A model generated the notes under the pieces. The model had not been told where the DNA came from. It worked only from the letters and a program-made list of their open reading frames with translations, and did not search any database. From Amycolatopsis sp. 195334CR (GTDB lineage Bacteria; Actinomycetota; Actinomycetes; Mycobacteriales; Pseudonocardiaceae), in the NCBI RefSeq assembly GCF_017309385.1, contig NZ_JAFJMJ010000002.1, forward strand, positions 2,666,001 to 2,730,000: 64,000 nt of DNA, in the 5' to 3' direction. Below are positions 1 through 64,000 of this stretch, in pieces. Within the stretch, counting starts at the first letter, position 1, and every line of letters starts with the position of its first letter. Made by a program: the position numbers and the translations under genes.

Positions 1-2
1 AG

Positions 3-3000
3 CTCGCCGAACTGCTGCTGGCCAACGACGAACCGGCCCCGCCGCCGCTGCCCAACATGCGCAGCTTCCCCGACGGCGGCCCGACCGGCGGGTACACGAA
101 CAAGTCTCGCGCCGGCTACTCCGGCTCCCGCGCGTTCCGCTACTCCGGCACGCACACCGTCGAGGGCCACGGCTTCTCCTACAACAAGATCTTCGACGTA
201 GACCTGCCGGTCGGCGACGCCACCGAGCTGTCCTACAAGGTCTTCCCCGAGTTCTCCGGTGACGACCTCAAGTACCCCAGCACGAACGTCGCCGTCGACC
301 TCGCCTTCACCGACGGCAGCTACCTGAGCGAGCTGGGCGCCGCCGACCAGTACGGGTTCGCGCTCTCCCCCGCCGGTCAGGGCGCGGCGAAGTCGCTGTC
401 GATCAACCAGTGGAACCTGGTTCGCTCCTCCATCGGCACGGTCGCCAAGGGCAAGGTGATCGACCGGATCCTGGTCGGTTACGACAACCCCGCCGGGCCC
501 GCCCCGCTGCAGGGCTGGCTCGACGACATCCGCCTCGGCGCGGGCACCCCCGCTCCCCCGGCGAACGCCCGCCCGAGCGACCACGTGCTGACCACCCGCG
601 GCACGCACGCGAACTCGACCTTCTCGCGCGGCAACAACTTCCCGGCCACCGCGGTCCCGCACGGCTTCAACTTCTGGACCCCGGTGACCGACGCGGGCTC
701 GACCAGCTGGCTCTACCGCTACCACGAGGGCAACAACGCGCAGAACCTGCCGACCGCGCAGGCGTTCAGCGTCAGCCACGAGCCGAGCCCGTGGATGGGT
801 GACCGGCAGACCTTCCAGGTCCAGCCCTCGCTCGCGACCGGCGTGCCCGACGCCAACCGCGACGCCCGCGAGCTGGCGTTCAAGCACGAGAACGAGGAAG
901 CCAAGGCGCACTACTACGGCGTCCGGTTCGAGAACGGCATCAGGACCGAGCTCGCCCCGACCGATCACGCGGCGCTGTTCCGGTTCACCTTCCCCGGTGC
1001 CGACGCCAACCTGATCTTCGACAACGTGAACAACAACGGCGGCCTGACCCTGGACAAGGCGAACGGCACGCTCAGCGGATTCTCCGACGTCAAGAGCGGG
1101 CTGTCGGCGGGCGCGGGGCGCCTGTTCGTCTACGCCGAGTTCGACAAGCCGGTGTCCGCGGGCGACAAGCTGCCCGGTGAGGGCCGGGACAACGTCCGCG
1201 GCTACCTGCGCTTCGACACCGGCGGCTCGAACACCGTGCAGATGCGCATCGCCACCTCGCTGATCAGCGTCGACCAGGCCAAGAAGAACCTCGGCCAGGA
1301 GATCGCCGCCGGCGCCACGCTGGAGTCGGTCCGCGACGCGGCCCAGGCGGCCTGGGACGAGAAGCTCAACGTGATCCAGGTGGAGGGCGCCAGCGCCGAC
1401 CAGCTGCAGACGCTCTACTCGAACCTGTACCGCCTGTTCCTGTACCCGAACTCGGGTTACGAGAACGTCGGCACGAAGGAGCAGCCGAAGATCCAGTACG
1501 CCAGCCCGGTCGCGCCGAAGACCGGCCAGGACACGCCGACGCACACCGGCTCGAAGCTGGTCGACGGCGAGATCTTCGTCAACAACGGCTTCTGGGATAC
1601 CTACCGCACCACCTGGCCCGCGTACGCGCTGCTCACGCCGACGATGGCCGGGAAGATGGTCGACGGCTTCACCCAGCAGTACCGCGACGGCGGCTGGATC
1701 TCGCGCTGGTCCTCCCCCGGCTACGCCAACCTGATGACCGGCACCAGCTCCGACGTGGCCTTCGCCGACGCCTACCTCAAGGGCGTGAAGAACTTCGACG
1801 TGCAGTCCGCCTACGACGCCGCGCTGAAGAACGCCAGCGTGACCCCGCCGAACGCCAGCGTGGGCCGCAAGGGGCTCGACACGTCGATCTTCCTCGGCTA
1901 CACCTCGACCGCGACCGGCGAGGGCATGTCCTGGGGCATCGAGGGGTACGTCAACGACTTCGGCATCGCGAACATGTCGAAGCAGCTCTACGACGAGGCC
2001 GCCGCGGACGACCCGCGCAAGCAGGAGTACCTGGAGAACCACGAGTACTTCACCAACCGCGCGCAGAACTACGTCAACACGTTCGACCCCAACGTGAACT
2101 TCTTCCAGGGCAAGTCGCCGACCGGCGAATGGCGCGTCCCGGCGAGCGAGTACGAACCCCGCGAATGGGGGCACGACTACACCGAGACCAACGCCTGGAA
2201 CATGGCCTTCACCGTGCCGCACGACGGCAACGGCCTGGCCAACCTCTACGGCGGCCGCGACGGCCTCGCCAAGAAGCTGGACGAGTTCTGGGCCACCCCG
2301 GAGACGGCCACCTTCCCTGGGTCCTACGGCGGTGTGATCCACGAGATGCGCGAGGCCAGGGACGTGCGGATGGGCCAGTACGGGCACTCCAACCAGCCCT
2401 CGCACCACATCCCCTACATGTACAACTACGCCGGTCAGCCGTCGAAGACCCAGGAGAAGGTGCGCGAGGTGCTCTCGCGGCTGTACCTGGGCGGCGAGCT
2501 GGGCCAGGGGTACGCGGGCGATGAGGACAACGGCGAGATGTCGGCCTGGTACATCTTCAGCGCGCTGGGCTTCTACCCGCTGCAGATGGGCAAGGCGGAC
2601 TACGCGATCGGCTCGCCGCTGTTCACCAAGGCCACGGTGAACCTGGAGAACGGCAAGAAGCTGGTGATCAACGCCCCGCAGAACAACGCGAAGAACGTCT
2701 ACGTGCAGGGGCTCAAGGTCAACGGCAAGGACCACAGCTCCACGTCGCTGCCGCACGACCTCCTGGCCAACGGTGGCACGCTGGACTTCACCATGGGCCC
2801 GCAGCCGTCCGCGTGGGGCACCGGCGCCGGTGACGCGCCGGAGTCGATCACCGAGGGCACCGCGGTGGCCAGCCCGCTGCACGACCTGACCGGGCCGGGC
2901 AAGGGCACCGCCACCGCCGAATCCGGCGACGTGGCCACGCTGTTCGACAACACGTCCGGCTCGGAGTCGAAGCCGGGTTCGTGGGTCCAGTACCAACTGA

Positions 3001-3692
3001 ACTCGGACAACGAAGCGGCTAGCTTCTACACGCTGACCTCGGTGAAGGGCGCCGGTGACCCGAAGAGCTGGGTGCTCAAGGGTTCCTACGACGGTCAGAC
3101 CTGGGCCGTGGTGGACGAGCGCAAGGACCAGTCGTTCAAGTGGCGCCAGCACACGCGGGCGTTCAAGGCGGCCAAGCCGGGCCACTACACCCACTACCGG
3201 CTGGAGATCACCGCGACCGAAGGCGGGCCCGCCGGACTGGCCGAGGTCGAACTGCTCGGCAAGCCCGATCCGGTGTGCACCACCACGATCAATCAGGACC
3301 ACAACGGCGCGCTGGCCGTGACGAGCGGCGTGACCTGCGTGGACGGCGTGACCGTGCGCGGTCCGGTGACCGTGGCCGACGGGGCTTCGCTGGTGGTCGA
3401 CGGTGGTGCGATCAGCGGACCGATCTCGGCCTCGAACGCCGGTTCGGTGCGGTTCCTGGGCACGAAGGTGACCGGGCCGATCTCGATCACCGGGTCCACC
3501 GGCACGGTGGCGCTGGAGCACAGCACGGTGTACGGGCCGGTGGCGCTCGACGGCAACACCGGGCCGTCGGTGCTGGTCGCGGCGAACACCGTGCAGGGCT
3601 CGGTCAGCTGCGGCGGCAACACGCAGCCGGTGAACAACACGCTGGTCAACTCGGTGCGCGGGACCGTCGCCGGGCAGTGCGCCGGCTTGTAG
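3..3692 (+). CDS. GH92 family alpha-1,2-mannosidase, 5'-truncated by window edge
   Basis: A glycosidase of family GH92, calcium-dependent exo-alpha-mannosidases that trim mannans or N-glycans. The reading frame is open from base 3, so the ATG at 57 is internal and the real start and any signal peptide lie outside the window; about 1229 codons are visible. Family signatures are GFWDTYRTTWPAY (about nt 1590-1630), HEMREARDVRMGQYGHSNQ (about 2340-2395) and DEDNGEMSAWYIFSALGFYP (about 2520-2580). After the catalytic part comes an F5/8-type-like module (about nt 2900-3260), then roughly 110 residues of short repeats rich in GPV/GPI/TV (about 3290-3690) that look like a beta-helix. Repeat modules of this kind are usual on exported actinomycete enzymes. 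A tandem paralogue follows. Confidence 0.93.
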   Translation, partial: LAELLLANDEPAPPPLPNMRSFPDGGPTGGYTNKSRAGYSGSRAFRYSGTHTVEGHGFSYNKIFDVDLPVGDATELSYKVFPEFSGDDLKYPSTNVAVDLAFTDGSYLSELGAADQYGFALSPAGQGAAKSLSINQWNLVRSSIGTVAKGKVIDRILVGYDNPAGPAPLQGWLDDIRLGAGTPAPPANARPSDHVLTTRGTHANSTFSRGNNFPATAVPHGFNFWTPVTDAGSTSWLYRYHEGNNAQNLPTAQAFSVSHEPSPWMGDRQTFQVQPSLATGVPDANRDARELAFKHENEEAKAHYYGVRFENGIRTELAPTDHAALFRFTFPGADANLIFDNVNNNGGLTLDKANGTLSGFSDVKSGLSAGAGRLFVYAEFDKPVSAGDKLPGEGRDNVRGYLRFDTGGSNTVQMRIATSLISVDQAKKNLGQEIAAGATLESVRDAAQAAWDEKLNVIQVEGASADQLQTLYSNLYRLFLYPNSGYENVGTKEQPKIQYASPVAPKTGQDTPTHTGSKLVDGEIFVNNGFWDTYRTTWPAYALLTPTMAGKMVDGFTQQYRDGGWISRWSSPGYANLMTGTSSDVAFADAYLKGVKNFDVQSAYDAALKNASVTPPNASVGRKGLDTSIFLGYTSTATGEGMSWGIEGYVNDFGIANMSKQLYDEAAADDPRKQEYLENHEYFTNRAQNYVNTFDPNVNFFQGKSPTGEWRVPASEYEPREWGHDYTETNAWNMAFTVPHDGNGLANLYGGRDGLAKKLDEFWATPETATFPGSYGGVIHEMREARDVRMGQYGHSNQPSHHIPYMYNYAGQPSKTQEKVREVLSRLYLGGELGQGYAGDEDNGEMSAWYIFSALGFYPLQMGKADYAIGSPLFTKATVNLENGKKLVINAPQNNAKNVYVQGLKVNGKDHSSTSLPHDLLANGGTLDFTMGPQPSAWGTGAGDAPESITEGTAVASPLHDLTGPGKGTATAESGDVATLFDNTSGSESKPGSWVQYQLNSDNEAASFYTLTSVKGAGDPKSWVLKGSYDGQTWAVVDERKDQSFKWRQHTRAFKAAKPGHYTHYRLEITATEGGPAGLAEVELLGKPDPVCTTTINQDHNGALAVTSGVTCVDGVTVRGPVTVADGASLVVDGGAISGPISASNAGSVRFLGTKVTGPISITGSTGTVALEHSTVYGPVALDGNTGPSVLVAANTVQGSVSCGGNTQPVNNTLVNSVRGTVAGQCAGL

Positions 3693-3712
3693 CGGCGACC
3701 GCGCGTCACGAC

Positions 3713-3748
3713 ACGGGCGGCGTCCGGGAGTTCCCGGGCGCCGCCCGT
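3713..3748 (+). terminator. Hairpin terminator after first GH92 gene
   Basis: A perfect 10-bp inverted repeat (ACGGGCGGCG at 3713-3722, CGCCGCCCGT at 3739-3748) encloses a second short stem (CCGGGA/TCCCGG). It lies 20 bases after the stop of the first GH92 gene and 13 bases before the start of the second. No strong T-tract follows, which is common for actinomycete terminators. It suggests the two GH92 genes are at least partly separate transcription units. Confidence 0.6.
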
Positions 3749-3760
3749 TAACGTGTGCCC

Positions 3761-6700
3761 ATGCCCGATCAGCCGACCGAGTTCTTCTCGTCCTTCGAGC
3801 ACGGCGACCCCGCGCCCGGCAGCGGCGACCGGCTCCGCGTGCACGTCGGGGCGGGCCCGGCGAACGCCCCCGCGGCCAAGCCGGGCGCCGGCTTCAGCGG
3901 GCTGGCCGCGCTCAACTACCGCACCGAGGTGGCCGGGCAGGCGCGCACCGGGCTGTTCCGCACCGACCTGGTCATCACCGAGCGCAGCGAACTGTCCTAT
4001 GTGGTGTTCCCCGAGGCGGATCCCCGGTGGCGCGCCACCTTCGTCGCCATCGACATCGAGTTCGACGACGGCACCACGCTCGCCTCGCTGAACCAGCGCG
4101 ACCAGCACGGCTTCGCAGTCACCGCGAAGGCGCAGGGCCTGGCCAAGAAGCTGTACCTCGACCAGTGGAACCACGTCCGCTGCTCGCTCGCCGCGGCCGC
4201 GGGCAAGCGCGCCAAGGCGATCCTGCTCACCACCGAGCTGCCCGACGGGGACGGTGAGGTCTCCGGCTGGCTCGACGACGTGCGGATCACCGAGCGCGAG
4301 CCCGCCGCCGAGGTCGAGCCGGTGGACCGCGTGCGCACCACGCGCGGCACGCATTCGGCGAACAACCGCTCGCGCGGCAACAACATCCCGGCCACCGCGC
4401 TCCCGCACGGCTTCAACTTCTGGACCCCGGTGACCGACGCGGGGTCGACCACCTGGGTGTACGAGTACCACCGGCGCAACAACGGGGCGAACCGCCCGGC
4501 GCTGGAGGCGTTCGGGCTGAGCCACCAGCCGAGCCCGTGGATGGGCGACCGGCACACCTTCCAGGTGATGCCGCGCATCGGCGAGCTGACCGTGGACCGG
4601 CAGGCCAGAGCGCTGGCCTTCGACCACGCGAACGAGCTGGACCGCCCGTTCCACTACCGGGTCCGCTTCGACAACGGCATCACCGGCGAGATCGCGCCCG
4701 CCGACCACGCCGCCATGCTGCGGTTCACCTTCCCGGCGGGCAAGGCGCACCTGATCTTCGACAACGCCGCCAACCGCGGCGGGCTGCGGCTGCACTCCAA
4801 CGGCACGGTCACCGGCCACACCTGGGTCCGCAGCCGGCTGTCCGTCGGCGCGCGCCGGATGTACGTCTACGGCAAGGTCGACCGCCCGGTGACCGCGGCG
4901 AAGAAGGTGCGCGACCCGGTCTGGCGCACGGTCACCGGGCACCTGAGCTTCGAGGTCGGCGAGCAGGAGGCGGTCAGCCTGCGGATCGCCACCTCGCTGA
5001 TCAGCCTGCGGCAGGCACAGCACAACCTGGAGCTGGAGATCCCCGACGGCACCAGCTTCGAGGCCGTGCGCGACCACGCGCGCGAGGAGTGGCGCAAGGT
5101 GCTGGGGCGCATCGAGATCGAGGGCGCCAGCGAGGACCAGCTCACCACGTTCTACTCGAACCTGTACCGGCTCTACCTGTACCCGAACTCGGCGCACGAA
5201 AACACCGGCACCACCGCGTCCCCGGTCTACCGGCACGCGAGCCCGGTCGTCCGCACCACCCGGCTGAGCACGCGGCGGCGCACCGGCGCCAAGGTGCTGG
5301 ACGGGCCGATGGTGGTGAACAACGGTTTCTGGGACACCTACCGCACCACCTGGCCCGCGTACGCGCTGTTCAGCCCGGAGCGCTGCGGGCAGCTGGCCGA
5401 GGGGTTCGTCCAGCAGTACCGCGAAGGCGGCTGGATCTCCCGGTGGTCCTCCCCCGGTTACGCGAACCTGATGACCGGCACCAGCTCCGACGTGGCCTTC
5501 GCCGACGCCTACCTCAAGGGCGTGCGCAACTTCGACATCCAGGCCGCCTACGACGCCGCGCTGAAGAACGCCACGGTGACCCCGCCGACCAAGAGCGTGG
5601 GACGCAAGGGCCTGGATGAGTCGATCTTCCTCGGGTACACGCCTTCGTCCACACCGGAGGGTCTGTCGTGGGCGCTGGAAGGCTGCATCAACGACTTCGG
5701 CATCGCGAACCTGTCGCGCGCGCTGTACGAAGCCGCCGAGGAGGACGACCCGCGGCGAGCCGAATACCTCGACCACCTGCGGTACTTCACCAGCCGCGCG
5801 CTGCACTACGTCCACCACTTCGACAAGCGGACCGGGTTCTTCCAGGGCCGTGACCCCGCCGGTGGCTGGCGCTGGAGCACCGAGCAGTACGACCCGGAGC
5901 TGTGGGGGTTCGACTACACCGAGACCAACGGCTGGAACATGGCCTTCACCGCGCCGCACGACGGCAACGGGCTGGCGAACCTGTTCGGCGGCCGCAAGAA
6001 GCTCGAATCCACTTTGGACACCTTCTTCGCCACGCCGGAAACCGGGCTCAAACCGGGCTCGTACGGCGGCATCATCCACGAGATGACCGAGGCCAGGGAC
6101 GTCCGGCTGGGCCAGTACGGGCACTCCAACCAGCCCTCGCACCACATCCCGTGGATGTACCTGCACGCCGGTGCCCCGGCCAAGGCGCAGGCGGTGGTGC
6201 GCGAGGTGCTGCTGCGCTGCTACCTGGGCAGCGAGATCGGCCAGGGCTACCCCGGCGACGAGGACAACGGCGAGATGTCGGCGTGGTACCTGTTCGCCGC
6301 GCTGGGCTTCTACCCGCTGGCCATGGGCAGTCCGTCCTATGTGCTCGGAGCGCCGTTGTTCACCAAGGCCACCGTGCACCTGGACAACGGCGAGAAGCTG
6401 GTGATCAACGCGCCCGGCAACACCGCGTCGACGGCGTACGTGCGCGGGCTGAAGGTCAACGGCGAGCCGTACGCCAAGACGCACATCCCGCACGAAACCC
6501 TGGCCCGGGGCGCGGTGCTCGACTTCGACCTGGCCGAGGAACCCGGCGACTGGGGCACCGGCGAGGGCGACGCGCCGCCGTCGATGACCACCGGCGAACT
6601 GGTCGCCGAGCCGCTCGCCGACCTCCCCGGCCGGGGCCGGTGCGCCGAGAACGACGTCTCCCAGCTGTTCGACGACACCAGCCGCACCCAGGTGAACTTC

Positions 6701-7009
6701 GCCACCGCCACGCCCACCGTCGAGTTCACTGTGGACGGTGAACCCAGGCCGGTGCTGCTGTACACGCTGACTTCCGCGCTCGGTGAGGGCGACCCGTCCG
6801 CGTGGGTGCTGGAGGGTTCCGACGACGGCGAGTCCTGGCGGAGCCTGGACGAGCGGACCGGTCAGGTGTTCCGCTGGCGGCGCCAGACCCGGCCGTTCTC
6901 GCTGACCGCGCCCGCCGCCTGCCGCCACTACCGGCTGCGCGTCACCGCGGGCACCGACCGGCGGATCAGCCTGGCCCAGTGGGAGTTGCTCGGGAGCACC
7001 ACCGCATGA
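3761..7009 (+). CDS. GH92 family alpha-mannosidase, no export signal
   Basis: Second GH92 alpha-mannosidase, 1082 residues, colinear with the upstream paralogue: same N-terminal module, same GH92 signatures (NNGFWDTYRTTWPAY, MTEARDVRLGQYGHSNQ, DEDNGEMSAWYLFAALGFYP) and the same C-terminal F5/8-like region. It lacks the beta-helix-like tail. The start is taken at ATG 3761 (MPDQPTEFFSSFEHG); a GTG at 3755 is in frame. Neither gives a signal peptide, so this enzyme is probably cytoplasmic or leaves by an unrecognised route. It shares a 4-base ATGA overlap with the FUSC gene downstream. A tandem duplication followed by loss of export and tail is the simplest history (inference). Confidence 0.92.
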   Translation: MPDQPTEFFSSFEHGDPAPGSGDRLRVHVGAGPANAPAAKPGAGFSGLAALNYRTEVAGQARTGLFRTDLVITERSELSYVVFPEADPRWRATFVAIDIEFDDGTTLASLNQRDQHGFAVTAKAQGLAKKLYLDQWNHVRCSLAAAAGKRAKAILLTTELPDGDGEVSGWLDDVRITEREPAAEVEPVDRVRTTRGTHSANNRSRGNNIPATALPHGFNFWTPVTDAGSTTWVYEYHRRNNGANRPALEAFGLSHQPSPWMGDRHTFQVMPRIGELTVDRQARALAFDHANELDRPFHYRVRFDNGITGEIAPADHAAMLRFTFPAGKAHLIFDNAANRGGLRLHSNGTVTGHTWVRSRLSVGARRMYVYGKVDRPVTAAKKVRDPVWRTVTGHLSFEVGEQEAVSLRIATSLISLRQAQHNLELEIPDGTSFEAVRDHAREEWRKVLGRIEIEGASEDQLTTFYSNLYRLYLYPNSAHENTGTTASPVYRHASPVVRTTRLSTRRRTGAKVLDGPMVVNNGFWDTYRTTWPAYALFSPERCGQLAEGFVQQYREGGWISRWSSPGYANLMTGTSSDVAFADAYLKGVRNFDIQAAYDAALKNATVTPPTKSVGRKGLDESIFLGYTPSSTPEGLSWALEGCINDFGIANLSRALYEAAEEDDPRRAEYLDHLRYFTSRALHYVHHFDKRTGFFQGRDPAGGWRWSTEQYDPELWGFDYTETNGWNMAFTAPHDGNGLANLFGGRKKLESTLDTFFATPETGLKPGSYGGIIHEMTEARDVRLGQYGHSNQPSHHIPWMYLHAGAPAKAQAVVREVLLRCYLGSEIGQGYPGDEDNGEMSAWYLFAALGFYPLAMGSPSYVLGAPLFTKATVHLDNGEKLVINAPGNTASTAYVRGLKVNGEPYAKTHIPHETLARGAVLDFDLAEEPGDWGTGEGDAPPSMTTGELVAEPLADLPGRGRCAENDVSQLFDDTSRTQVNFATATPTVEFTVDGEPRPVLLYTLTSALGEGDPSAWVLEGSDDGESWRSLDERTGQVFRWRRQTRPFSLTAPAACRHYRLRVTAGTDRRISLAQWELLGSTTA

Positions 7010-9099
7010 TCGCCCGGTTCACCGAGGCGACCAGGGACCGGCTGGTCGCCTCGGATCCCGGCTTCGTCCGGTTGCGCCTGGCCCTGTCCGCGATCTTCGG
7101 CATCGTGCTGGCCGTGCTGGTGCTGCTGCCGTTCGGCCAGCCGATCACCGTGGTGATGGTCGGCGCGATCGGGGCCATGCTCAGCGCGTTCACCGTGCAC
7201 GAGGACACCACGCGCCAGGAACTGGTCACGCTGCTGCTGGTGTTGCTCACCGGGGCCGCCTCGCTCACCCTGGCCAGCCTCGGCGCCTCGCTGCCGCCGC
7301 TGGACGGCGTGATCTTCGTGCTGCTGATCTTCGTCGCGGTCTACGCGCAGCGGTGGGGTTCGCGCGGCATCGCGCTCGGCTCGGCGAGCTTCTTCCTGTT
7401 CTTCTTCGCCATGTTCCTGCAGACGCACCTCGCGCAGGTGCCCGCGCTGCTGGGCGCGCTGGCCGCCGGGATCGCGGCGAACACCTTCGTCCGGCTGGTG
7501 CTGCTCCCCCGGCGCCCGGCCAAGGAACTGCTGCGGGTGCGCCGGGCCTTCCGCGCGCGGCTGGTGGCGGTGATCCGGGCCGCGCAGGCGTACCTGGAGG
7601 CGGGCGGGCGCAACGACAAGCCGCTGCGCACGGCGGCGAACCGGATGCACGAGTGCGTGCTGATGGTCGAGGACGTGGCACCGGACGTGGTGGACGAACG
7701 CGCGGTCGGCGTGCTGCGGCGGCGGGCGATCGAGGTGGAGCTGGCGGTGGAGTGGCTGGTGATCACCCTGCGCCGCACCGCCGCCGAGGACCTCGATCCG
7801 GGGACCAGGGCGGATCTGGTCACCGCGTTGCGCCAGTTCGGCGCGCTGATCGGCCGCGACCCGCGCGAGCTGCCGGTGATCAGCGATTCCGCCGAGTTCA
7901 GCCAGATGCTGGTGGCGGGCAGCCGGATCGGCGAGCACGCCCGGCCCGGTGACGAGCTGCGGCACGCCATCGCCGAACTGGCCATCGCCGACGTCAACGC
8001 GCAGCGGGTGGCCGAGAACGACGAGCTGCCACCCGAAGACGTTCCGGAAGTCGAGGAGGAGCCCGAGCGCAAGGCGGTCTTCACCTACGACAACCAGACC
8101 CGGGGCGCCATCCAAGCCGTGGTCGGCGGCGGGCTCGCCGTGCTCGGCGGCGAGCTGGTGTCCCCGCAGCGGTGGTACTGGGCGGTGCTCACCGTTTTTG
8201 TGGTGTTCCTCGGCTCCGCCACCGCGGGCGCGACCTTCGTCAAGGGCATGCGGCGGCTCGTCGGCACGCTGGTCGGCATCTTCGGCGGGGTGCTGGCGGC
8301 GTTGCTGGTGGTCGGGAACCCACCCGCCACGCTCGCGCTGCTGCTGGTCTGCGTGTTCGGCATGGTCTACTTCTCGCGCGTGTCGCAGACGATCATGGCC
8401 TTCTTCATCACCGCCATGCTCGGCCTGCTCTACAGCCTGCTCGGCACGTTCACCGTCGAGGTGCTGTGGATCCGGCTCGCCGAGACCGCGGTCGGCGCGG
8501 CGGCGGGCATGCTGGCCGCGGTGGTGATCGTGCCGGTGCGCACCCGGTCGGTGATGCTCGACGACGTGGCCACCACGCTGGAGGACCTGCGCGCGTTCGT
8601 CGAGCGGGCCGGTGAGCTGCTGTCCGGACGTGAGAATGTCAACATCATCGAGCTGTCCCGCACCCTGGACCGCGACGTCGACCAGGTGCGCCGCACCATC
8701 GAGCCGCTCACCCATCCGGTGAACGTCAGCACGGCGCGGCGCGACCTCGGCTGGCACGTGCAGGGCACGCTGGAGTCCATCGCGTTCCGGGCGCGGCACG
8801 TCGCCGCCCGCGCCCAGCCGGGCATGTTCGCCGGTGACGAGCGCCTGCCCGAGGTGCTGGCGGCGATCACGCGCAAGGTGGACACCCTGCTCGAAGTGGT
8901 GCGGGACCCCTCCGGCGCGGACCGGCGGCAGCTCGACCACGAGACCGGCCTGCCGCCCGGCGAGTGCGCCGGCGACGCCACCCGGCGGTCGCTGCTGTCC
9001 AGTCTGGACCAGCTCGACGCCGAGCTCGTGGCCCTCGGGAACGCCTTCGGCGTGCGGCGTGACAAGACGCACCCCGACGCCGGTTACGGAGAGGGATAA
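7006..9099 (+). CDS. FUSC-family membrane protein (aromatic acid exporter-like)
   Basis: An integral membrane protein of 697 residues with the two-part FUSC/YccS-like layout: a first set of hydrophobic helices (about residues 20-170), a soluble linker, and a second set (about 370-510), followed by a soluble C-terminal part. The family includes proton-driven exporters of aromatic carboxylates, but most actinomycete members are uncharacterised. The start chosen is ATG 7006, which overlaps the GH92 stop as ATGA and implies translational coupling. A longer in-frame opening upstream would read through GH92 coding sequence and is rejected. Substrate cannot be told from the sequence. Confidence 0.8.
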   Translation: MIARFTEATRDRLVASDPGFVRLRLALSAIFGIVLAVLVLLPFGQPITVVMVGAIGAMLSAFTVHEDTTRQELVTLLLVLLTGAASLTLASLGASLPPLDGVIFVLLIFVAVYAQRWGSRGIALGSASFFLFFFAMFLQTHLAQVPALLGALAAGIAANTFVRLVLLPRRPAKELLRVRRAFRARLVAVIRAAQAYLEAGGRNDKPLRTAANRMHECVLMVEDVAPDVVDERAVGVLRRRAIEVELAVEWLVITLRRTAAEDLDPGTRADLVTALRQFGALIGRDPRELPVISDSAEFSQMLVAGSRIGEHARPGDELRHAIAELAIADVNAQRVAENDELPPEDVPEVEEEPERKAVFTYDNQTRGAIQAVVGGGLAVLGGELVSPQRWYWAVLTVFVVFLGSATAGATFVKGMRRLVGTLVGIFGGVLAALLVVGNPPATLALLLVCVFGMVYFSRVSQTIMAFFITAMLGLLYSLLGTFTVEVLWIRLAETAVGAAAGMLAAVVIVPVRTRSVMLDDVATTLEDLRAFVERAGELLSGRENVNIIELSRTLDRDVDQVRRTIEPLTHPVNVSTARRDLGWHVQGTLESIAFRARHVAARAQPGMFAGDERLPEVLAAITRKVDTLLEVVRDPSGADRRQLDHETGLPPGECAGDATRRSLLSSLDQLDAELVALGNAFGVRRDKTHPDAGYGEG

Positions 9100-9121
9100 C
9101 ATCGCTCGCACAAAGCCATGA

Positions 9122-10138
<1,017 letters not shown>

Positions 10139-10160
10139 TTTGAGCTGATTTGTGGCACGG

Positions 10161-10204
10161 CCGCCCGCCGCGGGTGTCCACTGAGGACATTTGACGGCGG
10201 GCGG
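10161..10204 (+). terminator. Hairpin terminator after mdh
   Basis: Perfect 10-bp arms CCGCCCGCCG (10161-10170) and CGGCGGGCGG (10195-10204), with an inner stem TGTCC (10175-10179)/GGACA (10185-10189). It starts 22 bases after the mdh stop codon. Confidence 0.6.
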
Positions 10205-10256
10205 TCCGCCGGTTTAGCGTCCGCCGACCCTCGACGGCCGGTGGAACGGGAGATCG

Positions 10257-11747
10257 GTGGCACGCTCGCTGACCGGGACGAAGTCCGCGCGCGGTTTCTT
10301 CGGGCACCCGCCCGGGCTGGCCACCCTGTTCTTCACCGAGGCGTGGGAACGGTTCTCCTACTACGGCATGAAGGCCATCCTGCTGTACTTCATGTACGAC
10401 AGGGTGGGCGAAGGCGGGCTCGGCCTGCCCAGCGACACCGCCCGCGCGCTGGTCGCGGTCTACGGCGCGGCGATCTACCTGGCGGCGATCGGCGGTGGCT
10501 GGGTCACCGACCGGGTGCTCGGCACCGTGCGCAGCACCCTCTACGGCGGCGTGCTGATCATGTGCGGGCACCTCTGCCTCGCACTGCCCGCCGGCGCGGG
10601 CGCGCTGTACCTGTCGATGGTGTTCATCGTGCTGGGCACCGGGTTGCTCAAGCCCAGCATCTCCACCTCGGTCGGCCAGCTCTACCCGGACGGTGACGAG
10701 CGCCGCGATTCCGGGTTCACCATCTACTACACCGGCATCAGCGCCGGGGCGCTGCTCGCGCCGCTGGTGGTCGGCACGCTCGGCGAGAACTACGACTACC
10801 ACCTCGGTTTCGGCGTGGCCGCGGTCGGCATGGCGGTCGGGCTGGTGGTGTTCGCGCGGGGCCGGGGACGGCTCGGTGAGCGCGGTACGCGACCGGAGAA
10901 CCCGCTGCGCTGGCGTGAGGTCCCCGCGGCCAGGCGCCGGTGGTCGGTCGCGATCGGGGTGGCGCTGTGCGCCGCCGTCGCGGCCGCCGCGCTGACCGGC
11001 ACGCTCACCGCGGACCTGGTCATCGACGCGATCAGCGTGCTGGCCATCGCCCTGCCCGTCGGGTACTTCACGGTGATGCTGCGCAGCCCGCGCACCACCG
11101 CGGCCGAGCGCACGCGGGTGCTCGCCTACCTGCCGCTGTTCCTGGCCGCGGTGTGCTTCTGGATCATCCAGGAGCAGGGCGCCACGGTGCTGGCCGAGCA
11201 CGCGCAGGAGAGCACCGACCTCGGGGCGTTCGGCTTCACCATCCCGGCCTCGTGGTTCCAGTCGGTCGGTTCGCTGGTGCTGATCCTGATCGCGCCGGCG
11301 TTCGCCGTGCTGTGGGTCCGCCTGGCCCGGCGCGAGCGGCAGCCGTCGACCGCGGCCAAGTTCAGCTTCGGCCTGGTGGTCGCCGGGCTGTCGTACGCGC
11401 TGCTGGTCATCCCGTCCCTCGGCGGCGAGCCGACGCACCCGCTGTGGCTGGTCGGGAGCTTCGCGCTGGTCACCGTCGGCGAGGTGTGCCTGTCGCCGAT
11501 CGGCATGTCGGCCACCACGCGGCTGGCGCCGGCCGCCTTCGCCACCCAGACGATGGGCCTGTGGATCGCCTCCAGCGCGGCGGGACAGGGCATCTCGGCG
11601 CAGATCGTCGGGTGGTACAGCCGGGAGACCGCGCCCCAGTACTTCGGCACGATCGGCCTGGCGGCGGTCGCGGTGGGCCTGCTGCTGCTCGTGGCGGCGA
11701 AGGTGTACCGCCCACTGCGGGACACCTCGGCTACTCCATCCGGGTAG
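10257..11747 (+). CDS. POT/PTR2-family proton-dependent oligopeptide transporter
   Basis: A 496-residue major-facilitator-type membrane protein that imports di- and tripeptides with protons. The family hallmark ExxERF is present near the N-terminus (FFTEAWERFSYYGMKAILLY), followed by about 12-14 hydrophobic helices and the FTIYYTGISAGALLAPL segment typical of helix 5. Start is GTG 10257 (MARSLTGTKSARGFF), with GGGAG a few bases upstream. It stands as a single gene. In this organism an M3 oligopeptidase lies on the other strand nearby, a plausible partner for imported peptides, but the two are not in one operon. Confidence 0.9.
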   Translation: MARSLTGTKSARGFFGHPPGLATLFFTEAWERFSYYGMKAILLYFMYDRVGEGGLGLPSDTARALVAVYGAAIYLAAIGGGWVTDRVLGTVRSTLYGGVLIMCGHLCLALPAGAGALYLSMVFIVLGTGLLKPSISTSVGQLYPDGDERRDSGFTIYYTGISAGALLAPLVVGTLGENYDYHLGFGVAAVGMAVGLVVFARGRGRLGERGTRPENPLRWREVPAARRRWSVAIGVALCAAVAAAALTGTLTADLVIDAISVLAIALPVGYFTVMLRSPRTTAAERTRVLAYLPLFLAAVCFWIIQEQGATVLAEHAQESTDLGAFGFTIPASWFQSVGSLVLILIAPAFAVLWVRLARRERQPSTAAKFSFGLVVAGLSYALLVIPSLGGEPTHPLWLVGSFALVTVGEVCLSPIGMSATTRLAPAAFATQTMGLWIASSAAGQGISAQIVGWYSRETAPQYFGTIGLAAVAVGLLLLVAAKVYRPLRDTSATPSG

Positions 11748-11760
11748 CACCGGCCCAGGG

Positions 11761-11789
11761 CTGTGACAGTGGCCGCGCAGTTGTCACAG
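11761..11789. promoter_or_regulatory. 8-bp inverted repeat between POT transporter and small secreted peptide
   Basis: CTGTGACA (11761-11768) and TGTCACAG (11782-11789) are perfect inverted copies 13 bases apart. The right arm overlaps a TTGTCA hexamer (11781-11786) that could be a -35 element for the peptide gene at 11830, so this may be an operator. It could equally be the terminator of the transporter gene, whose stop is 13 bases away. Confidence 0.4.
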
Positions 11790-11829
11790 AATGCGGTGGT
11801 CGGTTTTCCGATCACTGGGAGGTGTGCAC

Positions 11830-11970
11830 ATGCGGAAGATCCTGACGGGCCTGCTGCTCGCGGCCACGGTCGCGCTGGGTGGACTCGCGATGAGCGGAGC
11901 GGCTTCGGCCGCCACGGCCGTCGAGTACGGCAACGACTGGGTCGTCACCCCGGACGCCTGGGACTGGTAA
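11830..11970 (+). CDS. Small secreted tryptophan-rich peptide (46 aa)
   Basis: A short gene of 46 codons plus stop. It begins MRKILTGLLLAATVALGGLA and continues into an AXA-type cleavage region (GAASAATA), a clear signal peptide of about 27-30 residues. The predicted mature part is only about 17-19 residues, ends NDWVVTPDAWDW, and is acidic with three tryptophans and no cysteine. A strong ribosome site GGGAGGTG lies at 11817-11824, six bases before the ATG. Signal peptide, Shine-Dalgarno site and clean stop together support a real gene despite its length. Function unknown; no known family recognised. Confidence 0.72.
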   Translation: MRKILTGLLLAATVALGGLAMSGAASAATAVEYGNDWVVTPDAWDW

Positions 11971-12015
11971 CCCGTGAACGGCTCCCTCGGACACCCGAGG
12001 GAGCCACCACGCGAA

Positions 12016-14067
12016 CTACGCGCCGGTCAGGCCGCGGCGCTTGAGCAGCGGGTCGATCTCCGGGTCCCGCCCGCGGAAGTTGCGGAACGCGGTCATCGGG
12101 TCGATGCTGCCGCCGCGGGCCAGCAGTTCCCGCCGGAAGTGGTCCCCGTTCTCCCTGGTCAGCCCGCCGTTCTCGCGGAACCACTCCACGCTCTCCGCGT
12201 CGAGCACCTCGCTCCAGATGTACGAGTAGTACCCCGCGCTGTACCCGCCGCTGAAGATGTGCGCGAAGTACGAGCTCTGGTACCGCGGCGGCACGGTCGG
12301 CACCGCCACCCCGGCCTTGCGCAGCGCCTCCGCCTCGAACGCGGCGGCGTCGGTGATCCGGTCCTCCGCGCTGATCGTGTGCCACGCCTGGTCCAGCAGC
12401 GAAGCCGCCAGGTACTCCGTGGTCGAGTACCCCTCGCCGTACTGCTGCGACTCCAGCAGCTTGTCCACCAGGTGCTGCGGCAGCGGCTCCCCGGTCCGGT
12501 GGTGCTTGGCGTAGTTCGCCAGCACCTCCGGCCACAGCAGCCACATCTCGTTGACCTGCGACGGGTACTCCACGAAGTCCCGCGGCACGTTCGGCCCGGA
12601 GAACTTCGGGTACCGCACGTCCGACAGCAGCCCGTGCAGCGCGTGCCCGAACTCGTGGAACGCGGTGACCACCTCGTCGAAGGTGAGCAGCGTCGGCTCC
12701 CCCTCCGGCGGGCGGATGATGTTCAGGTTGTTCACCACCACCGACCGCTCGTCCCGCAGGCCCGCCTGCTCGACGAAGTTGTTCATCCACGCGCCGCCGC
12801 GCTTGGAGTCACGGGCGTAGTAGTCGCCGAGGAACAGGCCCAGCCCGGTGCCGTCGGCGTCGAACACCTCGAAGATCCGCACCTCGGGGTGGTACTTCGG
12901 CAGGTCGTGCCGCTCGGTGAAGCTGAGCCCGTACAACTTCGACGCGGCGAAGAACACCCCGTCGACGAGCACCCGCTCCAGCTCGAAGTACGGCCGCAGC
13001 GCGGCCTCGTCGATGTCGAACCGCGCCTTGCGCACCTTCTCCGCGTAGAACGCCCAGTCCCACGGCTCCAGCGAGAACTCGCCGCCCTCGGCGTCGATCT
13101 GCTGCTGGAGTTCCAGCGCCTCGGCGTTGGCGTTGGTCACCGCCGCCGGCGCGAGCCGCTCCAGCAGGCCCAGCGCGGCGTCGGCGGTGCGCGCGGTCTC
13201 GTCCGAGATGACGTACGCGGCGTGGTTCGGGTAGCCCATCAGCGCCGCCCGCTCGGCCCGCAGGTGCGCGATCTTGATGATCAGCTCGGAGTTGTCGTGC
13301 TCGTTGCCGCGCTTGCCGCGCGACACCGAGGCCCCGTGGAGCCGCTCGCGCACCGCCCGGTTCTCCAGCGACGCGAGTGCGGGCTGCTGCGTGGGCAGGC
13401 TCAGCTTGAGCACGTACTGGCCGTCCAGGCCGCGTGCGGTGGCCGCTTCGGCGGCGGCCGCGACGGTGTCCGCCGACAGCCCGGCCAGCTCCTCGGCGGT
13501 GTCGACCACCACGGCGAGGTCGTTGCCCTCGGCGAGCAGGTGCTCCTGGAAGCGCGTGCTCAGCGTCGACAGTTCCTCGTTCAGCGCGCGCAGCCGGTCC
13601 TGCTCGGCTTCGCCCAGCGCGGCGCCCGCGCGCACGAAGTCGACGTGGTAGCGCTCCAGCAGCCACGCCGATTCCGGGTCGAGGTCGAGTGAATCCCGCT
13701 TCTCGTACAGCTCGGTGATCCGCGCGAACAGCTTCTTGTCCAGGTGGATCGCGTCGCGGTGGGCGGAGAGCTTCGGCGCGATCTCGGCCTGCAGCTGCTG
13801 CAGTTCCGGGGTGGTGTCGGAGGAGGTCAGGTTGAAGAACACCATCGACACGCGGCCGAGCAGCTCACCCGAGCGCTCCAGCGCCACCACGGTGTTGTCG
13901 AAGGTCGGCGGCTCCGGGTTGTCCGCGATCGCCCGCACCTGCTCGACCTGCTCGGCGATGCCCGCCTCGAACGCGGGCCGGTAGTGCTCCCCGGTGATCC
14001 GGTCGAACGGCGGCAGCCGGTACGGCAGCTCGCTGGCACTGGCGAACGGGTTGTCCGGGGAGATCAT
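12016..14067 (-). CDS. dcp: M3-family metallopeptidase (peptidyl-dipeptidase Dcp type)
   Basis: A cytoplasmic zinc peptidase of 683 residues that cleaves short peptides, typically releasing dipeptides. The zinc site HEFGH is in the segment TAFHEFGHALHGLLSD; the third ligand region follows in the EYPSQVNEMW segment. No signal peptide. The start ATG at 14067 (MISPDNPFASASELPYRLPP) overlaps the stop of the upstream histidine phosphatase by ATGA, so the two genes are translationally coupled. Confidence 0.93.
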   Translation of the reverse strand: MISPDNPFASASELPYRLPPFDRITGEHYRPAFEAGIAEQVEQVRAIADNPEPPTFDNTVVALERSGELLGRVSMVFFNLTSSDTTPELQQLQAEIAPKLSAHRDAIHLDKKLFARITELYEKRDSLDLDPESAWLLERYHVDFVRAGAALGEAEQDRLRALNEELSTLSTRFQEHLLAEGNDLAVVVDTAEELAGLSADTVAAAAEAATARGLDGQYVLKLSLPTQQPALASLENRAVRERLHGASVSRGKRGNEHDNSELIIKIAHLRAERAALMGYPNHAAYVISDETARTADAALGLLERLAPAAVTNANAEALELQQQIDAEGGEFSLEPWDWAFYAEKVRKARFDIDEAALRPYFELERVLVDGVFFAASKLYGLSFTERHDLPKYHPEVRIFEVFDADGTGLGLFLGDYYARDSKRGGAWMNNFVEQAGLRDERSVVVNNLNIIRPPEGEPTLLTFDEVVTAFHEFGHALHGLLSDVRYPKFSGPNVPRDFVEYPSQVNEMWLLWPEVLANYAKHHRTGEPLPQHLVDKLLESQQYGEGYSTTEYLAASLLDQAWHTISAEDRITDAAAFEAEALRKAGVAVPTVPPRYQSSYFAHIFSGGYSAGYYSYIWSEVLDAESVEWFRENGGLTRENGDHFRRELLARGGSIDPMTAFRNFRGRDPEIDPLLKRRGLTGA

Positions 14068-14777
14068 GCGCGGCCCTTTCGACCAGTCGAACCACCGATG
14101 ACGGCATCGGAGGACTTCTTACCCTTCTTACCCCGCTTCGGCTTCGGTGGCACGAGGCCGCTCAGGTCACCACCGTTGTCGTTGACCCGCACCACGAACG
14201 GCCGGGTCTCGGTGTAGGTGACCACCGAGATCGAGCCGGGGTCGACCACGATCCGCTGGAACGAGTCGAGGTGCTGCCCGAGCGCGTCGGCGATCAGGGA
14301 CTTGAGCACGTCGCCGTGACTGCACAGCAGCCACACCGCGTGGTCCCCGTGCTCGGCGGTGATGCGCGCGTCGTGCTCGCGCACCGCCTCGACCGCCCTG
14401 GTCTGCATCGCGGCCAGCCCCTCCCCGCCGGGGAAGACGGCGGCCGACGGGTGCGCCTGCACCACCCGCCACAGCGGCTCGGAGACCAGGTCCTTGATCG
14501 CCCGGCCGGTCCACTCGCCGTAGTCCACTTCGGACAGCCGGGCGTCCACCACCCGGTCCAGCCCCTGCGCGGCGGCCAGCGGCGCGACGGTCTGCTTGCA
14601 GCGCAGCATCGGCGAGACGACCAGCCCCGACAACGGGATGCCGGCCAGGCGCCCGGCCAAGGCCTCGGCCTGCGCCCGGCCGGTTTCGTCGAGTCCGACC
14701 TTCGGCGTGCGCCCGGCCAGCACACCCGACCCGTTCGCGGTCGAGCGGCCGTGCCGCAAGAGGATCACAGTGCCCAC
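14064..14777 (-). CDS. Histidine phosphatase / phosphoglycerate mutase-like (MSMEG_4193 type)
   Basis: A branch-1 histidine phosphatase of 237 residues. The phospho-acceptor RHG is at residues 8-10 (VILLRHGRSTANGSG) and the second catalytic histidine is in LLCSHGDVLKSL. The layout and the basic, lysine-rich tail (PKPKRGKKGKKSS) match the actinobacterial MSMEG_4193-type putative phosphomutases, whose substrate is not established. First gene of a two-gene unit with the M3 peptidase. Confidence 0.88.
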   Translation of the reverse strand: MGTVILLRHGRSTANGSGVLAGRTPKVGLDETGRAQAEALAGRLAGIPLSGLVVSPMLRCKQTVAPLAAAQGLDRVVDARLSEVDYGEWTGRAIKDLVSEPLWRVVQAHPSAAVFPGGEGLAAMQTRAVEAVREHDARITAEHGDHAVWLLCSHGDVLKSLIADALGQHLDSFQRIVVDPGSISVVTYTETRPFVVRVNDNGGDLSGLVPPKPKRGKKGKKSSDAVIGGSTGRKGRA

Positions 14778-14786
14778 GGCGCCAGC

Positions 14787-14953
14787 CTAGGCGCTGTCCG
14801 GCGGGTCTGGTCGATGGGCTTCGTGATCCAGGTGGTTCCTGGCGGTGCGGGCGGAGCGCCCTCGTACTGGCCCGTACTCGGGCGATCCGCCCGTGCCGCC
14901 AGGGGCCGCCTGGGCGCGGAGACCGCGAGCTTGACCCGCCGGACTGCGCCTAG
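14787..14953. repeat. 167-bp nested palindromic element
   Basis: The whole gap between the histidine phosphatase and uppP is a nested inverted repeat. The outer arms are 14787-14807 and 14933-14953 (20 of 21 bases complementary, both ending in CTAG outward). The middle arms are 14838-14855 and 14886-14903 (16 of 18), with a further imperfect stem between them (about 14857-14884). It may act as a terminator for the uppP operon, but at this size it resembles a MITE-like or intergenic repeat unit. No clear target-site duplication was found. Confidence 0.7.
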
Positions 14954-14959
14954 ATGACG

Positions 14960-15799
14960 TCAGTGGCCCGCCGGGCCCGCGTTCGGATCGAGCACGCCGC
15001 CGAAGACGAGGCCGAACAGCACCAGGCCGAGCACGATCCGGTAGATCACGAACGGCAGGAAGCTGCGCTTCTTGATGTAGCTCATCAGCCAGGCGATCAC
15101 CACGTACCCGACGCCGAACGCGACCAGCGTGGCCAGGATCGTCGGGCCCCACTCGGGGCTGTTTTCCCCGCCGACGTCCTTCAGCTTGAACAACCCCGAG
15201 GTGAACACCGCGGGCAGCGCGAGCAGGAACGAGTACTCCGCCGCCTCCGGCCGCTGGTAGCCCATCAACCGGCCGGCGCTGGTGGTGCCGCCCGAGCGCG
15301 ACACGCCCGGGATCAGCGCGAGTGCCTGCGCGAACCCGAAGCCGAGGCCGTGCTTGATGGTCAGGTGGTCCAGCGTGCGCTCGTTCTTGCCGTAGGTGTC
15401 GGCCAGCCACAGGATCACGCCGAACACGATCAGCATGGTCGCGGTGATCCGCAGGTCGCGGAACGAGCTGTCGATCTGGTCCTGCAGCAGCAGGCCGAGC
15501 ACGCCGATCGGCAGCGTGCCGACGATGATCAGCCAGCCGAGCCGCGCGTCCGGGTTGCTGCGCCACTCCGGCTTGTACAGCGAGTAGAACCAGCCGGTCA
15601 GGATCCGGCCGATCTTCTTCGCGAAGAACAGCACCACGGCCAGCTCGGTGCCGATCTGGGTGACCGCGGTGAACGCGGCACCGGGGTCGTCCCAGCCGGC
15701 CAGCGCGGCGGTGACCCGCAGGTGCGCGCTCGAGGAGATCGGCAGGAACTCGGTCAGGCCTTGGACCAGGCCGAGCACCAGCGCTTCGAACCAGCCCAC
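14960..15799 (-). CDS. uppP: Undecaprenyl-diphosphatase (UppP/BacA)
   Basis: An integral membrane phosphatase of 279 residues that recycles undecaprenyl pyrophosphate to the lipid carrier used in cell-wall synthesis; overproduction gives bacitracin tolerance. Family motifs are visible: [14 protein letters not shown] near the N-terminus and [17 protein letters not shown] in the middle, with multiple hydrophobic helices. The start is taken as GTG 15799 ([14 protein letters not shown]), one base after the stop of the LLM gene and preceded by GGGGAG; an earlier in-frame codon at 15868 lies inside that gene and adds a non-family N-terminus. Confidence 0.93.
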
Positions 15800-15800
15800 G

Positions 15801-16844
15801 TCAGCTCCCCGCCAGCTCGATCGCTTCGGCGGCCACGTCGAGCGCGTTCCGCCGCGCGTCGGCGTCACCGTCGTAGGGCGCCACGGTGAGCGTGGTCACG
15901 CCCGCCTCGGCGAAGGCGGCCATCTTCTCCGCGATCCGCTCCTTCGGGCCGAGCAGCGCGGTCGCGTCGAGGAACTCCAGCGGCACCGCGGCCATCGCCC
16001 CGGCGTAGTCCTTGGCCAGGTACTTCTCCTGCACCTCGGCGGCTTCGGCCTCGAAGCCCATCCGGCAGGCGAGCTGGTTGTAGAAGTTCTTGTCCCGGCT
16101 GCCCATGCCGCCGATGTACAGCGCGGCATAGGAGCGCACGGCGTCCGCGCAGGCCTTCCAGTCGTCCCCGGTGACCAGCGGCACGGTCGGCGCGATGTCG
16201 AGGTCGGCCAGCGAGCGACCGGCCTTCTCGGCACCGGCCCGCAGGTGCTTCAGGTGCTCCTCGGCGTGGGCCGGGGAGAAGAACACCGGCAGCCAGCCGT
16301 CGGCGATCTCGCCGGTCAGCTCCAGGTTCTTCGGGCCGATCGCGGCGAGGTAGGTGGGGATGTAGTCGCGGACCGGGTGCACGGTCAGCGCCAGTGCCTT
16401 GCCCGGACCGTCCGGCAGCGGCAGCTGGAAGTGCTTGCCGTCGTAGCGGACGCGTTCACGGCGCAGCGCGGTCCGCACGATGTCGACGTACTCGCGGGTC
16501 CGGCCCAGCGGTGAGCCGAAGCGCACCCCGTGCCAGCCCTCCGAGACCTGCGGCCCGGACACCCCGAGGCCGAGGCGGAACCGGCCGCCGGACAGCGTGT
16601 CCAGCGTGGCGGCGGTCATCGCGGTGGTGGCCGGCGTGCGGGCCGGGATCTGCAGCACCGCGCTCCCGACGTCGATCCGCGAGGTCTGTGCGGCGATCCA
16701 GGCCAGCACCGTCGGGGCGTCCGAGCCGTAGGCTTCGGCGGCCCAGACGACGGCGTAACCCAGGTCGTCGGCGTGTTTGGCGAGTGTGAGGTTGGCCGCG
16801 TCGTTGCCGGCGCCCCAATATCCGAGGTTCAGTCCCAAGCGCAC
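15801..16844 (-). CDS. LLM-class F420-dependent oxidoreductase
   Basis: A luciferase-like TIM-barrel oxidoreductase of 347 residues. It has the usual N-terminal strand and helix ([14 protein letters not shown]), the [20 protein letters not shown] segment and the [21 protein letters not shown] segment of the LLM family that in actinomycetes generally uses F420. The GTG start at 16844 is eight bases after a TAGGGT hexamer (minus strand, 16853-16858), compatible with a nearly leaderless message. It is directly upstream of uppP and cotranscribed by spacing, though no functional link is evident. A paralogue sits at 42632. Confidence 0.88.
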
Positions 16845-16929
16845 GGGGCCCGACCCTAAACCGGGGGATGATCACCGCGACACGCGCCTTCGTAAAGGTT
16901 CGCCGGGCCCGGTTGGCTAGGCTGCGCGA

Positions 16930-17895
16930 ATGGAGAACCGGCAGCTCGGCGCGTCCGGCCTGAGGGTGTCCAGGATGGGCCTGGGCACGATGTCGTGGGG
17001 TACCGGCACGGACGCCGAAGAGGCCGCCAGCCAGCTGGTGGCCTTCGTGGACGCGGGCGGCACGCTGGTCGACACCGCCGACATCTACGGCGAGGGCGAG
17101 AGCGAGCGGGTGCTCGGCTCCCTGCTGGGCGACCTGGTGCCGCGCACCGACATCGTGCTGGCGACCAAGGCGGTGGCCCGCAGCGGCGACGGCCCGTTCA
17201 GCGGCGGCGCCTCCCGTGGCGCGCTGCTCACCGCGCTCGACGGGTCCCTGCGCCGCCTCGGGGTGGACCACATCGACCTGTGGCAGCTGCACGCCTGGGA
17301 CGCCGCGGTGCCGCTCGAGGAGACCCTGTCCGCGGTGCAGTTCGCGGTGAACAGCGGCAAGGTGCGCTACGCCGGGGTGTCGAACTACTCGGGCTGGCAG
17401 CTGGCCACCGCGGCCGCGCTGCCGTCCGGGGTGCGGCTGGTCTCCACGCAGATGGAGTACTCGCTGCTGCAGCGCGGGATCGAGCGCGAGGTGCTGCCCG
17501 CCGCCCAGCACCACGGGATCGGCGTCCTGCCGTGGGCCCCGCTCGGGCGCGGCGTGCTGACCGGCAAGTACCGCACCGGCACCCCCGCCGACTCGCGCGG
17601 CGCCTCCCCCACCTACGCCGGTTACGTGGAGCAACACCGCACCGAGCGCGCGGCGCGCATCGTGCAGGCCGTGGTGACCGCCGCCGACGGGCTGGGCACC
17701 TCGCCGCTGGCGGTGGCGCTGGCCTGGGTGCGGGACCGGCCCGGCGTGGTCGCGCCGGTGGTCGGCGCCCGGGACACCGGCCAGCTGACCGGCTCGCTGA
17801 TCGCCGAGGAGATCACCCTGCCGCCGGCCATCCGGTCCGCGCTCGACGACGTCAGCTCGATCGAGACCGGTTACCCGGAGCGATGGCCGCACTGA
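16930..17895 (+). CDS. Aldo/keto reductase
   Basis: A cytoplasmic NADPH-dependent AKR of 321 residues. Catalytic tetrad positions are visible: D and Y in DTADIYGEGESERVLG, K in LATKAVARSG and H in WQLHAWDAA. The ATG at 16930 lies only six bases after a TAGGCT hexamer (16918-16923), so the transcript may be leaderless. Divergent from the LLM oxidoreductase gene. Substrate not predictable. Confidence 0.9.
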   Translation: MENRQLGASGLRVSRMGLGTMSWGTGTDAEEAASQLVAFVDAGGTLVDTADIYGEGESERVLGSLLGDLVPRTDIVLATKAVARSGDGPFSGGASRGALLTALDGSLRRLGVDHIDLWQLHAWDAAVPLEETLSAVQFAVNSGKVRYAGVSNYSGWQLATAAALPSGVRLVSTQMEYSLLQRGIEREVLPAAQHHGIGVLPWAPLGRGVLTGKYRTGTPADSRGASPTYAGYVEQHRTERAARIVQAVVTAADGLGTSPLAVALAWVRDRPGVVAPVVGARDTGQLTGSLIAEEITLPPAIRSALDDVSSIETGYPERWPH

Positions 17896-17991
17896 CTGCG
17901 CTAGAGGTGTCTGTTAGGTGACAGCCACGTGACGTGCCGTGGTTTCTACGGGATGCTGGAACTGTTGGACTCACGGTCGGGAGGACCTGGA

Positions 17992-18984
17992 TTGCGCCGG
18001 TTGCTTGTCGCTTCGCCCCTGGTGGTCACGCTGGTGTTGAGCGGCTGCGCCACGGGGAGCGACCAGTCCGACGACCTGCAGCTGGTGGCCAACCCGGTGG
18101 CCGCGACCGCCGCGCCCTCCCCCGCGCGTGGCGCCGAACCCGCCGGGCGGGTGCTGCCCGCGTCGCCGGTGGGCACCGTCGCCGTGGTGGGCGGGGTGCT
18201 CGCCGTGGCACTGACCGAGCCGTCGCTCCAGCTCTACGACCTGGCCGACCTGGGCAAGGCACCCCGCACGGTCGCGCTGCCCGCACCCGCCGAGCAGCTC
18301 ACCCCCGAGGGTGACCGGTTGCTCGCCAGCCTGCCCGGCGCGAGCGCGCTGGCCAGGGTGAACCCGGCCGACGGCAGCTTCACCACGGTGCCGGTCGCCG
18401 GGCAGCCCGCCGCCGCCGATCCGCGGGGCGCGCAGACCCTGGTCGCGGTGCGGGACCGCAAGGCGGTCGACGTGCTCGACGGCGACCGGGTGACGAAGTC
18501 CATCACCGGGCAGATCTACAGCGCCGACGAGGTGCTCACCGCCGGGGAGAGCACGGTGGTGCTGGACCGGTTGCGGACCGCGTTGTTCGAGGTGGACCTC
18601 GCGGGCGGCACGGTCAAGGAGGGCCTGCGGGCCGGGGACGGGGCCACCAACGCGGTGACCGACCGTTACGGCCGGGTGCTGGTCACCGATTCGCGGGCGG
18701 GTTCGCTGCTGGCGTTCTCGTCGGCGCCCCTGCTGCTGCGGCAGCGCTACCCGGTGCCGGGCGGGATCTACGGCATCGCCTACGACGCCCAGCGCGATCT
18801 GGCCTGGGTCACGCTCACCGAGCGCAACGAGGTCGCCGCGTTCGACGTCGGCGGCGGCGAGCCGGTGGAGAAGTTCCGCTTCCCCACCGTCCGCCAGCCC
18901 AATTCGGTGTCAGTGGACCCGGCGAGCGCGGCGGTGGTCGTCGGCTCGGCGGCCGGAGAAGGGATCCAGGTGATCACACCATGA
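17992..18984 (+). CDS. Secreted lipoprotein with beta-propeller-like repeats
   Basis: A lipoprotein of 330 residues. The N-terminus MRRLLVASPLVVTLVLSGCA has a lipobox (LSGC), so it is anchored outside the membrane. The remainder has recurring short blades (for example TDRYGRVLVTDSRAGSLLAF and YDAQRDLAWVTLTERNEVAAF) like YncE/SMP-30 propellers, with no catalytic signature seen. The start chosen is TTG 17992 because GGGAGG (17980-17985) precedes it and it gives a normal lipoprotein signal; upstream in-frame starts add a non-signal leader. It overlaps the next gene by ATGA. Confidence 0.8.
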   Translation: MRRLLVASPLVVTLVLSGCATGSDQSDDLQLVANPVAATAAPSPARGAEPAGRVLPASPVGTVAVVGGVLAVALTEPSLQLYDLADLGKAPRTVALPAPAEQLTPEGDRLLASLPGASALARVNPADGSFTTVPVAGQPAAADPRGAQTLVAVRDRKAVDVLDGDRVTKSITGQIYSADEVLTAGESTVVLDRLRTALFEVDLAGGTVKEGLRAGDGATNAVTDRYGRVLVTDSRAGSLLAFSSAPLLLRQRYPVPGGIYGIAYDAQRDLAWVTLTERNEVAAFDVGGGEPVEKFRFPTVRQPNSVSVDPASAAVVVGSAAGEGIQVITP

Positions 18985-19199
18985 CCGAGGCGGTGGTCGA
19001 AGGGGATTGGGAGTATCGCCGGCTGCAGCTGCCACCCGGCGTGTCGCGGATCTCCGCGGCGATCCAGCTCTCCATCCAGGCCGAGTTCTCCGGCTGGGAA
19101 CTGTCCAACGTGCGCCTCTACGCCGACGGGACGCGCCGGGTCTGGCTCCGCCGGCGACGCTCACTGGCCACGGCGGGCGTACCGGGGCCGAGCCTCTAG
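18981..19199 (+). CDS. DUF5703-family small protein
   Basis: A 72-residue protein of the actinobacterial DUF5703 type: WEYRRLQLPPGVSRISAA, then an amphipathic stretch and the C-terminal LYADGTRRVWLRRR. Function is unknown for the family. It starts inside the stop of the lipoprotein gene (ATGA), so the two are coupled; pairing of this small protein with a beta-propeller lipoprotein may be a conserved arrangement (inference). Confidence 0.82.
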   Translation: MTEAVVEGDWEYRRLQLPPGVSRISAAIQLSIQAEFSGWELSNVRLYADGTRRVWLRRRRSLATAGVPGPSL

Positions 19200-19217
19200 C
19201 CGCGTCCAACGGGGAAG

Positions 19218-19526
19218 CTAGAACACCTCGCGCAGGGTTTCCATGAGGCGGGCGATGTTCGCTTCGTCGCGGCGGTAGTAGGTCCACTTGCCCCGGCGGG
19301 TGGCGACCACGAGGCCTGCCTGGCGCAGCATCGTGAGGTACTGCGACGTCGTCGACTGCCCCAGCCCCACCCGCTGCTGGATGTCGGTCACGCAGACACC
19401 GACCTCCACGTCATCGGGCTCCTGGCCGGGGAAACCCAGCGGATCCTTGAGCCACACCAGCATCTGACGGCGGGTCGGGTTGGACAGGGCCCGGAACACA
19501 GCCTCCAGCTCCGCCTCCGTGAACAC
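19218..19526 (-). CDS. ArsR/SmtB-type HTH regulator
   Basis: A 102-residue winged-helix repressor: ALSNPTRRQMLVWLKDP at the N-terminus, recognition segment LGQSTTSQYLTMLRQAGLV and wing ATRRGKWTYYRRDE. No cysteine pair of a metal sensor is apparent, so the ligand is not a thiol-bound metal by inspection. GTG start at 19526. It is divergent from the quinone oxidoreductase gene with a 61-base shared promoter region, so it most likely controls that gene and itself. Confidence 0.9.
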   Translation of the reverse strand: MFTEAELEAVFRALSNPTRRQMLVWLKDPLGFPGQEPDDVEVGVCVTDIQQRVGLGQSTTSQYLTMLRQAGLVVATRRGKWTYYRRDEANIARLMETLREVF

Positions 19527-19551
19527 GCGGTGAGCCTACCCCACCAACGTA

Positions 19552-19581
19552 TTGACGATTCCCGATATGACGATCTAATGT
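19552..19581 (+). promoter_or_regulatory. Promoter and possible operator for quinone oxidoreductase
   Basis: TTGACG (19552-19557) and TAATGT (19576-19581) are 18 bases apart. The ATG of the next gene begins six bases after the -10 box, so the message is probably leaderless. TGACGAT is repeated directly at 19553-19559 and 19568-19574, overlapping the -35 box and spacer, a plausible site for the divergent ArsR-type repressor. Confidence 0.62.
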
Positions 19582-19587
19582 CGCGGC

Positions 19588-20583
19588 ATGTCCTCCTCGA
19601 TGCGTGTGCTGGAACTCGTCCACTTCGGCGACGCGGACACCGCGTTCGCCACCCGGGAACGACCCCGGCCCACTCCCGGTCCCGGCCAGCTACTGGTCCG
19701 CGTGCTGGCCACCTCCGTGAATCCCCTCGACCTCCAGACCCGGCGCGGTGACTACCGCGACCAACTCGCGCTGCCGGCGGTGATCGGCAACGACGTGTCC
19801 GGCGTGGTGGTCGAGACCGGCCCCGGCGCGGACGAGTTCCAAGCGGGCGACGAGGTCTGGTACCTGACCCCGATCTTCGCCGGGCGGGGGACCTACGCCG
19901 AGTTCCACGTGGTCGACCAGGCACTGGTCGCCCGCAAGCCCGCACGGTTGTCGCACGTCGAGGCCGCTGGGCTGGCGCTCGTCGGCGTGACGGTGTGGGA
20001 GGCACTGGTCGAACGCGCCGGAGTACGGGCCGGGGAACGAGTCCTGGTGCACGGCGGGGCGGGCGGCGTCGGCTCGGTCGCCATCCAGCTGGCCAGCGCG
20101 CTGGGCGCCGAGGTGGTGACCACCGCGCGGGCACGGGACCACGAGTTCGTCACCGGCCTGGGCGCCGACACCGCGATCGACTTCTCAGCCGGTGACTACG
20201 TTCCACGGGTCCGCGCGCTGGGCGGGGTGGACGTCGTACTGGACACCGTCGGCGGGGACACCCTGAGCCGCAGCCCGGAGATCCTCGCCGACCGGGGCCG
20301 CGTGGTGTCCATCGTGGACATACCCGACCCGCAGAACCTGCTCGCCGCGTGGGGGGTGAACGCGACCTACCACTTCGTCTTCGTCAGCCCCGGCCGGGAG
20401 AAGCTCGCCGCCCTCGGCCGGCTGGTCGACCTGGGCAAGCTCCGGCCGGTGATCGGCGCCGTGCTCCCGCTGTCCGAGGTCGCACAGGCACACGCGCTGC
20501 TGGAGGGCTCGGCGGGCGGTGGCCGCCGACGGCCGCGCGGCAAGATCGCCATCGCCGTCGGCGAGCCACCGCTCCCGCGTTAG
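19588..20583 (+). CDS. Zinc-independent quinone oxidoreductase (MDR superfamily)
   Basis: A medium-chain dehydrogenase/reductase of 331 residues of the quinone-oxidoreductase type. It has the N-terminal GroES-like domain (VNPLDLQTRRGDY, VIGNDVSGVV) and the cofactor loop VLVHGGAGGVGSVAIQLA; the structural-zinc cysteines of alcohol dehydrogenases are absent. Expected reaction is NADPH-dependent reduction of quinones or enones. Start at ATG 19588, a second ATG at 19600 being possible. Its stop overlaps the stop of the proline dehydrogenase gene by four bases, tail to tail. Confidence 0.9.
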   Translation: MSSSMRVLELVHFGDADTAFATRERPRPTPGPGQLLVRVLATSVNPLDLQTRRGDYRDQLALPAVIGNDVSGVVVETGPGADEFQAGDEVWYLTPIFAGRGTYAEFHVVDQALVARKPARLSHVEAAGLALVGVTVWEALVERAGVRAGERVLVHGGAGGVGSVAIQLASALGAEVVTTARARDHEFVTGLGADTAIDFSAGDYVPRVRALGGVDVVLDTVGGDTLSRSPEILADRGRVVSIVDIPDPQNLLAAWGVNATYHFVFVSPGREKLAALGRLVDLGKLRPVIGAVLPLSEVAQAHALLEGSAGGGRRRPRGKIAIAVGEPPLPR

Positions 20584-21506
20584 CCCCGGGAAGTGAACGA
20601 GCGCAGGAAGAACGCCACGTTCGCCGGGCGCTCGGCCAGGCGGCGCATGAAGTACGGGTACCACTCGGTGCCGTAGGGCACGTACGCGCGCAGGCGCATC
20701 CCGCGTGCCGCCAGCGAAAGCTGCGCTTCCGGCCGCACCCCGTAGAGCATCTGGAACTCGAAGTCCTCGGCCGACCGGTCGTGCTGCATGGCCAGCCACT
20801 CCGCGATGTCCAGCAGCCGCGGGTCGTGCGTGGCCACCATCGGGTAGCCCTCCCCCGCCATCAGCACCTTCAGGCACCGGACGTACGAAGCGTCCACTTC
20901 GGACTTCTCCCGGTACGCCACCGAAGCCGGTTCGTCGTAGGCGCCCTTGCACAGCCGGATCCGCGAACCCGGCCCGGCGAACTCGGCGCAGTCCGCCTCG
21001 GTGCGCTTCAGGTACGCCTGCAGCACGGTGCCGGTCGACGGGAAGTCCACCCGCAGCTCACGCACGATCGCCAGGGTCGAGTCGGTGGTGGTGTGGTCCT
21101 CCATGTCGACCGTCACCGTGGTGCCCACGGCGGCCGCGGCGGCGCAGATCTGCCGGGTGTTCTCCAGCGCGATCTTGTCGCCGTCCACCGGCAGCGCCTG
21201 GCCCAGCGCGGACAGCTTCACCGACACCTCGGCGCGCTCGGCCAGGCCGTCCTCGCCGAGGGTGCGCAGCAGCGCCCGGTAGGCCTCGACGGTCCGCTCC
21301 GCCTGCGCCCGGTCGGTGGTGTCCTCGCCGAGGTGGTCGAGCGAGACCAGCCGGTCCTCGGTGAGCCGCCGGACGTTCTCGATGGCCTGGCCGAGTTCGT
21401 CCCCGGCGACGAACCGGTCGACGATGGGGCGCATCACCGGCGCCCGCTCCGCGAGGGTGCGGAACGAGGCGGACCGGGACGCGGCGATCAACGCGGAGCG
21501 GAGCAT
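20580..21506 (-). CDS. pruB: Proline dehydrogenase
   Basis: A monofunctional FAD proline dehydrogenase of 308 residues that oxidises proline to pyrroline-5-carboxylate. Family segments are VSVKLSALG, VTVDMEDHTTTDSTL, LQAYLKRTEAD, RIRLCKGAYDEP and the C-terminal EFQMLYGVRPE. It begins three bases after the stop of pruA, so the two proline-catabolic genes form an operon. Called putB or pruB in related actinobacteria. Confidence 0.95.
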   Translation of the reverse strand: MLRSALIAASRSASFRTLAERAPVMRPIVDRFVAGDELGQAIENVRRLTEDRLVSLDHLGEDTTDRAQAERTVEAYRALLRTLGEDGLAERAEVSVKLSALGQALPVDGDKIALENTRQICAAAAAVGTTVTVDMEDHTTTDSTLAIVRELRVDFPSTGTVLQAYLKRTEADCAEFAGPGSRIRLCKGAYDEPASVAYREKSEVDASYVRCLKVLMAGEGYPMVATHDPRLLDIAEWLAMQHDRSAEDFEFQMLYGVRPEAQLSLAARGMRLRAYVPYGTEWYPYFMRRLAERPANVAFFLRSFTSRG

Positions 21507-21509
21507 GGC

Positions 21510-23141
21510 TCAGTCCTCCAACTGGTGCGGGTAGCCGGTCGACACCGGCGGCACGAAGGTTTCCTTGACCGTGCGCGGGCTGATCCAGCGCTGCAGGTTG
21601 TAGATCGAGCCGGCCTTGTCGTTGGTGCCGGACGCGCGCCCGCCGCCGAACGGCTGCTGGCCGACGACCGCACCGGTCGGCTTGTCGTTGACGTAGAAGT
21701 TGCCCGCGGCGAACCGCAGCGCCTGCGACGCCTTCACCACGGCGGCGCGGTCGTTGGCGATGATCGAGCCGGTCAGCCCGTAGGCCGCGCCCTGGTCGAC
21801 CTGCTTGAGCACGGTCTCGAAGTCGCTGTCCTCGTAGACGTGCACGGCCAGGAACGGGCCGAAGTACTCGGTGCTGAACACCTCGTGCGTCGGGTCCTCA
21901 CCGACCACCACGGTCGGGCGCACGAAGTAGCCCTCGCTGTCGTCGGCGGTGCCACCGGCGACGACCTGCAGCGAGTCGGACTCGTGCGCCAGCTTCAGCG
22001 CGCCGGCCAGCCGGTCGTAGGCACGCCGGTCGATCACCGCGCCGAGGAAGTTGGTCAGGTCGGTGACCGGGCCCATCTTCAGCGCGTCCACTTCGGACAC
22101 CAGGTCGTCGCGCAGCCGGTTCCACACCGAACGCGCCACGAAGGCACGCGAGGCGGCCGAGCACTTCTGGCCCTGGAACTCGAAGGCGCCGCGGATCAGC
22201 GCGGTCCGCACCACGTCCACGTCGGCCGACGGGTGCGCGACCACGAAGTCCTTGCCGCCGGTCTCGCCGACCAGGCGCGGGTAGGTGCGGTAGCCGGAGA
22301 TGTTGGCGCCGACGGTCGACCACAGGTGCTGGAAGGTGCGGGTGGACCCGGTGAAGTGGATCCCGGCCAGCGCCGGGTCGGCCAGCGCGACGTCGGAGAC
22401 GGCCAGCCCGTCGCCGGTGACCAGGTTGATCACACCCGGCGGCAGCCCGGCCTCTTCGAGCAGGCGCATGGTCAGGTGCGCGGCCAGGCCCTGGGTGGGT
22501 GACGGCTTCCAGACCACGGTGTTGCCCATCAGCGCGGGCGCGGTGGGCAGGTTGCCGGCGATCGCGGTGAAGTTGAACGGGGTGATGGCGTAGACGAAGC
22601 CCTCCAGCGGGCGGTAGTCGAGCCGGTTCCACACCCCGGGCGAGCTGACCGGCTGCTCGGCCTGGAGCTGCCGGGCGAAGTGCACGTTGAAACGCCAGAA
22701 GTCGGCGAGCTCGCACGCGGAGTCGATCTCGGCCTGCACGGCGGTCTTCGACTGGCCGAGCATGGTCGCCGCGTTCAGCGTGTCGCGCCACGGGCCGGAC
22801 AGCAGGTCGGCGGCACGCAGCAGCACCGCGGCGCGCTCGTCGAAGGGCAGCTCGCGCCAGGATTCGGCGGCCCGCAGCGACGCGGCCACGGCGGCCTTCG
22901 CGTCGGCGTGCGTGGCGTTCGCGGTGGTGCCGAGCACGTGGGCGTGCTTGTGCGGCTGCACCACGTCGATGCGCTCACCACCGGCCATCCGCTGCTCACC
23001 GTCGATCGTCGAGGTCAGCTCGAACCGCTGGGACTCCAGTTCGGCGAGCTTCGCCACGAGCGAGGCGCGTTCCGGCGAACCGGGGGCGTACTCGCGGACG
23101 GGTTCGTTGCGGGGTGCGGGCGGCTGGGTGATCGCGTCCAT
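21510..23141 (-). CDS. pruA: 1-pyrroline-5-carboxylate dehydrogenase
   Basis: An aldehyde dehydrogenase of 543 residues that converts pyrroline-5-carboxylate/glutamate semialdehyde to glutamate with NAD. The catalytic glutamate lies in LVGETGGKDFVV and the catalytic cysteine in FEFQGQKCSAASRAF; VVWKPSPTQGL is the cofactor region. The ATG at 23141 (MDAITQPPAPRNEP) is chosen; an in-frame GTG at 23159 would add six residues, and neither has a strong ribosome site. First gene of the pruA-pruB operon, divergent from a PucR regulator. Confidence 0.95.
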   Translation of the reverse strand: MDAITQPPAPRNEPVREYAPGSPERASLVAKLAELESQRFELTSTIDGEQRMAGGERIDVVQPHKHAHVLGTTANATHADAKAAVAASLRAAESWRELPFDERAAVLLRAADLLSGPWRDTLNAATMLGQSKTAVQAEIDSACELADFWRFNVHFARQLQAEQPVSSPGVWNRLDYRPLEGFVYAITPFNFTAIAGNLPTAPALMGNTVVWKPSPTQGLAAHLTMRLLEEAGLPPGVINLVTGDGLAVSDVALADPALAGIHFTGSTRTFQHLWSTVGANISGYRTYPRLVGETGGKDFVVAHPSADVDVVRTALIRGAFEFQGQKCSAASRAFVARSVWNRLRDDLVSEVDALKMGPVTDLTNFLGAVIDRRAYDRLAGALKLAHESDSLQVVAGGTADDSEGYFVRPTVVVGEDPTHEVFSTEYFGPFLAVHVYEDSDFETVLKQVDQGAAYGLTGSIIANDRAAVVKASQALRFAAGNFYVNDKPTGAVVGQQPFGGGRASGTNDKAGSIYNLQRWISPRTVKETFVPPVSTGYPHQLED

Positions 23142-23176
23142 AGCCGCAACGGTAAGCACGGGACGCCGTCCCGGGA

Positions 23177-23224
23177 TTGTCCGATCGGCTAGGCTTGATG
23201 CCGATTCCCTGTTCGATCGGACAA
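23177..23224. promoter_or_regulatory. 11-bp inverted repeat operator between pruA and pucR-type gene
   Basis: TTGTCCGATCG (23177-23187) and CGATCGGACAA (23214-23224) are perfect inverted copies separated by 26 bases, in the divergent promoter region. Each arm also contains the self-complementary CGATCG. The arm centres are 37 bp apart, about three and a half helical turns. This is the probable site for the PucR-type activator of proline catabolism. A TAGGCT hexamer (23190-23195) between the arms could be the -10 box of the regulator gene. Confidence 0.62.
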
Positions 23225-23228
23225 CACC

Positions 23229-24809
23229 ATGACCGACGGTCCCTCCCTGCGCCAGCTGCTCGCGGCGATCGGCGAACCCCTGGTCCAGCTGGGCGCGGGG
23301 TCGGCCGACCTACCCGTGCACGGGCTCGCCATCCTCGACCCGGACGACGATCCCGGTGCCTACCGCGGTGAGCTGGTGCTGATCATCGGCGCCCGCGGCC
23401 GCGACGCGCTGCGGTACCTGCGGGCGGCGGCTCGGCGCGGCGCCGCGGCCGTGGCGGTGAAGTCGGAGGAACCGGACACCGCCCAGCTCGAAGCCGCCGC
23501 CGGGGACGCGGGCATCGGGCTGCTGGTGGTCCAGCCGCGGGCGCGGTGGGACCAGCTCTCCGCGTTGATCCGGGAACTGCTCGACAGCGCCGCGCTGACC
23601 GCGGGCCTGCGTGACGACCGCTCCGACCGGGACCTGTTCTCGCTGGCCCAGACCGTCGCCGCGCTGACCGGCGGCATCGTCAGCATCGAGGACGCGACCT
23701 ACCGGCTGCTGGCGTACTCCCGCTCCGACAGTGAGGCCGACGAGGTCGATGAGCTCAGGCGGCTGACGATTCTCGGCTGGAAGGGGCCGGAGCGGTACCT
23801 CGAACTGCTCCGCGAATGGGGGGTCTACCAGCGGCTGCGCTCCGGTGAGGAGGTGGTCGACCTGGAGGAGCGGCCGGAGCTGGGCATCCGGCGGCGGCTG
23901 GCGGTCGGCATCCGGGCCGGGAGCCAGCACCTCGGCGCGATCTGGGTGCAGCAGGGCGGGCAGCCGTTCACCGAGCAGGCGGGCAGCGCGCTGGTCGGGG
24001 CCGCGCGGATGGCCGCGCTGAGCATGCTCACCCAGCGCGGGCTCCCGGGCACGCGGTCGCGGGACGAACTGGTCACCGGCCTGCTCGACGGGCGGGTCAG
24101 CGCCGACCTGGTGGCCGGGCAGCTCGGCCTCGACCCGGCGGCGCCCTCGGTGGTGCTCGCGTTCGCGGCACGCACCATCGAGCCGGACCTGCCGGAGCAC
24201 GAACTGCACCTGGCCGAACTCGCGCGGGTGGTGTCGGTGCACGTGACCGCGCACCGGCGCAACGCACTGGTCGGCTCGATCGGCGGCCGCGTGTACGCGG
24301 TGCTGCCGACGGCCACCGCGCCGGTCCCGCTCGCCGAACGGATCGTCGAGGTGCTCAAGGGACGGACCGCGCTGACCGTCCAAGCCGGAATCGGCGGCGC
24401 CGCGCCGTCACTGCGGGAGGTGGTGGCCTCGCGCGCGGAGGCGGACCGGGTGCTCGACGCGGTCGGCCGCACCCCGGACCGGCCGGTCGGCACCATCGGC
24501 GACCTGCGGGCCGAGGTGCTGCTGGGCGAGACGCTTTCCCTGCTGGAGGCCAAACCCGAACTGCACGACCCGGCCGTGGCGTCCCTTGTGGAGCACGACG
24601 CCACGCACGGCACGGAACTGGTCGGCTCGCTGCTGGCCTATCTGGACGCGCTCGGTGACGTCCGCGCGGCGGCGGCCCGCCTGCACGTCCACCCCAACAC
24701 CCTGCGCCACCGGGTCCGCCGCGCTGCCACCGTAGGCGGGCTCGACCTGGAGGATCCGGCACATCGGCTGGTGTGCCACCTGAACCTGCTGCTGGCCACC
24801 AGGACATAG
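23229..24809 (+). CDS. PucR-family transcriptional regulator of proline catabolism
   Basis: A 526-residue regulator with an N-terminal PucR-type sensory region (about 1-150), a central GGDEF-like segment (about 170-420) and the C-terminal PucR helix-turn-helix (DVRAAAARLHVHPNTLRHRV). It is divergent from pruA-pruB with an 11-bp dyad between, the same arrangement as the PruC-type regulator beside pruA/pruB in mycobacteria. By analogy it senses proline or an intermediate and activates the operon (inference). ATG start at 23229. Confidence 0.88.
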   Translation: MTDGPSLRQLLAAIGEPLVQLGAGSADLPVHGLAILDPDDDPGAYRGELVLIIGARGRDALRYLRAAARRGAAAVAVKSEEPDTAQLEAAAGDAGIGLLVVQPRARWDQLSALIRELLDSAALTAGLRDDRSDRDLFSLAQTVAALTGGIVSIEDATYRLLAYSRSDSEADEVDELRRLTILGWKGPERYLELLREWGVYQRLRSGEEVVDLEERPELGIRRRLAVGIRAGSQHLGAIWVQQGGQPFTEQAGSALVGAARMAALSMLTQRGLPGTRSRDELVTGLLDGRVSADLVAGQLGLDPAAPSVVLAFAARTIEPDLPEHELHLAELARVVSVHVTAHRRNALVGSIGGRVYAVLPTATAPVPLAERIVEVLKGRTALTVQAGIGGAAPSLREVVASRAEADRVLDAVGRTPDRPVGTIGDLRAEVLLGETLSLLEAKPELHDPAVASLVEHDATHGTELVGSLLAYLDALGDVRAAAARLHVHPNTLRHRVRRAATVGGLDLEDPAHRLVCHLNLLLATRT

Positions 24810-24921
24810 GCTGCCTGGTCACCCAAAACCGTTGCGTGTCAACAGAATCTGACCGTCGTTGGCCACTCGATCACCTGAACGGCGGTCCCGGCACGCGGCC
24901 CGGGCGCTGAAAGGTGAGCTC

Positions 24922-26136
24922 ATGCGGCGAATCCTGGCCGCCGGGGCGATCGCGGTGGCGGCCCTCGGCGTAGTGACGGCATCGAGCAACGCCCAGAGCC
25001 CCGAGCTTCCCGGCAACTGGGTCGGCACGTGGGCGGCGTCCCCGGCGTCCGGGGTGTCCGGTACCGAGGGCGGTTATCCGAACTACTCCATCCGCAACCT
25101 GGTGCACACCAGCGTCGGCGGCGCGTCGGTGCGGGTCCGGCTGTCCAACGCCTTCGGCACCCAGCCGCTGACGCTGGGCAAGGTGACCGTGGCGGTCGCG
25201 GCCGAGCCGAACACCCCGCGGGCCGTGCCCGGCACCATGCGCACGCTGACCTTCGGCGGCGCGGAGACCACCGTGGTGCCCGCGGGCGCGGAGGTGCTCA
25301 GCGATTCGGCGCTGCTGCGGGTGCCGCAGGACGGCGACCTGCTCGTCACCACCTACACCCCGACGCCGTCCGGTCCGGTCACCCACCACCCGGCCGCGTT
25401 GCAGACCTCGTTCTTCACCAAGGCCGGTGACCGCGCGGCCGAGGAATCCGGCGCGTCCTTCACCGAGAAGACGTCGGTGTGGCACTACGTGTCCGGGGTG
25501 GACGTGCAGAGCCCGGCACGCGGCTCGGTGGTCACCCTCGGCGACTCGATCACCGACGGCGTGGGCGGCACGGCGGGCACCAACCAGCGCTGGCCGGACT
25601 TCCTCAGCGACCGGCTGATCGCGGCCGGGCGCCCGCTCGGTGTGCTCAACGCGGGCATCAGCGCGAACCGGCTGCTGCTCGACGTCCCGGGTTCGGGTGC
25701 GGGCCGCAACGCGCTGGCGCGCCTCGACGAGGACGTGCTCAGCCTCGGCGGGGTGAAGACGCTGGTGGTGCTGGAGGGCATCAACGACATCCAGCAGACC
25801 CCGCACCAGACCGATCCGGCGCAGATCATCGCGGCGTACCGGCAGCTCATCGCGCAGGCGCACGCGCGCGGCATCCGGGTCATCGGCGGCACGCTGACCC
25901 CGTTCAAGGGCTGGCGCGTCTACGACGAAACCCTGGAAGCCACCCGGCTCGCGGTGAACGAGTTCATCCGCCACGGCGGCGCCTTCGACGGCGTGGTCGA
26001 CTTCGACGCGGCGATCCGGGACCCGCAGGACCCGCTGCGCATGCTGCCCGCCTACGACTGCGGCGACCACCTGCACCCGAACGACGCCGGCTTCCGCGCC
26101 ATGGCGGACGCCGTCGACCTCGCCCTGCTGCGCTGA
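24922..26136 (+). CDS. Secreted SGNH/GDSL-family hydrolase
   Basis: An exported esterase-type hydrolase of 404 residues. The signal peptide is MRRILAAGAIAVAALGVVTA, cut near SSNAQS. SGNH blocks: VVTLGDSITDGVGG (nucleophile serine), LNAGISANRLL (glycine/asparagine block), LEGINDIQQ (block III asparagine) and DHLHPNDAG (catalytic Asp-His). A long N-terminal beta-rich domain (about residues 30-190) precedes the catalytic block. Start at ATG 24922, after AAAGGTGAG; the upstream in-frame opening has no ribosome site and would bury the signal. Likely substrate is an acylated polysaccharide or lipid, not determinable. Confidence 0.92.
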   Translation: MRRILAAGAIAVAALGVVTASSNAQSPELPGNWVGTWAASPASGVSGTEGGYPNYSIRNLVHTSVGGASVRVRLSNAFGTQPLTLGKVTVAVAAEPNTPRAVPGTMRTLTFGGAETTVVPAGAEVLSDSALLRVPQDGDLLVTTYTPTPSGPVTHHPAALQTSFFTKAGDRAAEESGASFTEKTSVWHYVSGVDVQSPARGSVVTLGDSITDGVGGTAGTNQRWPDFLSDRLIAAGRPLGVLNAGISANRLLLDVPGSGAGRNALARLDEDVLSLGGVKTLVVLEGINDIQQTPHQTDPAQIIAAYRQLIAQAHARGIRVIGGTLTPFKGWRVYDETLEATRLAVNEFIRHGGAFDGVVDFDAAIRDPQDPLRMLPAYDCGDHLHPNDAGFRAMADAVDLALLR

Positions 26137-26151
26137 CCGAGTGCGGTGAAT

Positions 26152-26186
26152 GTGGCTTTCACAGCGGAATGTGCAGTGAAAGCCAC
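26152..26186. terminator. GTGGCTTT/AAAGCCAC-core intergenic hairpin, copy 1
   Basis: Perfect 11-bp arms at 26152-26162 and 26176-26186 with a 13-base loop, starting 15 bases after the SGNH hydrolase stop codon. The arms share the GTGGCTTT/AAAGCCAC core with hairpins at 38841-38878 and 60263-60315. Position suggests a terminator. Confidence 0.65.
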
Positions 26187-26286
26187 TAGAAGCGTGGGCA
26201 TACGCCATCAACCTCGGCTGAGGTGTGGCCGACCAGCCCGGCCCGGAAAGTGCACATGTTCTCCGGCTGGGGAAGGAACACACGCG

Positions 26287-26490
26287 GTGTCCATGGTGGT
26301 CGTAGGGATCGATCCGCACAAGTCCAGCCATACCGCGGTCGCGGTCGATCAGACCGGGCGCAGGCTCGCCCAGAAAACCGTCACCTCTGACCGGGACGGG
26401 CTGCTGCGACTGCGGTCCTGGGCCTCCCAGTTCGGCACCGGGCCACGCTGGGCCGTCGAGGACGGCCGCAGCGGGCCCGGGCGACGCTAG
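26287..26490 (+). pseudogene. IS110-family transposase, N-terminal remnant
   Basis: About 67 codons of the N-terminal DEDD/RuvC-like domain of an IS110-family transposase: VVVGIDPHKSSHTAVAVDQTG, with the first catalytic aspartate in GIDPHK, then WAVEDGR, where the match to the family breaks off and the frame stops at 26490. Full transposases of this family are about 330-400 residues, so this is a dead fragment. The stop overlaps the end of the GH109 gene on the other strand. It marks a past insertion or rearrangement at the edge of the carbohydrate locus. Confidence 0.78.
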
Positions 26491-27884
26491 GGCTTCGGCG
26501 AGTCGATGCCGGCGTGCGGGGTCTTCCAGTTGTTCCGGGTGAAGTCCGGGAACGGGATCGACGCGCCCTTGTGCTTCACCGACATCACGCCCAGCGGCAG
26601 CGGGGCGCTCCACGCCGCCGAGTCGTAGACGTCGATGTCCGGCGGCAGCCCCAGCGTCAGGCACTGCACCAAGCGCCACAGCATGATGTAGTCCATCCCG
26701 CCGTGCCCGCCGCTGCCGCCGCCGACCTCGGTCCACAGCCAGTGGTCGAACGACTTGTACGCGTCCCACGAACCCCACTTGTGCCCGCTGTGGTCGGGTT
26801 CGACGTAGATCCGCGCCGGGTAGTCCTCGAAGGCGCCCTTCGTGCCCGCGATGTAGTTCAGCCTGCTGTACGGGTGCGGGCTCGACACCCCGTGCACCAG
26901 GTGGATCACCCGGCCCTTCGCGGTCTGGATCAGGCTCATCGTCACGTCGCCCTTGACGTAGGTCTCCTGCCAGGACGAGTCGCTGCGCGGCACGTGCGCC
27001 TCGCGGTATTCGGCCAGGCCGAGCGCGGGCGTGCTCATCGTGCTGATCCGCTCCAGCCGGTCACCGCGGTGGATGTCCATGTACGCCGCCACCGGGCCGA
27101 GCCCGTGCGTCGGGTACAGGTCGGTGTTCAGCTTCGTGTGCCACGTCCGCCGCCACTCGCCGGCGTAGTACGTGTCGGAGAACAGCAGCTCGCGCAGGTC
27201 GTGCAGGTAGGCCCCCGAACCGTGCAGCACCTGCCCGAACTTCCCGGCGTGCACCATCCGCAGCGCGCGCATCTCGTTCTGGCCGTAGGAGCAGTTCTCC
27301 AGCTGGATGCAGTGCCTGCCGGTCTGCTCGGAGGTGTCGACCAGCTCCCAGAGGTCCTTCACGGTGATCCCGATCGGGCACTCCACCCCGACGTGCTTGC
27401 CCGCGCGCATCGCCGCCAGCGCCATCGGCGTGTGCCATTCCCACGGCGTGGCCACGTAGACGAAGTCCACGTCATCCCTGGCCACGAGCTGCTCGAAGGC
27501 GTGCTCGCCGTTGGTGTAGACGGCCGGCTCCGGCTGACCCGCGGCGGTGACCACCTTCGCCGCCTTCGCCGCGAACTCCGGCCGGGTGTCGCACAGCGCG
27601 GTGACCTTCGCGCCCGGCACGCCGAGCAGGTCGGTCAGCATGCCAGCCCCGCGGTTGCCGAGGCCGATGATGCCGAAGCGCGGGTTCGGCGTCGCCTGGA
27701 ACGGCACGCCGATCATCGACTTGCCCCGCCGCTTCGGCCACGATCCCGAGTCCTCACCCACCGCCGGGATGCTATCGGCGCCCGCGGTGGCCTGCCCGCC
27801 GAGCGTGACCAGCCCCGCGCCCATGCCCGCGATGGCCGTGTTCCGCAGCAGCGAGCGCCTCGACACACCAGGTTGCTCAGCCAT
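26487..27884 (-). CDS. GH109-type alpha-N-acetylgalactosaminidase (Gfo/Idh/MocA fold), Tat-exported
   Basis: An NAD-dependent glycosidase of 465 residues. The N-terminus has a twin-arginine signal (SRRSLLRNTAIAGMGAG). A Rossmann motif GIIGLGNRGAGM follows, and the body matches GH109: ENCSYGQNEMRALRMV, GSGAYLHDLREL, DLYPTHGLGPVAAYMDIHRG, then GGHGGMDYIMLWRLVQC and DIDVYDSAAWSAPL. GH109 enzymes release terminal alpha-GalNAc by a redox mechanism with bound NAD. The start at 27884 has GGAGGAG before it. Immediately downstream of the GH101 gene on the same strand, so both exported enzymes should be co-expressed against mucin-type O-glycans. Other Gfo/Idh dehydrogenase functions are less likely given the Tat signal and the motif series. 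Confidence 0.87.
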   Translation of the reverse strand: MAEQPGVSRRSLLRNTAIAGMGAGLVTLGGQATAGADSIPAVGEDSGSWPKRRGKSMIGVPFQATPNPRFGIIGLGNRGAGMLTDLLGVPGAKVTALCDTRPEFAAKAAKVVTAAGQPEPAVYTNGEHAFEQLVARDDVDFVYVATPWEWHTPMALAAMRAGKHVGVECPIGITVKDLWELVDTSEQTGRHCIQLENCSYGQNEMRALRMVHAGKFGQVLHGSGAYLHDLRELLFSDTYYAGEWRRTWHTKLNTDLYPTHGLGPVAAYMDIHRGDRLERISTMSTPALGLAEYREAHVPRSDSSWQETYVKGDVTMSLIQTAKGRVIHLVHGVSSPHPYSRLNYIAGTKGAFEDYPARIYVEPDHSGHKWGSWDAYKSFDHWLWTEVGGGSGGHGGMDYIMLWRLVQCLTLGLPPDIDVYDSAAWSAPLPLGVMSVKHKGASIPFPDFTRNNWKTPHAGIDSPKP

Positions 27885-27901
27885 GTTCTCCTCCAGATCC
27901 C

Positions 27902-30829
27902 TCAGCCGGCGAGGCCGAGATCGAAAACGGTGAAGTCGTCCAGGACCAGGTCGGCCTGTCCCGGGGTGTCCACGTCGTGCTTGCGCAGGCCCACCCAGGC
28001 GTCGGGACCGTCCACTGTGAACTCCTGGGTGAACCGCGTGGTCTCCGCCCGCGCGGGCAGCGGGGTCGCCTGCTCGGCGGTGCCCGCGCCGGTGATCCAC
28101 GAGTACTGGCCCGCGTGCCCGTTCTGGTACGAGAACTCGACGCGGTACCGGTGCCCCGGTTCGAAGCGCACGGTCTGCGGCACGGTCCGGTAGACCAGCC
28201 CGGCGTTCTCCTCGTGTGCCTTGAGCGACCAGTTCCCGGCCAGCACGTCGTCGACGAGCTTCCCGTGCCAGCCGCGCTGGGTGTAGGGCGCGTTCAGCTC
28301 GGCCAGGTGCGTGCGCGGGTCGGTGCTGCCCCCGGCGTCGCCCTTGACGAACGGCCCCCAGCCCTGGTCGACGTGCTCGAAGTCCTCGTTGACCACGCCC
28401 GGCCCGGCGACGCGCTCGGTCCGCACCACGCGCACGTCGTCGAACCGCACCCCGGCACCGCCGGTGAGGCGCAGCACGGGCCGCTCCCCCGCCTTGACGT
28501 CGAAGAGCACTCGCATGCGCTGGAAGTGCGTGCCCTGCTTCTCGTCGGCGGCCACGTAGTTCTTGGCGGTGGACCGATCGACGAAGTTCTCGGCGTCACC
28601 GACCGCGATCTCCGCCCGCTCACCACCGGTTTCGACCCACACCGAGGCGCTGTACGTGCCCGGCTCCAGACCGCTCACCTGCTGTTCCAGGGCGCCTGGG
28701 CCGTCGAATCGCGCGACCGTGTGCCCCTGCGCGGTCCGCTCGGCGTGCACGTCGCCCTGCGGGCGCCATCGGCGCAGGTCCGCCGCGTTGAACCCCGGAT
28801 CGACCAGCCCGGTGCCCTCGCCCCAGCGCGGATCGGCGGTCCGCCCGCCCGGCCCATCCAGCACGTACGGCACCCCCGGTTCGGCGTCGAGCGCGACCTT
28901 GCCGTTCTGCGGCCGCACCACCCCGGTGACGACCCGGCCGGTGTCGGTCAGCCGGTACACGGTCAGCTCGCGGTTCCCCGGGACCGTCCATTCGGTACGG
29001 CCGCCCGCCGGGTTGTAGTGGTAGTACTTGCCCTTCCACGGCAGCAGGTACTTGTCGCCGTCGAGCACCTTCGCGTCCCCGGCGAAGATCTCCCGCTTGC
29101 CCGCGGCGTCGGTTCCGCGCACCCCGCCGGTGAAGGTGATCTCGTGCTCGTCCCAGCGCAGGATCCGCTGCTGCTGCAGGAACTTCGCGGGCAGGTTGTT
29201 GGTCCAGATGTTGGTGTAGAAGGTGGTCCAGTCGGTCTCGCCGGTCCAGCCTTCGAACTCCTCGATCCGGGTGTTGCCGAGGATCGGGTGCGGGTTCCAC
29301 ACGTCGCGCTGGTCGTTGCGCAGGAACCGGATGATCCGCGAGTTCAGGCCCTTGTTGGTCTGGCCGCCGTAGTCGAGGTCGTTGGCCCAGTGCGACCACA
29401 GCGAGGAGCGCTCCAGCTTGTCGGACCACTCGGTGCCGACCGTCCAGCCCTGGTCGCGCAGTTCACGCAGCATGTGGTCGGCGACGTACCCGTGGTTGCG
29501 GTAGACGTCGATGTAGAGGAAGTCCAGGTTCGGATGGGTTTCCTCGCGCAGCTGGCGGAAGCGCTTCGCCAGTTCGCCGGAGGCGTTGTCCCGGCGCTGG
29601 TCGATCTCCCACGACTGGTCGAGCCAGTTCCAGCCCTCGCGGTTCACGTCCACCAGCTGCTCGTTGAACGCCCTGGCCTCCGGGTAGGACTCCGTGGCGT
29701 TGACGTGCACACCGAAGTCCGCGTTGAACTTCTCGCCTTCGGCCGCCAGCGTGTTCAGGTCCTTCAGCCCGCCGGCGCGCTCGTTGTAGTTGCCGCCGTA
29801 GTCCGGGTGCGCCGAGTCGTGGCCTTCGCTGCCGTACCCCTTGAGCACGGCCAGCTGCCCGAGGCCGTCGGTGGCCAGCGAGATCCGCTTGACGTCATCG
29901 AGCGTGCGCAGGAACGGGTGGGTGGCCTGGCTGGCGAAGTTGAACGGGATGTGGGTGATCACCCGGTCCGGCGTCTGCCCGGCACCGGGCGCGGTGATCG
30001 CGATGTCGCGGAAGGCGATCGCGCCGTCCTGCCAGTCGACCTTGCCGTCACCGTTGGCCTCGGGGGTGACCACGACCTTCGCCCACGGCAGTTCCTCGGT
30101 GGTCGCGGAACTCTCGGCGCGGTAGGTCCACTGGCCGCTCCAGAGGCCGACGCGGGTGGCGTCGCCTTCCTTGCGGGCCTGGTGCCACAGCCGGGCGTCG
30201 TCCCCGTTGGTCGCGCCGGATGGCTTGTCGTACACGGAGTTCGTCTCCACCGAGGCCGCCAGCGCTCCGGTGTGGACGATCCCGTACGAGGCACCGACCG
30301 GGTTAGGCTCGGCCGCCGTGCCCGGGGTCACCGCGGCGAACACGTCCGCGGTCCGGGTGGCGTTCGGGTCCAGCGTGGTGAACGCCGTCCCGGCACCGGG
30401 TTGTCCACTGGAGACGGACACCAGGTCGTGGCCGGGCAGGTCGAGGGTGCCGACCCGGAACTGCTCGGTGTCGGTGATCCGGTCGATCCGGAAGGTGGTG
30501 GCGCGGCGCTCGACCCGCAGGGACGCCTCGATCACCACCCCCGGCTGGTCGTCGAGGGTGAGCCGGTACCTGGCCACGCCATCGGTGACCGAACCTTCGC
30601 CGCTGACGTGGTGCGCCACGCCGTTGACGGTGATCGTGTCCAGTTCGGTGGCGCGGCCGTCCAGCGTCGCGCCGGTGGCGCGGTCGGTGTAGCGGTGCAC
30701 CACGGGGAAGTCGGCACCGACCGAGACCGCGAGTTCCGGGGACGAGATCTCCAGTGCGGACGGCTCGGCCGCCACCGCCGGAGCGGCCCCGGTGAACAGG
30801 ACCGCCACGAGGATCGAACGGGGAAGCAT
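27902..30829 (-). CDS. GH101 endo-alpha-N-acetylgalactosaminidase, secreted
   Basis: A secreted glycosidase of 975 residues. GH101 enzymes release intact Gal-beta-1,3-GalNAc (core 1) from serine or threonine of glycoproteins. The signal peptide is MLPRSILVAVLFTGAAPAVA. GH101 landmarks: GSEGHDSAHPDYGGNYN, FGVHVNATESYPEA, GWNWLDQSWEIDQRRD, the likely nucleophile aspartate in DFLYIDVYRNHG (about residue 439) and the likely acid/base glutamate in VGTEWSDKLERSS (about 466). A carbohydrate-binding-like region at about 620-960 contains NFVDRSTAKNYVAAD. The first ATG at 30889 adds 20 polar residues ahead of the signal and lies in the promoter spacer, so 30829 is preferred. First gene of an operon with the GH109 gene. 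Confidence 0.9.
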   Translation of the reverse strand: MLPRSILVAVLFTGAAPAVAAEPSALEISSPELAVSVGADFPVVHRYTDRATGATLDGRATELDTITVNGVAHHVSGEGSVTDGVARYRLTLDDQPGVVIEASLRVERRATTFRIDRITDTEQFRVGTLDLPGHDLVSVSSGQPGAGTAFTTLDPNATRTADVFAAVTPGTAAEPNPVGASYGIVHTGALAASVETNSVYDKPSGATNGDDARLWHQARKEGDATRVGLWSGQWTYRAESSATTEELPWAKVVVTPEANGDGKVDWQDGAIAFRDIAITAPGAGQTPDRVITHIPFNFASQATHPFLRTLDDVKRISLATDGLGQLAVLKGYGSEGHDSAHPDYGGNYNERAGGLKDLNTLAAEGEKFNADFGVHVNATESYPEARAFNEQLVDVNREGWNWLDQSWEIDQRRDNASGELAKRFRQLREETHPNLDFLYIDVYRNHGYVADHMLRELRDQGWTVGTEWSDKLERSSLWSHWANDLDYGGQTNKGLNSRIIRFLRNDQRDVWNPHPILGNTRIEEFEGWTGETDWTTFYTNIWTNNLPAKFLQQQRILRWDEHEITFTGGVRGTDAAGKREIFAGDAKVLDGDKYLLPWKGKYYHYNPAGGRTEWTVPGNRELTVYRLTDTGRVVTGVVRPQNGKVALDAEPGVPYVLDGPGGRTADPRWGEGTGLVDPGFNAADLRRWRPQGDVHAERTAQGHTVARFDGPGALEQQVSGLEPGTYSASVWVETGGERAEIAVGDAENFVDRSTAKNYVAADEKQGTHFQRMRVLFDVKAGERPVLRLTGGAGVRFDDVRVVRTERVAGPGVVNEDFEHVDQGWGPFVKGDAGGSTDPRTHLAELNAPYTQRGWHGKLVDDVLAGNWSLKAHEENAGLVYRTVPQTVRFEPGHRYRVEFSYQNGHAGQYSWITGAGTAEQATPLPARAETTRFTQEFTVDGPDAWVGLRKHDVDTPGQADLVLDDFTVFDLGLAG

Positions 30830-30852
30830 GGTGAAACCCTTCTGCCACCGAG

Positions 30853-30896
30853 CGTTCTTTCCTGATTTTTCTAGGCTTGTTTCACTCATAAGTCAA
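30853..30896 (-). promoter_or_regulatory. Promoter and putative DeoR sites upstream of GH101
   Basis: On the minus strand, TTGACT (30891-30896) and TAGAAA (30868-30873) are exactly 17 bases apart. The spacer contains GTGAAACAAG (30876-30885), and just past the -10 box lies GGAAAGAACG (30853-30862), a related decamer 23 bases further, about two helical turns. The first matches motifs at the other two promoters of the locus, so repression by the DeoR proteins is likely. Confidence 0.6.
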
Positions 30897-30933
30897 CATC
30901 TGCGAGCAGATTCGAGCAGGAAGGAGCAGGCCG

Positions 30934-31719
30934 TCAGACCGTGCGCAGGCGCACGCCCGCGGCCGCGAACCCGGCTTCGACCTCGGCCACCACCGGGGCG
31001 TCGGTGACCACGAGGTCCACGTCCGCGATCGGGCAGATCCGCGCGAAGGCGCGCTTGCCCAGCTTCGACCCGTCCGCGGCGACCACCACCCGTGCCGCGC
31101 GCTCGACCATCAGCCGGTTGATGTCGGCCTCGCCCTCGTGGTGCGCGAAGGCACCGGCCACCGGATCGATCCCGTCCACGCCGAGGATGAGCAGGTCCAG
31201 CGAGATGTCCGCGAGCACGCCGGTGGCCAGCGGCCCGGTCAGCTCGAACGAGCGCGGGCGGGCCACGCCGCCGGTGACCACCAGCTTGAGGTGCTGGCGC
31301 ACGGCGAGTTCACCGGCGATGTTGAGCGCGTTGGTCACCACGGTCAGCGCCGGCCTGCCCGGCCGGTGGTCCAGTTCGGCCCTGGCCGCGATCGCCCTGG
31401 CGATCTCGGTGGTCGTGGTGCCGCCGTTCAGCCCGACCACCGCACCCGGTTCGACCAGCAGCGCCACGTTGCGGCTGATCCGGGACTTCTCCGGCGCCTT
31501 GAGCGCGCTCTTGTACCGCAGCGGCAGGTCGTAGGAGACGTGCGTGGCGATGGCACCGCCGCGCGTGCGGATCAGCAGCTGCTGCTCCGCCAGGTGGTCC
31601 AGATCGCGGCGGATGGTCGCGGCCGAGACCGCGAGTTCCTCGGCCAGCGCCTCGACCACCACCTTGCCGCGCTCCCCGACCACCGACAGCAGCCCGCTGA
31701 GCCGCTCGTGCCGGTTCAA
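30934..31719 (-). CDS. DeoR-family sugar-phosphate-responsive repressor (copy 1)
   Basis: A 261-residue DeoR/GlpR regulator: N-terminal HTH (VSAATIRRDLDHLAEQQLL, wing RTRGGA) and C-terminal sugar-phosphate sensor of the ribose-isomerase type (VVGLNGGTTTTEIA, VVTNALNIAGEL). It starts with TTG at 31719; this is supported by its paralogue, which begins MDRHERL where this one begins MNRHERL. The start overlaps the stop of the DUF5107 gene by four bases. Closely similar along its length to the regulator at 38028. Expected ligand is a phosphorylated hexose or tagatose derivative from the locus (inference). Confidence 0.92.
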   Translation of the reverse strand: MNRHERLSGLLSVVGERGKVVVEALAEELAVSAATIRRDLDHLAEQQLLIRTRGGAIATHVSYDLPLRYKSALKAPEKSRISRNVALLVEPGAVVGLNGGTTTTEIARAIAARAELDHRPGRPALTVVTNALNIAGELAVRQHLKLVVTGGVARPRSFELTGPLATGVLADISLDLLILGVDGIDPVAGAFAHHEGEADINRLMVERAARVVVAADGSKLGKRAFARICPIADVDLVVTDAPVVAEVEAGFAAAGVRLRTV

Positions 31720-33481
31720 GGAGCCGCCATCCGGAAGTCGTACCGCCGGGGCAGCGGCCGGGCACCGCCCAGCGCCCGCTGGATCTCCGCCCAGGTGTCC
31801 GAAAGGGACGTGTCCCCCTCACGGATGTCGGGCACGTCGAAGCCCGAGAGGTAGATGTCCTCCGCCCCGGCCGCGTCACCGGCCGCCAGCAACGCGCGGG
31901 CGGTGAGCAGTTCGATCCGGCCGGTGCGCACGGGCACCGCCGCGAGCAAAGCGAGCGCTTCTTCGGCCTGCCCGGCGGCGAGCGCGGCCTCGATCGCCTC
32001 GACGGCCAGCTCGGCCGGAGCCAGCTCGAACGCCCGATTCAGCAGCGACGCGTCGTCGGTGGCGACCGCGAGATTCCTCAGTGCCCAGGGGTTCTCGGCT
32101 TCGTCGAGCGACGCGCGCCAGGCCTGTTCGGCGGCGGTTTCATCCCCGGCGTACCAGTGGGCGACGCCCCGGTGGTACCAGACCAGCCAGTTCGGCTCGG
32201 CCGCCTCCAGCTCCGCCCGCCAGGTCACCAGTGTGCCGTCCGGCGGAGTGAGCGGGTCCGGTGCGGCCATCTTGCCGGTCAGCAGGTCGAGCCACGGTTG
32301 TTGCCGCTCGCCGAGCGTGCTGTCCGGGAACGGGGTGCCCGGGAGCGATCTCGGGGTGCGCCGCTGTTCGAGCGCGCCCCAGCCGGAGCCGGTGTGCAGC
32401 CACTCCCCCGGCTCCTCGTCGGCCACGACCTGCCACTCCGGGTACGAAGCATCGACCGGCCCGTAGGTCTCCAGCCACTCCCGCGACTCACCACCGGGCA
32501 GGCGCAGGTGCTCCAGCTGCGTGCGCGCCAACCCCGCCTGGATCTCCAGATAGCCATGCTCCGAATCGGGTGAAAGCCACTCCTGCCAGCGCCTGCCGCC
32601 CTCCGAGCTACCCCAGACGAACAGCTTCCGCCCGCGCAGCAACCCCGTCGACGTCTGGCGCAGGCCGTACCCGGTTTCGTCGACCGCCGCGATCCACGGC
32701 CGTTGCCCGGGTTCGAGGTCGAAGAAGAAGTCGGCGGCGTGCTCGTAGGAGTTCGGATCGATCTCCGCGGGCATCGGCACCCGGTCGAGGTGGCCACCGT
32801 AGCCGTAGTGCCAGGCGTGCCGCGCGGGCGCGAGCACCCGCGTGCCCGGGGTCTGCGGCACCGCGATGTTCGACCACCAGTACAGCGGCACCTCGTGCTC
32901 GTGCGGATTCCGGACCCGCACGCCGACCAGCAGCACCGGCGACTCCTCCGGCAGCCGGAAGTCCAGCTGGTACGGCAGGTTCCTGGTGCGTTCCCACTCC
33001 CACAACCGGAGCCCGTCGGTGCCGACGCGCGCGGCGTGCATCGGCTCGCAGGTCATCGTGGTGTGCCCGGTGCTGCCGAGGTTCCACTCGACCCCACCGG
33101 CGAACCAGGCGTCCCGCAACGCCAGGTTCGCCGGTTGCAGTACCGGGTTGCGGAACAGCAGCTCGCGGTCGCGGACCTTGTCGTGCAGCGAATACAGACG
33201 GCCACCGAGCGAGGGCAGCACGGTCGCGCGCAGCTTCGCGTTCTCCAGCACGAGCGCGGGCAGCGCCTGCTCGGTGCGTTCGCGGCCGTACCCGTTCCGC
33301 ACCAGGCACGGCAGTACGCTGTCCAGCTTCCCGTACCGCACACCGTCGGCCAGGTCCGGCGGTAGTTCGTCCACATTGGTCACCTGCTGCGCGGCGGTCA
33401 GCGGGCGCAGCGGCGGCAGCGGGTTCTCCGGCCCGATCGACGCCACGGGCAGCACCAGCTCGGTGCGGAAGACACGCGTCA

Positions 33482-33482
<1 letters not shown>
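31716..33482 (-). CDS. DUF5107 protein with C-terminal TPR-like region
   Basis: A 588-residue protein without signal peptide. The N-terminal two thirds match DUF5107 with a galactose-mutarotase-like supersandwich: LRATVLPSLGGRLYSLHDK, AWFAGGVEWNLGSTGHTT, VPLYWWSNIAVPQTPGT. The C-terminal 180 residues are alanine-rich helical pairs of TPR type (AVATDDASLLNRAFELAP). The family has no established activity. It sits between the importer ATPase and the DeoR gene, sharing a one-base TGATG junction with the former and a four-base overlap with the latter. An intracellular sugar-acting role (epimerase or glycosidase on the imported disaccharide) is inference from fold and context. Confidence 0.8.
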
Positions 33483-34561
<1,079 letters not shown>

Positions 34562-34574
34562 AACTTGTCTCCCT

Positions 34575-35510
34575 TTACTTGCCGGCGCCGAGGGTGAGGC
34601 CGGTGATGATGCGCCGGGCCAGGACGAGGTAGAGCACCAGCATCGGCAGCACCACGATCGCCACGCCGGCGATCAGGCCGCCGTACTCGCTCTGGTAGCT
34701 GGCCGCGCCGTAGAAGGTGAACAACGCCCGCGACAGGGTGAAGTCGGCGTTCTCCTGCAGGAACACGATCGCCAGCAGGGTCTCGTTCCACAGGCCGATC
34801 AGGTTCAGGATCAACGCGGTGATCAACCCGCCGCGGGCCAGCGGCAGCATGATCGAGACGAAGGTCCGCAGCGGGGAGGCGCCGTCGATCGCGGCGGCCT
34901 CCTCCATCTCGTCGGGCAGCGAGCGGAAGAAGCCGGTCAGCAGGAACACGGTGAACGGCAGCGACAGCGCCACGTAGATGAGGAACAGCCCGAACAGGTT
35001 GTTGGCCAGGCCGATCTTCGCCATGTTCACGAACAACGGGATGATCACCGTCTGGAACGGCACGCCCATGCCGATCGCGACGAACCCGGTCATCCCGCTC
35101 GCCCCGCGCACGCCGAGCCGGGTCAGCGCATACGCGGCGGGAGCCGAGACCACCACGGTGACGATCGCGGCGGCACCGACCAGCAGCACGGTGTTGACGA
35201 ACGCCGAGCCCAGCCCGGCCTGGTTCCACGCGTAGACGTAGTTCCGGAACGGATCCCCGGCGACGAACCACTGGCGCGGCAGCTGGAACGGCTGGGTGAA
35301 GATCTCGACCGGTGTCTTGAACGAGGAGGAGAGCAGCCAGTACAGCACGAAGAGGTTGAACGCGGTGAACGCCCACACCACCACCGTGCCGACCACCTTC
35401 AGCGGGCTCAGCCTCCGCGACCCCGGCGGCGGCTTCGGCTTGCGCGGCGGCTTGCCCCGCGGCTTGGCGGCCGGTTCGCGCGGCGGCGCGGTCAACTCCA
35501 CTGTGGACAC
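34575..35510 (-). CDS. Sugar ABC transporter permease (MalG type)
   Basis: Inner-membrane permease of 311 residues with a basic, proline-rich cytoplasmic head (about 1-35), six hydrophobic helices and the EAA loop EEAAAIDGASPLRTFVSIML that docks to the ATPase. The start is GTG 35510 (MSTVELTAPPREP), eight bases after the stop of the first permease, with AGGAG overlapping that stop. Longer in-frame readings cover the upstream permease gene in another frame and are rejected. Confidence 0.93.
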   Translation of the reverse strand: MSTVELTAPPREPAAKPRGKPPRKPKPPPGSRRLSPLKVVGTVVVWAFTAFNLFVLYWLLSSSFKTPVEIFTQPFQLPRQWFVAGDPFRNYVYAWNQAGLGSAFVNTVLLVGAAAIVTVVVSAPAAYALTRLGVRGASGMTGFVAIGMGVPFQTVIIPLFVNMAKIGLANNLFGLFLIYVALSLPFTVFLLTGFFRSLPDEMEEAAAIDGASPLRTFVSIMLPLARGGLITALILNLIGLWNETLLAIVFLQENADFTLSRALFTFYGAASYQSEYGGLIAGVAIVVLPMLVLYLVLARRIITGLTLGAGK

Positions 35511-35518
35511 GTGAACTC

Positions 35519-36460
35519 CTAGAACTGGATGGCGTCGCGGCGCATGAGGCGGCGCAGCAGCAGGACGAGCACGGTGACCAGTGCGATCATCGCCACCGCG
35601 CAGGCGCAGGCGGCACCGAAGTCCGGGGTGCCGTTCGAGCCGAACGACCGGTCGAACACGTAGATGCCCAGCGTCCAGGCGTTGTTCGGCGGCGAGTACG
35701 TGCCCGGCCCGGCGAGCACGAAGACCAGTTCGAAGATCTTCAGCGCGTTGATCGTCCACAGCACCCCGGCCACGCCCACCACGTCCCAGGTCAGCGGCAG
35801 CGTGACGTTGCGGAACTTCTGCCACGGCGAGGCCCCGGCCAGTTCGGCGTCCTCGTACAGGTAGGGCGGGATGCGGTCGACCGCGGCCATCAGGATGGTG
35901 ATGTAGAACCCCGAACTCGCCCACATGATCGCCGCGGTGACCGCCCAGGTCACGTTGGCCGGGTCGAGGAACTTCGCCGCGCTCAGCCCGACGCTCTCCA
36001 GCAGGAAGTTCGCCAGTCCCTGCTTGCCCGGCTGGTACTTGAACACGAAGCCGAGGAACATGCCCAGCGCCACCGGCGCCACGATGTTCGGGAAGAACAG
36101 GATCGCGCGCACCAGCTTCCCGCCCCGCATGTCCCGCAGCACCATGGTGAACAGGAACGCCAGCACGAAGGTGCCGATGCCACCGACGAACACGTAGATC
36201 AGCGTGTTGCGGAACGAGTACTGGAACGAGTCGCTGGCCCACATGCGGGTGTACTGGGTGACCCCGGAGAACTCCGGGCTGTCGCCAGCCCCGGCCCAGC
36301 TGGTGAAGCTGAGCACCACGGTGGCGATCGTCGGCAGCACCAGGAAGATCAGGTACAGCGCGAGCGCCGGCGCGACGAACGGCCAGAACAACCGGCGCTT
36401 GCGCACCTCGTGCTCACCGTCCGTGCCGCGCCGGGCCCGCGGTAGCGCTGTGGTGGTCAT
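35519..36460 (-). CDS. Sugar ABC transporter permease (MalF/UgpA type)
   Basis: Inner-membrane permease of 313 residues; first hydrophobic helix FWPFVAPALALYLIFLVLP, six helices overall, EAA loop YEDAELAGASPWQKFRNVTL. The ATG at 36460 (MTTTALPRARRGTDGE) overlaps the stop of the binding-protein gene as ATGA. Forms the transmembrane pore with the MalG-type partner. Confidence 0.94.
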   Translation of the reverse strand: MTTTALPRARRGTDGEHEVRKRRLFWPFVAPALALYLIFLVLPTIATVVLSFTSWAGAGDSPEFSGVTQYTRMWASDSFQYSFRNTLIYVFVGGIGTFVLAFLFTMVLRDMRGGKLVRAILFFPNIVAPVALGMFLGFVFKYQPGKQGLANFLLESVGLSAAKFLDPANVTWAVTAAIMWASSGFYITILMAAVDRIPPYLYEDAELAGASPWQKFRNVTLPLTWDVVGVAGVLWTINALKIFELVFVLAGPGTYSPPNNAWTLGIYVFDRSFGSNGTPDFGAACACAVAMIALVTVLVLLLRRLMRRDAIQF

Positions 36461-37860
36461 GAGCCCTGCGCGGCCCAGAACTCGGCGGACTTCGCGGCCA
36501 GGCCGTCGACGAACTGCTGGGGGTTCACCCGGCCCTTGAGCAGGTCGAGGTTGAGCGGGTCGAACACCTCGGTGGCCCACTTGCCGCCCGCCAGGCCGTC
36601 GAGCCCGTCGTACTGCAGGACGTGCTCCTTCTTCGGGTCGTCGATGGCGGCCTTGATGTCCTTCAGGTCGTCCGGGACCGGCAGGTCCGCGCGCGGCACC
36701 AGGTTGTTGGCCACCACGGTCATGCCCAGCAGGATGTCCTTGTTCAGCGTGTAGGCGATGAACGCCTTCGCCGCCTCGGTGTGCTTGGCCGCCTTGGGGA
36801 TGGAGAAGCCGATCGACATCTGCTCGACCGTGTCGTGCGTGGCGCCCTCGGGCATCGGGAACTGGAACGAGCCGTAGTCGATCTTGGCCGCGCCGCCCTG
36901 CTTGGTCAGGTACTCGCGCGTCTCGCTGGGCACCCAGCTGCCGACGTAGAGGAAGCGCGCCTCACCGTCGGCCCAGCGCTGCTGCACCTGCGGGAACTTC
37001 GCCGCGTCCCAGCCCTCGATGAAGTACGGCGGGATCTTCGCGGTCTCCTCGGCCGCCCGGCGGAACCCGGGATCGGTCAGCCAGCCCTGGCCGGTGCGGT
37101 CGCTCGCGGCCCGGTATAGCCCGCCCGCGCCGACGAACCGCTCGGCGAGCTGGGTGTAGAAGTACATGTTGTAGAAGGAGATGTCGCCGTCCTGGGCGAC
37201 CGCGGCCTTGCCGTCGGCCTTCGCCTTGTCGAACAACGCGGTCAGCTCGGCCATTGTGGACGGTGGCCGGACGTCGCCGGCGGTGGCCCTGTCGTACCAC
37301 CAGGCGCTGGCCATCATCTCGTAGGGCACCATGAAGTTCGCCCCGGCCGCGTCCTTGTTCTGCGGGAAGTCGTACGAGCTGGGCGCCAGCACGTCCTTGA
37401 CCGTCTTCTCGCCCTCACCGACCTTCATCGCGAACACGTCGTCGACGCTCTGCGTGCCGCCCGGCTGCACGATGGCCGCGCTGACCTTGCTGACGTCCTG
37501 GTCGAACAGGTCGGGCACGGTGCCGGTGTTCAGCGCGGGCACCAGGTTGGTGGTGTAACCCTTGCGGCCCAGCCACTCCACGTTGACCTTGACCCCGGTC
37601 TTCTCGGTGAAGCAGCGCATCGCCTTCTGCAGCACCTTGCCCTGCGGCTCGTCGGCGGTCCACATCGACCAGTAGGTCAGTTCCTTGTCCGACTGCGGTT
37701 TGACGCCGGGCTCGGGGCACGGCGCGGTGAGGAACTCCTCGGCGCCGGGCAGCGCGTTCTGCGCCCCGGGCGTGCCCTCCTGGCCGGTCGGCGTGCCGCA
37801 CGCGGCGAGCGTGAACGCCAGTCCCGCCGCGAGTACGAGCTTGCCACGAGCTGATCTCAT
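36457..37860 (-). CDS. Sugar ABC transporter substrate-binding lipoprotein
   Basis: Family-1 extracellular solute-binding protein of 467 residues. Signal and lipobox: MRSARGKLVLAAGLAFTLAAC. The body has the expected fold segments (ELTYWSMWTADEPQG, VNVEWLGRKGY, ARFLYVGSWVPSET). The ATG at 37860 is chosen because AGGTGG lies eight bases before it; a GTG three codons earlier is in frame. First gene of the importer operon that runs through to the DeoR gene at 30934. Likely ligand is the core-1 disaccharide or GalNAc (inference from the two glycosidases). Confidence 0.93.
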   Translation of the reverse strand: MRSARGKLVLAAGLAFTLAACGTPTGQEGTPGAQNALPGAEEFLTAPCPEPGVKPQSDKELTYWSMWTADEPQGKVLQKAMRCFTEKTGVKVNVEWLGRKGYTTNLVPALNTGTVPDLFDQDVSKVSAAIVQPGGTQSVDDVFAMKVGEGEKTVKDVLAPSSYDFPQNKDAAGANFMVPYEMMASAWWYDRATAGDVRPPSTMAELTALFDKAKADGKAAVAQDGDISFYNMYFYTQLAERFVGAGGLYRAASDRTGQGWLTDPGFRRAAEETAKIPPYFIEGWDAAKFPQVQQRWADGEARFLYVGSWVPSETREYLTKQGGAAKIDYGSFQFPMPEGATHDTVEQMSIGFSIPKAAKHTEAAKAFIAYTLNKDILLGMTVVANNLVPRADLPVPDDLKDIKAAIDDPKKEHVLQYDGLDGLAGGKWATEVFDPLNLDLLKGRVNPQQFVDGLAAKSAEFWAAQGS

Positions 37861-37917
37861 CGCCACCACCTGATCGATTCGACAAACTTCCAGCGGGATC
37901 GCTGCGCGTTAGTGCGC

Positions 37918-37946
37918 AGTTTTGTCTTCGTTCAAGCACGTGTCAA
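37918..37946 (-). promoter_or_regulatory. Importer operon promoter with DeoR-type motif in spacer
   Basis: On the minus strand TTGACA (37941-37946) precedes AAAACT (37918-37923) by 17 bases. The spacer holds TTGAACGAAG (37926-37935), in the same register as GTGAAACAAG in the GH101 promoter. A nearby 6-bp dyad CTGCGC/GCGCAG (37902-37919) lies downstream. Confidence 0.5.
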
Positions 37947-37995
37947 CAGTCACTGTGCAACAAATTGCGAAATCGTGCTCGGAGCGGCGGTGCGG

Positions 37996-38009
37996 GTGCG
38001 GGCCCGCAC
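37996..38009. promoter_or_regulatory. 14-bp perfect palindrome upstream of second DeoR gene
   Basis: GTGCGGGCCCGCAC is fully self-complementary and lies 18 bases before the ATG of the second DeoR gene, just upstream of a TAGTAC hexamer (38013-38018) that could be its -10 box. It could be an autoregulatory site, but GC-rich palindromes also arise by chance here. Confidence 0.35.
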
Positions 38010-38027
38010 TCGTAGTACTTTCGGCGG

Positions 38028-38813
38028 ATGGATCGGCACGAGCGACTGAACGCACTGCTCGACATGGTCGGGCAACGGGACAAGATCGACGTCGACGAGA
38101 CCGCCGCCGAGCTCGACGTCTCCCCGGCCACCATCCGCCGCGATCTCGACCACCTCGCCGAGCGGCAACTGCTCACCCGGACGCGTGGTGGCGCGGTGGC
38201 CAGCAACGTCGCCTACGACCTGCCGTTGCGGCACAAGGCCGCGCGCAACGCCCCGGAGAAGCAGCGGATCGCCGTGGCGGCGGCGAAACTGGTCGAGCGC
38301 GGCATGGTGATCGGGCTCAACGGGGGCACCACGCTGACCGAGGTCGGCCGGGCCGTGGCCACCCGCCCGGACCTGGGCGAGCGCGGGGACTCGCCGTCGC
38401 TGACCGTGGTCACCAACGCGCTGAACATCGCCAACGAGCTGGCCGTGCGGCCGAACATCAAGATCGTGGTGACCGGCGGGGTGGCGCGCCCGCAGTCGTT
38501 CGAGCTGACCGGCCCGTTCGCCACCAAGATCCTCGACGAGATCACGCTGGACCTGGTGCTGCTGGGGGTGGACGCGGTGGACCCGCTGCGCGGTGCCTAC
38601 GCCCACCACGAGGGCGAGGCCAGCATCAACCGGCTGATGGTGTCGCGGGCGCGGCACGTGGCGGTGGTGGGCGACAGCTCCAAGCTCGGCGGGCACGCCT
38701 TCGCCCGGATCTGCGCCACCAACGAGGTGCACACCCTGGTCACCGACACGGCGGCGCCGGACAAGACGATCGAGGCGTTCCAGGCCGAAGGCGTCCGCGT
38801 CATCACGGCTTGA
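38028..38813 (+). CDS. DeoR-family sugar-phosphate-responsive repressor (copy 2)
   Basis: A 261-residue DeoR/GlpR regulator, the same length as and closely similar to the one at 30934: HTH segment VSPATIRRDLDHLAERQLLT, wing RTRGGAV, sensor segments VIGLNGGTTLTEV and VVTNALNIANEL. It is divergent from the binding-protein gene, so it probably controls the importer operon and itself. ATG start at 38028. Confidence 0.93.
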   Translation: MDRHERLNALLDMVGQRDKIDVDETAAELDVSPATIRRDLDHLAERQLLTRTRGGAVASNVAYDLPLRHKAARNAPEKQRIAVAAAKLVERGMVIGLNGGTTLTEVGRAVATRPDLGERGDSPSLTVVTNALNIANELAVRPNIKIVVTGGVARPQSFELTGPFATKILDEITLDLVLLGVDAVDPLRGAYAHHEGEASINRLMVSRARHVAVVGDSSKLGGHAFARICATNEVHTLVTDTAAPDKTIEAFQAEGVRVITA

Positions 38814-38840
38814 GCCAGCTCGCGACGCGTCGGCCCGTCA

Positions 38841-38878
38841 CGAAGGTGGCTTTCGAGGCGTCCCGAAAGCCACCTTCG
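38841..38878. terminator. GTGGCTTT/AAAGCCAC-core intergenic hairpin, copy 2
   Basis: Perfect 15-bp arms CGAAGGTGGCTTTCG (38841-38855) and CGAAAGCCACCTTCG (38864-38878) with an 8-base loop, lying between the convergent DeoR and aldolase genes. Its place makes it a probable two-way terminator. Confidence 0.78.
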
Positions 38879-38885
38879 GGACAGC

Positions 38886-39719
38886 TCAGTGCTGAAGCAG
38901 GCGCAACAGCCGGGCCACCTCGCCGGCCACCGCTTCCCGGCCCGCGCTGAGGTACTTGCGCGGGTCGACCGTGTCCGGGCGGTCCGCGAGCTGGTCGCGC
39001 ACCCCGGCGGTGAACACCTTGTTCAGCTGCGTGGCGACGTTGATCTTCGTCAGCCCCCGTGCCACGGCGGTGGCCAGGTCCTCGTCGGCCACGCCGGACG
39101 AGCCGTGCAGCACCAACGGCACCGGGACCTCCTGGTGCAGGGCGCTGATCAGGTCGAAGTCGAGTTCGGCGTCCCTGGTGAGCATCGCGTGCGAACTGCC
39201 GACGGCGACCGCCAGCGCGTTCACCCCGGTCGACTCGACGAACGCGCGCGCCTGGGCCGGATCGGTCCGCGCACCGGGCGCGTGCACCCCGTCCTTGCCG
39301 CCCACCTCACCGAGTTCGGCCTCCACCCACACCCCCTGGGCGTGGCAGTACGCCGCCACCTCCCTGGTCGCCGCCACGTTGTCCGCGTAGTCCAATGTGG
39401 ACCCGTCGTACATCACCGAGCCGAAGCCGAGTTCCACCGCCTCGTGCACCAGTTCCGGCTCGTCGGCGTGGTCGAGGTGCACCGCGACCGGCACGTCCGC
39501 ACCACGCGCCGCGGCCACCGCGGCGGCCCCGATCGGGGCGAGCGAGCCGTGGTAGCGCACCGCGTTCTGGCTCAGCTGCAGGATGACCGGCAGCCCGGCC
39601 CGCTCGGCGCCGTCGACGATCGCGCTGATGTGCTCCAGCAGGATGGCGTTGAACGCACCGCAGCCGGTGCCGAGTTCGGCCGCCGGCCCGACGATGTCAC
39701 CCGTTGACACCAGTGGCAT
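38886..39719 (-). CDS. Class II ketose-bisphosphate aldolase (tagatose/fructose type)
   Basis: A zinc aldolase of 277 residues that splits tagatose- or fructose-1,6-bisphosphate to dihydroxyacetone phosphate and glyceraldehyde 3-phosphate. Motifs: VAVHLDHADEPEL (zinc histidine and catalytic aspartate), VEAELGEVGGKDGV, VPLVLHGSSGVADEDL and GLTKINVATQLNKVF. It is the last gene of the isomerase-kinase-aldolase operon and overlaps the kinase by 23 bases. The GatY/KbaY-type role on tagatose is favoured by the neighbours, not proved by sequence. Confidence 0.9.
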   Translation of the reverse strand: MPLVSTGDIVGPAAELGTGCGAFNAILLEHISAIVDGAERAGLPVILQLSQNAVRYHGSLAPIGAAAVAAARGADVPVAVHLDHADEPELVHEAVELGFGSVMYDGSTLDYADNVAATREVAAYCHAQGVWVEAELGEVGGKDGVHAPGARTDPAQARAFVESTGVNALAVAVGSSHAMLTRDAELDFDLISALHQEVPVPLVLHGSSGVADEDLATAVARGLTKINVATQLNKVFTAGVRDQLADRPDTVDPRKYLSAGREAVAGEVARLLRLLQH

Positions 39720-40602
39720 GGGTTTCCTCCACGGTCACGGCGCCCACTTCGCGCCGGTAGTGATCAAGATCGACGTCGCCGGCCAGCGGGCCGAGCACCG
39801 CGGCGGCGGACAACGCCACGGCGTGCCGCAGCACCGCGGGCCAGTCCTGGTGCAGGTTCAGCGCGATGCCCGCCACCGCCGCGTCCCCGGCGCCGGTGGT
39901 GTTGCCGTCCAGTGCGCGCGAGGGCCGCGCGAGCCAGGTTCCCCGCTCGGTGACGGCCAGCATTCCCTCCGCGCCTTGGGAAACGAGCACCGCGCCCGCG
40001 CCCCGCGCGCGCAGTTCGTGGGGATCGTCGGTGAGCTCACGCAGTTCGTCCGCGTTGGGCTTCACCACGTCCGGTCCCGCCTTGATGCCTTCCCGCAGTG
40101 CGTCGCCCGAGGTGTCCAGCACCACCGGCACTCCGGCCTTCCTGGCCAGGCCGATGAGCCGCGCGTAGCCGTCGGCGGGCACACCGGGTGGCAGGCTGCC
40201 GGAACAGACCAGCGCGCTCGCGTGGTCGAGCTGCCGCGCCACCTCCTCCGCCAGCTCGTTCCATTCCACTTCGGACAGCCGGGGCCCGGGTTCGTTGACC
40301 AGGGTGACCTCGCCGGGCGCCACCAGCGCCGTGGTGCGGCGGGTGACCCCGGCGATCGCGGTCAGCCGATGCGGAATGCCCGCCGCGGTCAGGTCCTCGC
40401 GGATCAGTTCGGCGTCGGTGCCGCCGACCGAGCCCAGCGCCAGCACCGGGTGGCCGAGCGCGTGCAGCACCCTGGCCACGTTGACGCCCTTGCCCCCGGC
40501 CCGTTTCCGCACCTCGGCCGGCCGGATGACGGCACCGGGTTCCAGTGCGCCGACCCGGTAGGTGACGTCCAGCGCGGGATTGGCGGTGACCGTGACGATC
40601 AC
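39697..40602 (-). CDS. PfkB-family hexose-phosphate kinase (tagatose-6-P / fructose-1-P type)
   Basis: A ribokinase-like sugar-phosphate kinase of 301 residues: MIVTVTANPALDVTYRV, the RAGGKGVNVARVLHALG substrate loop, and the anion hole/catalytic aspartate in GNTTGAGDAAVAG. It groups with the LacC/FruK-type enzymes by length and N-terminus. The GTG start at 40602 shares one base with the stop of the SIS gene (TAGTG). Predicted to make tagatose 1,6-bisphosphate for the aldolase downstream (inference). Confidence 0.9.
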   Translation of the reverse strand: MIVTVTANPALDVTYRVGALEPGAVIRPAEVRKRAGGKGVNVARVLHALGHPVLALGSVGGTDAELIREDLTAAGIPHRLTAIAGVTRRTTALVAPGEVTLVNEPGPRLSEVEWNELAEEVARQLDHASALVCSGSLPPGVPADGYARLIGLARKAGVPVVLDTSGDALREGIKAGPDVVKPNADELRELTDDPHELRARGAGAVLVSQGAEGMLAVTERGTWLARPSRALDGNTTGAGDAAVAGIALNLHQDWPAVLRHAVALSAAAVLGPLAGDVDLDHYRREVGAVTVEETHATGVNG

Positions 40603-41471
40603 TACGCGAGCACTACGGAACGGGTGAGGTTGCGGGGGTTGTCCGGGTCGAGGCCGCGGTCCGCGGCCAGCGCACCGGCCAGGCGCTGGGCCCGCACCAG
40701 ATCGGCCATCGGGTCCAGGTCGTCGTCGACGAACAACGCGCCCGCCGCCCGGACCTGGTCGGCCAGTCCCTCCGGTGCGGTGCCGAACATCCAGGTCACG
40801 CGGCCCGGCTCGGCGATGCTGATCGGCCCGTGGCGGTACTCCAGCGCCGGGTAGGACTCCGCCCAGCTGACCGAGGCTTCGCGCAGTTTGAGCGCGGCTT
40901 CGGCGGCCAGGCCGACGGTCCAGCCGGTGCCCAGGAAGGTGAACTGCCCGGCCGCCCGCACGTCGGTGTCCACAGTGGTCTCCAGCACGCGCTCGGCGTC
41001 GGCGATGGCGCGGTCCAGGTTCTCGCCGAGGTGCGCGCGGAGCAGGGCCAGCGTCGCGGTGGCGAACCGGGTCTGCACCACGGAACGCTCGTCGCTGAAG
41101 GACAGGTCGACCACCGCGCCCGCGACGGCTTCGATCTCGGCGGGCACGCCGGTGAGCACCGTGGCCGGGGTGTCCAGCTGCCCGAGCAGCCGGTGGATCT
41201 CCGTGGTGGTGCCGGACCTGCTGATCGCGAGCACCTGGTCGTACCGCCTGCCGAGCGGGAACTCCGAGGCGGCGAACGCGTCGGTTTCGCCGAGCCCGGC
41301 GCGTTCCCGCAGCGCGGCGTAGGCCTGCGCGACGAACCACGAGGTCCCGCAGCCGACCACGGCCACCCGGCGGCCCGGGCGCGGCAGCAGGCCCTCCACG
41401 TCGGCGGCGAGTTCCACGGCTTGGCGCCAGTGCGCGGGCTGGCTGGCGATCTCCGCATCCATCTCTGACAT
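40602..41471 (-). CDS. SIS-domain sugar isomerase/deaminase (AgaS-like)
   Basis: A 289-residue protein with two SIS domains: VAVVGCGTSWFVAQAYAAL and LAISRSGTTTEIHRLLG in the first, FTFLGTGWTVGLAAEAALKL and SYPALEYRHGPISI in the second, as in AgaS and the isomerase half of GlmS. AgaS converts galactosamine 6-phosphate to tagatose 6-phosphate and ammonia, which suits a locus releasing GalNAc. The ATG at 41471 is seven bases from the -10 box, so it is read as leaderless; ATG 41462 and GTG 41519 are alternatives. Confidence 0.85.
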   Translation of the reverse strand: MSEMDAEIASQPAHWRQAVELAADVEGLLPRPGRRVAVVGCGTSWFVAQAYAALRERAGLGETDAFAASEFPLGRRYDQVLAISRSGTTTEIHRLLGQLDTPATVLTGVPAEIEAVAGAVVDLSFSDERSVVQTRFATATLALLRAHLGENLDRAIADAERVLETTVDTDVRAAGQFTFLGTGWTVGLAAEAALKLREASVSWAESYPALEYRHGPISIAEPGRVTWMFGTAPEGLADQVRAAGALFVDDDLDPMADLVRAQRLAGALAADRGLDPDNPRNLTRSVVLA

Positions 41472-41478
41472 GAGGATC

Positions 41479-41519
41479 AGCGTAGTTGCGTGTTTTTGCT
41501 CGGTCAATCGCTCTTTCAC
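41479..41519 (-). promoter_or_regulatory. Promoter and putative DeoR site for SIS-kinase-aldolase operon
   Basis: On the minus strand TTGACC (41502-41507) and TACGCT (41479-41484) are 17 bases apart, with the gene's ATG only seven bases past the -10 box. Immediately upstream of the -35 box lies GTGAAAGAGC (41510-41519), related to GTGAAACAAG and TTGAACGAAG at the other two promoters of the locus. Confidence 0.58.
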
Positions 41520-41548
41520 GCATCTTCGCGCATGACTAACTCGGGCTT

Positions 41549-42067
41549 ATGCTCAACGGCATGAAGCGGACCTCTTTTGCCAGGTGGCCGTGCTCGATCG
41601 CGCGCACCATGGACCTGTTCGGTGACCAGTGGAGCCCGCTGGTGCTGCGCGAGAGCTTCTACGGCATCCGCCGCTTCGATGACTTCCAGCGGGAACTGGG
41701 CATCCCGCGCAACACCCTGGCCGACCGGCTCAAGCGGCTGGTCGACGAAGGCCTGCTGGAGAAGCGCGCCTACCAGGACGAGCCGGTCCGCTACGACTAC
41801 CTGCTCACCGAGATGGGCCGCGACTTCTTCGACGTGCTCGTGGTGATGTCGCGCTGGGGCGATCGCTGGCTGTCCGGCCCGGAAGGCCCGCCGGTGCGGA
41901 TGCACCACCTGGACTGCGGGCACGACACGCACGCCGAAGTGGTCTGCGCCGCCTGCGGGGAGCCGCTCGACCCCGCGCGGATCCGCATGCGCACCGGCCC
42001 CGGTTATCCCGAGGGCCTCAAGGACCGCCCGGACGTCCGGCGCCGGTTCGACGACTTGACAGGGTAA
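41549..42067 (+). CDS. HxlR-family transcriptional regulator
   Basis: A 172-residue winged-helix regulator. HxlR motifs: ARTMDLFGDQWSPLVLRESF and FQRELGIPRNTLADRLKRLVDEGLLEK, then a C-terminal part with two cysteine pairs (LDCGH, VCAACGEPL) that resembles a zinc-ribbon-like tail. The conserved cysteine in RWPCSIART may sense redox or electrophiles as in HypR-type relatives. Start at ATG 41549 or 41561. It heads a stretch with SRPBCC and LLM genes on the same strand. Confidence 0.9.
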   Translation: MLNGMKRTSFARWPCSIARTMDLFGDQWSPLVLRESFYGIRRFDDFQRELGIPRNTLADRLKRLVDEGLLEKRAYQDEPVRYDYLLTEMGRDFFDVLVVMSRWGDRWLSGPEGPPVRMHHLDCGHDTHAEVVCAACGEPLDPARIRMRTGPGYPEGLKDRPDVRRRFDDLTG

Positions 42068-42128
42068 GTCCAATTACGAAACTCTGGAGCTCAGAGGGCA
42101 CTTTCCCCGGAGCTGAGGAGGTCGCGCG

Positions 42129-42632
42129 ATGGAGTGGACGGGCGCACGGTACGCGGACGCACCGACCATCGAGCAGCGGATCCGCATCGCGGCGCCACCC
42201 GAGCGCGTCTGGGAGCTGGTGTCCGACATCGAGCTGCAGCCGCGGATCAGCACCGAGCTGCAGGCCGTCGAATGGCTGGACGACGGCGCGCCGGCGATCG
42301 GCGCGCGTTTTGTCGGCCGCAACGAGCACCCGTCGTTCGGCAAGTGGGAGACCACCTCCTACGTGGTCGGGTACGAGCCGGGCCGCACGTTCGCCTGGGC
42401 GGTCTCCGATCCGGCGAAGCCGTCGGCGAGCTGGCGGTTCAGCCTGGAACCGGCCGAGGACGGCACCGAGCTGAGCCAGTGGATGCAGATGGGGCCGGGT
42501 CCGTCGGGCCTGTCGTTCGCGATCGAGCGCATGCCCGAGAAGGAGCAGAAGATCGTCTTCGTCCGCCTGCGCGAGCTGGAGAACGCCATCCTCGCCAACC
42601 TCGACGCGATCAAGAAGCTGGCCGAGGCCTGA
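42129..42632 (+). CDS. SRPBCC-family protein
   Basis: A 167-residue START/Bet v1-like lipid- or polyketide-binding protein: TIEQRIRIAAPPERVWELVSD at the N-terminus and WRFSLEPAEDGTELSQWMQ further on, ending with a long C-terminal helix. Cytoplasmic. It is followed with a one-base stop/start overlap (TGATG) by an LLM oxidoreductase, so the pair is coupled. Ligand unknown. Confidence 0.85.
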   Translation: MEWTGARYADAPTIEQRIRIAAPPERVWELVSDIELQPRISTELQAVEWLDDGAPAIGARFVGRNEHPSFGKWETTSYVVGYEPGRTFAWAVSDPAKPSASWRFSLEPAEDGTELSQWMQMGPGPSGLSFAIERMPEKEQKIVFVRLRELENAILANLDAIKKLAEA

Positions 42633-43675
42633 TGCGCACCGCGACGACCATCGAAGCCTCGGGTGGCCCGTGGCCGGAGGTGGTCGATTTTGTGGTGGAG
42701 GCCGAAAAGCTCGGCCTCGACGTGTGCTGGGTCGCCGAAGCCTGGGGCTCCGACGCACCCTCTCCCCTGGGTTTCCTGGCCGCGCGCACCGAACGGATGC
42801 TGCTCGGTTCGGGCATCATCCAGCTCGGCACGCGCACGCCCGCGGCGATCGCGCAGACCGCCATCACGCTGTCGAACATCTCGGGCGGGCGGTTCCTGCT
42901 CGGCCTCGGCCCGTCGGGGCCGCAGGTCATCGAAGGGCTGCACGGGGTTCCGTTCGCCCGCCCGCTGACCCGGATGCGGGAAACCGTGGAGATCGTGCGT
43001 GCCGCGTTCACCGGCGAGAAACTGCGTCATTCCGGTTCGGCTTTCGAAATCCCGCTGCCCGGTGAAGCCCGTCCCATGCGCCTTTCGGTCAAACCCGAGC
43101 ATCCGATTCCCCTGTACCTCGCCACGCTTTCACCGCGCATGCTCCGGCTCACCGGGGAAATCGCGGACGGCTGGCTCGGCACCAGTTTTGTGCCGGAAGG
43201 CGCCGCGGAAGCCTATTTCCGCCACCTCGACGACGGTTTGGCCTCGGCCGGTCGCACGCGAGCCGATCTCGATGTGTGCCAAGGCGCCGAGGTCGCCTTC
43301 GCCGCCGACGAGGACGCGCTCCGGGAGATGATCGCGGGTCGTAAAATGGAGCTGGCGTTCAGCCTGGGCGGAATGGGTTCCGCCGGGAGCAATTTCTACA
43401 ACGACGCCTACAGCAGGCAGGGCTGGGCCGAAGTAGCCGCGGAAGTGCGTTCGCGGTGGCTTTCCGGAGATCGGACGGGCGCGGCTTCGGTGGTCACGGA
43501 TGAAATGGTGCTCGGCACCACGTTGATCGGGACCGAGGAAATGGTGCGCGAGCGGCTGGCGGTGTGGCGTGACGCCGGGGTCGACACCGTCCGGCTGTAC
43601 CCGGCGGGTGACACCCTCGACGCCCGGCTCGACACGCTGGGACGGGCGTTGCAGTTGGTCGGCGACTTGGCTTGA
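42632..43675 (+). CDS. LLM-class F420-dependent oxidoreductase (second copy)
   Basis: A 347-residue luciferase-like oxidoreductase, clearly related to the one at 15801 (VAEAWGSDAPSPLGFLAART; GGRFLLGLGPSGPQVIEGLHG). It lacks the first beta-strand residues of the other copy, beginning MRTATTIEASGGPWPEVVDF. ATG 42632 overlaps the SRPBCC stop by one base. Coupling with an SRPBCC protein suggests both act on a bulky hydrophobic substrate (inference). Confidence 0.87.
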   Translation: MRTATTIEASGGPWPEVVDFVVEAEKLGLDVCWVAEAWGSDAPSPLGFLAARTERMLLGSGIIQLGTRTPAAIAQTAITLSNISGGRFLLGLGPSGPQVIEGLHGVPFARPLTRMRETVEIVRAAFTGEKLRHSGSAFEIPLPGEARPMRLSVKPEHPIPLYLATLSPRMLRLTGEIADGWLGTSFVPEGAAEAYFRHLDDGLASAGRTRADLDVCQGAEVAFAADEDALREMIAGRKMELAFSLGGMGSAGSNFYNDAYSRQGWAEVAAEVRSRWLSGDRTGAASVVTDEMVLGTTLIGTEEMVRERLAVWRDAGVDTVRLYPAGDTLDARLDTLGRALQLVGDLA

Positions 43676-43693
43676 GCGGGTCGCCGAGGCCCA

Positions 43694-44425
43694 TCAGGCG
43701 ATTCCTCCGTTGGCCCGGACGACCTGGCCGTTGATCCAGCGCGCGGGCCCGGCCAGGAACGAGACCAGTTCGGCGATGTCGGCCGGGGTGCCGAGCCGGT
43801 TCAGCGGCGGCTGCGCGGCCATCCTCGCGATGGTCTCCTCGTCCTTGCCGTCGAGGAAGAGCGCGGTCGCGGTGGGTCCGGGCGCCACGGCGTTGACGGT
43901 GATGTCCCGGCCGCGCAGTTCGCGGGCCAGGATCAGGGTGATCGCCTCGACTGCCCCCTTCGACGCCGCGTACCCGGCGTACCCCGGGAGCGCCAGCGCG
44001 AGCACGGACGTGGAGAAGTTGATGATCGCGCCACCGTCGCGCACGCGGCGGGCCGCCTGCTGGTCGACCACGAAGGTGCCGCGGATGTTGGTGTGGTGCA
44101 TGCTGTCGAGCTCGGCGAGGTCGAGGTCCGCGAGCGGGGCGAGCACCATGCGGCCCGCGGCGTGAACCACCACGTCCACTCCCCCGAACTCGGCTTCCGC
44201 GCGGTCGAACACCGCCGCGACGGCCTGCTCGTCGCCGACGTCGGCCCTGGCCGCGATCGCCCGGCCACCGCCGGCGGTGATCTTCTCGACCGCCGCGTTC
44301 GCCTCGGCCTCGTTGCCCGCGTAGACGACCACCACGGCCATCCCGTCCGCGGCGAGCCGTTCGGCGGCCTCGCGGCCGATCCCGCGCGAGCCCCCGGTCA
44401 CGACCGCCACCCGCTGTTCCGTCAT
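43694..44425 (-). CDS. SDR-family oxidoreductase
   Basis: A classical short-chain dehydrogenase of 243 residues: cofactor motif VVTGGSRGIGREAAERL, NNAG-position variant VVHAAGRMVLAP, catalytic Tyr-Lys in YAGYAASKGAVEAI and the C-terminal GPARWINGQVVRANGG. Divergent from an NmrA-like gene across a 130-base region that contains a dyad. No separate regulator adjoins, so one of the neighbours outside this pair may control it. Confidence 0.92.
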   Translation of the reverse strand: MTEQRVAVVTGGSRGIGREAAERLAADGMAVVVVYAGNEAEANAAVEKITAGGGRAIAARADVGDEQAVAAVFDRAEAEFGGVDVVVHAAGRMVLAPLADLDLAELDSMHHTNIRGTFVVDQQAARRVRDGGAIINFSTSVLALALPGYAGYAASKGAVEAITLILARELRGRDITVNAVAPGPTATALFLDGKDEETIARMAAQPPLNRLGTPADIAELVSFLAGPARWINGQVVRANGGIA

Positions 44426-44464
44426 GTCCGCCGTCCCTTCGAAGCGTTGCTAACAACTTTACGG

Positions 44465-44512
44465 TATCACCGCTACTTAACCGTCGCTACCCATTTTTTG
44501 ATAGCGTTGATA
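44465..44512. promoter_or_regulatory. Inverted repeat between SDR and NmrA-like genes
   Basis: TATCACCGCTA (44465-44475) and TAGCGTTGATA (44502-44512) are inverted copies with one mismatch in 11. A third related unit CGCTAC lies at 44485-44490. The region is notably AT-rich for this genome (a T6 run at 44494-44499), so it probably contains promoters and a shared operator. Confidence 0.5.
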
Positions 44513-44555
44513 TTGTGGTCACCCCGTGGCCACAACCCTGGGTACCGTCCGGGAC

Positions 44556-45431
44556 ATGACTTCTCTCAACCGGAAGATCGTGGTCACCACCCCCACCGGG
44601 CAGGTGGGCTCCCGAGTTGTGCGGCTGCTGCTCCAGGCGGGGGTGCGCCCGACGCTGTTGCTGCGGGACGCGGGCAAGCTCGATCCGGAGACGCGGGCCG
44701 GGGTGGAGGTCGCGGAAGGCGACCAGACGAACGCCGACTTCGTCGTCGAGGCGACGCGGGGCGCCGACGCGTTGTTCTGGGTGAGTCCGCCGGGCACCGG
44801 CGAGGACCCCGTCGAGGCCTACGCCCGGCTCGGCGCGAACGCGGCGCTCGCCGTGCGGGAGAACGGCATCGCGCACACCGTGTTCCAGAGCAGCATCGGC
44901 GCGGAGAAACGGCACGGCGTCGGCGAAATCGACGGGCTGGCGCGCACCGAGGAACTGCTGAACGACACCGCCGGCGCGGTGACCCTCCTGCGGTGCGGTT
45001 ACTTCTTCAGCAACCTGCTGGCCGACACCGAGTCGCTGCGCGCGGGCGTCCTCCGCACGCCGTGGCCGCTCGACCACGCGATGCCGTGGGTCGACCCGCG
45101 TGACATCGGCGAGGTCGCCGCGGCCCGGTTGCTGTCCGCGGACTGGCAGGGCAAGCAGGTCCGGGCCGTGCACGGCCCGGAGGACCTGACCTTCGCGCGG
45201 GTCGCCGAAATCCTGGGCGGGGTGCTGGGCCACGAGGTCAAACCGGAGCAGCTCTCCGACGACGAGTTCCGCTCGATGCTGACTTCCGTCGGCCTGCCCG
45301 CGGCCCAGGTCGACGGCATCGCCGGGATGTCGATCGGATTGACCGGCGACTTCGTGCCCGAGAACGCGCGCAGCGTTTTCACCACCACGCCGACGACCCT
45401 GGCTTCCTGGGCACAGGGGCAATTCGGGTAG
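44556..45431 (+). CDS. NmrA-like NAD(P)-binding protein
   Basis: An atypical short-chain reductase of 291 residues: MTSLNRKIVVTTPTGQVGSR, with the dinucleotide loop TPTGQVG, then ADALFWVSPPG and IAHTVFQSSIGAEKRHG. This layout matches NmrA/QorB-like proteins that bind NAD(P) and act as redox sensors or quinone reductases. The ATG at 44556 is preferred; a GTG at 44526 is in frame. Confidence 0.88.
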   Translation: MTSLNRKIVVTTPTGQVGSRVVRLLLQAGVRPTLLLRDAGKLDPETRAGVEVAEGDQTNADFVVEATRGADALFWVSPPGTGEDPVEAYARLGANAALAVRENGIAHTVFQSSIGAEKRHGVGEIDGLARTEELLNDTAGAVTLLRCGYFFSNLLADTESLRAGVLRTPWPLDHAMPWVDPRDIGEVAAARLLSADWQGKQVRAVHGPEDLTFARVAEILGGVLGHEVKPEQLSDDEFRSMLTSVGLPAAQVDGIAGMSIGLTGDFVPENARSVFTTTPTTLASWAQGQFG

Positions 45432-45501
45432 TTCCTTGCTCCGGAGACCACAAACGCGTCGGGCATGATGTGCACCGGGGCGCAGGTTTCCTTGTGGTGC
45501 C

Positions 45502-45531
45502 TTGAATCGGGGGTTCGCGCGCTCGTAGCCT
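45502..45531 (+). promoter_or_regulatory. Promoter for secreted 199-aa protein
   Basis: TTGAAT (45502-45507) and TAGCCT (45526-45531) are 18 bases apart, 45 bases before the GTG start at 45576, which has its own GGAGGTG ribosome site. Confidence 0.5.
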
Positions 45532-45575
45532 GCTCGGTGTCCGCACCGGGCAGGTCTCCCGTGTGGAGGTGCGCA

Positions 45576-46175
45576 GTGGCTCCCCGATTCCGGCGGCTCT
45601 TGGTGGCCGTCACAACCTTGGCCGCGTCACTGGTAGCCACCAGCGCCGAGGCGGCACCGGCGACCCAGCAGTTCCACAGCTCCGATCTCCAGCTCACCTG
45701 TGACTTCCCCGCGCTCGGTGCGCAGTACGTGGATGCCGCGGTGAGCTTCGAGGGACCGGCTTCGGTCTCCTCGGGCGACACGGTGCAGTTCTCCGCGCTC
45801 GTCGCGCACCTCGTCATCCCCCGCGACGTCGTGCAGGTCTACCAGGGTCTCGTCGCGGGCTTCCGCGCCACCGGCACCCCCACCATCGACGTGCAGGGCG
45901 GCTTCCCGAGTCCCATCAGCGTGACCGTGGCTTCGCCCTACCGGCCGCTCCCGATGCCGCCGGATGACCTCGTGCTCACCGCCTACCAGGATCCGGGCAC
46001 CACGATTCCGGCTGTCACCGCGGGCATGCCGGGCCAGACGATGGCCGCCTCACTCGACGCCTTCGCGGTCACCCTCGACGTAGACTTCGGCCTCGACCTC
46101 ACCCTGCAGGGCCCGTGCGTGCTCAACGCGAACCAGTACACCTGGTTCTATCCCTCCTTGCCCATCGGCTTTTGA
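45576..46175 (+). CDS. Secreted beta-rich protein of unknown function (DUF6801-like)
   Basis: A 199-residue exported protein. It starts at GTG 45576 with GGAGGTG just upstream; a signal peptide (PRFRRLLVAVTTLAASLVA, cut near AEAAPA) is followed by a beta-rich domain with two cysteines (LTCDFPALGAQYVDAAV; QGPCVLNANQYTWF). Weak likeness to actinomycete DUF6801-type secreted proteins; this assignment is tentative. No catalytic residues apparent. Confidence 0.72.
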   Translation: MAPRFRRLLVAVTTLAASLVATSAEAAPATQQFHSSDLQLTCDFPALGAQYVDAAVSFEGPASVSSGDTVQFSALVAHLVIPRDVVQVYQGLVAGFRATGTPTIDVQGGFPSPISVTVASPYRPLPMPPDDLVLTAYQDPGTTIPAVTAGMPGQTMAASLDAFAVTLDVDFGLDLTLQGPCVLNANQYTWFYPSLPIGF

Positions 46176-46211
46176 CGGAGCCGAGCGGGCCGCCCGCACG
46201 TCTTACCGGAC

Positions 46212-46580
46212 ATGGTCGAGGAGAAAGCGCCGTCCGGGCGCGGGATCGCGTTGACGCTGTGGTTGTCCGGCTACAGCGTGGCCGTGGTGGTCGTCGAGGT
46301 ACTGCTGGCCGTGCACGCGGTCGGTGAACTGGATCGCGGCCGGATGCTGCCGGTCGCGGTGGTGCTGGGCATGGTCGCGCTCCTCGGGGAGGCGGCGGCG
46401 CTGACCGGCCTGTGGTTCTGGCGGCGGTGGGGTGTGGGCCTGCTGGCCGGCTGCGTGGTGGTTCAGGTGGTGGCCGGGCTGATGGCCGAGGTCAACGGCG
46501 GCATCATCGCGGCGCGCATCGTGCTCGCGTGCGCACTGGTGTTCATGCTGATCCCCCGCTGGGAACGCCTCCGCGGCTGA
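46212..46580 (+). CDS. Small integral membrane protein
   Basis: A 122-residue protein with about four hydrophobic helices (LWLSGYSVAVVVVEVLLAV, MLPVAVVLGMVALLGEAAAL, WGVGLLAGCVVVQVVAGLMA and RIVLACALVFMLI), short loops and a basic C-terminus. No family recognised. It follows the secreted 199-residue protein by 36 bases and may be cotranscribed. Confidence 0.65.
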   Translation: MVEEKAPSGRGIALTLWLSGYSVAVVVVEVLLAVHAVGELDRGRMLPVAVVLGMVALLGEAAALTGLWFWRRWGVGLLAGCVVVQVVAGLMAEVNGGIIAARIVLACALVFMLIPRWERLRG

Positions 46581-46595
46581 CCTGGGCGATGCCGG

Positions 46596-47576
46596 TCAGG
46601 TCAGCCCGGCCATCGGGAAGCGGACTTCGGCCACGGGCCGCCGGGCGGTCAGCGGGCTCGGGTAGCCGTAGCCGACGCGCAGCAGGGTGTGGACCTGACC
46701 GGCGTCGTGGAACAGCGCGTCGATGCCGTCGCGGGTTTCCGGCGTTTCGAACGGCTGGGACAGGAACGAGGTCGACAGCCCGAGCGACGTCGCGGTGAGC
46801 AGGACCGCCTGCATGACCATGCCACCGTGGAGATCGGCGAGCGCGCCCTGCCCTCCGGACAGCACCGCCACCAGCAGCGGCTGCTGCTCGAAGGACCGCG
46901 GCGGGAGCGCCGGATTCGTGTGGGACGCGCGCTGCGGCAGCGCACCGGCCTCTCCGGCGGGCGGTGCGGCCGAGGACAACGGCACACCGTCGGCGCTCCC
47001 CTGCGGCCGCCGCGTCCACCGGGCCGACTCCGCCCGGAACGCCTCGTCACTGGCCTGCAGGAACTCCGCGCGCCGGGCCAGCGCGGCCACCGCGTCGTAC
47101 CGCCCGGACGGCTCCAGGTGCTCCAGCCTGCCGCCCTCGGCCAACGCCGCCGCGTTGAGCGCCGAACGCACCCCGGGCGGCACCGCCCGCTCCAGGAACG
47201 GCCGCCGGTTCGTGTGCCGGTGGAAGATCGACTGCGCGAGCTTGCGCTCCTCCAGCGTCGATCGGCGGTGCCCCTCGACGTGGACCTCGGCGAGGAAATC
47301 GGGCCTGGCCGGATCGGGCACCAGCCGGACGGCCGCCTCCCGGCCGTTCGACCGCAGCGCGAGCCGCAGGTTGAACAGGGCGGCACCACACGACAGCCGC
47401 GCTTGCCTGGCCTCGGGATCGGCGACGGTGAGCACCCGCTCCCGGTCCAGCCACACCGCGACACGATCACCGTCGACACCGAACGACCACGGCTGGGTGT
47501 TGTGCGGTGACGGGGCCCGTGTTGCCGCGTTCAGCGCCTGGTCCAGTTCGGTCGGCAACGGCAACGGCCGGTCCAT
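46596..47576 (-). CDS. Acg-family FMN nitroreductase-like protein
   Basis: A 326-residue protein of the Acg/Rv2032 nitroreductase-fold family: APSPHNTQPWSFGV near the N-terminus, HRHTNRRPF, and the C-terminal RVGYGYPSPLTARRPVAEV. In mycobacteria Acg belongs to the DosR hypoxia regulon and may sequester FMN rather than act catalytically. The ATG at 47576 shares one base with the stop of the universal stress gene (TGATG), so the two are coupled. Confidence 0.88.
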   Translation of the reverse strand: MDRPLPLPTELDQALNAATRAPSPHNTQPWSFGVDGDRVAVWLDRERVLTVADPEARQARLSCGAALFNLRLALRSNGREAAVRLVPDPARPDFLAEVHVEGHRRSTLEERKLAQSIFHRHTNRRPFLERAVPPGVRSALNAAALAEGGRLEHLEPSGRYDAVAALARRAEFLQASDEAFRAESARWTRRPQGSADGVPLSSAAPPAGEAGALPQRASHTNPALPPRSFEQQPLLVAVLSGGQGALADLHGGMVMQAVLLTATSLGLSTSFLSQPFETPETRDGIDALFHDAGQVHTLLRVGYGYPSPLTARRPVAEVRFPMAGLT

Positions 47577-48475
47577 CACCGGCTCCCGGTTTCCGGGCGC
47601 ACCACGAGCACCGGGCAGTCGGCGTGGTGGGCCAGCGCCTGGCTCGTCGAACCCAGCACCAGCCCGGCGAACCCGCCGCGGCCACGGCTGCCGACCACCA
47701 CCAGGCAGGCCTTCGCGCTCCAGTCGAGCAGGCGGTGCCGCGGCTTGTCCCGGAGCACGACCTGCTCCACGGTGACGTCGGGGTAGCGCTCCCGCCAGCC
47801 CGCGAGCCGCTCGGCGAGCACCCGCTGCTCGGCGTCGTTGACCGGTTCCCAGTCGAACGCGACCCGGCTGCGGCTGAACAGGACCTCGGTGTCGCCGTCG
47901 TGCCAGGTGTGCACGGCGACCAGCGGGACCGCCCGCACCGAAGCCGCCGAGAAGGCCTCCGCGATCGCGGCCTCGCTGTTGCTGCTGCCGTCGACGCCGA
48001 CCACCACCGGACCTTCCAGCTGCTGGCCGGCATCACGGCCGCGCACCACCACGACCGGGCACTCGGCCGCGGCCAGCACCGGGATCGAGGTGGACCCCAC
48101 GACCAGACCGCTCACCGCGCCCCGCGGCTCCCCCAGCACCAGCAACCGCACCTGGGCCGACATCTCCCGCAACGCGGCCACCGACCCGAGCTCGCTCACG
48201 CTGGTCTCGGCGGGCAGGCCCGGCGCCGCCTCGTTCGCCACCTCGGCCGCCGCGGCGACCACGCGCTCGGCCGCTTCCTTCTGCGCGTCGACCCACTCCA
48301 TCGGCGGGTACACCGGCATCGCGAACGACACGTCGTCGAGCCCGTACGCGCTGACGATCAGCAAGGGCGCGTTCAGCCGGACGGCCTCGGCCGCGGCCCA
48401 CCGCGTGGCCGCGAGCGCGGACTCCGAACCGTCGACCGCCACCAGCACCGGCCGGTTCCCCGTTGACACGTCCAT
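47576..48475 (-). CDS. Tandem universal stress protein (two Usp domains)
   Basis: A 299-residue protein with two Usp domains (about 10-150 and 155-297). Each has a G-rich ATP-binding motif: LVLGEPRGAVSGLVVGSTS and VVGSRGRGGFAGLVLGSTS. ATP-binding tandem Usp proteins are typical members of the dormancy/hypoxia response in actinobacteria. ATG 48475 is preceded by GGAGGGAAGG. First gene of the unit with the Acg-type gene; a DosR-box-like sequence lies about 85 bases upstream. Confidence 0.92.
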   Translation of the reverse strand: MDVSTGNRPVLVAVDGSESALAATRWAAAEAVRLNAPLLIVSAYGLDDVSFAMPVYPPMEWVDAQKEAAERVVAAAAEVANEAAPGLPAETSVSELGSVAALREMSAQVRLLVLGEPRGAVSGLVVGSTSIPVLAAAECPVVVVRGRDAGQQLEGPVVVGVDGSSNSEAAIAEAFSAASVRAVPLVAVHTWHDGDTEVLFSRSRVAFDWEPVNDAEQRVLAERLAGWRERYPDVTVEQVVLRDKPRHRLLDWSAKACLVVVGSRGRGGFAGLVLGSTSQALAHHADCPVLVVRPETGSR

Positions 48476-48559
48476 CGCCTTCCCTCCGCCGCCGGGCCAT
48501 CGCCCTTCCCACCCTGGTCCCGATGGCGGCGGCCCGCCAGGGACCGGCGTCACCTTCCC

Positions 48560-48579
48560 GTGGGGACTTTGGTCTCGCG
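48560..48579. promoter_or_regulatory. DosR-box-like site upstream of universal stress operon
   Basis: The 20 bases at 48560-48579 match the mycobacterial DosR consensus (TTSGGGACTWWAGTCCCSAA) at 15 positions, with the core GGGACTTTGGTCTC. A second, weaker half-site pair with GGGAC lies at 48540-48544. Both lie between the universal stress gene and the AraC gene. Confidence 0.5.
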
Positions 48580-48597
48580 CGACCTACGATGACCGCC

Positions 48598-49344
48598 ATG
48601 GGGTTGCGGTTCGAGACACGCGCGTCGGATTCGGCGTGGGTCGACACCGTGTGGACGTGCCGGAGCGAGCAGGTTTCGGCGATGACCTCGGTCGCGAGCG
48701 AGACCTGGGGCCTGGTGTTCTGGCGGCAGCAGGGCGAGATGTTCGCCGCCGCGACCGGACCGGAGACCCGGACCGGCACCGCCCCGGTGCCCGAGGACAC
48801 GAGCTTCGTCGGCATCCAGTTCGCCGTGGGCACCGCGTTGCGCGCGGTCCCGGCGCACTCCGTGGTCGACGGCGGGATCGTGCTGCCCGACGTGACCGGC
48901 CGCCGGTTCTGGCTCGACGGCGGCCATTGGGAGCTGCCCGGGGCCGACGACGCCGAGGCGCTGGTGGCCCGGCTCGTCCGCGACGGGGTGGTGCTCCGCG
49001 ATCCGCTGGTCACCGAGGTCCACCGCGGGTACCGGCCACCGGTCTCCGACCGCACGGTGGAGCGCCGCTTCCGCACGGCGACCGGCCTCACCCGGGGTGC
49101 CGTCCGGCAGATCACCCGGGTCCGCTCGGCCGCGGTGCTGCTGGCCTCCGGCGCGTCGGCCGCCGACGTCGTCCTCCGGTGCGGGTACTACGACGAGCCG
49201 CACCTCGCCCGCGCGCTGCGGCGGTACGTCGGCCGCACCGCCCAGCAGCTGCGCGACGGCGAGGGCGGTGCGCTCGCCCTCGATCCCGCGTCAGCGCACG
49301 ACGTCGTAGATCAGCTTGACCACGCCGTTGGCGTAGGCGGCTGA
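48598..49344 (+). CDS. AraC-family transcriptional regulator
   Basis: A 248-residue regulator with an N-terminal ligand domain and a C-terminal AraC HTH (SDRTVERRFRTATGLTRGAV; DVVLRCGYYDEPHLARALRR). The ATG at 48598 is chosen; 48589 is in frame, and a TACGAT hexamer (48585-48590) close upstream would make the message leaderless. Its last 54 bases overlap, on the opposite strand, the end of the RibD-like gene. Probably controls that gene or an unlinked target; nothing in the window decides it. Confidence 0.88.
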   Translation: MGLRFETRASDSAWVDTVWTCRSEQVSAMTSVASETWGLVFWRQQGEMFAAATGPETRTGTAPVPEDTSFVGIQFAVGTALRAVPAHSVVDGGIVLPDVTGRRFWLDGGHWELPGADDAEALVARLVRDGVVLRDPLVTEVHRGYRPPVSDRTVERRFRTATGLTRGAVRQITRVRSAAVLLASGASAADVVLRCGYYDEPHLARALRRYVGRTAQQLRDGEGGALALDPASAHDVVDQLDHAVGVGG

Positions 49345-49866
49345 GTCCCGCAGGCGCAGGTTCTGCTTGTCGCGGTCCTCCCGGCTGAAAACGCTCTTGC
49401 CCGCCGCCAGCAGCACCGGGAACATCAGCAGGTGGTAGCGGTCGACCAGGTCGGCGTCGGCGAGCCGCCGCGCGAGTTCCGCGCTGCCGTGGATGAAGAT
49501 CGGGCCGCCGTCGGACTCCTTCAGCTTCGCCACGTCCTCGGCGGACCGCAGGATGGTGGTCTCGCCCCAGCCGCCGACCAGCGCGTCCTCGCCCAGTGTC
49601 GTGGAGACGACGTACTTCGGCAGTTCCTTGTACGCCACGTGGTCCTCGGAGTCGGGCCAGACCTGGGCGAAGGCGTCGTAACTGCGGCGGCCGAACATCA
49701 GGGCGGTGGTCTCCTCGAGTTCCTCGCCCTTCAGCGAGTAGGCCTCCGGCACGAACTCCGTCTCGAACACCCACCCGCCGCTGCGGTGCCCCTCCACCAC
49801 GCCACCCGGCGAGTCCACCACGCCGTCCAGCGACATGAATCCCGTGTAGACCAGTTCACGCGTCAA
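49291..49866 (-). CDS. Dihydrofolate reductase/RibD C-terminal-like protein
   Basis: A 191-residue cytoplasmic protein with the DHFR/RibD-C fold: MTRELVYTGFMSLDGVVDSP, LMFGRRSYDAFAQVWP and PIFIHGSAELARRLADADLV. Such stand-alone proteins in actinomycetes are generally NADPH-binding reductases of unknown substrate. Its 3' end overlaps the AraC gene by 54 bases, tail to tail. Confidence 0.9.
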   Translation of the reverse strand: MTRELVYTGFMSLDGVVDSPGGVVEGHRSGGWVFETEFVPEAYSLKGEELEETTALMFGRRSYDAFAQVWPDSEDHVAYKELPKYVVSTTLGEDALVGGWGETTILRSAEDVAKLKESDGGPIFIHGSAELARRLADADLVDRYHLLMFPVLLAAGKSVFSREDRDKQNLRLRDSAAYANGVVKLIYDVVR

Positions 49867-49913
49867 GATGTGCTCCTACGAAACAAGGCGGCGGCGCCGC
49901 GGTTGGCCTCACC

Positions 49914-50963
49914 CTAAATCGGCGCCGCGGGGTGGTCTTGTACAGAACCGACAGCGACACGGCGGTTCACGCGCGCCAGCGAGGGCGGTTCGTACGCGAC
50001 GTCGACGGGACCGAGGTCCGTTCCTGGCGGGACGATCTCGTCGATGCGGTCGAGCACGTCGTCGCCGAGGACCGTGCCTGCCCCCGCGAGGAGGTCGTCG
50101 AGTTGCTCCTCGGTCCGCGGGCCGATGATCGCCGACGTGACCGAGGGGTGCGCGGTGACGAACCCGAGCGCCAGGTGCGGCAGCGACAGGCCCGCCTCTT
50201 CGGCGACGGGAACGAGTGCTTCGACGGCATCGAGCTTGCGTTCGTCGGTCATGTGCCGCGGTGCCCAGTGCAGGCGCCCGGCCGACGCGGTTTCCGTGCC
50301 GTTCCTGCGCAGCCGCCCGGACAGCAGCCCCATCGCCAGCGGGCTCCACACCAGCACGCCGAGGCCGTAGCGGGCGCAGACCGGCAGGACCTCGCGTTCG
50401 ATGCCGCGGTTGAGGATCGAGTAGTGCGGCTGCTCGCTGCGGAAGCGCGCCAGCCCCCGCCGCTCGGCCACCCACTGGGCCTCGACGATCTCCGACGGCG
50501 GCAGGCTGGAATGACCGATCGCCCGCACCTTGCCCGCGCGGAGCAGATCGGTCAGCGCGCCCAGGGTCTCCTCGACGTCGGTGCCGGGATCGGGGTGGTG
50601 CACCTGGTAGAGGTCGAGGTGGTCGACCCCGAGGCGGCGCAGGGAGGCCTCGGCGGCGGTGACGATCCAGCGCCGCGAACTGCCGCGCTGGTTGGGGCCG
50701 GGCCCCATCGGGCCGTTGACCTTCGTGGCCAGGACGACGTCGTCGCGACGGCCGCGCAGGGCCTTCCCGACAATCCGCTCGGCAAGGCCTTCGCCGCCGT
50801 AGACGTCGGCCGTGTCGATCGTGTTGATGCCGCCGTCGAGCGCCCGGTGCACGATGCGGGCGCACGCGCCGGGATCGGGATTGCCGTACGGCCCGAACAT
50901 CATCGTGCCCAGGGTGAAGGCGCTGACCTGGATGCCGGTCCGGCCGAGTGGACGGGTGCGCAT
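49914..50963 (-). CDS. Aldo/keto reductase (second copy)
   Basis: A 349-residue AKR: MRTRPLGRTGIQVSAFTLG, D and Y in DTADVYGGEGLAERI, K in VLATKVNGPMG and H in YQVHHPDPG. ATG 50963 with AGGAGAAACCC upstream; an in-frame codon at 51002 is rejected because it has no ribosome site and adds an unstructured leader. Lies downstream of the VOC-family gene on the same strand, separated by a hairpin. Confidence 0.92.
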   Translation of the reverse strand: MRTRPLGRTGIQVSAFTLGTMMFGPYGNPDPGACARIVHRALDGGINTIDTADVYGGEGLAERIVGKALRGRRDDVVLATKVNGPMGPGPNQRGSSRRWIVTAAEASLRRLGVDHLDLYQVHHPDPGTDVEETLGALTDLLRAGKVRAIGHSSLPPSEIVEAQWVAERRGLARFRSEQPHYSILNRGIEREVLPVCARYGLGVLVWSPLAMGLLSGRLRRNGTETASAGRLHWAPRHMTDERKLDAVEALVPVAEEAGLSLPHLALGFVTAHPSVTSAIIGPRTEEQLDDLLAGAGTVLGDDVLDRIDEIVPPGTDLGPVDVAYEPPSLARVNRRVAVGSVQDHPAAPI

Positions 50964-50982
50964 GGGTTTCTCCTGCGGTGGG

Positions 50983-51009
50983 GCGGGGTGCGGCCGGGCC
51001 ACACCCCGC
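50983..51009. terminator. Hairpin between VOC and aldo/keto reductase genes
   Basis: Perfect 8-bp arms GCGGGGTG (50983-50990) and CACCCCGC (51002-51009), loop 11 bases. Just after the VOC gene in its reading direction, so a probable (partial) terminator. Confidence 0.5.
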
Positions 51010-51017
51010 GACGGGCG

Positions 51018-51494
51018 TCAGGCCTGGGCGTGCTCAACCGCAGTGTCGACAACGTCGACGATCCAGGTGACACCGAAGCGGTCGGCCAGCATGCCGAACG
51101 CGGGTGCCCACTGGGCCGGGCCGAACGCCTCGATGACGGTCGCGCCCTCGGCGAGGCGGTCCCACACCGGGCTCACCTCGTCGACGGACTCACCGCGCAC
51201 GGAGAGGAAGAACGGCTCCTCGGTGATCGTGGTGCCGTTCTCGCGGCGCGTGGTGGGCGCGGCGGGGGTGACCGGCGCGTGCTCGCCGGGCACGTCGTAG
51301 GCCATCACCCGGACGCCGTTGTCCGCCACGACCTGGCCGAACACGACGTTGGCCGAGCCGGGCAGCTCGGCGGGCATGCCGAAATCGCCGTAGGTGATCA
51401 CGGTGAGCTGCCCGCCGAACACCGACTGGTAGAACTCCAGCGCCTCGCGCGCCTGGCCGCGGAAGTTCAGGTGGGGAACAGCGTTGAGCGACAT
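51018..51494 (-). CDS. VOC-family protein (PhnB/glyoxalase-like)
   Basis: A 158-residue vicinal-oxygen-chelate protein: HLNFRGQAREALEFYQSVFG at the N-terminus and FGVTWIVDVV near the C-terminus, as in PhnB-like enzymes. Metal-binding and substrate are not evident. Divergent from a WYL-type regulator with a perfect dyad between them, which suggests this gene is its target. Confidence 0.9.
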   Translation of the reverse strand: MSLNAVPHLNFRGQAREALEFYQSVFGGQLTVITYGDFGMPAELPGSANVVFGQVVADNGVRVMAYDVPGEHAPVTPAAPTTRRENGTTITEEPFFLSVRGESVDEVSPVWDRLAEGATVIEAFGPAQWAPAFGMLADRFGVTWIVDVVDTAVEHAQA

Positions 51495-51519
51495 GGTGTC
51501 CGGTCCTTCTCAAGGGGGT

Positions 51520-51545
51520 TCACCGCCGGCGGTTTCCGGCGGTGA
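51520..51545. promoter_or_regulatory. 10-bp perfect dyad between VOC gene and WYL regulator
   Basis: TCACCGCCGG (51520-51529) and CCGGCGGTGA (51536-51545), six bases apart, in the divergent region 25 bases upstream of the VOC start codon. Size and place suit an operator for the divergent YafY/WYL regulator. Confidence 0.5.
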
Positions 51546-51604
51546 GGCCACGATGTCACCGGTACCGGCCAGGGAACGTCCGCTTCTTGTGGCAAGGTGA
51601 AACC

Positions 51605-52585
51605 ATGCCGACCGCCTCCTCGACCACGACCTCCAGCCGCCTGCTGTCGCTGCTGTCGATGTTGCAGGCCCGGCGCGACTGGCCGGGTCTGGTGCTGGCC
51701 GAACGGCTCGGCGTCAGCGAGCGGACGGTACGCCGGGACGTCGACCGGCTGCGCGAACTCGGCTACCCGATCCACGCGGTCAAGGGCCCCGACGGCGGTT
51801 ACCGGCTCGAAGCGGGCAGCCAGGTGCCGCCGCTGTTGTTCGACGAGGAGCAGGCGGTCGCGCTCGCGGTGGCGTTGCGGATGGCCGTCGGGACCGGCGC
51901 CGGTATCGAGGAGGCGGCCGCCCGCGCACTGGCCACCGTCCGCCAGGTCATGCCGTCGCGGTTGCGCCAGCGCGTCGACGCCCTCGAAATCAGCGCCGCC
52001 GAACCGGCCCGTCCCGGCGTCGGCACCGACCTCCTGCTCGCGCTGAGCGCCGCCGTGCGCGCCGGGGAGGAACTGCGGTTCGACTACCGCGCACCGGGAC
52101 GGCCGGAGGACGACCGGCCCCGGCGGGTGCAGCCCCACCACCTCGTCGCCAGGGGCGGCCGCTGGTACGTCGTCGGCTGGTCGCCCGAGCGCGAGGACTG
52201 GCGCACCTACCGCGCCGACCGGATGACGCTGCGGGTGCCGAATGGCCCGCGGTTCGGACCGCGTGAGGTACCGGGCGGGGACGTGGCCGCCTTCCTTTCC
52301 GCCCGGTTCAAGGGATCCGACACCGCCGACGCGTGGCCGTGCCGTGGTGAGGTGGTCCTCGACCTGCCCGCCGCCGAGGTCGCCCCGTTCGCGGGCGACG
52401 GGATCGTCGAGGAACTCGGCCCGGCCAGGACCAAGCTGACCGCGGGTTCCTGGTCCTGGGCCGGACTCGCCGCGTCGCTGGCACGATACGACTGCGAGAT
52501 CGAGGTGCTCGGGCCTGCCGCGTTGCGTGACGCGTTCGCCGAGCTGGCGGCTCGTGCCGGGCGTGCCGCGACGCAAGTGGAATGA
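51605..52585 (+). CDS. YafY/WYL-domain transcriptional regulator
   Basis: A 326-residue regulator with an N-terminal HTH_11/DeoR-like helix-turn-helix (LAERLGVSERTVRRDVDRLR), then a WYL domain (about 140-235: ELRFDYRAPG, VQPHHLVARGGRWYVVGW) and a C-terminal WCX-type part. WYL regulators often bind nucleic acids or respond to DNA damage, but this YafY subtype typically sits beside VOC or epimerase genes it controls. ATG 51605 is preceded by AAGGTGA. Confidence 0.92.
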   Translation: MPTASSTTTSSRLLSLLSMLQARRDWPGLVLAERLGVSERTVRRDVDRLRELGYPIHAVKGPDGGYRLEAGSQVPPLLFDEEQAVALAVALRMAVGTGAGIEEAAARALATVRQVMPSRLRQRVDALEISAAEPARPGVGTDLLLALSAAVRAGEELRFDYRAPGRPEDDRPRRVQPHHLVARGGRWYVVGWSPEREDWRTYRADRMTLRVPNGPRFGPREVPGGDVAAFLSARFKGSDTADAWPCRGEVVLDLPAAEVAPFAGDGIVEELGPARTKLTAGSWSWAGLAASLARYDCEIEVLGPAALRDAFAELAARAGRAATQVE

Positions 52586-52612
52586 AAGTGCCCGTGGCTA
52601 CCGTGCCGCCGC

Positions 52613-53854
52613 GTGGGGACCTGGAGAGAATCGACGTGGTGGCGCCGCCCGATACCGGTGCTGGCGATCGCCGTCGCCGTGGTGACCGCGCTCGGCCTGC
52701 TGGTGGTGGTCTGGCCCGGCCGCGGTGACGCCCCGGCCGCGCTGGAAGCGAAGTGGCGCCTCGGGCCGCTGTCCGAAGTGGATCTCGACACCGCCACCCC
52801 GGCGGTGCTGGGCGACGCCGTGGTGCTCGGCGACGACGAGGGCCTGGTCGTCGTCGACCCGGCGACCGGCGCGGTCCGCTGGGATCGCACCCTGAGCAAG
52901 AACTGCGGCTTCTCCGTGGCGCCCGACGCGGTGTACCTGAGCCTGCCAGCGGCGAACGGGCCCTGCGACACGCTCACCCGGATCAACGCCGACGGCCAGG
53001 AGGCGTGGCGCGTCCGGCTCGGCGACGCGGTGTCCCAGCAGGGGAAACCGGTGGCGCTCGCGGGTCGCGCGGACGGTGTCGTCGTGGTGACCGAGCGGGC
53101 CATCGTGGCCTACCCGGTGACCGGTGGCGCTCCGAAGTGGACGCACACGATCCCGGTGAACGCCTGGGGCGACAGCGAATACGGCAACGACTGCCGCTTC
53201 ACCGACGCGGTGGTCGGGGCGGACGCGATCGCCACCCGGGTCGGCTGCGCGGAACCCGCGTTCGCCGTCAGCCGCGATTCCAGCCTGCTCGAACTGCGCG
53301 CCGTCGACGGCGGGGCGGTGCGCCACCGCGGCCCGGTCACCAGCGGCGGCGGGCAGCGGCTCCTGCACGCCTCCGCCACCGGCGTCGTCGTCAACGCCGC
53401 GTCCGGGCTGGAGTTCTACGACGCCCAGGCGCGGCTGACCGCGCGGTATCCCCACGACGCCGGGGCCGAGGCGGGCTGGATGTACCTGCAAGCCGCGTTC
53501 CCCCGCGACGTGGTGATCACCGGGGACCAACTGGTGATGGTCGGCTCCGGGCGCCGTCCGGTGGCCATCGAGATCTCCACCGGGCGGGAGCGGTGGCGGG
53601 CCGACGAAGGTGAGGACTTCGGCTGCGGCGGCGTGGTCTGGGGCGGTGAGCTGCTGGTGTGCGGCGACGACCGGGCGATGTCGGCCTACCACCTCGCCAC
53701 CGGGGACCTGCGCACCGACCAGGGCATCGAGGTCGATGGGCTGACCGATCCCGAGCGCACGCTGGTCGCCAACTGGCACCGCGTGCTCCGCGTCGGCGAC
53801 CACCTCGTGGTGCAGGACGGCGAAGACTCGGTGCTCGGGCTGGTGCCGGCGTGA
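52613..53854 (+). CDS. Membrane-anchored PQQ-like beta-propeller protein
   Basis: A 413-residue protein with one N-terminal transmembrane helix (IPVLAIAVAVVTALGLLVV) and an extracytoplasmic PQQ-like propeller: VVVDPATGAVRWDRTL, VAYPVTGGAPKWTHTI, AIEISTGRERWRAD are repeating blades. Two cysteines close together (NCGF, NDCRF) may form disulphides. No cofactor-binding site can be confirmed. GTG start at 52613. Overlaps by GTGA with the lipoprotein gene that follows, so the two products may work together at the cell surface. Confidence 0.8.
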   Translation: MGTWRESTWWRRPIPVLAIAVAVVTALGLLVVVWPGRGDAPAALEAKWRLGPLSEVDLDTATPAVLGDAVVLGDDEGLVVVDPATGAVRWDRTLSKNCGFSVAPDAVYLSLPAANGPCDTLTRINADGQEAWRVRLGDAVSQQGKPVALAGRADGVVVVTERAIVAYPVTGGAPKWTHTIPVNAWGDSEYGNDCRFTDAVVGADAIATRVGCAEPAFAVSRDSSLLELRAVDGGAVRHRGPVTSGGGQRLLHASATGVVVNAASGLEFYDAQARLTARYPHDAGAEAGWMYLQAAFPRDVVITGDQLVMVGSGRRPVAIEISTGRERWRADEGEDFGCGGVVWGGELLVCGDDRAMSAYHLATGDLRTDQGIEVDGLTDPERTLVANWHRVLRVGDHLVVQDGEDSVLGLVPA

Positions 53855-55335
53855 GGCGGCGCGCGATCCTGACCGTGCTCGCGGCGGCGATGGTGCTGAC
53901 CGCGTGCGGCAGCGAGGAGGAACCGCCGGACGCCCTCGGCGCGCCCAGCCACCCGCCCGTCGTGACCGCGCCGGCGGCACCACCCCGTGACACCGCCGCC
54001 GTGCTCTCCGCGCTGAACCGGCTGGATCCCTGCGCGCTGCTGGATCCGGTGGCGGCCGGGATCCCGGGCTTTCCCGCGGACGCCGAACGCGATCGGCGCA
54101 GCCCGCACAGCTGTGAGCTCGAGCGAGCGGGCCGCTACGGTTCGCTCACCGCCGTCCTCGGTGCGCCGCTGAACCGGCAGATCCGGTTCCAGTCGGCGAC
54201 CAGGGTGCTGGACGCCACCGTGGTCTACGTCCAGTCGAGCCCCGACTGCCGCTACCTCGTGCCGGTGGGCCCGAGGCACGCGATCAGCTTCACCGCCGAC
54301 TTCGCCGGCGGGTGCGCCGAACTGGACAAGCTGGTGCCGATCGCATTGTCCAGAATGGACACCCCAGCCGAGGCCGGACCCGCCTTCGCCGGACGGGATG
54401 CCTGCTCCGTCCTCGCCGCCGCGCTCGGCGAGGACGACAACACCCGGCTCGCGCCCGAGCCCGGCGTTTCCGGCCTGGACTCCTGCGACGCGACGAGCAC
54501 CCAGGCCACCGCTTCCAGTCTGCGGCTGCGTTACGCCGGGGACCCGGCTCGCCGCTACGACGACCGGCCGACGTCCCAGCTGAACGAGCGCACGGTCTAC
54601 CGCGACGACGACTGCGAACTGGTGTGGAGCCAGGGCCCGTCCGGTCTGCCCGGCGAGTCCCAGGCGTTCGCCACGGTCGAAGCGAGGACCACCTGCGACC
54701 GGCTCGACCCGCTCGCCACCGAGGTGATGCGGGTGCTGGGAGCACCGCCCGCCGCGGTGCCACCGGTGTCGCCGCTGCGCTACCCACCGGGCGAAACCGG
54801 CCTGCCGGACACCAGTCCCTGCGCCGACGTCACGCCGGAACAACCCTGCCGCCCGTCCGCGCACCAGCCCTACGCCCCGCACGACCCGGCCGCGCTGGCG
54901 TCCACGGCGGCCGCGGATCCCGGTGTCCTCTGCGGACTCGCCGAGGAGGCCGTACGGGCGCAGTTCGGGCCCGAACTGCGCCCGGTGGTCTCCACCGTCG
55001 GCAACGCACCGAGGGCCGAAGGCTGCCTCTTCGTCGAACCCAGCCTCCGGCGGCAGGTCACGGTCGCGGTCACCGTCGAATCCCCGTCCACAACGGACGG
55101 TCAGCCGGTGACCATCGCCGGACGGCCCGGCTGGGCCAGGGTCACCCCGGCGGACGACCGCCACACCCGGCTGGTCACCCTCACCGAGAACGAGAACACC
55201 GTGCAACGCCTGGAGATCGGCCTGCGCTTCAACCACGAACGCGGCAGCACGCCGGACCCGGACCAGCCGATCGGCACCCCGGGCCTGGAGAAGCTCGACG
55301 CACTGGCCGGCGACATCGCGTCCCGCGCCTTCTGA
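53851..55335 (+). CDS. Lipoprotein with three DUF3558-like units
   Basis: A 494-residue surface lipoprotein. Signal and lipobox MRRRAILTVLAAAMVLTAC. The body appears to hold three divergent units of DUF3558 type, each opening with a short cysteine motif and closing with a second cysteine: LDPCALLDPVAA...HSCELE, GRDACSVLAAAL...LDSCDA and DPGVLCGLAEEA...AEGCLF. Ordinary DUF3558 lipoproteins carry one unit in about 180-220 residues, so this is an expanded form. GTG 53851 overlaps the stop of the propeller gene. Function unknown. Confidence 0.75.
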   Translation: MRRRAILTVLAAAMVLTACGSEEEPPDALGAPSHPPVVTAPAAPPRDTAAVLSALNRLDPCALLDPVAAGIPGFPADAERDRRSPHSCELERAGRYGSLTAVLGAPLNRQIRFQSATRVLDATVVYVQSSPDCRYLVPVGPRHAISFTADFAGGCAELDKLVPIALSRMDTPAEAGPAFAGRDACSVLAAALGEDDNTRLAPEPGVSGLDSCDATSTQATASSLRLRYAGDPARRYDDRPTSQLNERTVYRDDDCELVWSQGPSGLPGESQAFATVEARTTCDRLDPLATEVMRVLGAPPAAVPPVSPLRYPPGETGLPDTSPCADVTPEQPCRPSAHQPYAPHDPAALASTAAADPGVLCGLAEEAVRAQFGPELRPVVSTVGNAPRAEGCLFVEPSLRRQVTVAVTVESPSTTDGQPVTIAGRPGWARVTPADDRHTRLVTLTENENTVQRLEIGLRFNHERGSTPDPDQPIGTPGLEKLDALAGDIASRAF

Positions 55336-55338
55336 CGC

Positions 55339-55428
55339 TCAGAGCTGGTTCAGGCCGCCGTCGACGTACAGGCTCGCCCCAGAGATGAAGCGTCCACTCC
55401 AAGCCCAGCTGAATAGGGCGTTATACAT
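55339..55428 (-). pseudogene. C-terminal remnant of an SDR oxidoreductase
   Basis: The last codons of a short-chain dehydrogenase survive: GRFISGASLYVDGGLNQL followed by a stop, which is the usual SDR C-terminus. Upstream codons (to about 55428) no longer match the family and there is no cofactor or Tyr-Lys motif, so this is a relic. The stretch is also lower in GC than its surroundings. Confidence 0.62.
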
Positions 55429-55520
55429 CCCCCTCCGGACGATCGACAGCGACCAGGCGCCGCTCCGCGAGGAAGAAGCCGCCTTTGCGCATCTCCCCCA
55501 CGACGCGCGAAACTGAACCC

Positions 55521-55865
55521 GTGCCCGAGCTGACCCACGCCCTGACGCGGCCCGTCGTGTGGCAGCGCACCGACGCCGGTGTGTTCGTCCACGCGGCACA
55601 GGTCGACGGGCGGTGGTGGGTGCTGCGGCTCAACAGCTTCCCCGACCACCCGCTGTACACGTTCTTCGTGGACGGCACGGTGGTCGGCGACGTGCAGGAC
55701 CTCCGGACCAGGGCACCGGGCTGGGACCTCGACACCCGTCCTCCCCTGTCCCCCGCGCACCGCGACGAGGTGCTGGCCCTGATGCGCGGGCTCGGGCCGT
55801 ACGGCAGTGAGCTCGGCAAGCCCTGCGACGGGGACTGGTGCTGCTCGCGGCGCACCGGCGAGTGA
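55521..55865 (+). CDS. Hypothetical protein
   Basis: A 114-residue protein beginning at GTG 55521 (MPELTHALTRPVVWQRTDAG); an in-frame start at 55485 would give a 126-residue form. A compact beta-rich domain is suggested by RWWVLRLNSFPDHPLYTFFV and by DWCCSRR near the end. No family recognised. It is followed after 13 bases by the IclR gene and may belong to its transcript. Confidence 0.62.
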   Translation: MPELTHALTRPVVWQRTDAGVFVHAAQVDGRWWVLRLNSFPDHPLYTFFVDGTVVGDVQDLRTRAPGWDLDTRPPLSPAHRDEVLALMRGLGPYGSELGKPCDGDWCCSRRTGE

Positions 55866-55878
55866 GGACGGTGGACCG

Positions 55879-56634
55879 ATGCCGGGAGGCAGGCGGCCGG
55901 GGCCGACGGGGGCCGTGGTCGGACGCGCGTTCCAGGTGCTGGGGGCGTTCAGCGCACAGCGGCCGGCGCTGCCGCTGAGCGAGATCGCCCGCCGCGCCGG
56001 GATGCCACTGTCCACTGTGCACAGGTTGCTGGGCGAACTGGCCGCGTGGGGCGCCGTCGAACGCGGTGAGGACGGGCTGTTCCGGGTCGGCCTGCGGCTG
56101 TGGGAACTCGGTGCGCTGGCGCCTCGCGGGCAGGGGCTGCGGGAACGGGCGCTGCCCTTTCTCGAAGACCTCTCCCAGATCACCAAGGAGAACGTGCAGC
56201 TCGCCGTCCGCGAGGGCACCGAGGTGGTGTTCATCGAGCGCATCGCCGGGTCCGGCGCGGTGCCGGTGCTGACCAGGGTCGGCGGGCGCTTCGCGCTGAC
56301 CGCCACCGGCGTCGGCCTGGTCCTGCTCGCCCACGCCCCGGCCGAGGTGCAGGAGGAGGTGCTCGGCGGCCCGATCGAGCGCTACACCCGCAAGACCGTC
56401 ACCGATCCGGCCGAGGTGCGCCGGATGCTCGCCGACGTCCGCACCAGCGGGTTCGCCATCAGCGACCGGCAGGTCACCATGGACGCCCTTTCCGTCGCCG
56501 CGCCGATCGACGACGGCGGCGGGCAGGTCGTCGCGGCGGTGTCCCTCGTCGTCCACCACGGCAGCACCCAGCCGCACGCGCTCACCCCGTTGGTCCGCAC
56601 CAGCGCCCGCGCGATCTCGCGGGCCCTGCGCTGA
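55879..56634 (+). CDS. IclR-family transcriptional regulator
   Basis: A 251-residue regulator: HTH segment LSEIARRAGMPLSTVHRLLGELAAW (about residues 34-57) and the IclR effector domain with VQLAVREGTEVVFIERIAG and FALTATGVGLVLLAHAP. ATG start at 55879. It precedes the Rieske oxygenase operon by 99 bases and almost certainly controls it, with the aromatic substrate or product as effector (inference). Confidence 0.93.
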   Translation: MPGGRRPGPTGAVVGRAFQVLGAFSAQRPALPLSEIARRAGMPLSTVHRLLGELAAWGAVERGEDGLFRVGLRLWELGALAPRGQGLRERALPFLEDLSQITKENVQLAVREGTEVVFIERIAGSGAVPVLTRVGGRFALTATGVGLVLLAHAPAEVQEEVLGGPIERYTRKTVTDPAEVRRMLADVRTSGFAISDRQVTMDALSVAAPIDDGGGQVVAAVSLVVHHGSTQPHALTPLVRTSARAISRALR

Positions 56635-56650
56635 GCGGGCCCGGAAAGTC

Positions 56651-56665
56651 TTCCATCTTTCGGAA
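56651..56665. promoter_or_regulatory. TTCC-N7-GGAA candidate IclR operator
   Basis: TTCC (56651-56654) and GGAA (56662-56665) frame a 15-bp near-palindrome between the IclR gene and the oxygenase gene. IclR-type regulators commonly bind 15-bp palindromes, but four-base half-sites are weak evidence. Confidence 0.3.
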
Positions 56666-56733
56666 ACGCTGTTCGGCCGGTCCGGTCGTTCCCGCCAGGC
56701 TGGCCACCGGCCTCAACGACGAGGGGACAGCGC

Positions 56734-57768
56734 ATGACCAGCATTCCGCGGGACCAGTGGTACGTCGCCGCCTACAGCGCCGAGATCGAGCCGGAACTGT
56801 TCTCCCGCACCATCTGCGGTGAGCCCGTCCTGTTCTGGCGGACCCGCTCCGGGGCGATCACCGCGATGCCGGACCGCTGCGTGCACCGGCGGTTCCCGCT
56901 CTCGCAAGCACCGTCCCGGCTCGTGGACGACCAGGTCGTCTGCGGTTACCACGGGTTCACCTACGGCGCCGACGGCAAGTGCGTCTTCGTGCCGGGCCAG
57001 CACCGCGTGCCGCGCACCGCCCGGCTGCGGCCGTACCCGGTGGCCGAGCAGGACTCCCTGGTCTGGATCTTCATCGGCGACCCGGCCAACGCGGACCCCG
57101 CCCGCATCCCGCGCGTGCCCTACCTCGACTCCCCCGGCCACACCACGGTCCGCGGCATGGAACCGCTGAAGGCGCGGTACTCCCTGCTGGTCGACAACCT
57201 GCTCGACCTGTCGCACGAGACGTACCTGCACGGCGGTTACATCGGCACACCGGAGGTCGCGGCAACCCCGATCACCACCGAGGTCGACGAGGACGCGGGC
57301 ATCATCTACGTCTCGCGCCAGATGGACGACGCCGAATGCCCGCCGTTCTACGCGAAGTCGACCGGCCTCCAGGGCCGGATCGCGCGCTGGCAGGACATCG
57401 AGTACACGCCGCCGTGCCTGTACAAACTGCACAGCCGCATCGCCCCGGCGGGTTCGGTACCCCGGCCCGACGGGAGCGACCCGGACGCCTTCCACGTCGA
57501 GGTCGTGTACGCGATCACCCCGGAGACCGAGCACTCCACCCACGACTTCTGGGCCGTCGCCCGCGACTTCGCGCTGGACGACGACGGGGTGTCGGCCTTC
57601 CTCGCCGAGAACAACCGGACCGTGGTCCTGCAGGACGTGGAAGCGCTCGACGTGCTGGAGCGGGTGATCGCCACCGAACCGGCGGGGTACCAGGAACTGT
57701 CGATCAACATCGACACCGGCGGGCTCGCGGCCCGGCGGATGCTCCAGCGCATGGCGGCACCGGCATGA
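56734..57768 (+). CDS. Rieske aromatic-ring oxygenase / O-demethylase oxygenase component
   Basis: Oxygenase subunit of a two-component Rieske system, 344 residues. The [2Fe-2S] ligands are CVHRRFPLSQ and VVCGYHGF (C-X-H and C-X2-H), and the mononuclear iron motif is in NLLDLSHETYLHGGY. The size and the reductase partner are those of vanillate O-demethylase VanA and relatives, which remove methyl groups from methoxybenzoates; other aryl substrates are possible. ATG 56734. The next gene, its reductase, starts within its stop codon (ATGA). Confidence 0.92.
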   Translation: MTSIPRDQWYVAAYSAEIEPELFSRTICGEPVLFWRTRSGAITAMPDRCVHRRFPLSQAPSRLVDDQVVCGYHGFTYGADGKCVFVPGQHRVPRTARLRPYPVAEQDSLVWIFIGDPANADPARIPRVPYLDSPGHTTVRGMEPLKARYSLLVDNLLDLSHETYLHGGYIGTPEVAATPITTEVDEDAGIIYVSRQMDDAECPPFYAKSTGLQGRIARWQDIEYTPPCLYKLHSRIAPAGSVPRPDGSDPDAFHVEVVYAITPETEHSTHDFWAVARDFALDDDGVSAFLAENNRTVVLQDVEALDVLERVIATEPAGYQELSINIDTGGLAARRMLQRMAAPA

Positions 57769-58847
57769 CGGCCGGGCCGATGCTGACCGGCGACCGCGTG
57801 CACCGCATCCACTGGGTGCTCGGCACGGACCGGTTGCGCGCGGTCTGCCACTGTTCCGCGGAACGCGAGTTCGACGATCCCGTGGAGCTGTGGGAGTGGC
57901 TGCTCGCGCATCCGGAGCACGATTCGGTCCTTGTGGTGGAGCGCAAGGAGAAGCTCGCCGAGGGCGTTGTCCGGTTGACCCTGCGCTCGCCGGACGGTCA
58001 GCCCCTTCCGGCGTGGGAACCGGGGGCGCACCTGGATCTCGTGCTGGAGTCCGGGCTCGTCCGCCAGTACTCCCTGTGCGGCGACCCGGACGACTCCTCG
58101 GTGCTGCAGGTCGCCGTGCTCCGGGAACCGGACGGACGCGGGGGTTCGCAGTACGTTCACGACGTTCTCGGCGAAGGCGACCGGGTGCGGATTCGGGGGC
58201 CGCGCAACCACTTTCCGTTGGTGGAAGCCAAGCGGTACCTGTTCATCGCGGGCGGAATCGGCATCACACCGATCCTGCCGATGATCGCGCGCGTCGCCGA
58301 GACCGGGCGGGACTGGCGCCTTGTTTATGGCGGCCGAACGCGCGCTTCCATGGCGTTCGTGGATGAACTCGAGTCGTGGTATCCCGAGCAGGTTGATGTC
58401 GTGCCGCAGGATGAGCGCGGGTTGCTCGACCTTCCGGTCCTGTTGGGCGGTGCCGAGGAGGAGACCGCGATCTACTGTTGTGGTCCCGAATCTTTGCTCG
58501 AAGCCGTCGAAGCGCAGTGTGTGAAGCCGCCGCACGTCGAGCGGTTCGCGCCGAAGCCGGGACTCGCGGACGGTCCCCGTGAGGGCTTCGAAGTCGAGCT
58601 GGCACGGACCGGCGCCGTGCTCGGGGTTCCGGCCGGCCGCTCCATCCTTGAGGTGGTCGAGGAGGCCGGGGTGCCCGTACTGTCCTCGTGTCAGGAAGGC
58701 ACGTGCGGGACCTGCGAAACCCCGGTGCTGTCCGGCGAGCCGGAGCACCGCGACTCGGTGCTCACCGGCGAGGAGCGGCAGGCCGGGGACACGATGATGA
58801 TCTGCGTTTCCCGCGCGTGCTCACCGCGGCTGGTCCTCGATCTCTGA
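57765..58847 (+). CDS. PDR/VanB-type oxidoreductase with extra N-terminal domain
   Basis: Reductase subunit of 360 residues that passes electrons from NADH to the Rieske oxygenase. It holds an FMN/FAD domain (LDLVLESGLVRQYSLCGDP), an NAD domain (YLFIAGGIGITPILPMI) and a C-terminal plant-type [2Fe-2S] ferredoxin (LSSCQEGTCGTCETPVLSG, last ligand in CVSRA). About 50 residues precede the usual VanB start: a histidine/tryptophan-rich segment (VHRIHWVLGTDRLRAVCHCS, ELWEWLLAHPEH). Start ATG 57765. See findings for this extension. Confidence 0.92.
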   Translation: MTAGPMLTGDRVHRIHWVLGTDRLRAVCHCSAEREFDDPVELWEWLLAHPEHDSVLVVERKEKLAEGVVRLTLRSPDGQPLPAWEPGAHLDLVLESGLVRQYSLCGDPDDSSVLQVAVLREPDGRGGSQYVHDVLGEGDRVRIRGPRNHFPLVEAKRYLFIAGGIGITPILPMIARVAETGRDWRLVYGGRTRASMAFVDELESWYPEQVDVVPQDERGLLDLPVLLGGAEEETAIYCCGPESLLEAVEAQCVKPPHVERFAPKPGLADGPREGFEVELARTGAVLGVPAGRSILEVVEEAGVPVLSSCQEGTCGTCETPVLSGEPEHRDSVLTGEERQAGDTMMICVSRACSPRLVLDL

Positions 58848-58872
58848 TCCCTCCGGAAAAAGGAGTGCTGGC

Positions 58873-60207
58873 ATGGATGATCCGGCCACCACCACGCGTT
58901 CGCTCAGGGAACTGCTCGACGGCTCACCCATGACGCGCTTCCAGTGGGGCGCGGTCGCGGTGTGCGTGCTGCTCAACACGCTCGACGGTTTCGACGTCGT
59001 CGTGATGGCGTTCACCGGCAAGTCCGTGTCGGCCTACTGGGGGCTCAGCGGCGCCCAGCTGGGGGCGCTGTTGTCGGCGGGGCTGATCGGCATGGGCGTC
59101 GGCTCGATGTTCATCGCTCCGTGGGCGGACAGGTTCGGGCGGCGGCCGATCGTGCTGGGGTGCCTGGCGATCGCCGGGGCCGGGATGGTGCTGTCCGCGG
59201 CCAGTCAGTCCGCGCTGCAACTCGGGGCACTCCGGGCGGTGACCGGGCTCGGCATCGGCGGCATTCTCGCGACGAGCAACGTCATCTCGGCCGAGTACGC
59301 CTCCGCGCGCTGGCGGGGACTGGCGGTCAGCCTGAACTCGACCGGTTACGCGCTGGGTGCCACGCTCGGCGGGTTGCTCACCGCGGTGCTGATCGGCGGG
59401 TTCGGGTGGCGGTCGGTGTTCCTCGTCGGGGGCGTCGCCACGTTGCTGTCGATTCCGCTGGTGTGGTGGCGGCTTCCCGAGTCGCTGGACTTCCTGCTGG
59501 TCCGCCGTCCGAAGGGGGCGCTCGAACGGGTCAACACGATGTTGGGCCGGATGGGGCACAGCCCGCTCACCTCGTTGCCCGCGCGGCCCGACGCGCCGAA
59601 GGGCGTGGGGTACCGCGAACTGCTCACCGCCCGGTTGCGGCGCAACACGCTGCTGTTGTGGGTGGCGTTCTTCGGCATCATGGCCGGGTTCTACTTCGTG
59701 ACGAGCTGGACGCCGACGCTCCTGGTCGAAGCGGGCCTGTCCGCGACGGCGGGCATCACCGGCGGCACGCTGCTCAACGTCGGCGGCATGTTCGGCGCGG
59801 CGCTGCTGGGCCTGCTCGCCGCGCGGTTCGCGCTGCGGCAGGTGCTGGTCGGGTACCTGGTGGTGGCGGCGGTGCTGCTGGCGGTGTTCATCGCGTCGAT
59901 CTCGTCGCTGGCGCTGGCGTTCACGGTGGCCGCGTTGATCGGGGTGGTGGTCAACGGCTGCGTCGCCGGGTTGTACGCGCTCACCCCGACGATCTACGAG
60001 CCCGCGATCCGGACTACTGGGGTGGGGACGGGGTTGGCCATCGGGCGGGCGGGGGCGGTTTTGGCGCCGAGCATCGCTGGGGCGTTGCTGGATTCGGGGT
60101 GGACCGCGGAGCGGTTGTATGTGGTGAATGGTGGGGTTTTTGTGGTGACCGCTGTTTTGCTGCTGCTGGTTCGGAGTGGGCGGGCGGGGGCCACCCCGGT
60201 GTTTTAG
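58873..60207 (+). CDS. MFS aromatic acid:H+ symporter (AAHS family)
   Basis: A 444-residue 12-helix transporter: LNTLDGFDVVVMAFTGKSV contains the DGxD motif of the first helix in the AAHS family, and GSMFIAPWADRFGRRPIVLG is the loop 2-3 motif. Such carriers import benzoates, vanillate or protocatechuate. A strong ribosome site AAGGAGTG precedes ATG 58873, 25 bases after the reductase stop, so transport and demethylation are one operon. Confidence 0.93.
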   Translation: MDDPATTTRSLRELLDGSPMTRFQWGAVAVCVLLNTLDGFDVVVMAFTGKSVSAYWGLSGAQLGALLSAGLIGMGVGSMFIAPWADRFGRRPIVLGCLAIAGAGMVLSAASQSALQLGALRAVTGLGIGGILATSNVISAEYASARWRGLAVSLNSTGYALGATLGGLLTAVLIGGFGWRSVFLVGGVATLLSIPLVWWRLPESLDFLLVRRPKGALERVNTMLGRMGHSPLTSLPARPDAPKGVGYRELLTARLRRNTLLLWVAFFGIMAGFYFVTSWTPTLLVEAGLSATAGITGGTLLNVGGMFGAALLGLLAARFALRQVLVGYLVVAAVLLAVFIASISSLALAFTVAALIGVVVNGCVAGLYALTPTIYEPAIRTTGVGTGLAIGRAGAVLAPSIAGALLDSGWTAERLYVVNGGVFVVTAVLLLLVRSGRAGATPVF

Positions 60208-60262
60208 TGTGACTACGGCTGTGAACTGGGGATGGGGAGGGTGGGTTGGCTGCCGGTTTGTT

Positions 60263-60315
60263 GCAGTGAATGTGGCTTTCACTGCGGATTTTGCAGTGAA
60301 AGCCACATTCACTGC
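60263..60315. terminator. GTGGCTTT/AAAGCCAC-core intergenic hairpin, copy 3 (23-bp perfect arms)
   Basis: The arms 60263-60285 and 60293-60315 are fully complementary over 23 bases, with a 7-base loop GGATTTT. Each arm also begins GCAGTGAA and ends TTCACTGC, a nested partial dyad. It lies between convergent transporter and amidohydrolase genes, three bases before the stop of the latter: a bidirectional terminator by position. Confidence 0.85.
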
Positions 60316-60317
60316 AG

Positions 60318-61502
60318 CTAGTTTGTCAGGGTGCCGTGGCGGGCGACGATGGTGCCGGATTTGACGACCAGGGTGCGGGGTGGGCGGGTGGCGACTGCTT
60401 CGGCGGGGACGCGGGCGTCCACAATGCACAGATCGGCGAAGCAGCCTTCTGCCAGGCCGTAGTCGGCCAGGCCCAGTGCGCGGGCACCGCCGTGGGTGGC
60501 GGCGTCCAGGGCCAGTTCGATGTCCTCGTCCCGGCGGAAGCCGCAGCCTTGGGCCAGGAACAGCGCCCGCTCCAGCATGTCCCCGGTGCCGTACGGCGAC
60601 CACAGGTCCCGCACGCCGTCGTTGCCGCAGGCCAGGGTCGCGCCGGCGGCGACCATCGCGCGCAGCGGCGGCGCGGGCCTGGTCACCGGCGCCACGGTGG
60701 TCATGCTGATCCGCTGTTCGGCCATCGCCGCGATGATCCGCTCCTGTCGTTCCGCCGATATCCCGCCGCACAGGCCGAAACCGTGGCTGATGGTGACCTT
60801 GCCCGCCAGGCCGAGCACCCGGGTCCGCTCGATGATCAGGTCGAACTGCCAGGCCCCCAGCGGGCCCTCGTCATGGAGATGGATGTCCACCCCGCAGCCG
60901 TACCGCCCGGCGATGTCGAACACCGCGTCGAGCTGCCCGACCGGATCGTTGTCGATCCCGGCCGGGTCGAGGCCGCCGATGTTCTCCACGCCGGATCGCA
61001 CCGCCTCCTCCAGCAGGGCCAGCGTTCCCGGCTTGCTCAGCAAACCCTCCTGCGGAAACGCCACCAGCTCGACGTCGATCCGGCCCTTGCGCCGCGCCAG
61101 TGCCTCCCGCACCGCCTCCACGCCACCGAGTCCGACACCGGGGTCGACGTCGACGTGGCTGCGCGCGTGGGTGGTGCCGTGCGCGATCATCGCGTCCAGC
61201 AGAGCGCCGATGTAGTCCGGCGACGGGATCCCCAGCTCACCGCGACGGCGCCGCTCGTTCGCGATCACCTCCGCCAGCCCGCCCGCCGCCGAGTGCGGCA
61301 CCCACGGGCCACCCCACAGCGTTTTGTCCACGTGGCAGTGCGCGTCGACGAAACCGGGCAGCACCAGCGCGCCACCGCAGTCCTCGACCGTGCCCTCCGT
61401 GGTCAGGCCGTTGCCGATCCGGGCGATCCGCCCCGCGCTGATCAGGAGATCGGTGGCGGTGCCGTCGGGCAGCGTCACCGAGCGGAGCAGCAGGTCGTTC
61501 AT
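60318..61502 (-). CDS. Amidohydrolase-family protein (cytosine deaminase-like)
   Basis: A metal-dependent hydrolase of 394 residues. The metal site begins with GFVDAHCHVDKTLWGG; further histidines are in THARSHVDVDPG, CGVDIHLHDEG and VTISHGFGLCG, and the last aspartate is in LACGNDGVRD. The set fits cytosine deaminase/isopropylaminohydrolase-type enzymes acting on cyclic amides or amidines. ATG 61502 overlaps the response regulator stop as ATGA, so it is translated with the two-component system. Its substrate is unknown. Confidence 0.88.
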   Translation of the reverse strand: MNDLLLRSVTLPDGTATDLLISAGRIARIGNGLTTEGTVEDCGGALVLPGFVDAHCHVDKTLWGGPWVPHSAAGGLAEVIANERRRRGELGIPSPDYIGALLDAMIAHGTTHARSHVDVDPGVGLGGVEAVREALARRKGRIDVELVAFPQEGLLSKPGTLALLEEAVRSGVENIGGLDPAGIDNDPVGQLDAVFDIAGRYGCGVDIHLHDEGPLGAWQFDLIIERTRVLGLAGKVTISHGFGLCGGISAERQERIIAAMAEQRISMTTVAPVTRPAPPLRAMVAAGATLACGNDGVRDLWSPYGTGDMLERALFLAQGCGFRRDEDIELALDAATHGGARALGLADYGLAEGCFADLCIVDARVPAEAVATRPPRTLVVKSGTIVARHGTLTN

Positions 61503-62146
61503 CGTGGTGCCTCTCGCGAATCGATCCGGATGATCCGGCGCTCGGCGGCGACGGCGACCGCGGCCGCCCTGCTGTCCACGCCGAGCTTGCCGTAGATGTG
61601 GGTGAGGTGCGTTTTCACCGTCGCCTCGGAGATGAACAGCTTTCCGGCGATCTGCCGGTTGCTCAGCCCGTCGGCGAGCAGGCGGCAGATCTCGGTCTCC
61701 CGTGGCGACAGCTCGGGCACCGGGGCGCGCACCCGGCCGACGAGCCGGGCCGCCACCTGCGGCGCCAACGCGGTTTCGCTGCGTGCGGCCGCGCGGATGC
61801 CGCGGAACAGGTCCTCCGGCGGCCCGGCCTTGAGCAGATAACCCGTGGCACCGGCGGCCATCGCCCTGGTGACGTCCACTTCGGTGTCGTAAGTGGTCAG
61901 GACCAGCACCCGCGGCGCGTCCGGTGTGGCGGCGAGCCGTTTGGTGGCGTCCACGCCGTCCGGGCCGGCGCCGAGTTGGAGGTCCATCAGCACCACGTCC
62001 GGCCGTTCGGCCGCGGCGAACCGCACGGCTTCGTCGGCGCCCGCGCATTCGCCGATGACCGCCATGTCCGGTTCACCGGCCAGCAACGCGGCCAGCCCGG
62101 CGCGGACCACGGGGTGGTCGTCGACGATCAGGATGCGGATGGTCAC
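61499..62146 (-). CDS. NarL/LuxR-type response regulator (SenR-like)
   Basis: A 215-residue response regulator. Receiver domain with LIVDDHPVVRAGLAAL, phospho-acceptor aspartate in DVVLMDLQLG and the K in GYLLKAG, then a LuxR-type HTH (LSPRETEICRLLADGLSNRQIAGKL). The GTG start at 62146 overlaps the kinase stop as GTGA. Partner of the histidine kinase; likely targets include the divergent hbpS-like gene. Confidence 0.93.
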   Translation of the reverse strand: MTIRILIVDDHPVVRAGLAALLAGEPDMAVIGECAGADEAVRFAAAERPDVVLMDLQLGAGPDGVDATKRLAATPDAPRVLVLTTYDTEVDVTRAMAAGATGYLLKAGPPEDLFRGIRAAARSETALAPQVAARLVGRVRAPVPELSPRETEICRLLADGLSNRQIAGKLFISEATVKTHLTHIYGKLGVDSRAAAVAVAAERRIIRIDSREAPR

Positions 62147-63321
62147 CTGGCCTCCTCCACGGGTGCGGTGACCGCGAGCGCGGTGCCCTTCCCGGGCGCG
62201 CTCTCCACCACCAGCGAACCACCGAGCGCGGCGACCCGCTCGGCCATCATCCGCAGGCCGTACCCCCGTCCCGGGGCGGCGCGCACCGCGTCGGGGTCGA
62301 AGCCGGTGCCGTCGTCGCGGACGTCGAGCACGACCTCGTCGCCGAGGTAGGTCAGCGTCACCGCGGCCTCGGCCGCGCCCGCGTGCTCGGTCACGTTGGC
62401 CAGCGCGCCCTGGGCCACCCGCAGCAGACCGGCCTCCACTCGCGGGTCCAGCGCGTGGGGTGTGCCGCTGGTGGCGAACCGGACGACCGGGCCGCCCGCC
62501 GAGCCCGCCTGCTCGGCGAGTTCGGCCAGCGTCCCAGCGAGATCGGTGCCGTCGAGCCGGGGTGAGGAGAGGTCGCGGACGAACCGGCGTGCCTCGGCGA
62601 GGTTGTCCCCGGCGGCCTCGACCGCGCGGGTGACGTGCCCGCGGGCCACCTCCGGTTCCGCCGACCACGACCGCAACGCCGCCTGCAGCAGCATCCGCAT
62701 GCTGGACAGGCCCTGCGCGAGCGTGTCGTGGATCTCCCTGGCCAGCCGCTCGCGTTCCTGCACCACCCCGGCCACGCGTTCGCTCTCCGCCAGGTCGTCG
62801 CGGGTGCGCAGCAGGTCGGCGGCGAGTTCCTGCTGTTCGGCCCTGGCGCGGTCGAGTTGCAGGAAGGTGACCGTGGCCATCAGCGCGACCGCGATCGGGG
62901 CGAGCACCAGGCCGAGGTCGAACCCGCTGGCGATGCGCAACTGGGCCAGGATCACCGCGACGGTGAGCAGCGCGACCATCACGATCACCACGCGCGGGCG
63001 CAGCAGTTGCAGGCAGACGAAGAACAGCGGGACCGCGCACCAGGCGAAGCTCGGCGCGGCCACCACCAACGCCAGCCAGACCGCGATCACCACCGCGAGC
63101 CAGGCCTGCCGCCATCGGCCAAGGCTCGTCCACAGCAGGACCCCGGCGGCGTAGACGACCGCGAGGCCGCCGGTGAGGCCGAGGATCAGCGGGGTGGCGC
63201 CGTGCAGTCCGTGCGCGCTGACGAACCGGGCCACCGACGCGGCGAGCAGGAGGAAGAAGCCGGCGTGCATGGCGGCGTTGAGCCGCGCGCTGCGCGCCCC
63301 GGCCGTCACCGCGACTGCCAT
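62143..63321 (-). CDS. Sensor histidine kinase, HisKA_3 type (SenS-like)
   Basis: A 392-residue membrane kinase: five or six N-terminal hydrophobic helices (about residues 15-165) with short outer loops, then the dimerisation/phosphorylation motif LAREIHDTLAQGLSSMRML and an ATPase domain (VLDVRDDGTGFDPD, GYGLRMMAERVAALGG). AAGGAGCG precedes ATG 63321. The divergent secreted HbpS/GlcG-type gene makes it a SenS candidate: in Streptomyces reticuli extracellular HbpS controls the kinase SenS in response to haem and redox stress. First gene of a three-gene unit. Confidence 0.9.
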   Translation of the reverse strand: MAVAVTAGARSARLNAAMHAGFFLLLAASVARFVSAHGLHGATPLILGLTGGLAVVYAAGVLLWTSLGRWRQAWLAVVIAVWLALVVAAPSFAWCAVPLFFVCLQLLRPRVVIVMVALLTVAVILAQLRIASGFDLGLVLAPIAVALMATVTFLQLDRARAEQQELAADLLRTRDDLAESERVAGVVQERERLAREIHDTLAQGLSSMRMLLQAALRSWSAEPEVARGHVTRAVEAAGDNLAEARRFVRDLSSPRLDGTDLAGTLAELAEQAGSAGGPVVRFATSGTPHALDPRVEAGLLRVAQGALANVTEHAGAAEAAVTLTYLGDEVVLDVRDDGTGFDPDAVRAAPGRGYGLRMMAERVAALGGSLVVESAPGKGTALAVTAPVEEAR

Positions 63322-63386
63322 CGGTCCGCTCCTTCCGCCTCGATCGACCCGGTGATCGTAAGCACGGGTCACCGGTGCCGCATCAA

Positions 63387-63418
63387 TCGTCCGGATGATG
63401 CCGGGGTCGCCCGGACGA
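63387..63418. promoter_or_regulatory. 8-bp inverted repeat between SenS-like and HbpS-like genes
   Basis: TCGTCCGG (63387-63394) and CCGGACGA (63411-63418) are perfect inverted copies. A second dyad CCGGTGA/TCACCGG is at 63349-63355 and 63369-63375, and GCGGG/CCCGC flanks an A5 run at 63482-63496 just before the HbpS-like gene. Candidate operators for the response regulator. Confidence 0.4.
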
Positions 63419-63514
63419 CGCCGAAGCCCGCGACCCGCCCCCGATTCGCCGGTGCCCGTGAGCCGGGAAAGTGGTGGCAGAGCGGGAAAAACCCGCCGGA
63501 CGAAGGGACATCCG

Positions 63515-64000
63515 ATGAAGACCACCACCGCCCGCACCCGGCTCGCCCTCGGCATGACCGCCGGTGTGGCGACCGTCGCACTCGCCACCGGTTTCGGCGT
63601 GGCGCAGGCGCAGGGTGACCAGCAGGCGCCCCAGCCCGCCGCCGCGCAGAACGTGGTGCAGACCAGCACGCTCAGCATCGACGCGGCGATCCGGGCCGCG
63701 CAGGCCACCCTGGACGCCGCCGAGCAGAACGGGCAGCGGGTCACGGTCGCCGTGCTGGACCGCTCCGGCGCGGTGCGCGCCATGCTCAAGGGTGATGGCG
63801 CGGGTCCGCAGACGGAGGAGTCGGCCAAGCGGAAGGCCTTCACCGCGGTGTCGTTCGGGCAGCCGACGTCCGCGCTGGCCAAGAACGCGCAGGGCAACGG
63901 GCCGAGCGTGCGGGACATCCCGGGCACGCTGTTCCTCGCCGGTGGCGTGCCGGTCGTGGCCAACGGCGGCCCCATCGCCGCGATCGGCGTGGGCGGCGCA
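63515..64000 (+). CDS. Secreted HbpS/GlcG-family haem-binding-type protein, truncated by window end
   Basis: An exported protein, 162 codons visible, cut by the window edge. Signal peptide MKTTTARTRLALGMTAGVAT continues to a cleavage site near AQAQG. After a linker rich in Q, A and P comes the GlcG/HbpS domain: SIDAAIRAAQATLDAAEQNG, VTVAVLDRSGAVRAMLKGDG, AKRKAFTAVSFGQPTSAL, LFLAGGVPVVANGGPIAAIG. In Streptomyces HbpS binds haem and signals to SenS. Start ATG 63515, with GAAGGGA about eight bases before. Divergent from the kinase gene. Confidence 0.88.
   Translation, partial: MKTTTARTRLALGMTAGVATVALATGFGVAQAQGDQQAPQPAAAQNVVQTSTLSIDAAIRAAQATLDAAEQNGQRVTVAVLDRSGAVRAMLKGDGAGPQTEESAKRKAFTAVSFGQPTSALAKNAQGNGPSVRDIPGTLFLAGGVPVVANGGPIAAIGVGGA

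Follow-up and report, generated by a model that had tools for sequence, protein, structure and literature searches.

What would an Amycolatopsis obtain from a locus in which GalNAc-releasing glycosidases, a sugar importer and genes of hexose phosphate catabolism stand side by side? The locus lies in a 64-kb stretch of DNA, hereafter called the window. The GH101 and GH109 genes share one operon with a DeoR regulator gene and the genes of an ABC sugar importer, and this operon is adjoined by a divergent DeoR gene and by a SIS-PfkB-aldolase operon. Gene families, operon order and conservation were observed directly, and the locus probably represents a scavenging system for mucin-type (alpha-GalNAc) O-glycans. 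The features were as follows:

26487..27884, minus strand: GH109-type NAD-dependent alpha-N-acetylgalactosaminidase, start at MAEQPGV, twin-arginine leader (by eye); PF21252 and PF01408
27902..30829 (ORF open to 30889), minus strand: GH101 endo-alpha-N-acetylgalactosaminidase, Sec-like leader; PF12905, PF18080, PF17451, PF21466 and PF17974
30934..31719, minus strand: DeoR-family regulator 2; PF00455 and PF08220
31716..33482, minus strand: DUF5107 protein of 588 aa, galactose-mutarotase-like domain and TPR-like repeats
33482..34561, minus strand: MalK-type ABC ATPase; PF00005, PF17912 and PF08402
34575..35510, minus strand: ABC permease G, with the start placed at VSTVELTA; PF00528
35519..36460, minus strand: ABC permease F, with the start placed at MTTTALPR; PF00528
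36457..37860, minus strand: solute-binding lipoprotein, lipobox by eye; PF01547 and PF13416
37861..38027, no strand: divergent promoter region between the importer operon and DeoR 1; 8-mers in common with SIS-gene upstream regions, suggestive only
38028..38813, plus strand: DeoR-family regulator 1; PF00455 and PF08220
38886..39719, minus strand: class II fructose/tagatose-bisphosphate aldolase; PF01116 (288.6 bits), TIGR00167 above cut-off
~39697..40602, minus strand: PfkB-type hexose-phosphate kinase; TIGR03168 (281.6 bits, cut-off 216.4)
40602..41471, minus strand: SIS-domain protein in the AgaS place, presumed aminosugar-phosphate deaminase/isomerase; PF01380

The sugar ABC importer named in the sequence-only reading was present (ATPase, two permeases and binding protein), as were the two DeoR proteins, the PfkB kinase and the class II aldolase. 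Its gene list had omitted the DUF5107 protein, encoded between the ATPase and DeoR genes. The stop codon of the ATPase gene overlaps the start of the DUF5107 gene and, because the ATPase/DUF5107/DeoR order is also kept in other species, this placement is more than chance. A. albispora likewise has its genes in this order. The clustering of both glycosidases in one operon with export signals stood as claimed, with the Tat motif of GH109, the Sec-like leader of GH101 and the lipobox of the binding protein assigned by eye. No Rfam match was found between positions 22000 and 45000 and no tRNA in the window.

Both glycosidases were placed in the families originally proposed for them. In the Pfam profile search, PF12905 gave 410 bits for the GH101 protein (cut-off 25), four accessory-domain profiles also exceeded their cut-offs, and the protein was the only PF12905 match in its own genome. 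The closest PDB structures were EngBF and SpGH101 (E~1e-143), EngBF being the nearest solved GH101. The IDVY and TEW motifs aligned with LDVW and TEW of EngBF, in which we take the Asp and the Glu to be the catalytic nucleophile and acid/base, respectively. Motif 1 read GWNWLDQ, as in EngBF, and not AWGWMNQ, as in the POGases; the protein also carried VDWQD, EGHD, VHVN and RFLRN, which are among the GH101 motifs given in PMC11861894. By family, it is predicted to release the core-1 disaccharide. The GH109 protein possesses a Rossmann domain and the GH109 C-terminal domain (PF21252, 167.6 bits), and its ECP, ENCSY, HDLR, LYPTHG and PYSR motifs aligned with what are presumably the active-site residues of 2ixa (E, Y, R, Y, H, Y). 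Its best PDB matches, 6t2b (E = 3.9e-93) and 2ixa (7.5e-70), are both GH109 enzymes, with a glucose-fructose oxidoreductase next at only 7e-13; the reading as an ordinary dehydrogenase was dropped.

From these families, we infer the importer substrate, the direction of each intracellular step and the regulation. Outside the cell, GH101 would free Gal-beta1,3-GalNAc from Ser/Thr and GH109 would free single alpha-GalNAc, the products being taken up by the lipoprotein/permease/MalK-type importer. Inside, an enzyme without an assigned gene would split the disaccharide. GalNAc would receive its phosphate from a ROK kinase encoded elsewhere in the genome and would lose its acetyl group through NagA, whose gene also lies outside the window. 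The SIS protein could then convert GalN-6-P to tagatose-6-P by deamination/isomerisation, PfkB would form the 1,6-bisphosphate and the aldolase would yield triose phosphates, with both operons presumably repressed by the DeoR pair.

The intracellular steps were partly upheld: PfkB and the aldolase were assigned by TIGR03168 and TIGR00167, whereas the label of an AgaS-like isomerase did not hold, as the SIS protein scored 27.6 bits with the AgaS model TIGR02815 (cut-off 529.2). This protein (PF01380, 27.6 bits) was nearer to GlmS (80.4 bits) and GlmD (78.7 bits, equivalog cut-off 580), and its E198 and H214, which we assume to correspond to GlmS active-site residues, were invariant in a nine-row alignment. 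The lacC model gave 155 bits for PfkB, below its cut-off, and the PfkB and aldolase models do not discriminate between tagatose and fructose phosphates. For the binding protein, the nearest NCBIfam models were CPR_0540 and NgcE, both below their cut-offs. DeoR 1 and the other DeoR protein scored 182.5 and 179.8 bits with the AgaR model NF040755 (cut-off 260 bits). A scan for perfect dyads as DeoR operators gave nothing convincing. Words such as TTTCACGC were enriched upstream of the binding-protein gene (14), the SIS gene (11), DeoR1 (3), GH101 (2) and GH31 (2) in rows that are close relatives, and the 8-mers shared by the divergent promoter at 37861-38027 are suggestive only.

The locus had been called complete, a wording that is not supported: the kinase and the deacetylase lie outside the window and the Gal-GalNAc splitting enzyme is without an assigned gene. 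The sequence-only reading had listed three missing steps, and for two of them candidates were identified elsewhere in the genome. The candidate kinase, a ROK protein (G000:C1:1811197-1812072) encoded by a gene overlapping that of a second class II aldolase, matches the in-locus protein of relative L091 at 61% (next best 39%). The candidate deacetylase, a NagA match above cut-off (G000:C1:2693663), matches its in-locus L091 counterpart at 75% and could act on GlcNAc-6-P or GalNAc-6-P. Such ROK and NagA counterparts stand inside the locus in some relatives. Among the beta-galactosidase families suggested for a genome check, GH35 gave no match in the own genome (4 of 14 control genomes were positive) and LacZ-type GH2 gave three weak PF02836 matches (21.5-26.5 bits), which were dropped. 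The GH112 profile was silent in this genome and in every control genome. One GH42 was kept as a candidate. Since no GH35 was found, the splitting step is left to DUF5107, GH42 or another protein, any of which may act in this strain.

Among 80 DUF5107 loci, 21 retained at least two of SIS, PfkB and aldolase. All 21 had the importer trio and at least one type of GalNAc- or Gal-releasing enzyme, which in 20 was GH101, GH109 or a GH31 whose closest PDB structure is an alpha-GalNAc-ase (E = 7.6e-107, next group 1.4e-55). The remaining one, L091, had GH27 only and gives weak support because GH27 members are mostly alpha-galactosidases. The claim of a GalNAc/core-1 utilisation locus was supported by this association of the core with GalNAc-type enzymes as well as by the HMM and PDB placements. 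Counted against the O-glycan reading were the scores of the SIS and DeoR proteins below the AgaS and AgaR models, the scarcity of ROK (in 5 of the 21 core loci, missing from 16) and NagA (in one, missing from 20), and the many genomes with GH101 and no catabolic core. Both ROK and NagA were present in L081, L174 and L178, beyond the 80-locus set. GH101 splits into separate clades, each beside the SIS/PfkB/aldolase core, and appears to have joined it at least twice. As judged from gene families, the catabolic kit recurs in relatives with differing outer enzymes, usually beside DUF5107, which gives the picture of a single metabolic core with exchangeable outer enzymes.

The DUF5107 gene is the most constant unexplained member of the locus. 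Its product (PF17128, 85.4 bits, cut-off 24.4) combines a galactose-mutarotase fold resembling GalM with helical repeats, and no leader was seen. Of 7997 candidate proteins that were scored, 6347 matched the family at E<=0.001. No functional work on DUF5107 or yphG, and nothing relevant on structure or epimerase activity, appeared in the open-licence literature as listed. The protein may quite conceivably, at a little short of an even chance, be an aldose 1-epimerase (mutarotase) or a sensor for GalNAc or its phosphate, aiding the kinase or the regulators. Against this, the Pfam aldose-epimerase model gave no match at E<=10, some genera have two DUF5107 copies per operon, and E. coli presumably already has a separate mutarotase gene, yphB, beside its DUF5107 gene yphG (3nre is b2544).

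It is less likely that DUF5107 represents a new type of hydrolase, phosphorylase or lyase which, once Gal-beta1,3-GalNAc has been imported, acts on it inside the cell in the place of GH35/GH112. Such a role is favored by the presence of DUF5107 in 17 of 20 GH101 genomes of Pseudonocardiaceae versus 60 of 370 others, yet those 60 carry it without GH101. In two of the three GH101 genomes lacking DUF5107 (G399 and G413), GH35 adjoins GH101 together with SIS, ROK, NagA, PfkB and aldolase, and L059 has an importer-GH35-GH101 arrangement, again without DUF5107; the third genome, G405, has neither gene. Among 39 GH101 rows, DUF5107 was nearby in 11, GH35 was in the stretch in 5 and both occurred in none, an exclusion that is within chance. 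The present genome has DUF5107 and gave no GH35 match, but its GH42 could split the disaccharide instead. One importer flanked by two DUF5107 genes (L140, L145 and L151) suggests distinct enzyme roles. On the other side, 16 of the 80 loci pair DUF5107 with GH31, which would yield free GalNAc, and only L087 of these also has GH101; orphan copies occur in Kribbella and Streptomyces-type loci; the catalytic-type fold is that of a mutarotase, and the protein showed no glycosidase domain; and no glycosidase matched over the whole model among the alignment rows listed. We regard as doubtful the bolder proposal that DUF5107 founds an unrecognised intracellular enzyme family for disaccharides that contain GalNAc. 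Such enzymes would pair a mutarotase fold with a helical-repeat lid and would take the role of GH35/GH112 in the O-glycan loci of actinomycetes. If true, the members of this widespread family, E. coli included, would be glycoside-processing enzymes. The locus ties a large family to a definite sugar pathway, and a single assay on one protein could assign its function.

A locus for alpha-Gal/GalN polysaccharides such as fungal galactosaminogalactan, which GH27 and further Gal-type enzymes beside L091 and L093, the suitability of free galactosamine for SIS/PfkB/aldolase and the soil habitat would fit, is distinctly improbable, as the GH101 relatives of solved structure all share specificity for glycan-Ser/Thr, GH89 adjoins GH101 in L064 and L070, which fits mucin, and no galactosaminogalactan hydrolase family was noticed in the annotated stretches. 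The O-glycan scavenging system would give non-gut actinomycetes a plausible, testable O-glycan diet, and GH101 and GH109 enzymes are also useful tools in glycoprotein work. By title, none of the open-licence papers among the matches listed dealt with such a GalNAc locus of Amycolatopsis or Streptomyces.

Known systems share parts of this design. As described in PMC5583593, the bifidobacterial galacto-N-biose/lacto-N-biose pathway (EngBF, LnbABC, LnbP) joins an external GH101 to an ABC importer for the disaccharide, and the Gnb operon of Lactobacillus/Streptococcus (GnbPTS, GnbG, AgaS, NagA) leads from GalNAc through GalN-6-P to tagatose-6-P with an intracellular Gal-GalNAc hydrolase. The window resembles the former in its external enzyme, of which EngBF is the nearest solved relative, and in its importer, but its downstream genes are of the tagatose-6-P type and not those of a phosphorylase pathway, and its operon includes DUF5107. 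The GH112 profile, silent in controls too, gave no match. The Gnb logic of GalNAc to tagatose-6-P is shared, whereas the Amycolatopsis system would use an ABC importer and a ROK kinase rather than a PTS, its SIS protein falls outside the AgaS family, and the window has DUF5107 but no GH35. The relatives L081, L178 and L059, with GH35 beside GH101, come closer to the Gnb operon, GnbG being a GH35. The Bacteroides thetaiotaomicron PUL BT4240-50 likewise couples O-glycoprotein processing to a GalNAc kinase (PMC11992087), but has SusD-type uptake, a peptidase and a beta1,3-galactosidase, and GH101 is not named in the accessible part of that source. The POGases described in PMC11861894 are also GH101 enzymes of Actinomycetota, but the window GH101 is shorter and has the EngBF-like form of motif 1.

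The window (G000:C2:2666001-2730000, within a 9.9 Mb actinomycete genome) carried two operons on the reverse strand, with gene starts assigned from translations. The first encoded, in order, a solute-binding lipoprotein, two permeases, a MalK-type ATPase, a DUF5107 protein, a DeoR regulator, GH101 and GH109, with a second DeoR gene oriented divergently to it, and the second ran from the SIS protein through PfkB to a class II aldolase. The two glycosidases, the DUF5107 protein and the SIS protein were located as follows:

26487-27884 (-), GH109
27902-30829 (-), GH101
31716-33482 (-), DUF5107 protein
40602-41471 (-), SIS protein

The start of an IS110-type transposase (PF01548; 26293-26487, +) was broken off at the end of the GH109 gene, a sign of an earlier insertion at the end of the operon. 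Further out (20580-26136), proline dehydrogenase, aldehyde dehydrogenase, a PucR-type regulator and a GDSL lipase formed an ordinary neighborhood.

The GalNAc-type locus proposed in the sequence-only reading was borne out, as GH101 and GH109 were both placed by domains and PDB relatives with the catabolic operon adjoining. The GH101 catalytic domain scored 410 bits in Pfam profiles, accompanied by four accessory domains, and the closest solved structures were bifidobacterial and pneumococcal GH101 enzymes. The protein also bore the conserved GH101 motifs described in PMC11861894. Motif 1 was GWNWLDQ, the same as in EngBF, whereas the POGase form AWGWMNQ occurred in one of 39 GH101 sequences (L060), with two sequences missed by the pattern; this suggests the plain core-1 disaccharide as the predicted product. 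In the PDB search, GH109 grouped with the two solved GH109 enzymes, at least 60 orders of magnitude above the other Gfo/Idh relatives shown.

In the tree of these 39 sequences, the window GH101 clustered with seven further Amycolatopsis proteins (support 100/100), within a wider group (100/98) including proteins from another family standing without the core (SIS protein, PfkB and aldolase). A separate clade (100/100) comprised A. pittospori L078, Kutzneria L063, Catelliglobosispora L134 and G399/G413, every member adjoining importer or catabolic genes. In the A. pittospori locus L087, GH101 stood between DUF5107 and DeoR, and the matching A. orientalis locus (L084) lacked it. The simplest reading of these sequences is that the core acquired GH101 at least twice, perhaps a third time with L068; deep forks were weak (75/42 and 93/91) and two long branches came together. 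Elsewhere, GH101 adjoined a GH89 alpha-N-acetylglucosaminidase (L064:6605-8770, -; L070:12624-14447, +), as expected for alpha-GlcNAc-capped mucin, and an alpha-lytic-type protease prodomain with CBM5/12 (L064:13548-14984, -; L070:6325-7524, +), which perhaps acts on the glycoprotein backbone.

Among 80 named DUF5107 loci (the best 80 of 307 from a scan with the DUF5107 alignment), 21 held at least two of the SIS, PfkB and aldolase genes (18 Amycolatopsis, one Kutzneria, two Crossiella). All 21 had the importer trio and at least one outer enzyme: GH101 (4), GH109 (5), GH31 (14) or GH27 (2). GH35 was detected in none of the 21. These counts come from tblastn (E<=1e-20, 33% identity, 40% coverage; queries were drawn from these same loci, so other enzymes could escape). 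The nearest solved structure to the locus GH31 was an alpha-N-acetylgalactosaminidase; alpha-GalNAc-active members fall in subfamily GH31_18, according to PMC13096917.

DUF5107 is not restricted to the GalNAc-type pathway, because the other 59 of these best 80 loci did not show the core (12 having the importer trio only) and many Kribbella and Actinacidiphila/Streptomyces copies stood alone in different conserved surroundings. In L140, L145 and L151 (Nonomuraea, Bailinhaonella), one sugar importer lay between two DUF5107 genes, and in L144, L159 and L161 a pair of large exporter-size ABC proteins adjoined the gene. Long DUF5107 proteins of about 1100 aa (L175:6197-9511, -; L177:7190-10474, -) neighbored importers, a melibiase-like protein plus GH20, or a cellulase-like protein. 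One DUF5107 match (G502:C4:7522283-7523089) was interrupted by a single in-frame TAG. Nine loci of cluster c34 encoded secreted lectin-type proteins in which ricin-B or F5/8C domains were identified but no catalytic domain was recognised, for example:

L093:16218-18341 (-), lectin-domain protein
L128:5401-8394 (-), lectin-domain protein

With the window's genome counted, GH101 occurred in 20 of 390 Pseudonocardiaceae genomes and 17 of 394 genomes of the class sample; within the 390, 77 genomes carried DUF5107. It was present in 17/20 genomes with GH101 versus 60/370 without (Fisher p=1.5e-10, too small a value because genomes share kinship); counted by genus, the association was 5/6 versus 5/40 (p=0.001). 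The two were close together in 10 of the 20 (own genome included). In three examined of the other seven genomes with both (G548, G576, G644), DUF5107 lay in a separate locus with an importer, SIS protein and aldolase, to which G548 and G576 added PfkB and GH109.

A ROK gene, the candidate kinase, separated the SIS gene from the PfkB gene in 5/21 core-bearing named loci, and NagA, the candidate deacetylase, was present in one (L091); both occurred together in L081, L174 and L178. The suggestion to seek nagA and a ROK kinase elsewhere in the genome yielded relatives of both: one NagA, 75% identical to that of L091, and one ROK, 61% identical (next best 39%). The ROK gene shares an overlap with that of a short class II aldolase. 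The domains and rank of the two relatives suggest that candidates from other loci would complete the pathway.

The isomerase did not prove 'AgaS-like' as first read, since the SIS protein failed the AgaS model. E198 and H214, which we take to be the GlmS-type catalytic pair, were kept in nine aligned locus relatives. In PMC5583593, AgaS, which has a SIS_AgaS_like domain of its own, served as the signature of gut GalNAc pathways; a search built on that signature would overlook the window locus. Set beside known GalNAc pathways of the aga/gnb type, the locus is a variant whose specialist interest lies in its exchangeable outer enzymes, its non-AgaS isomerase and its DUF5107 link.
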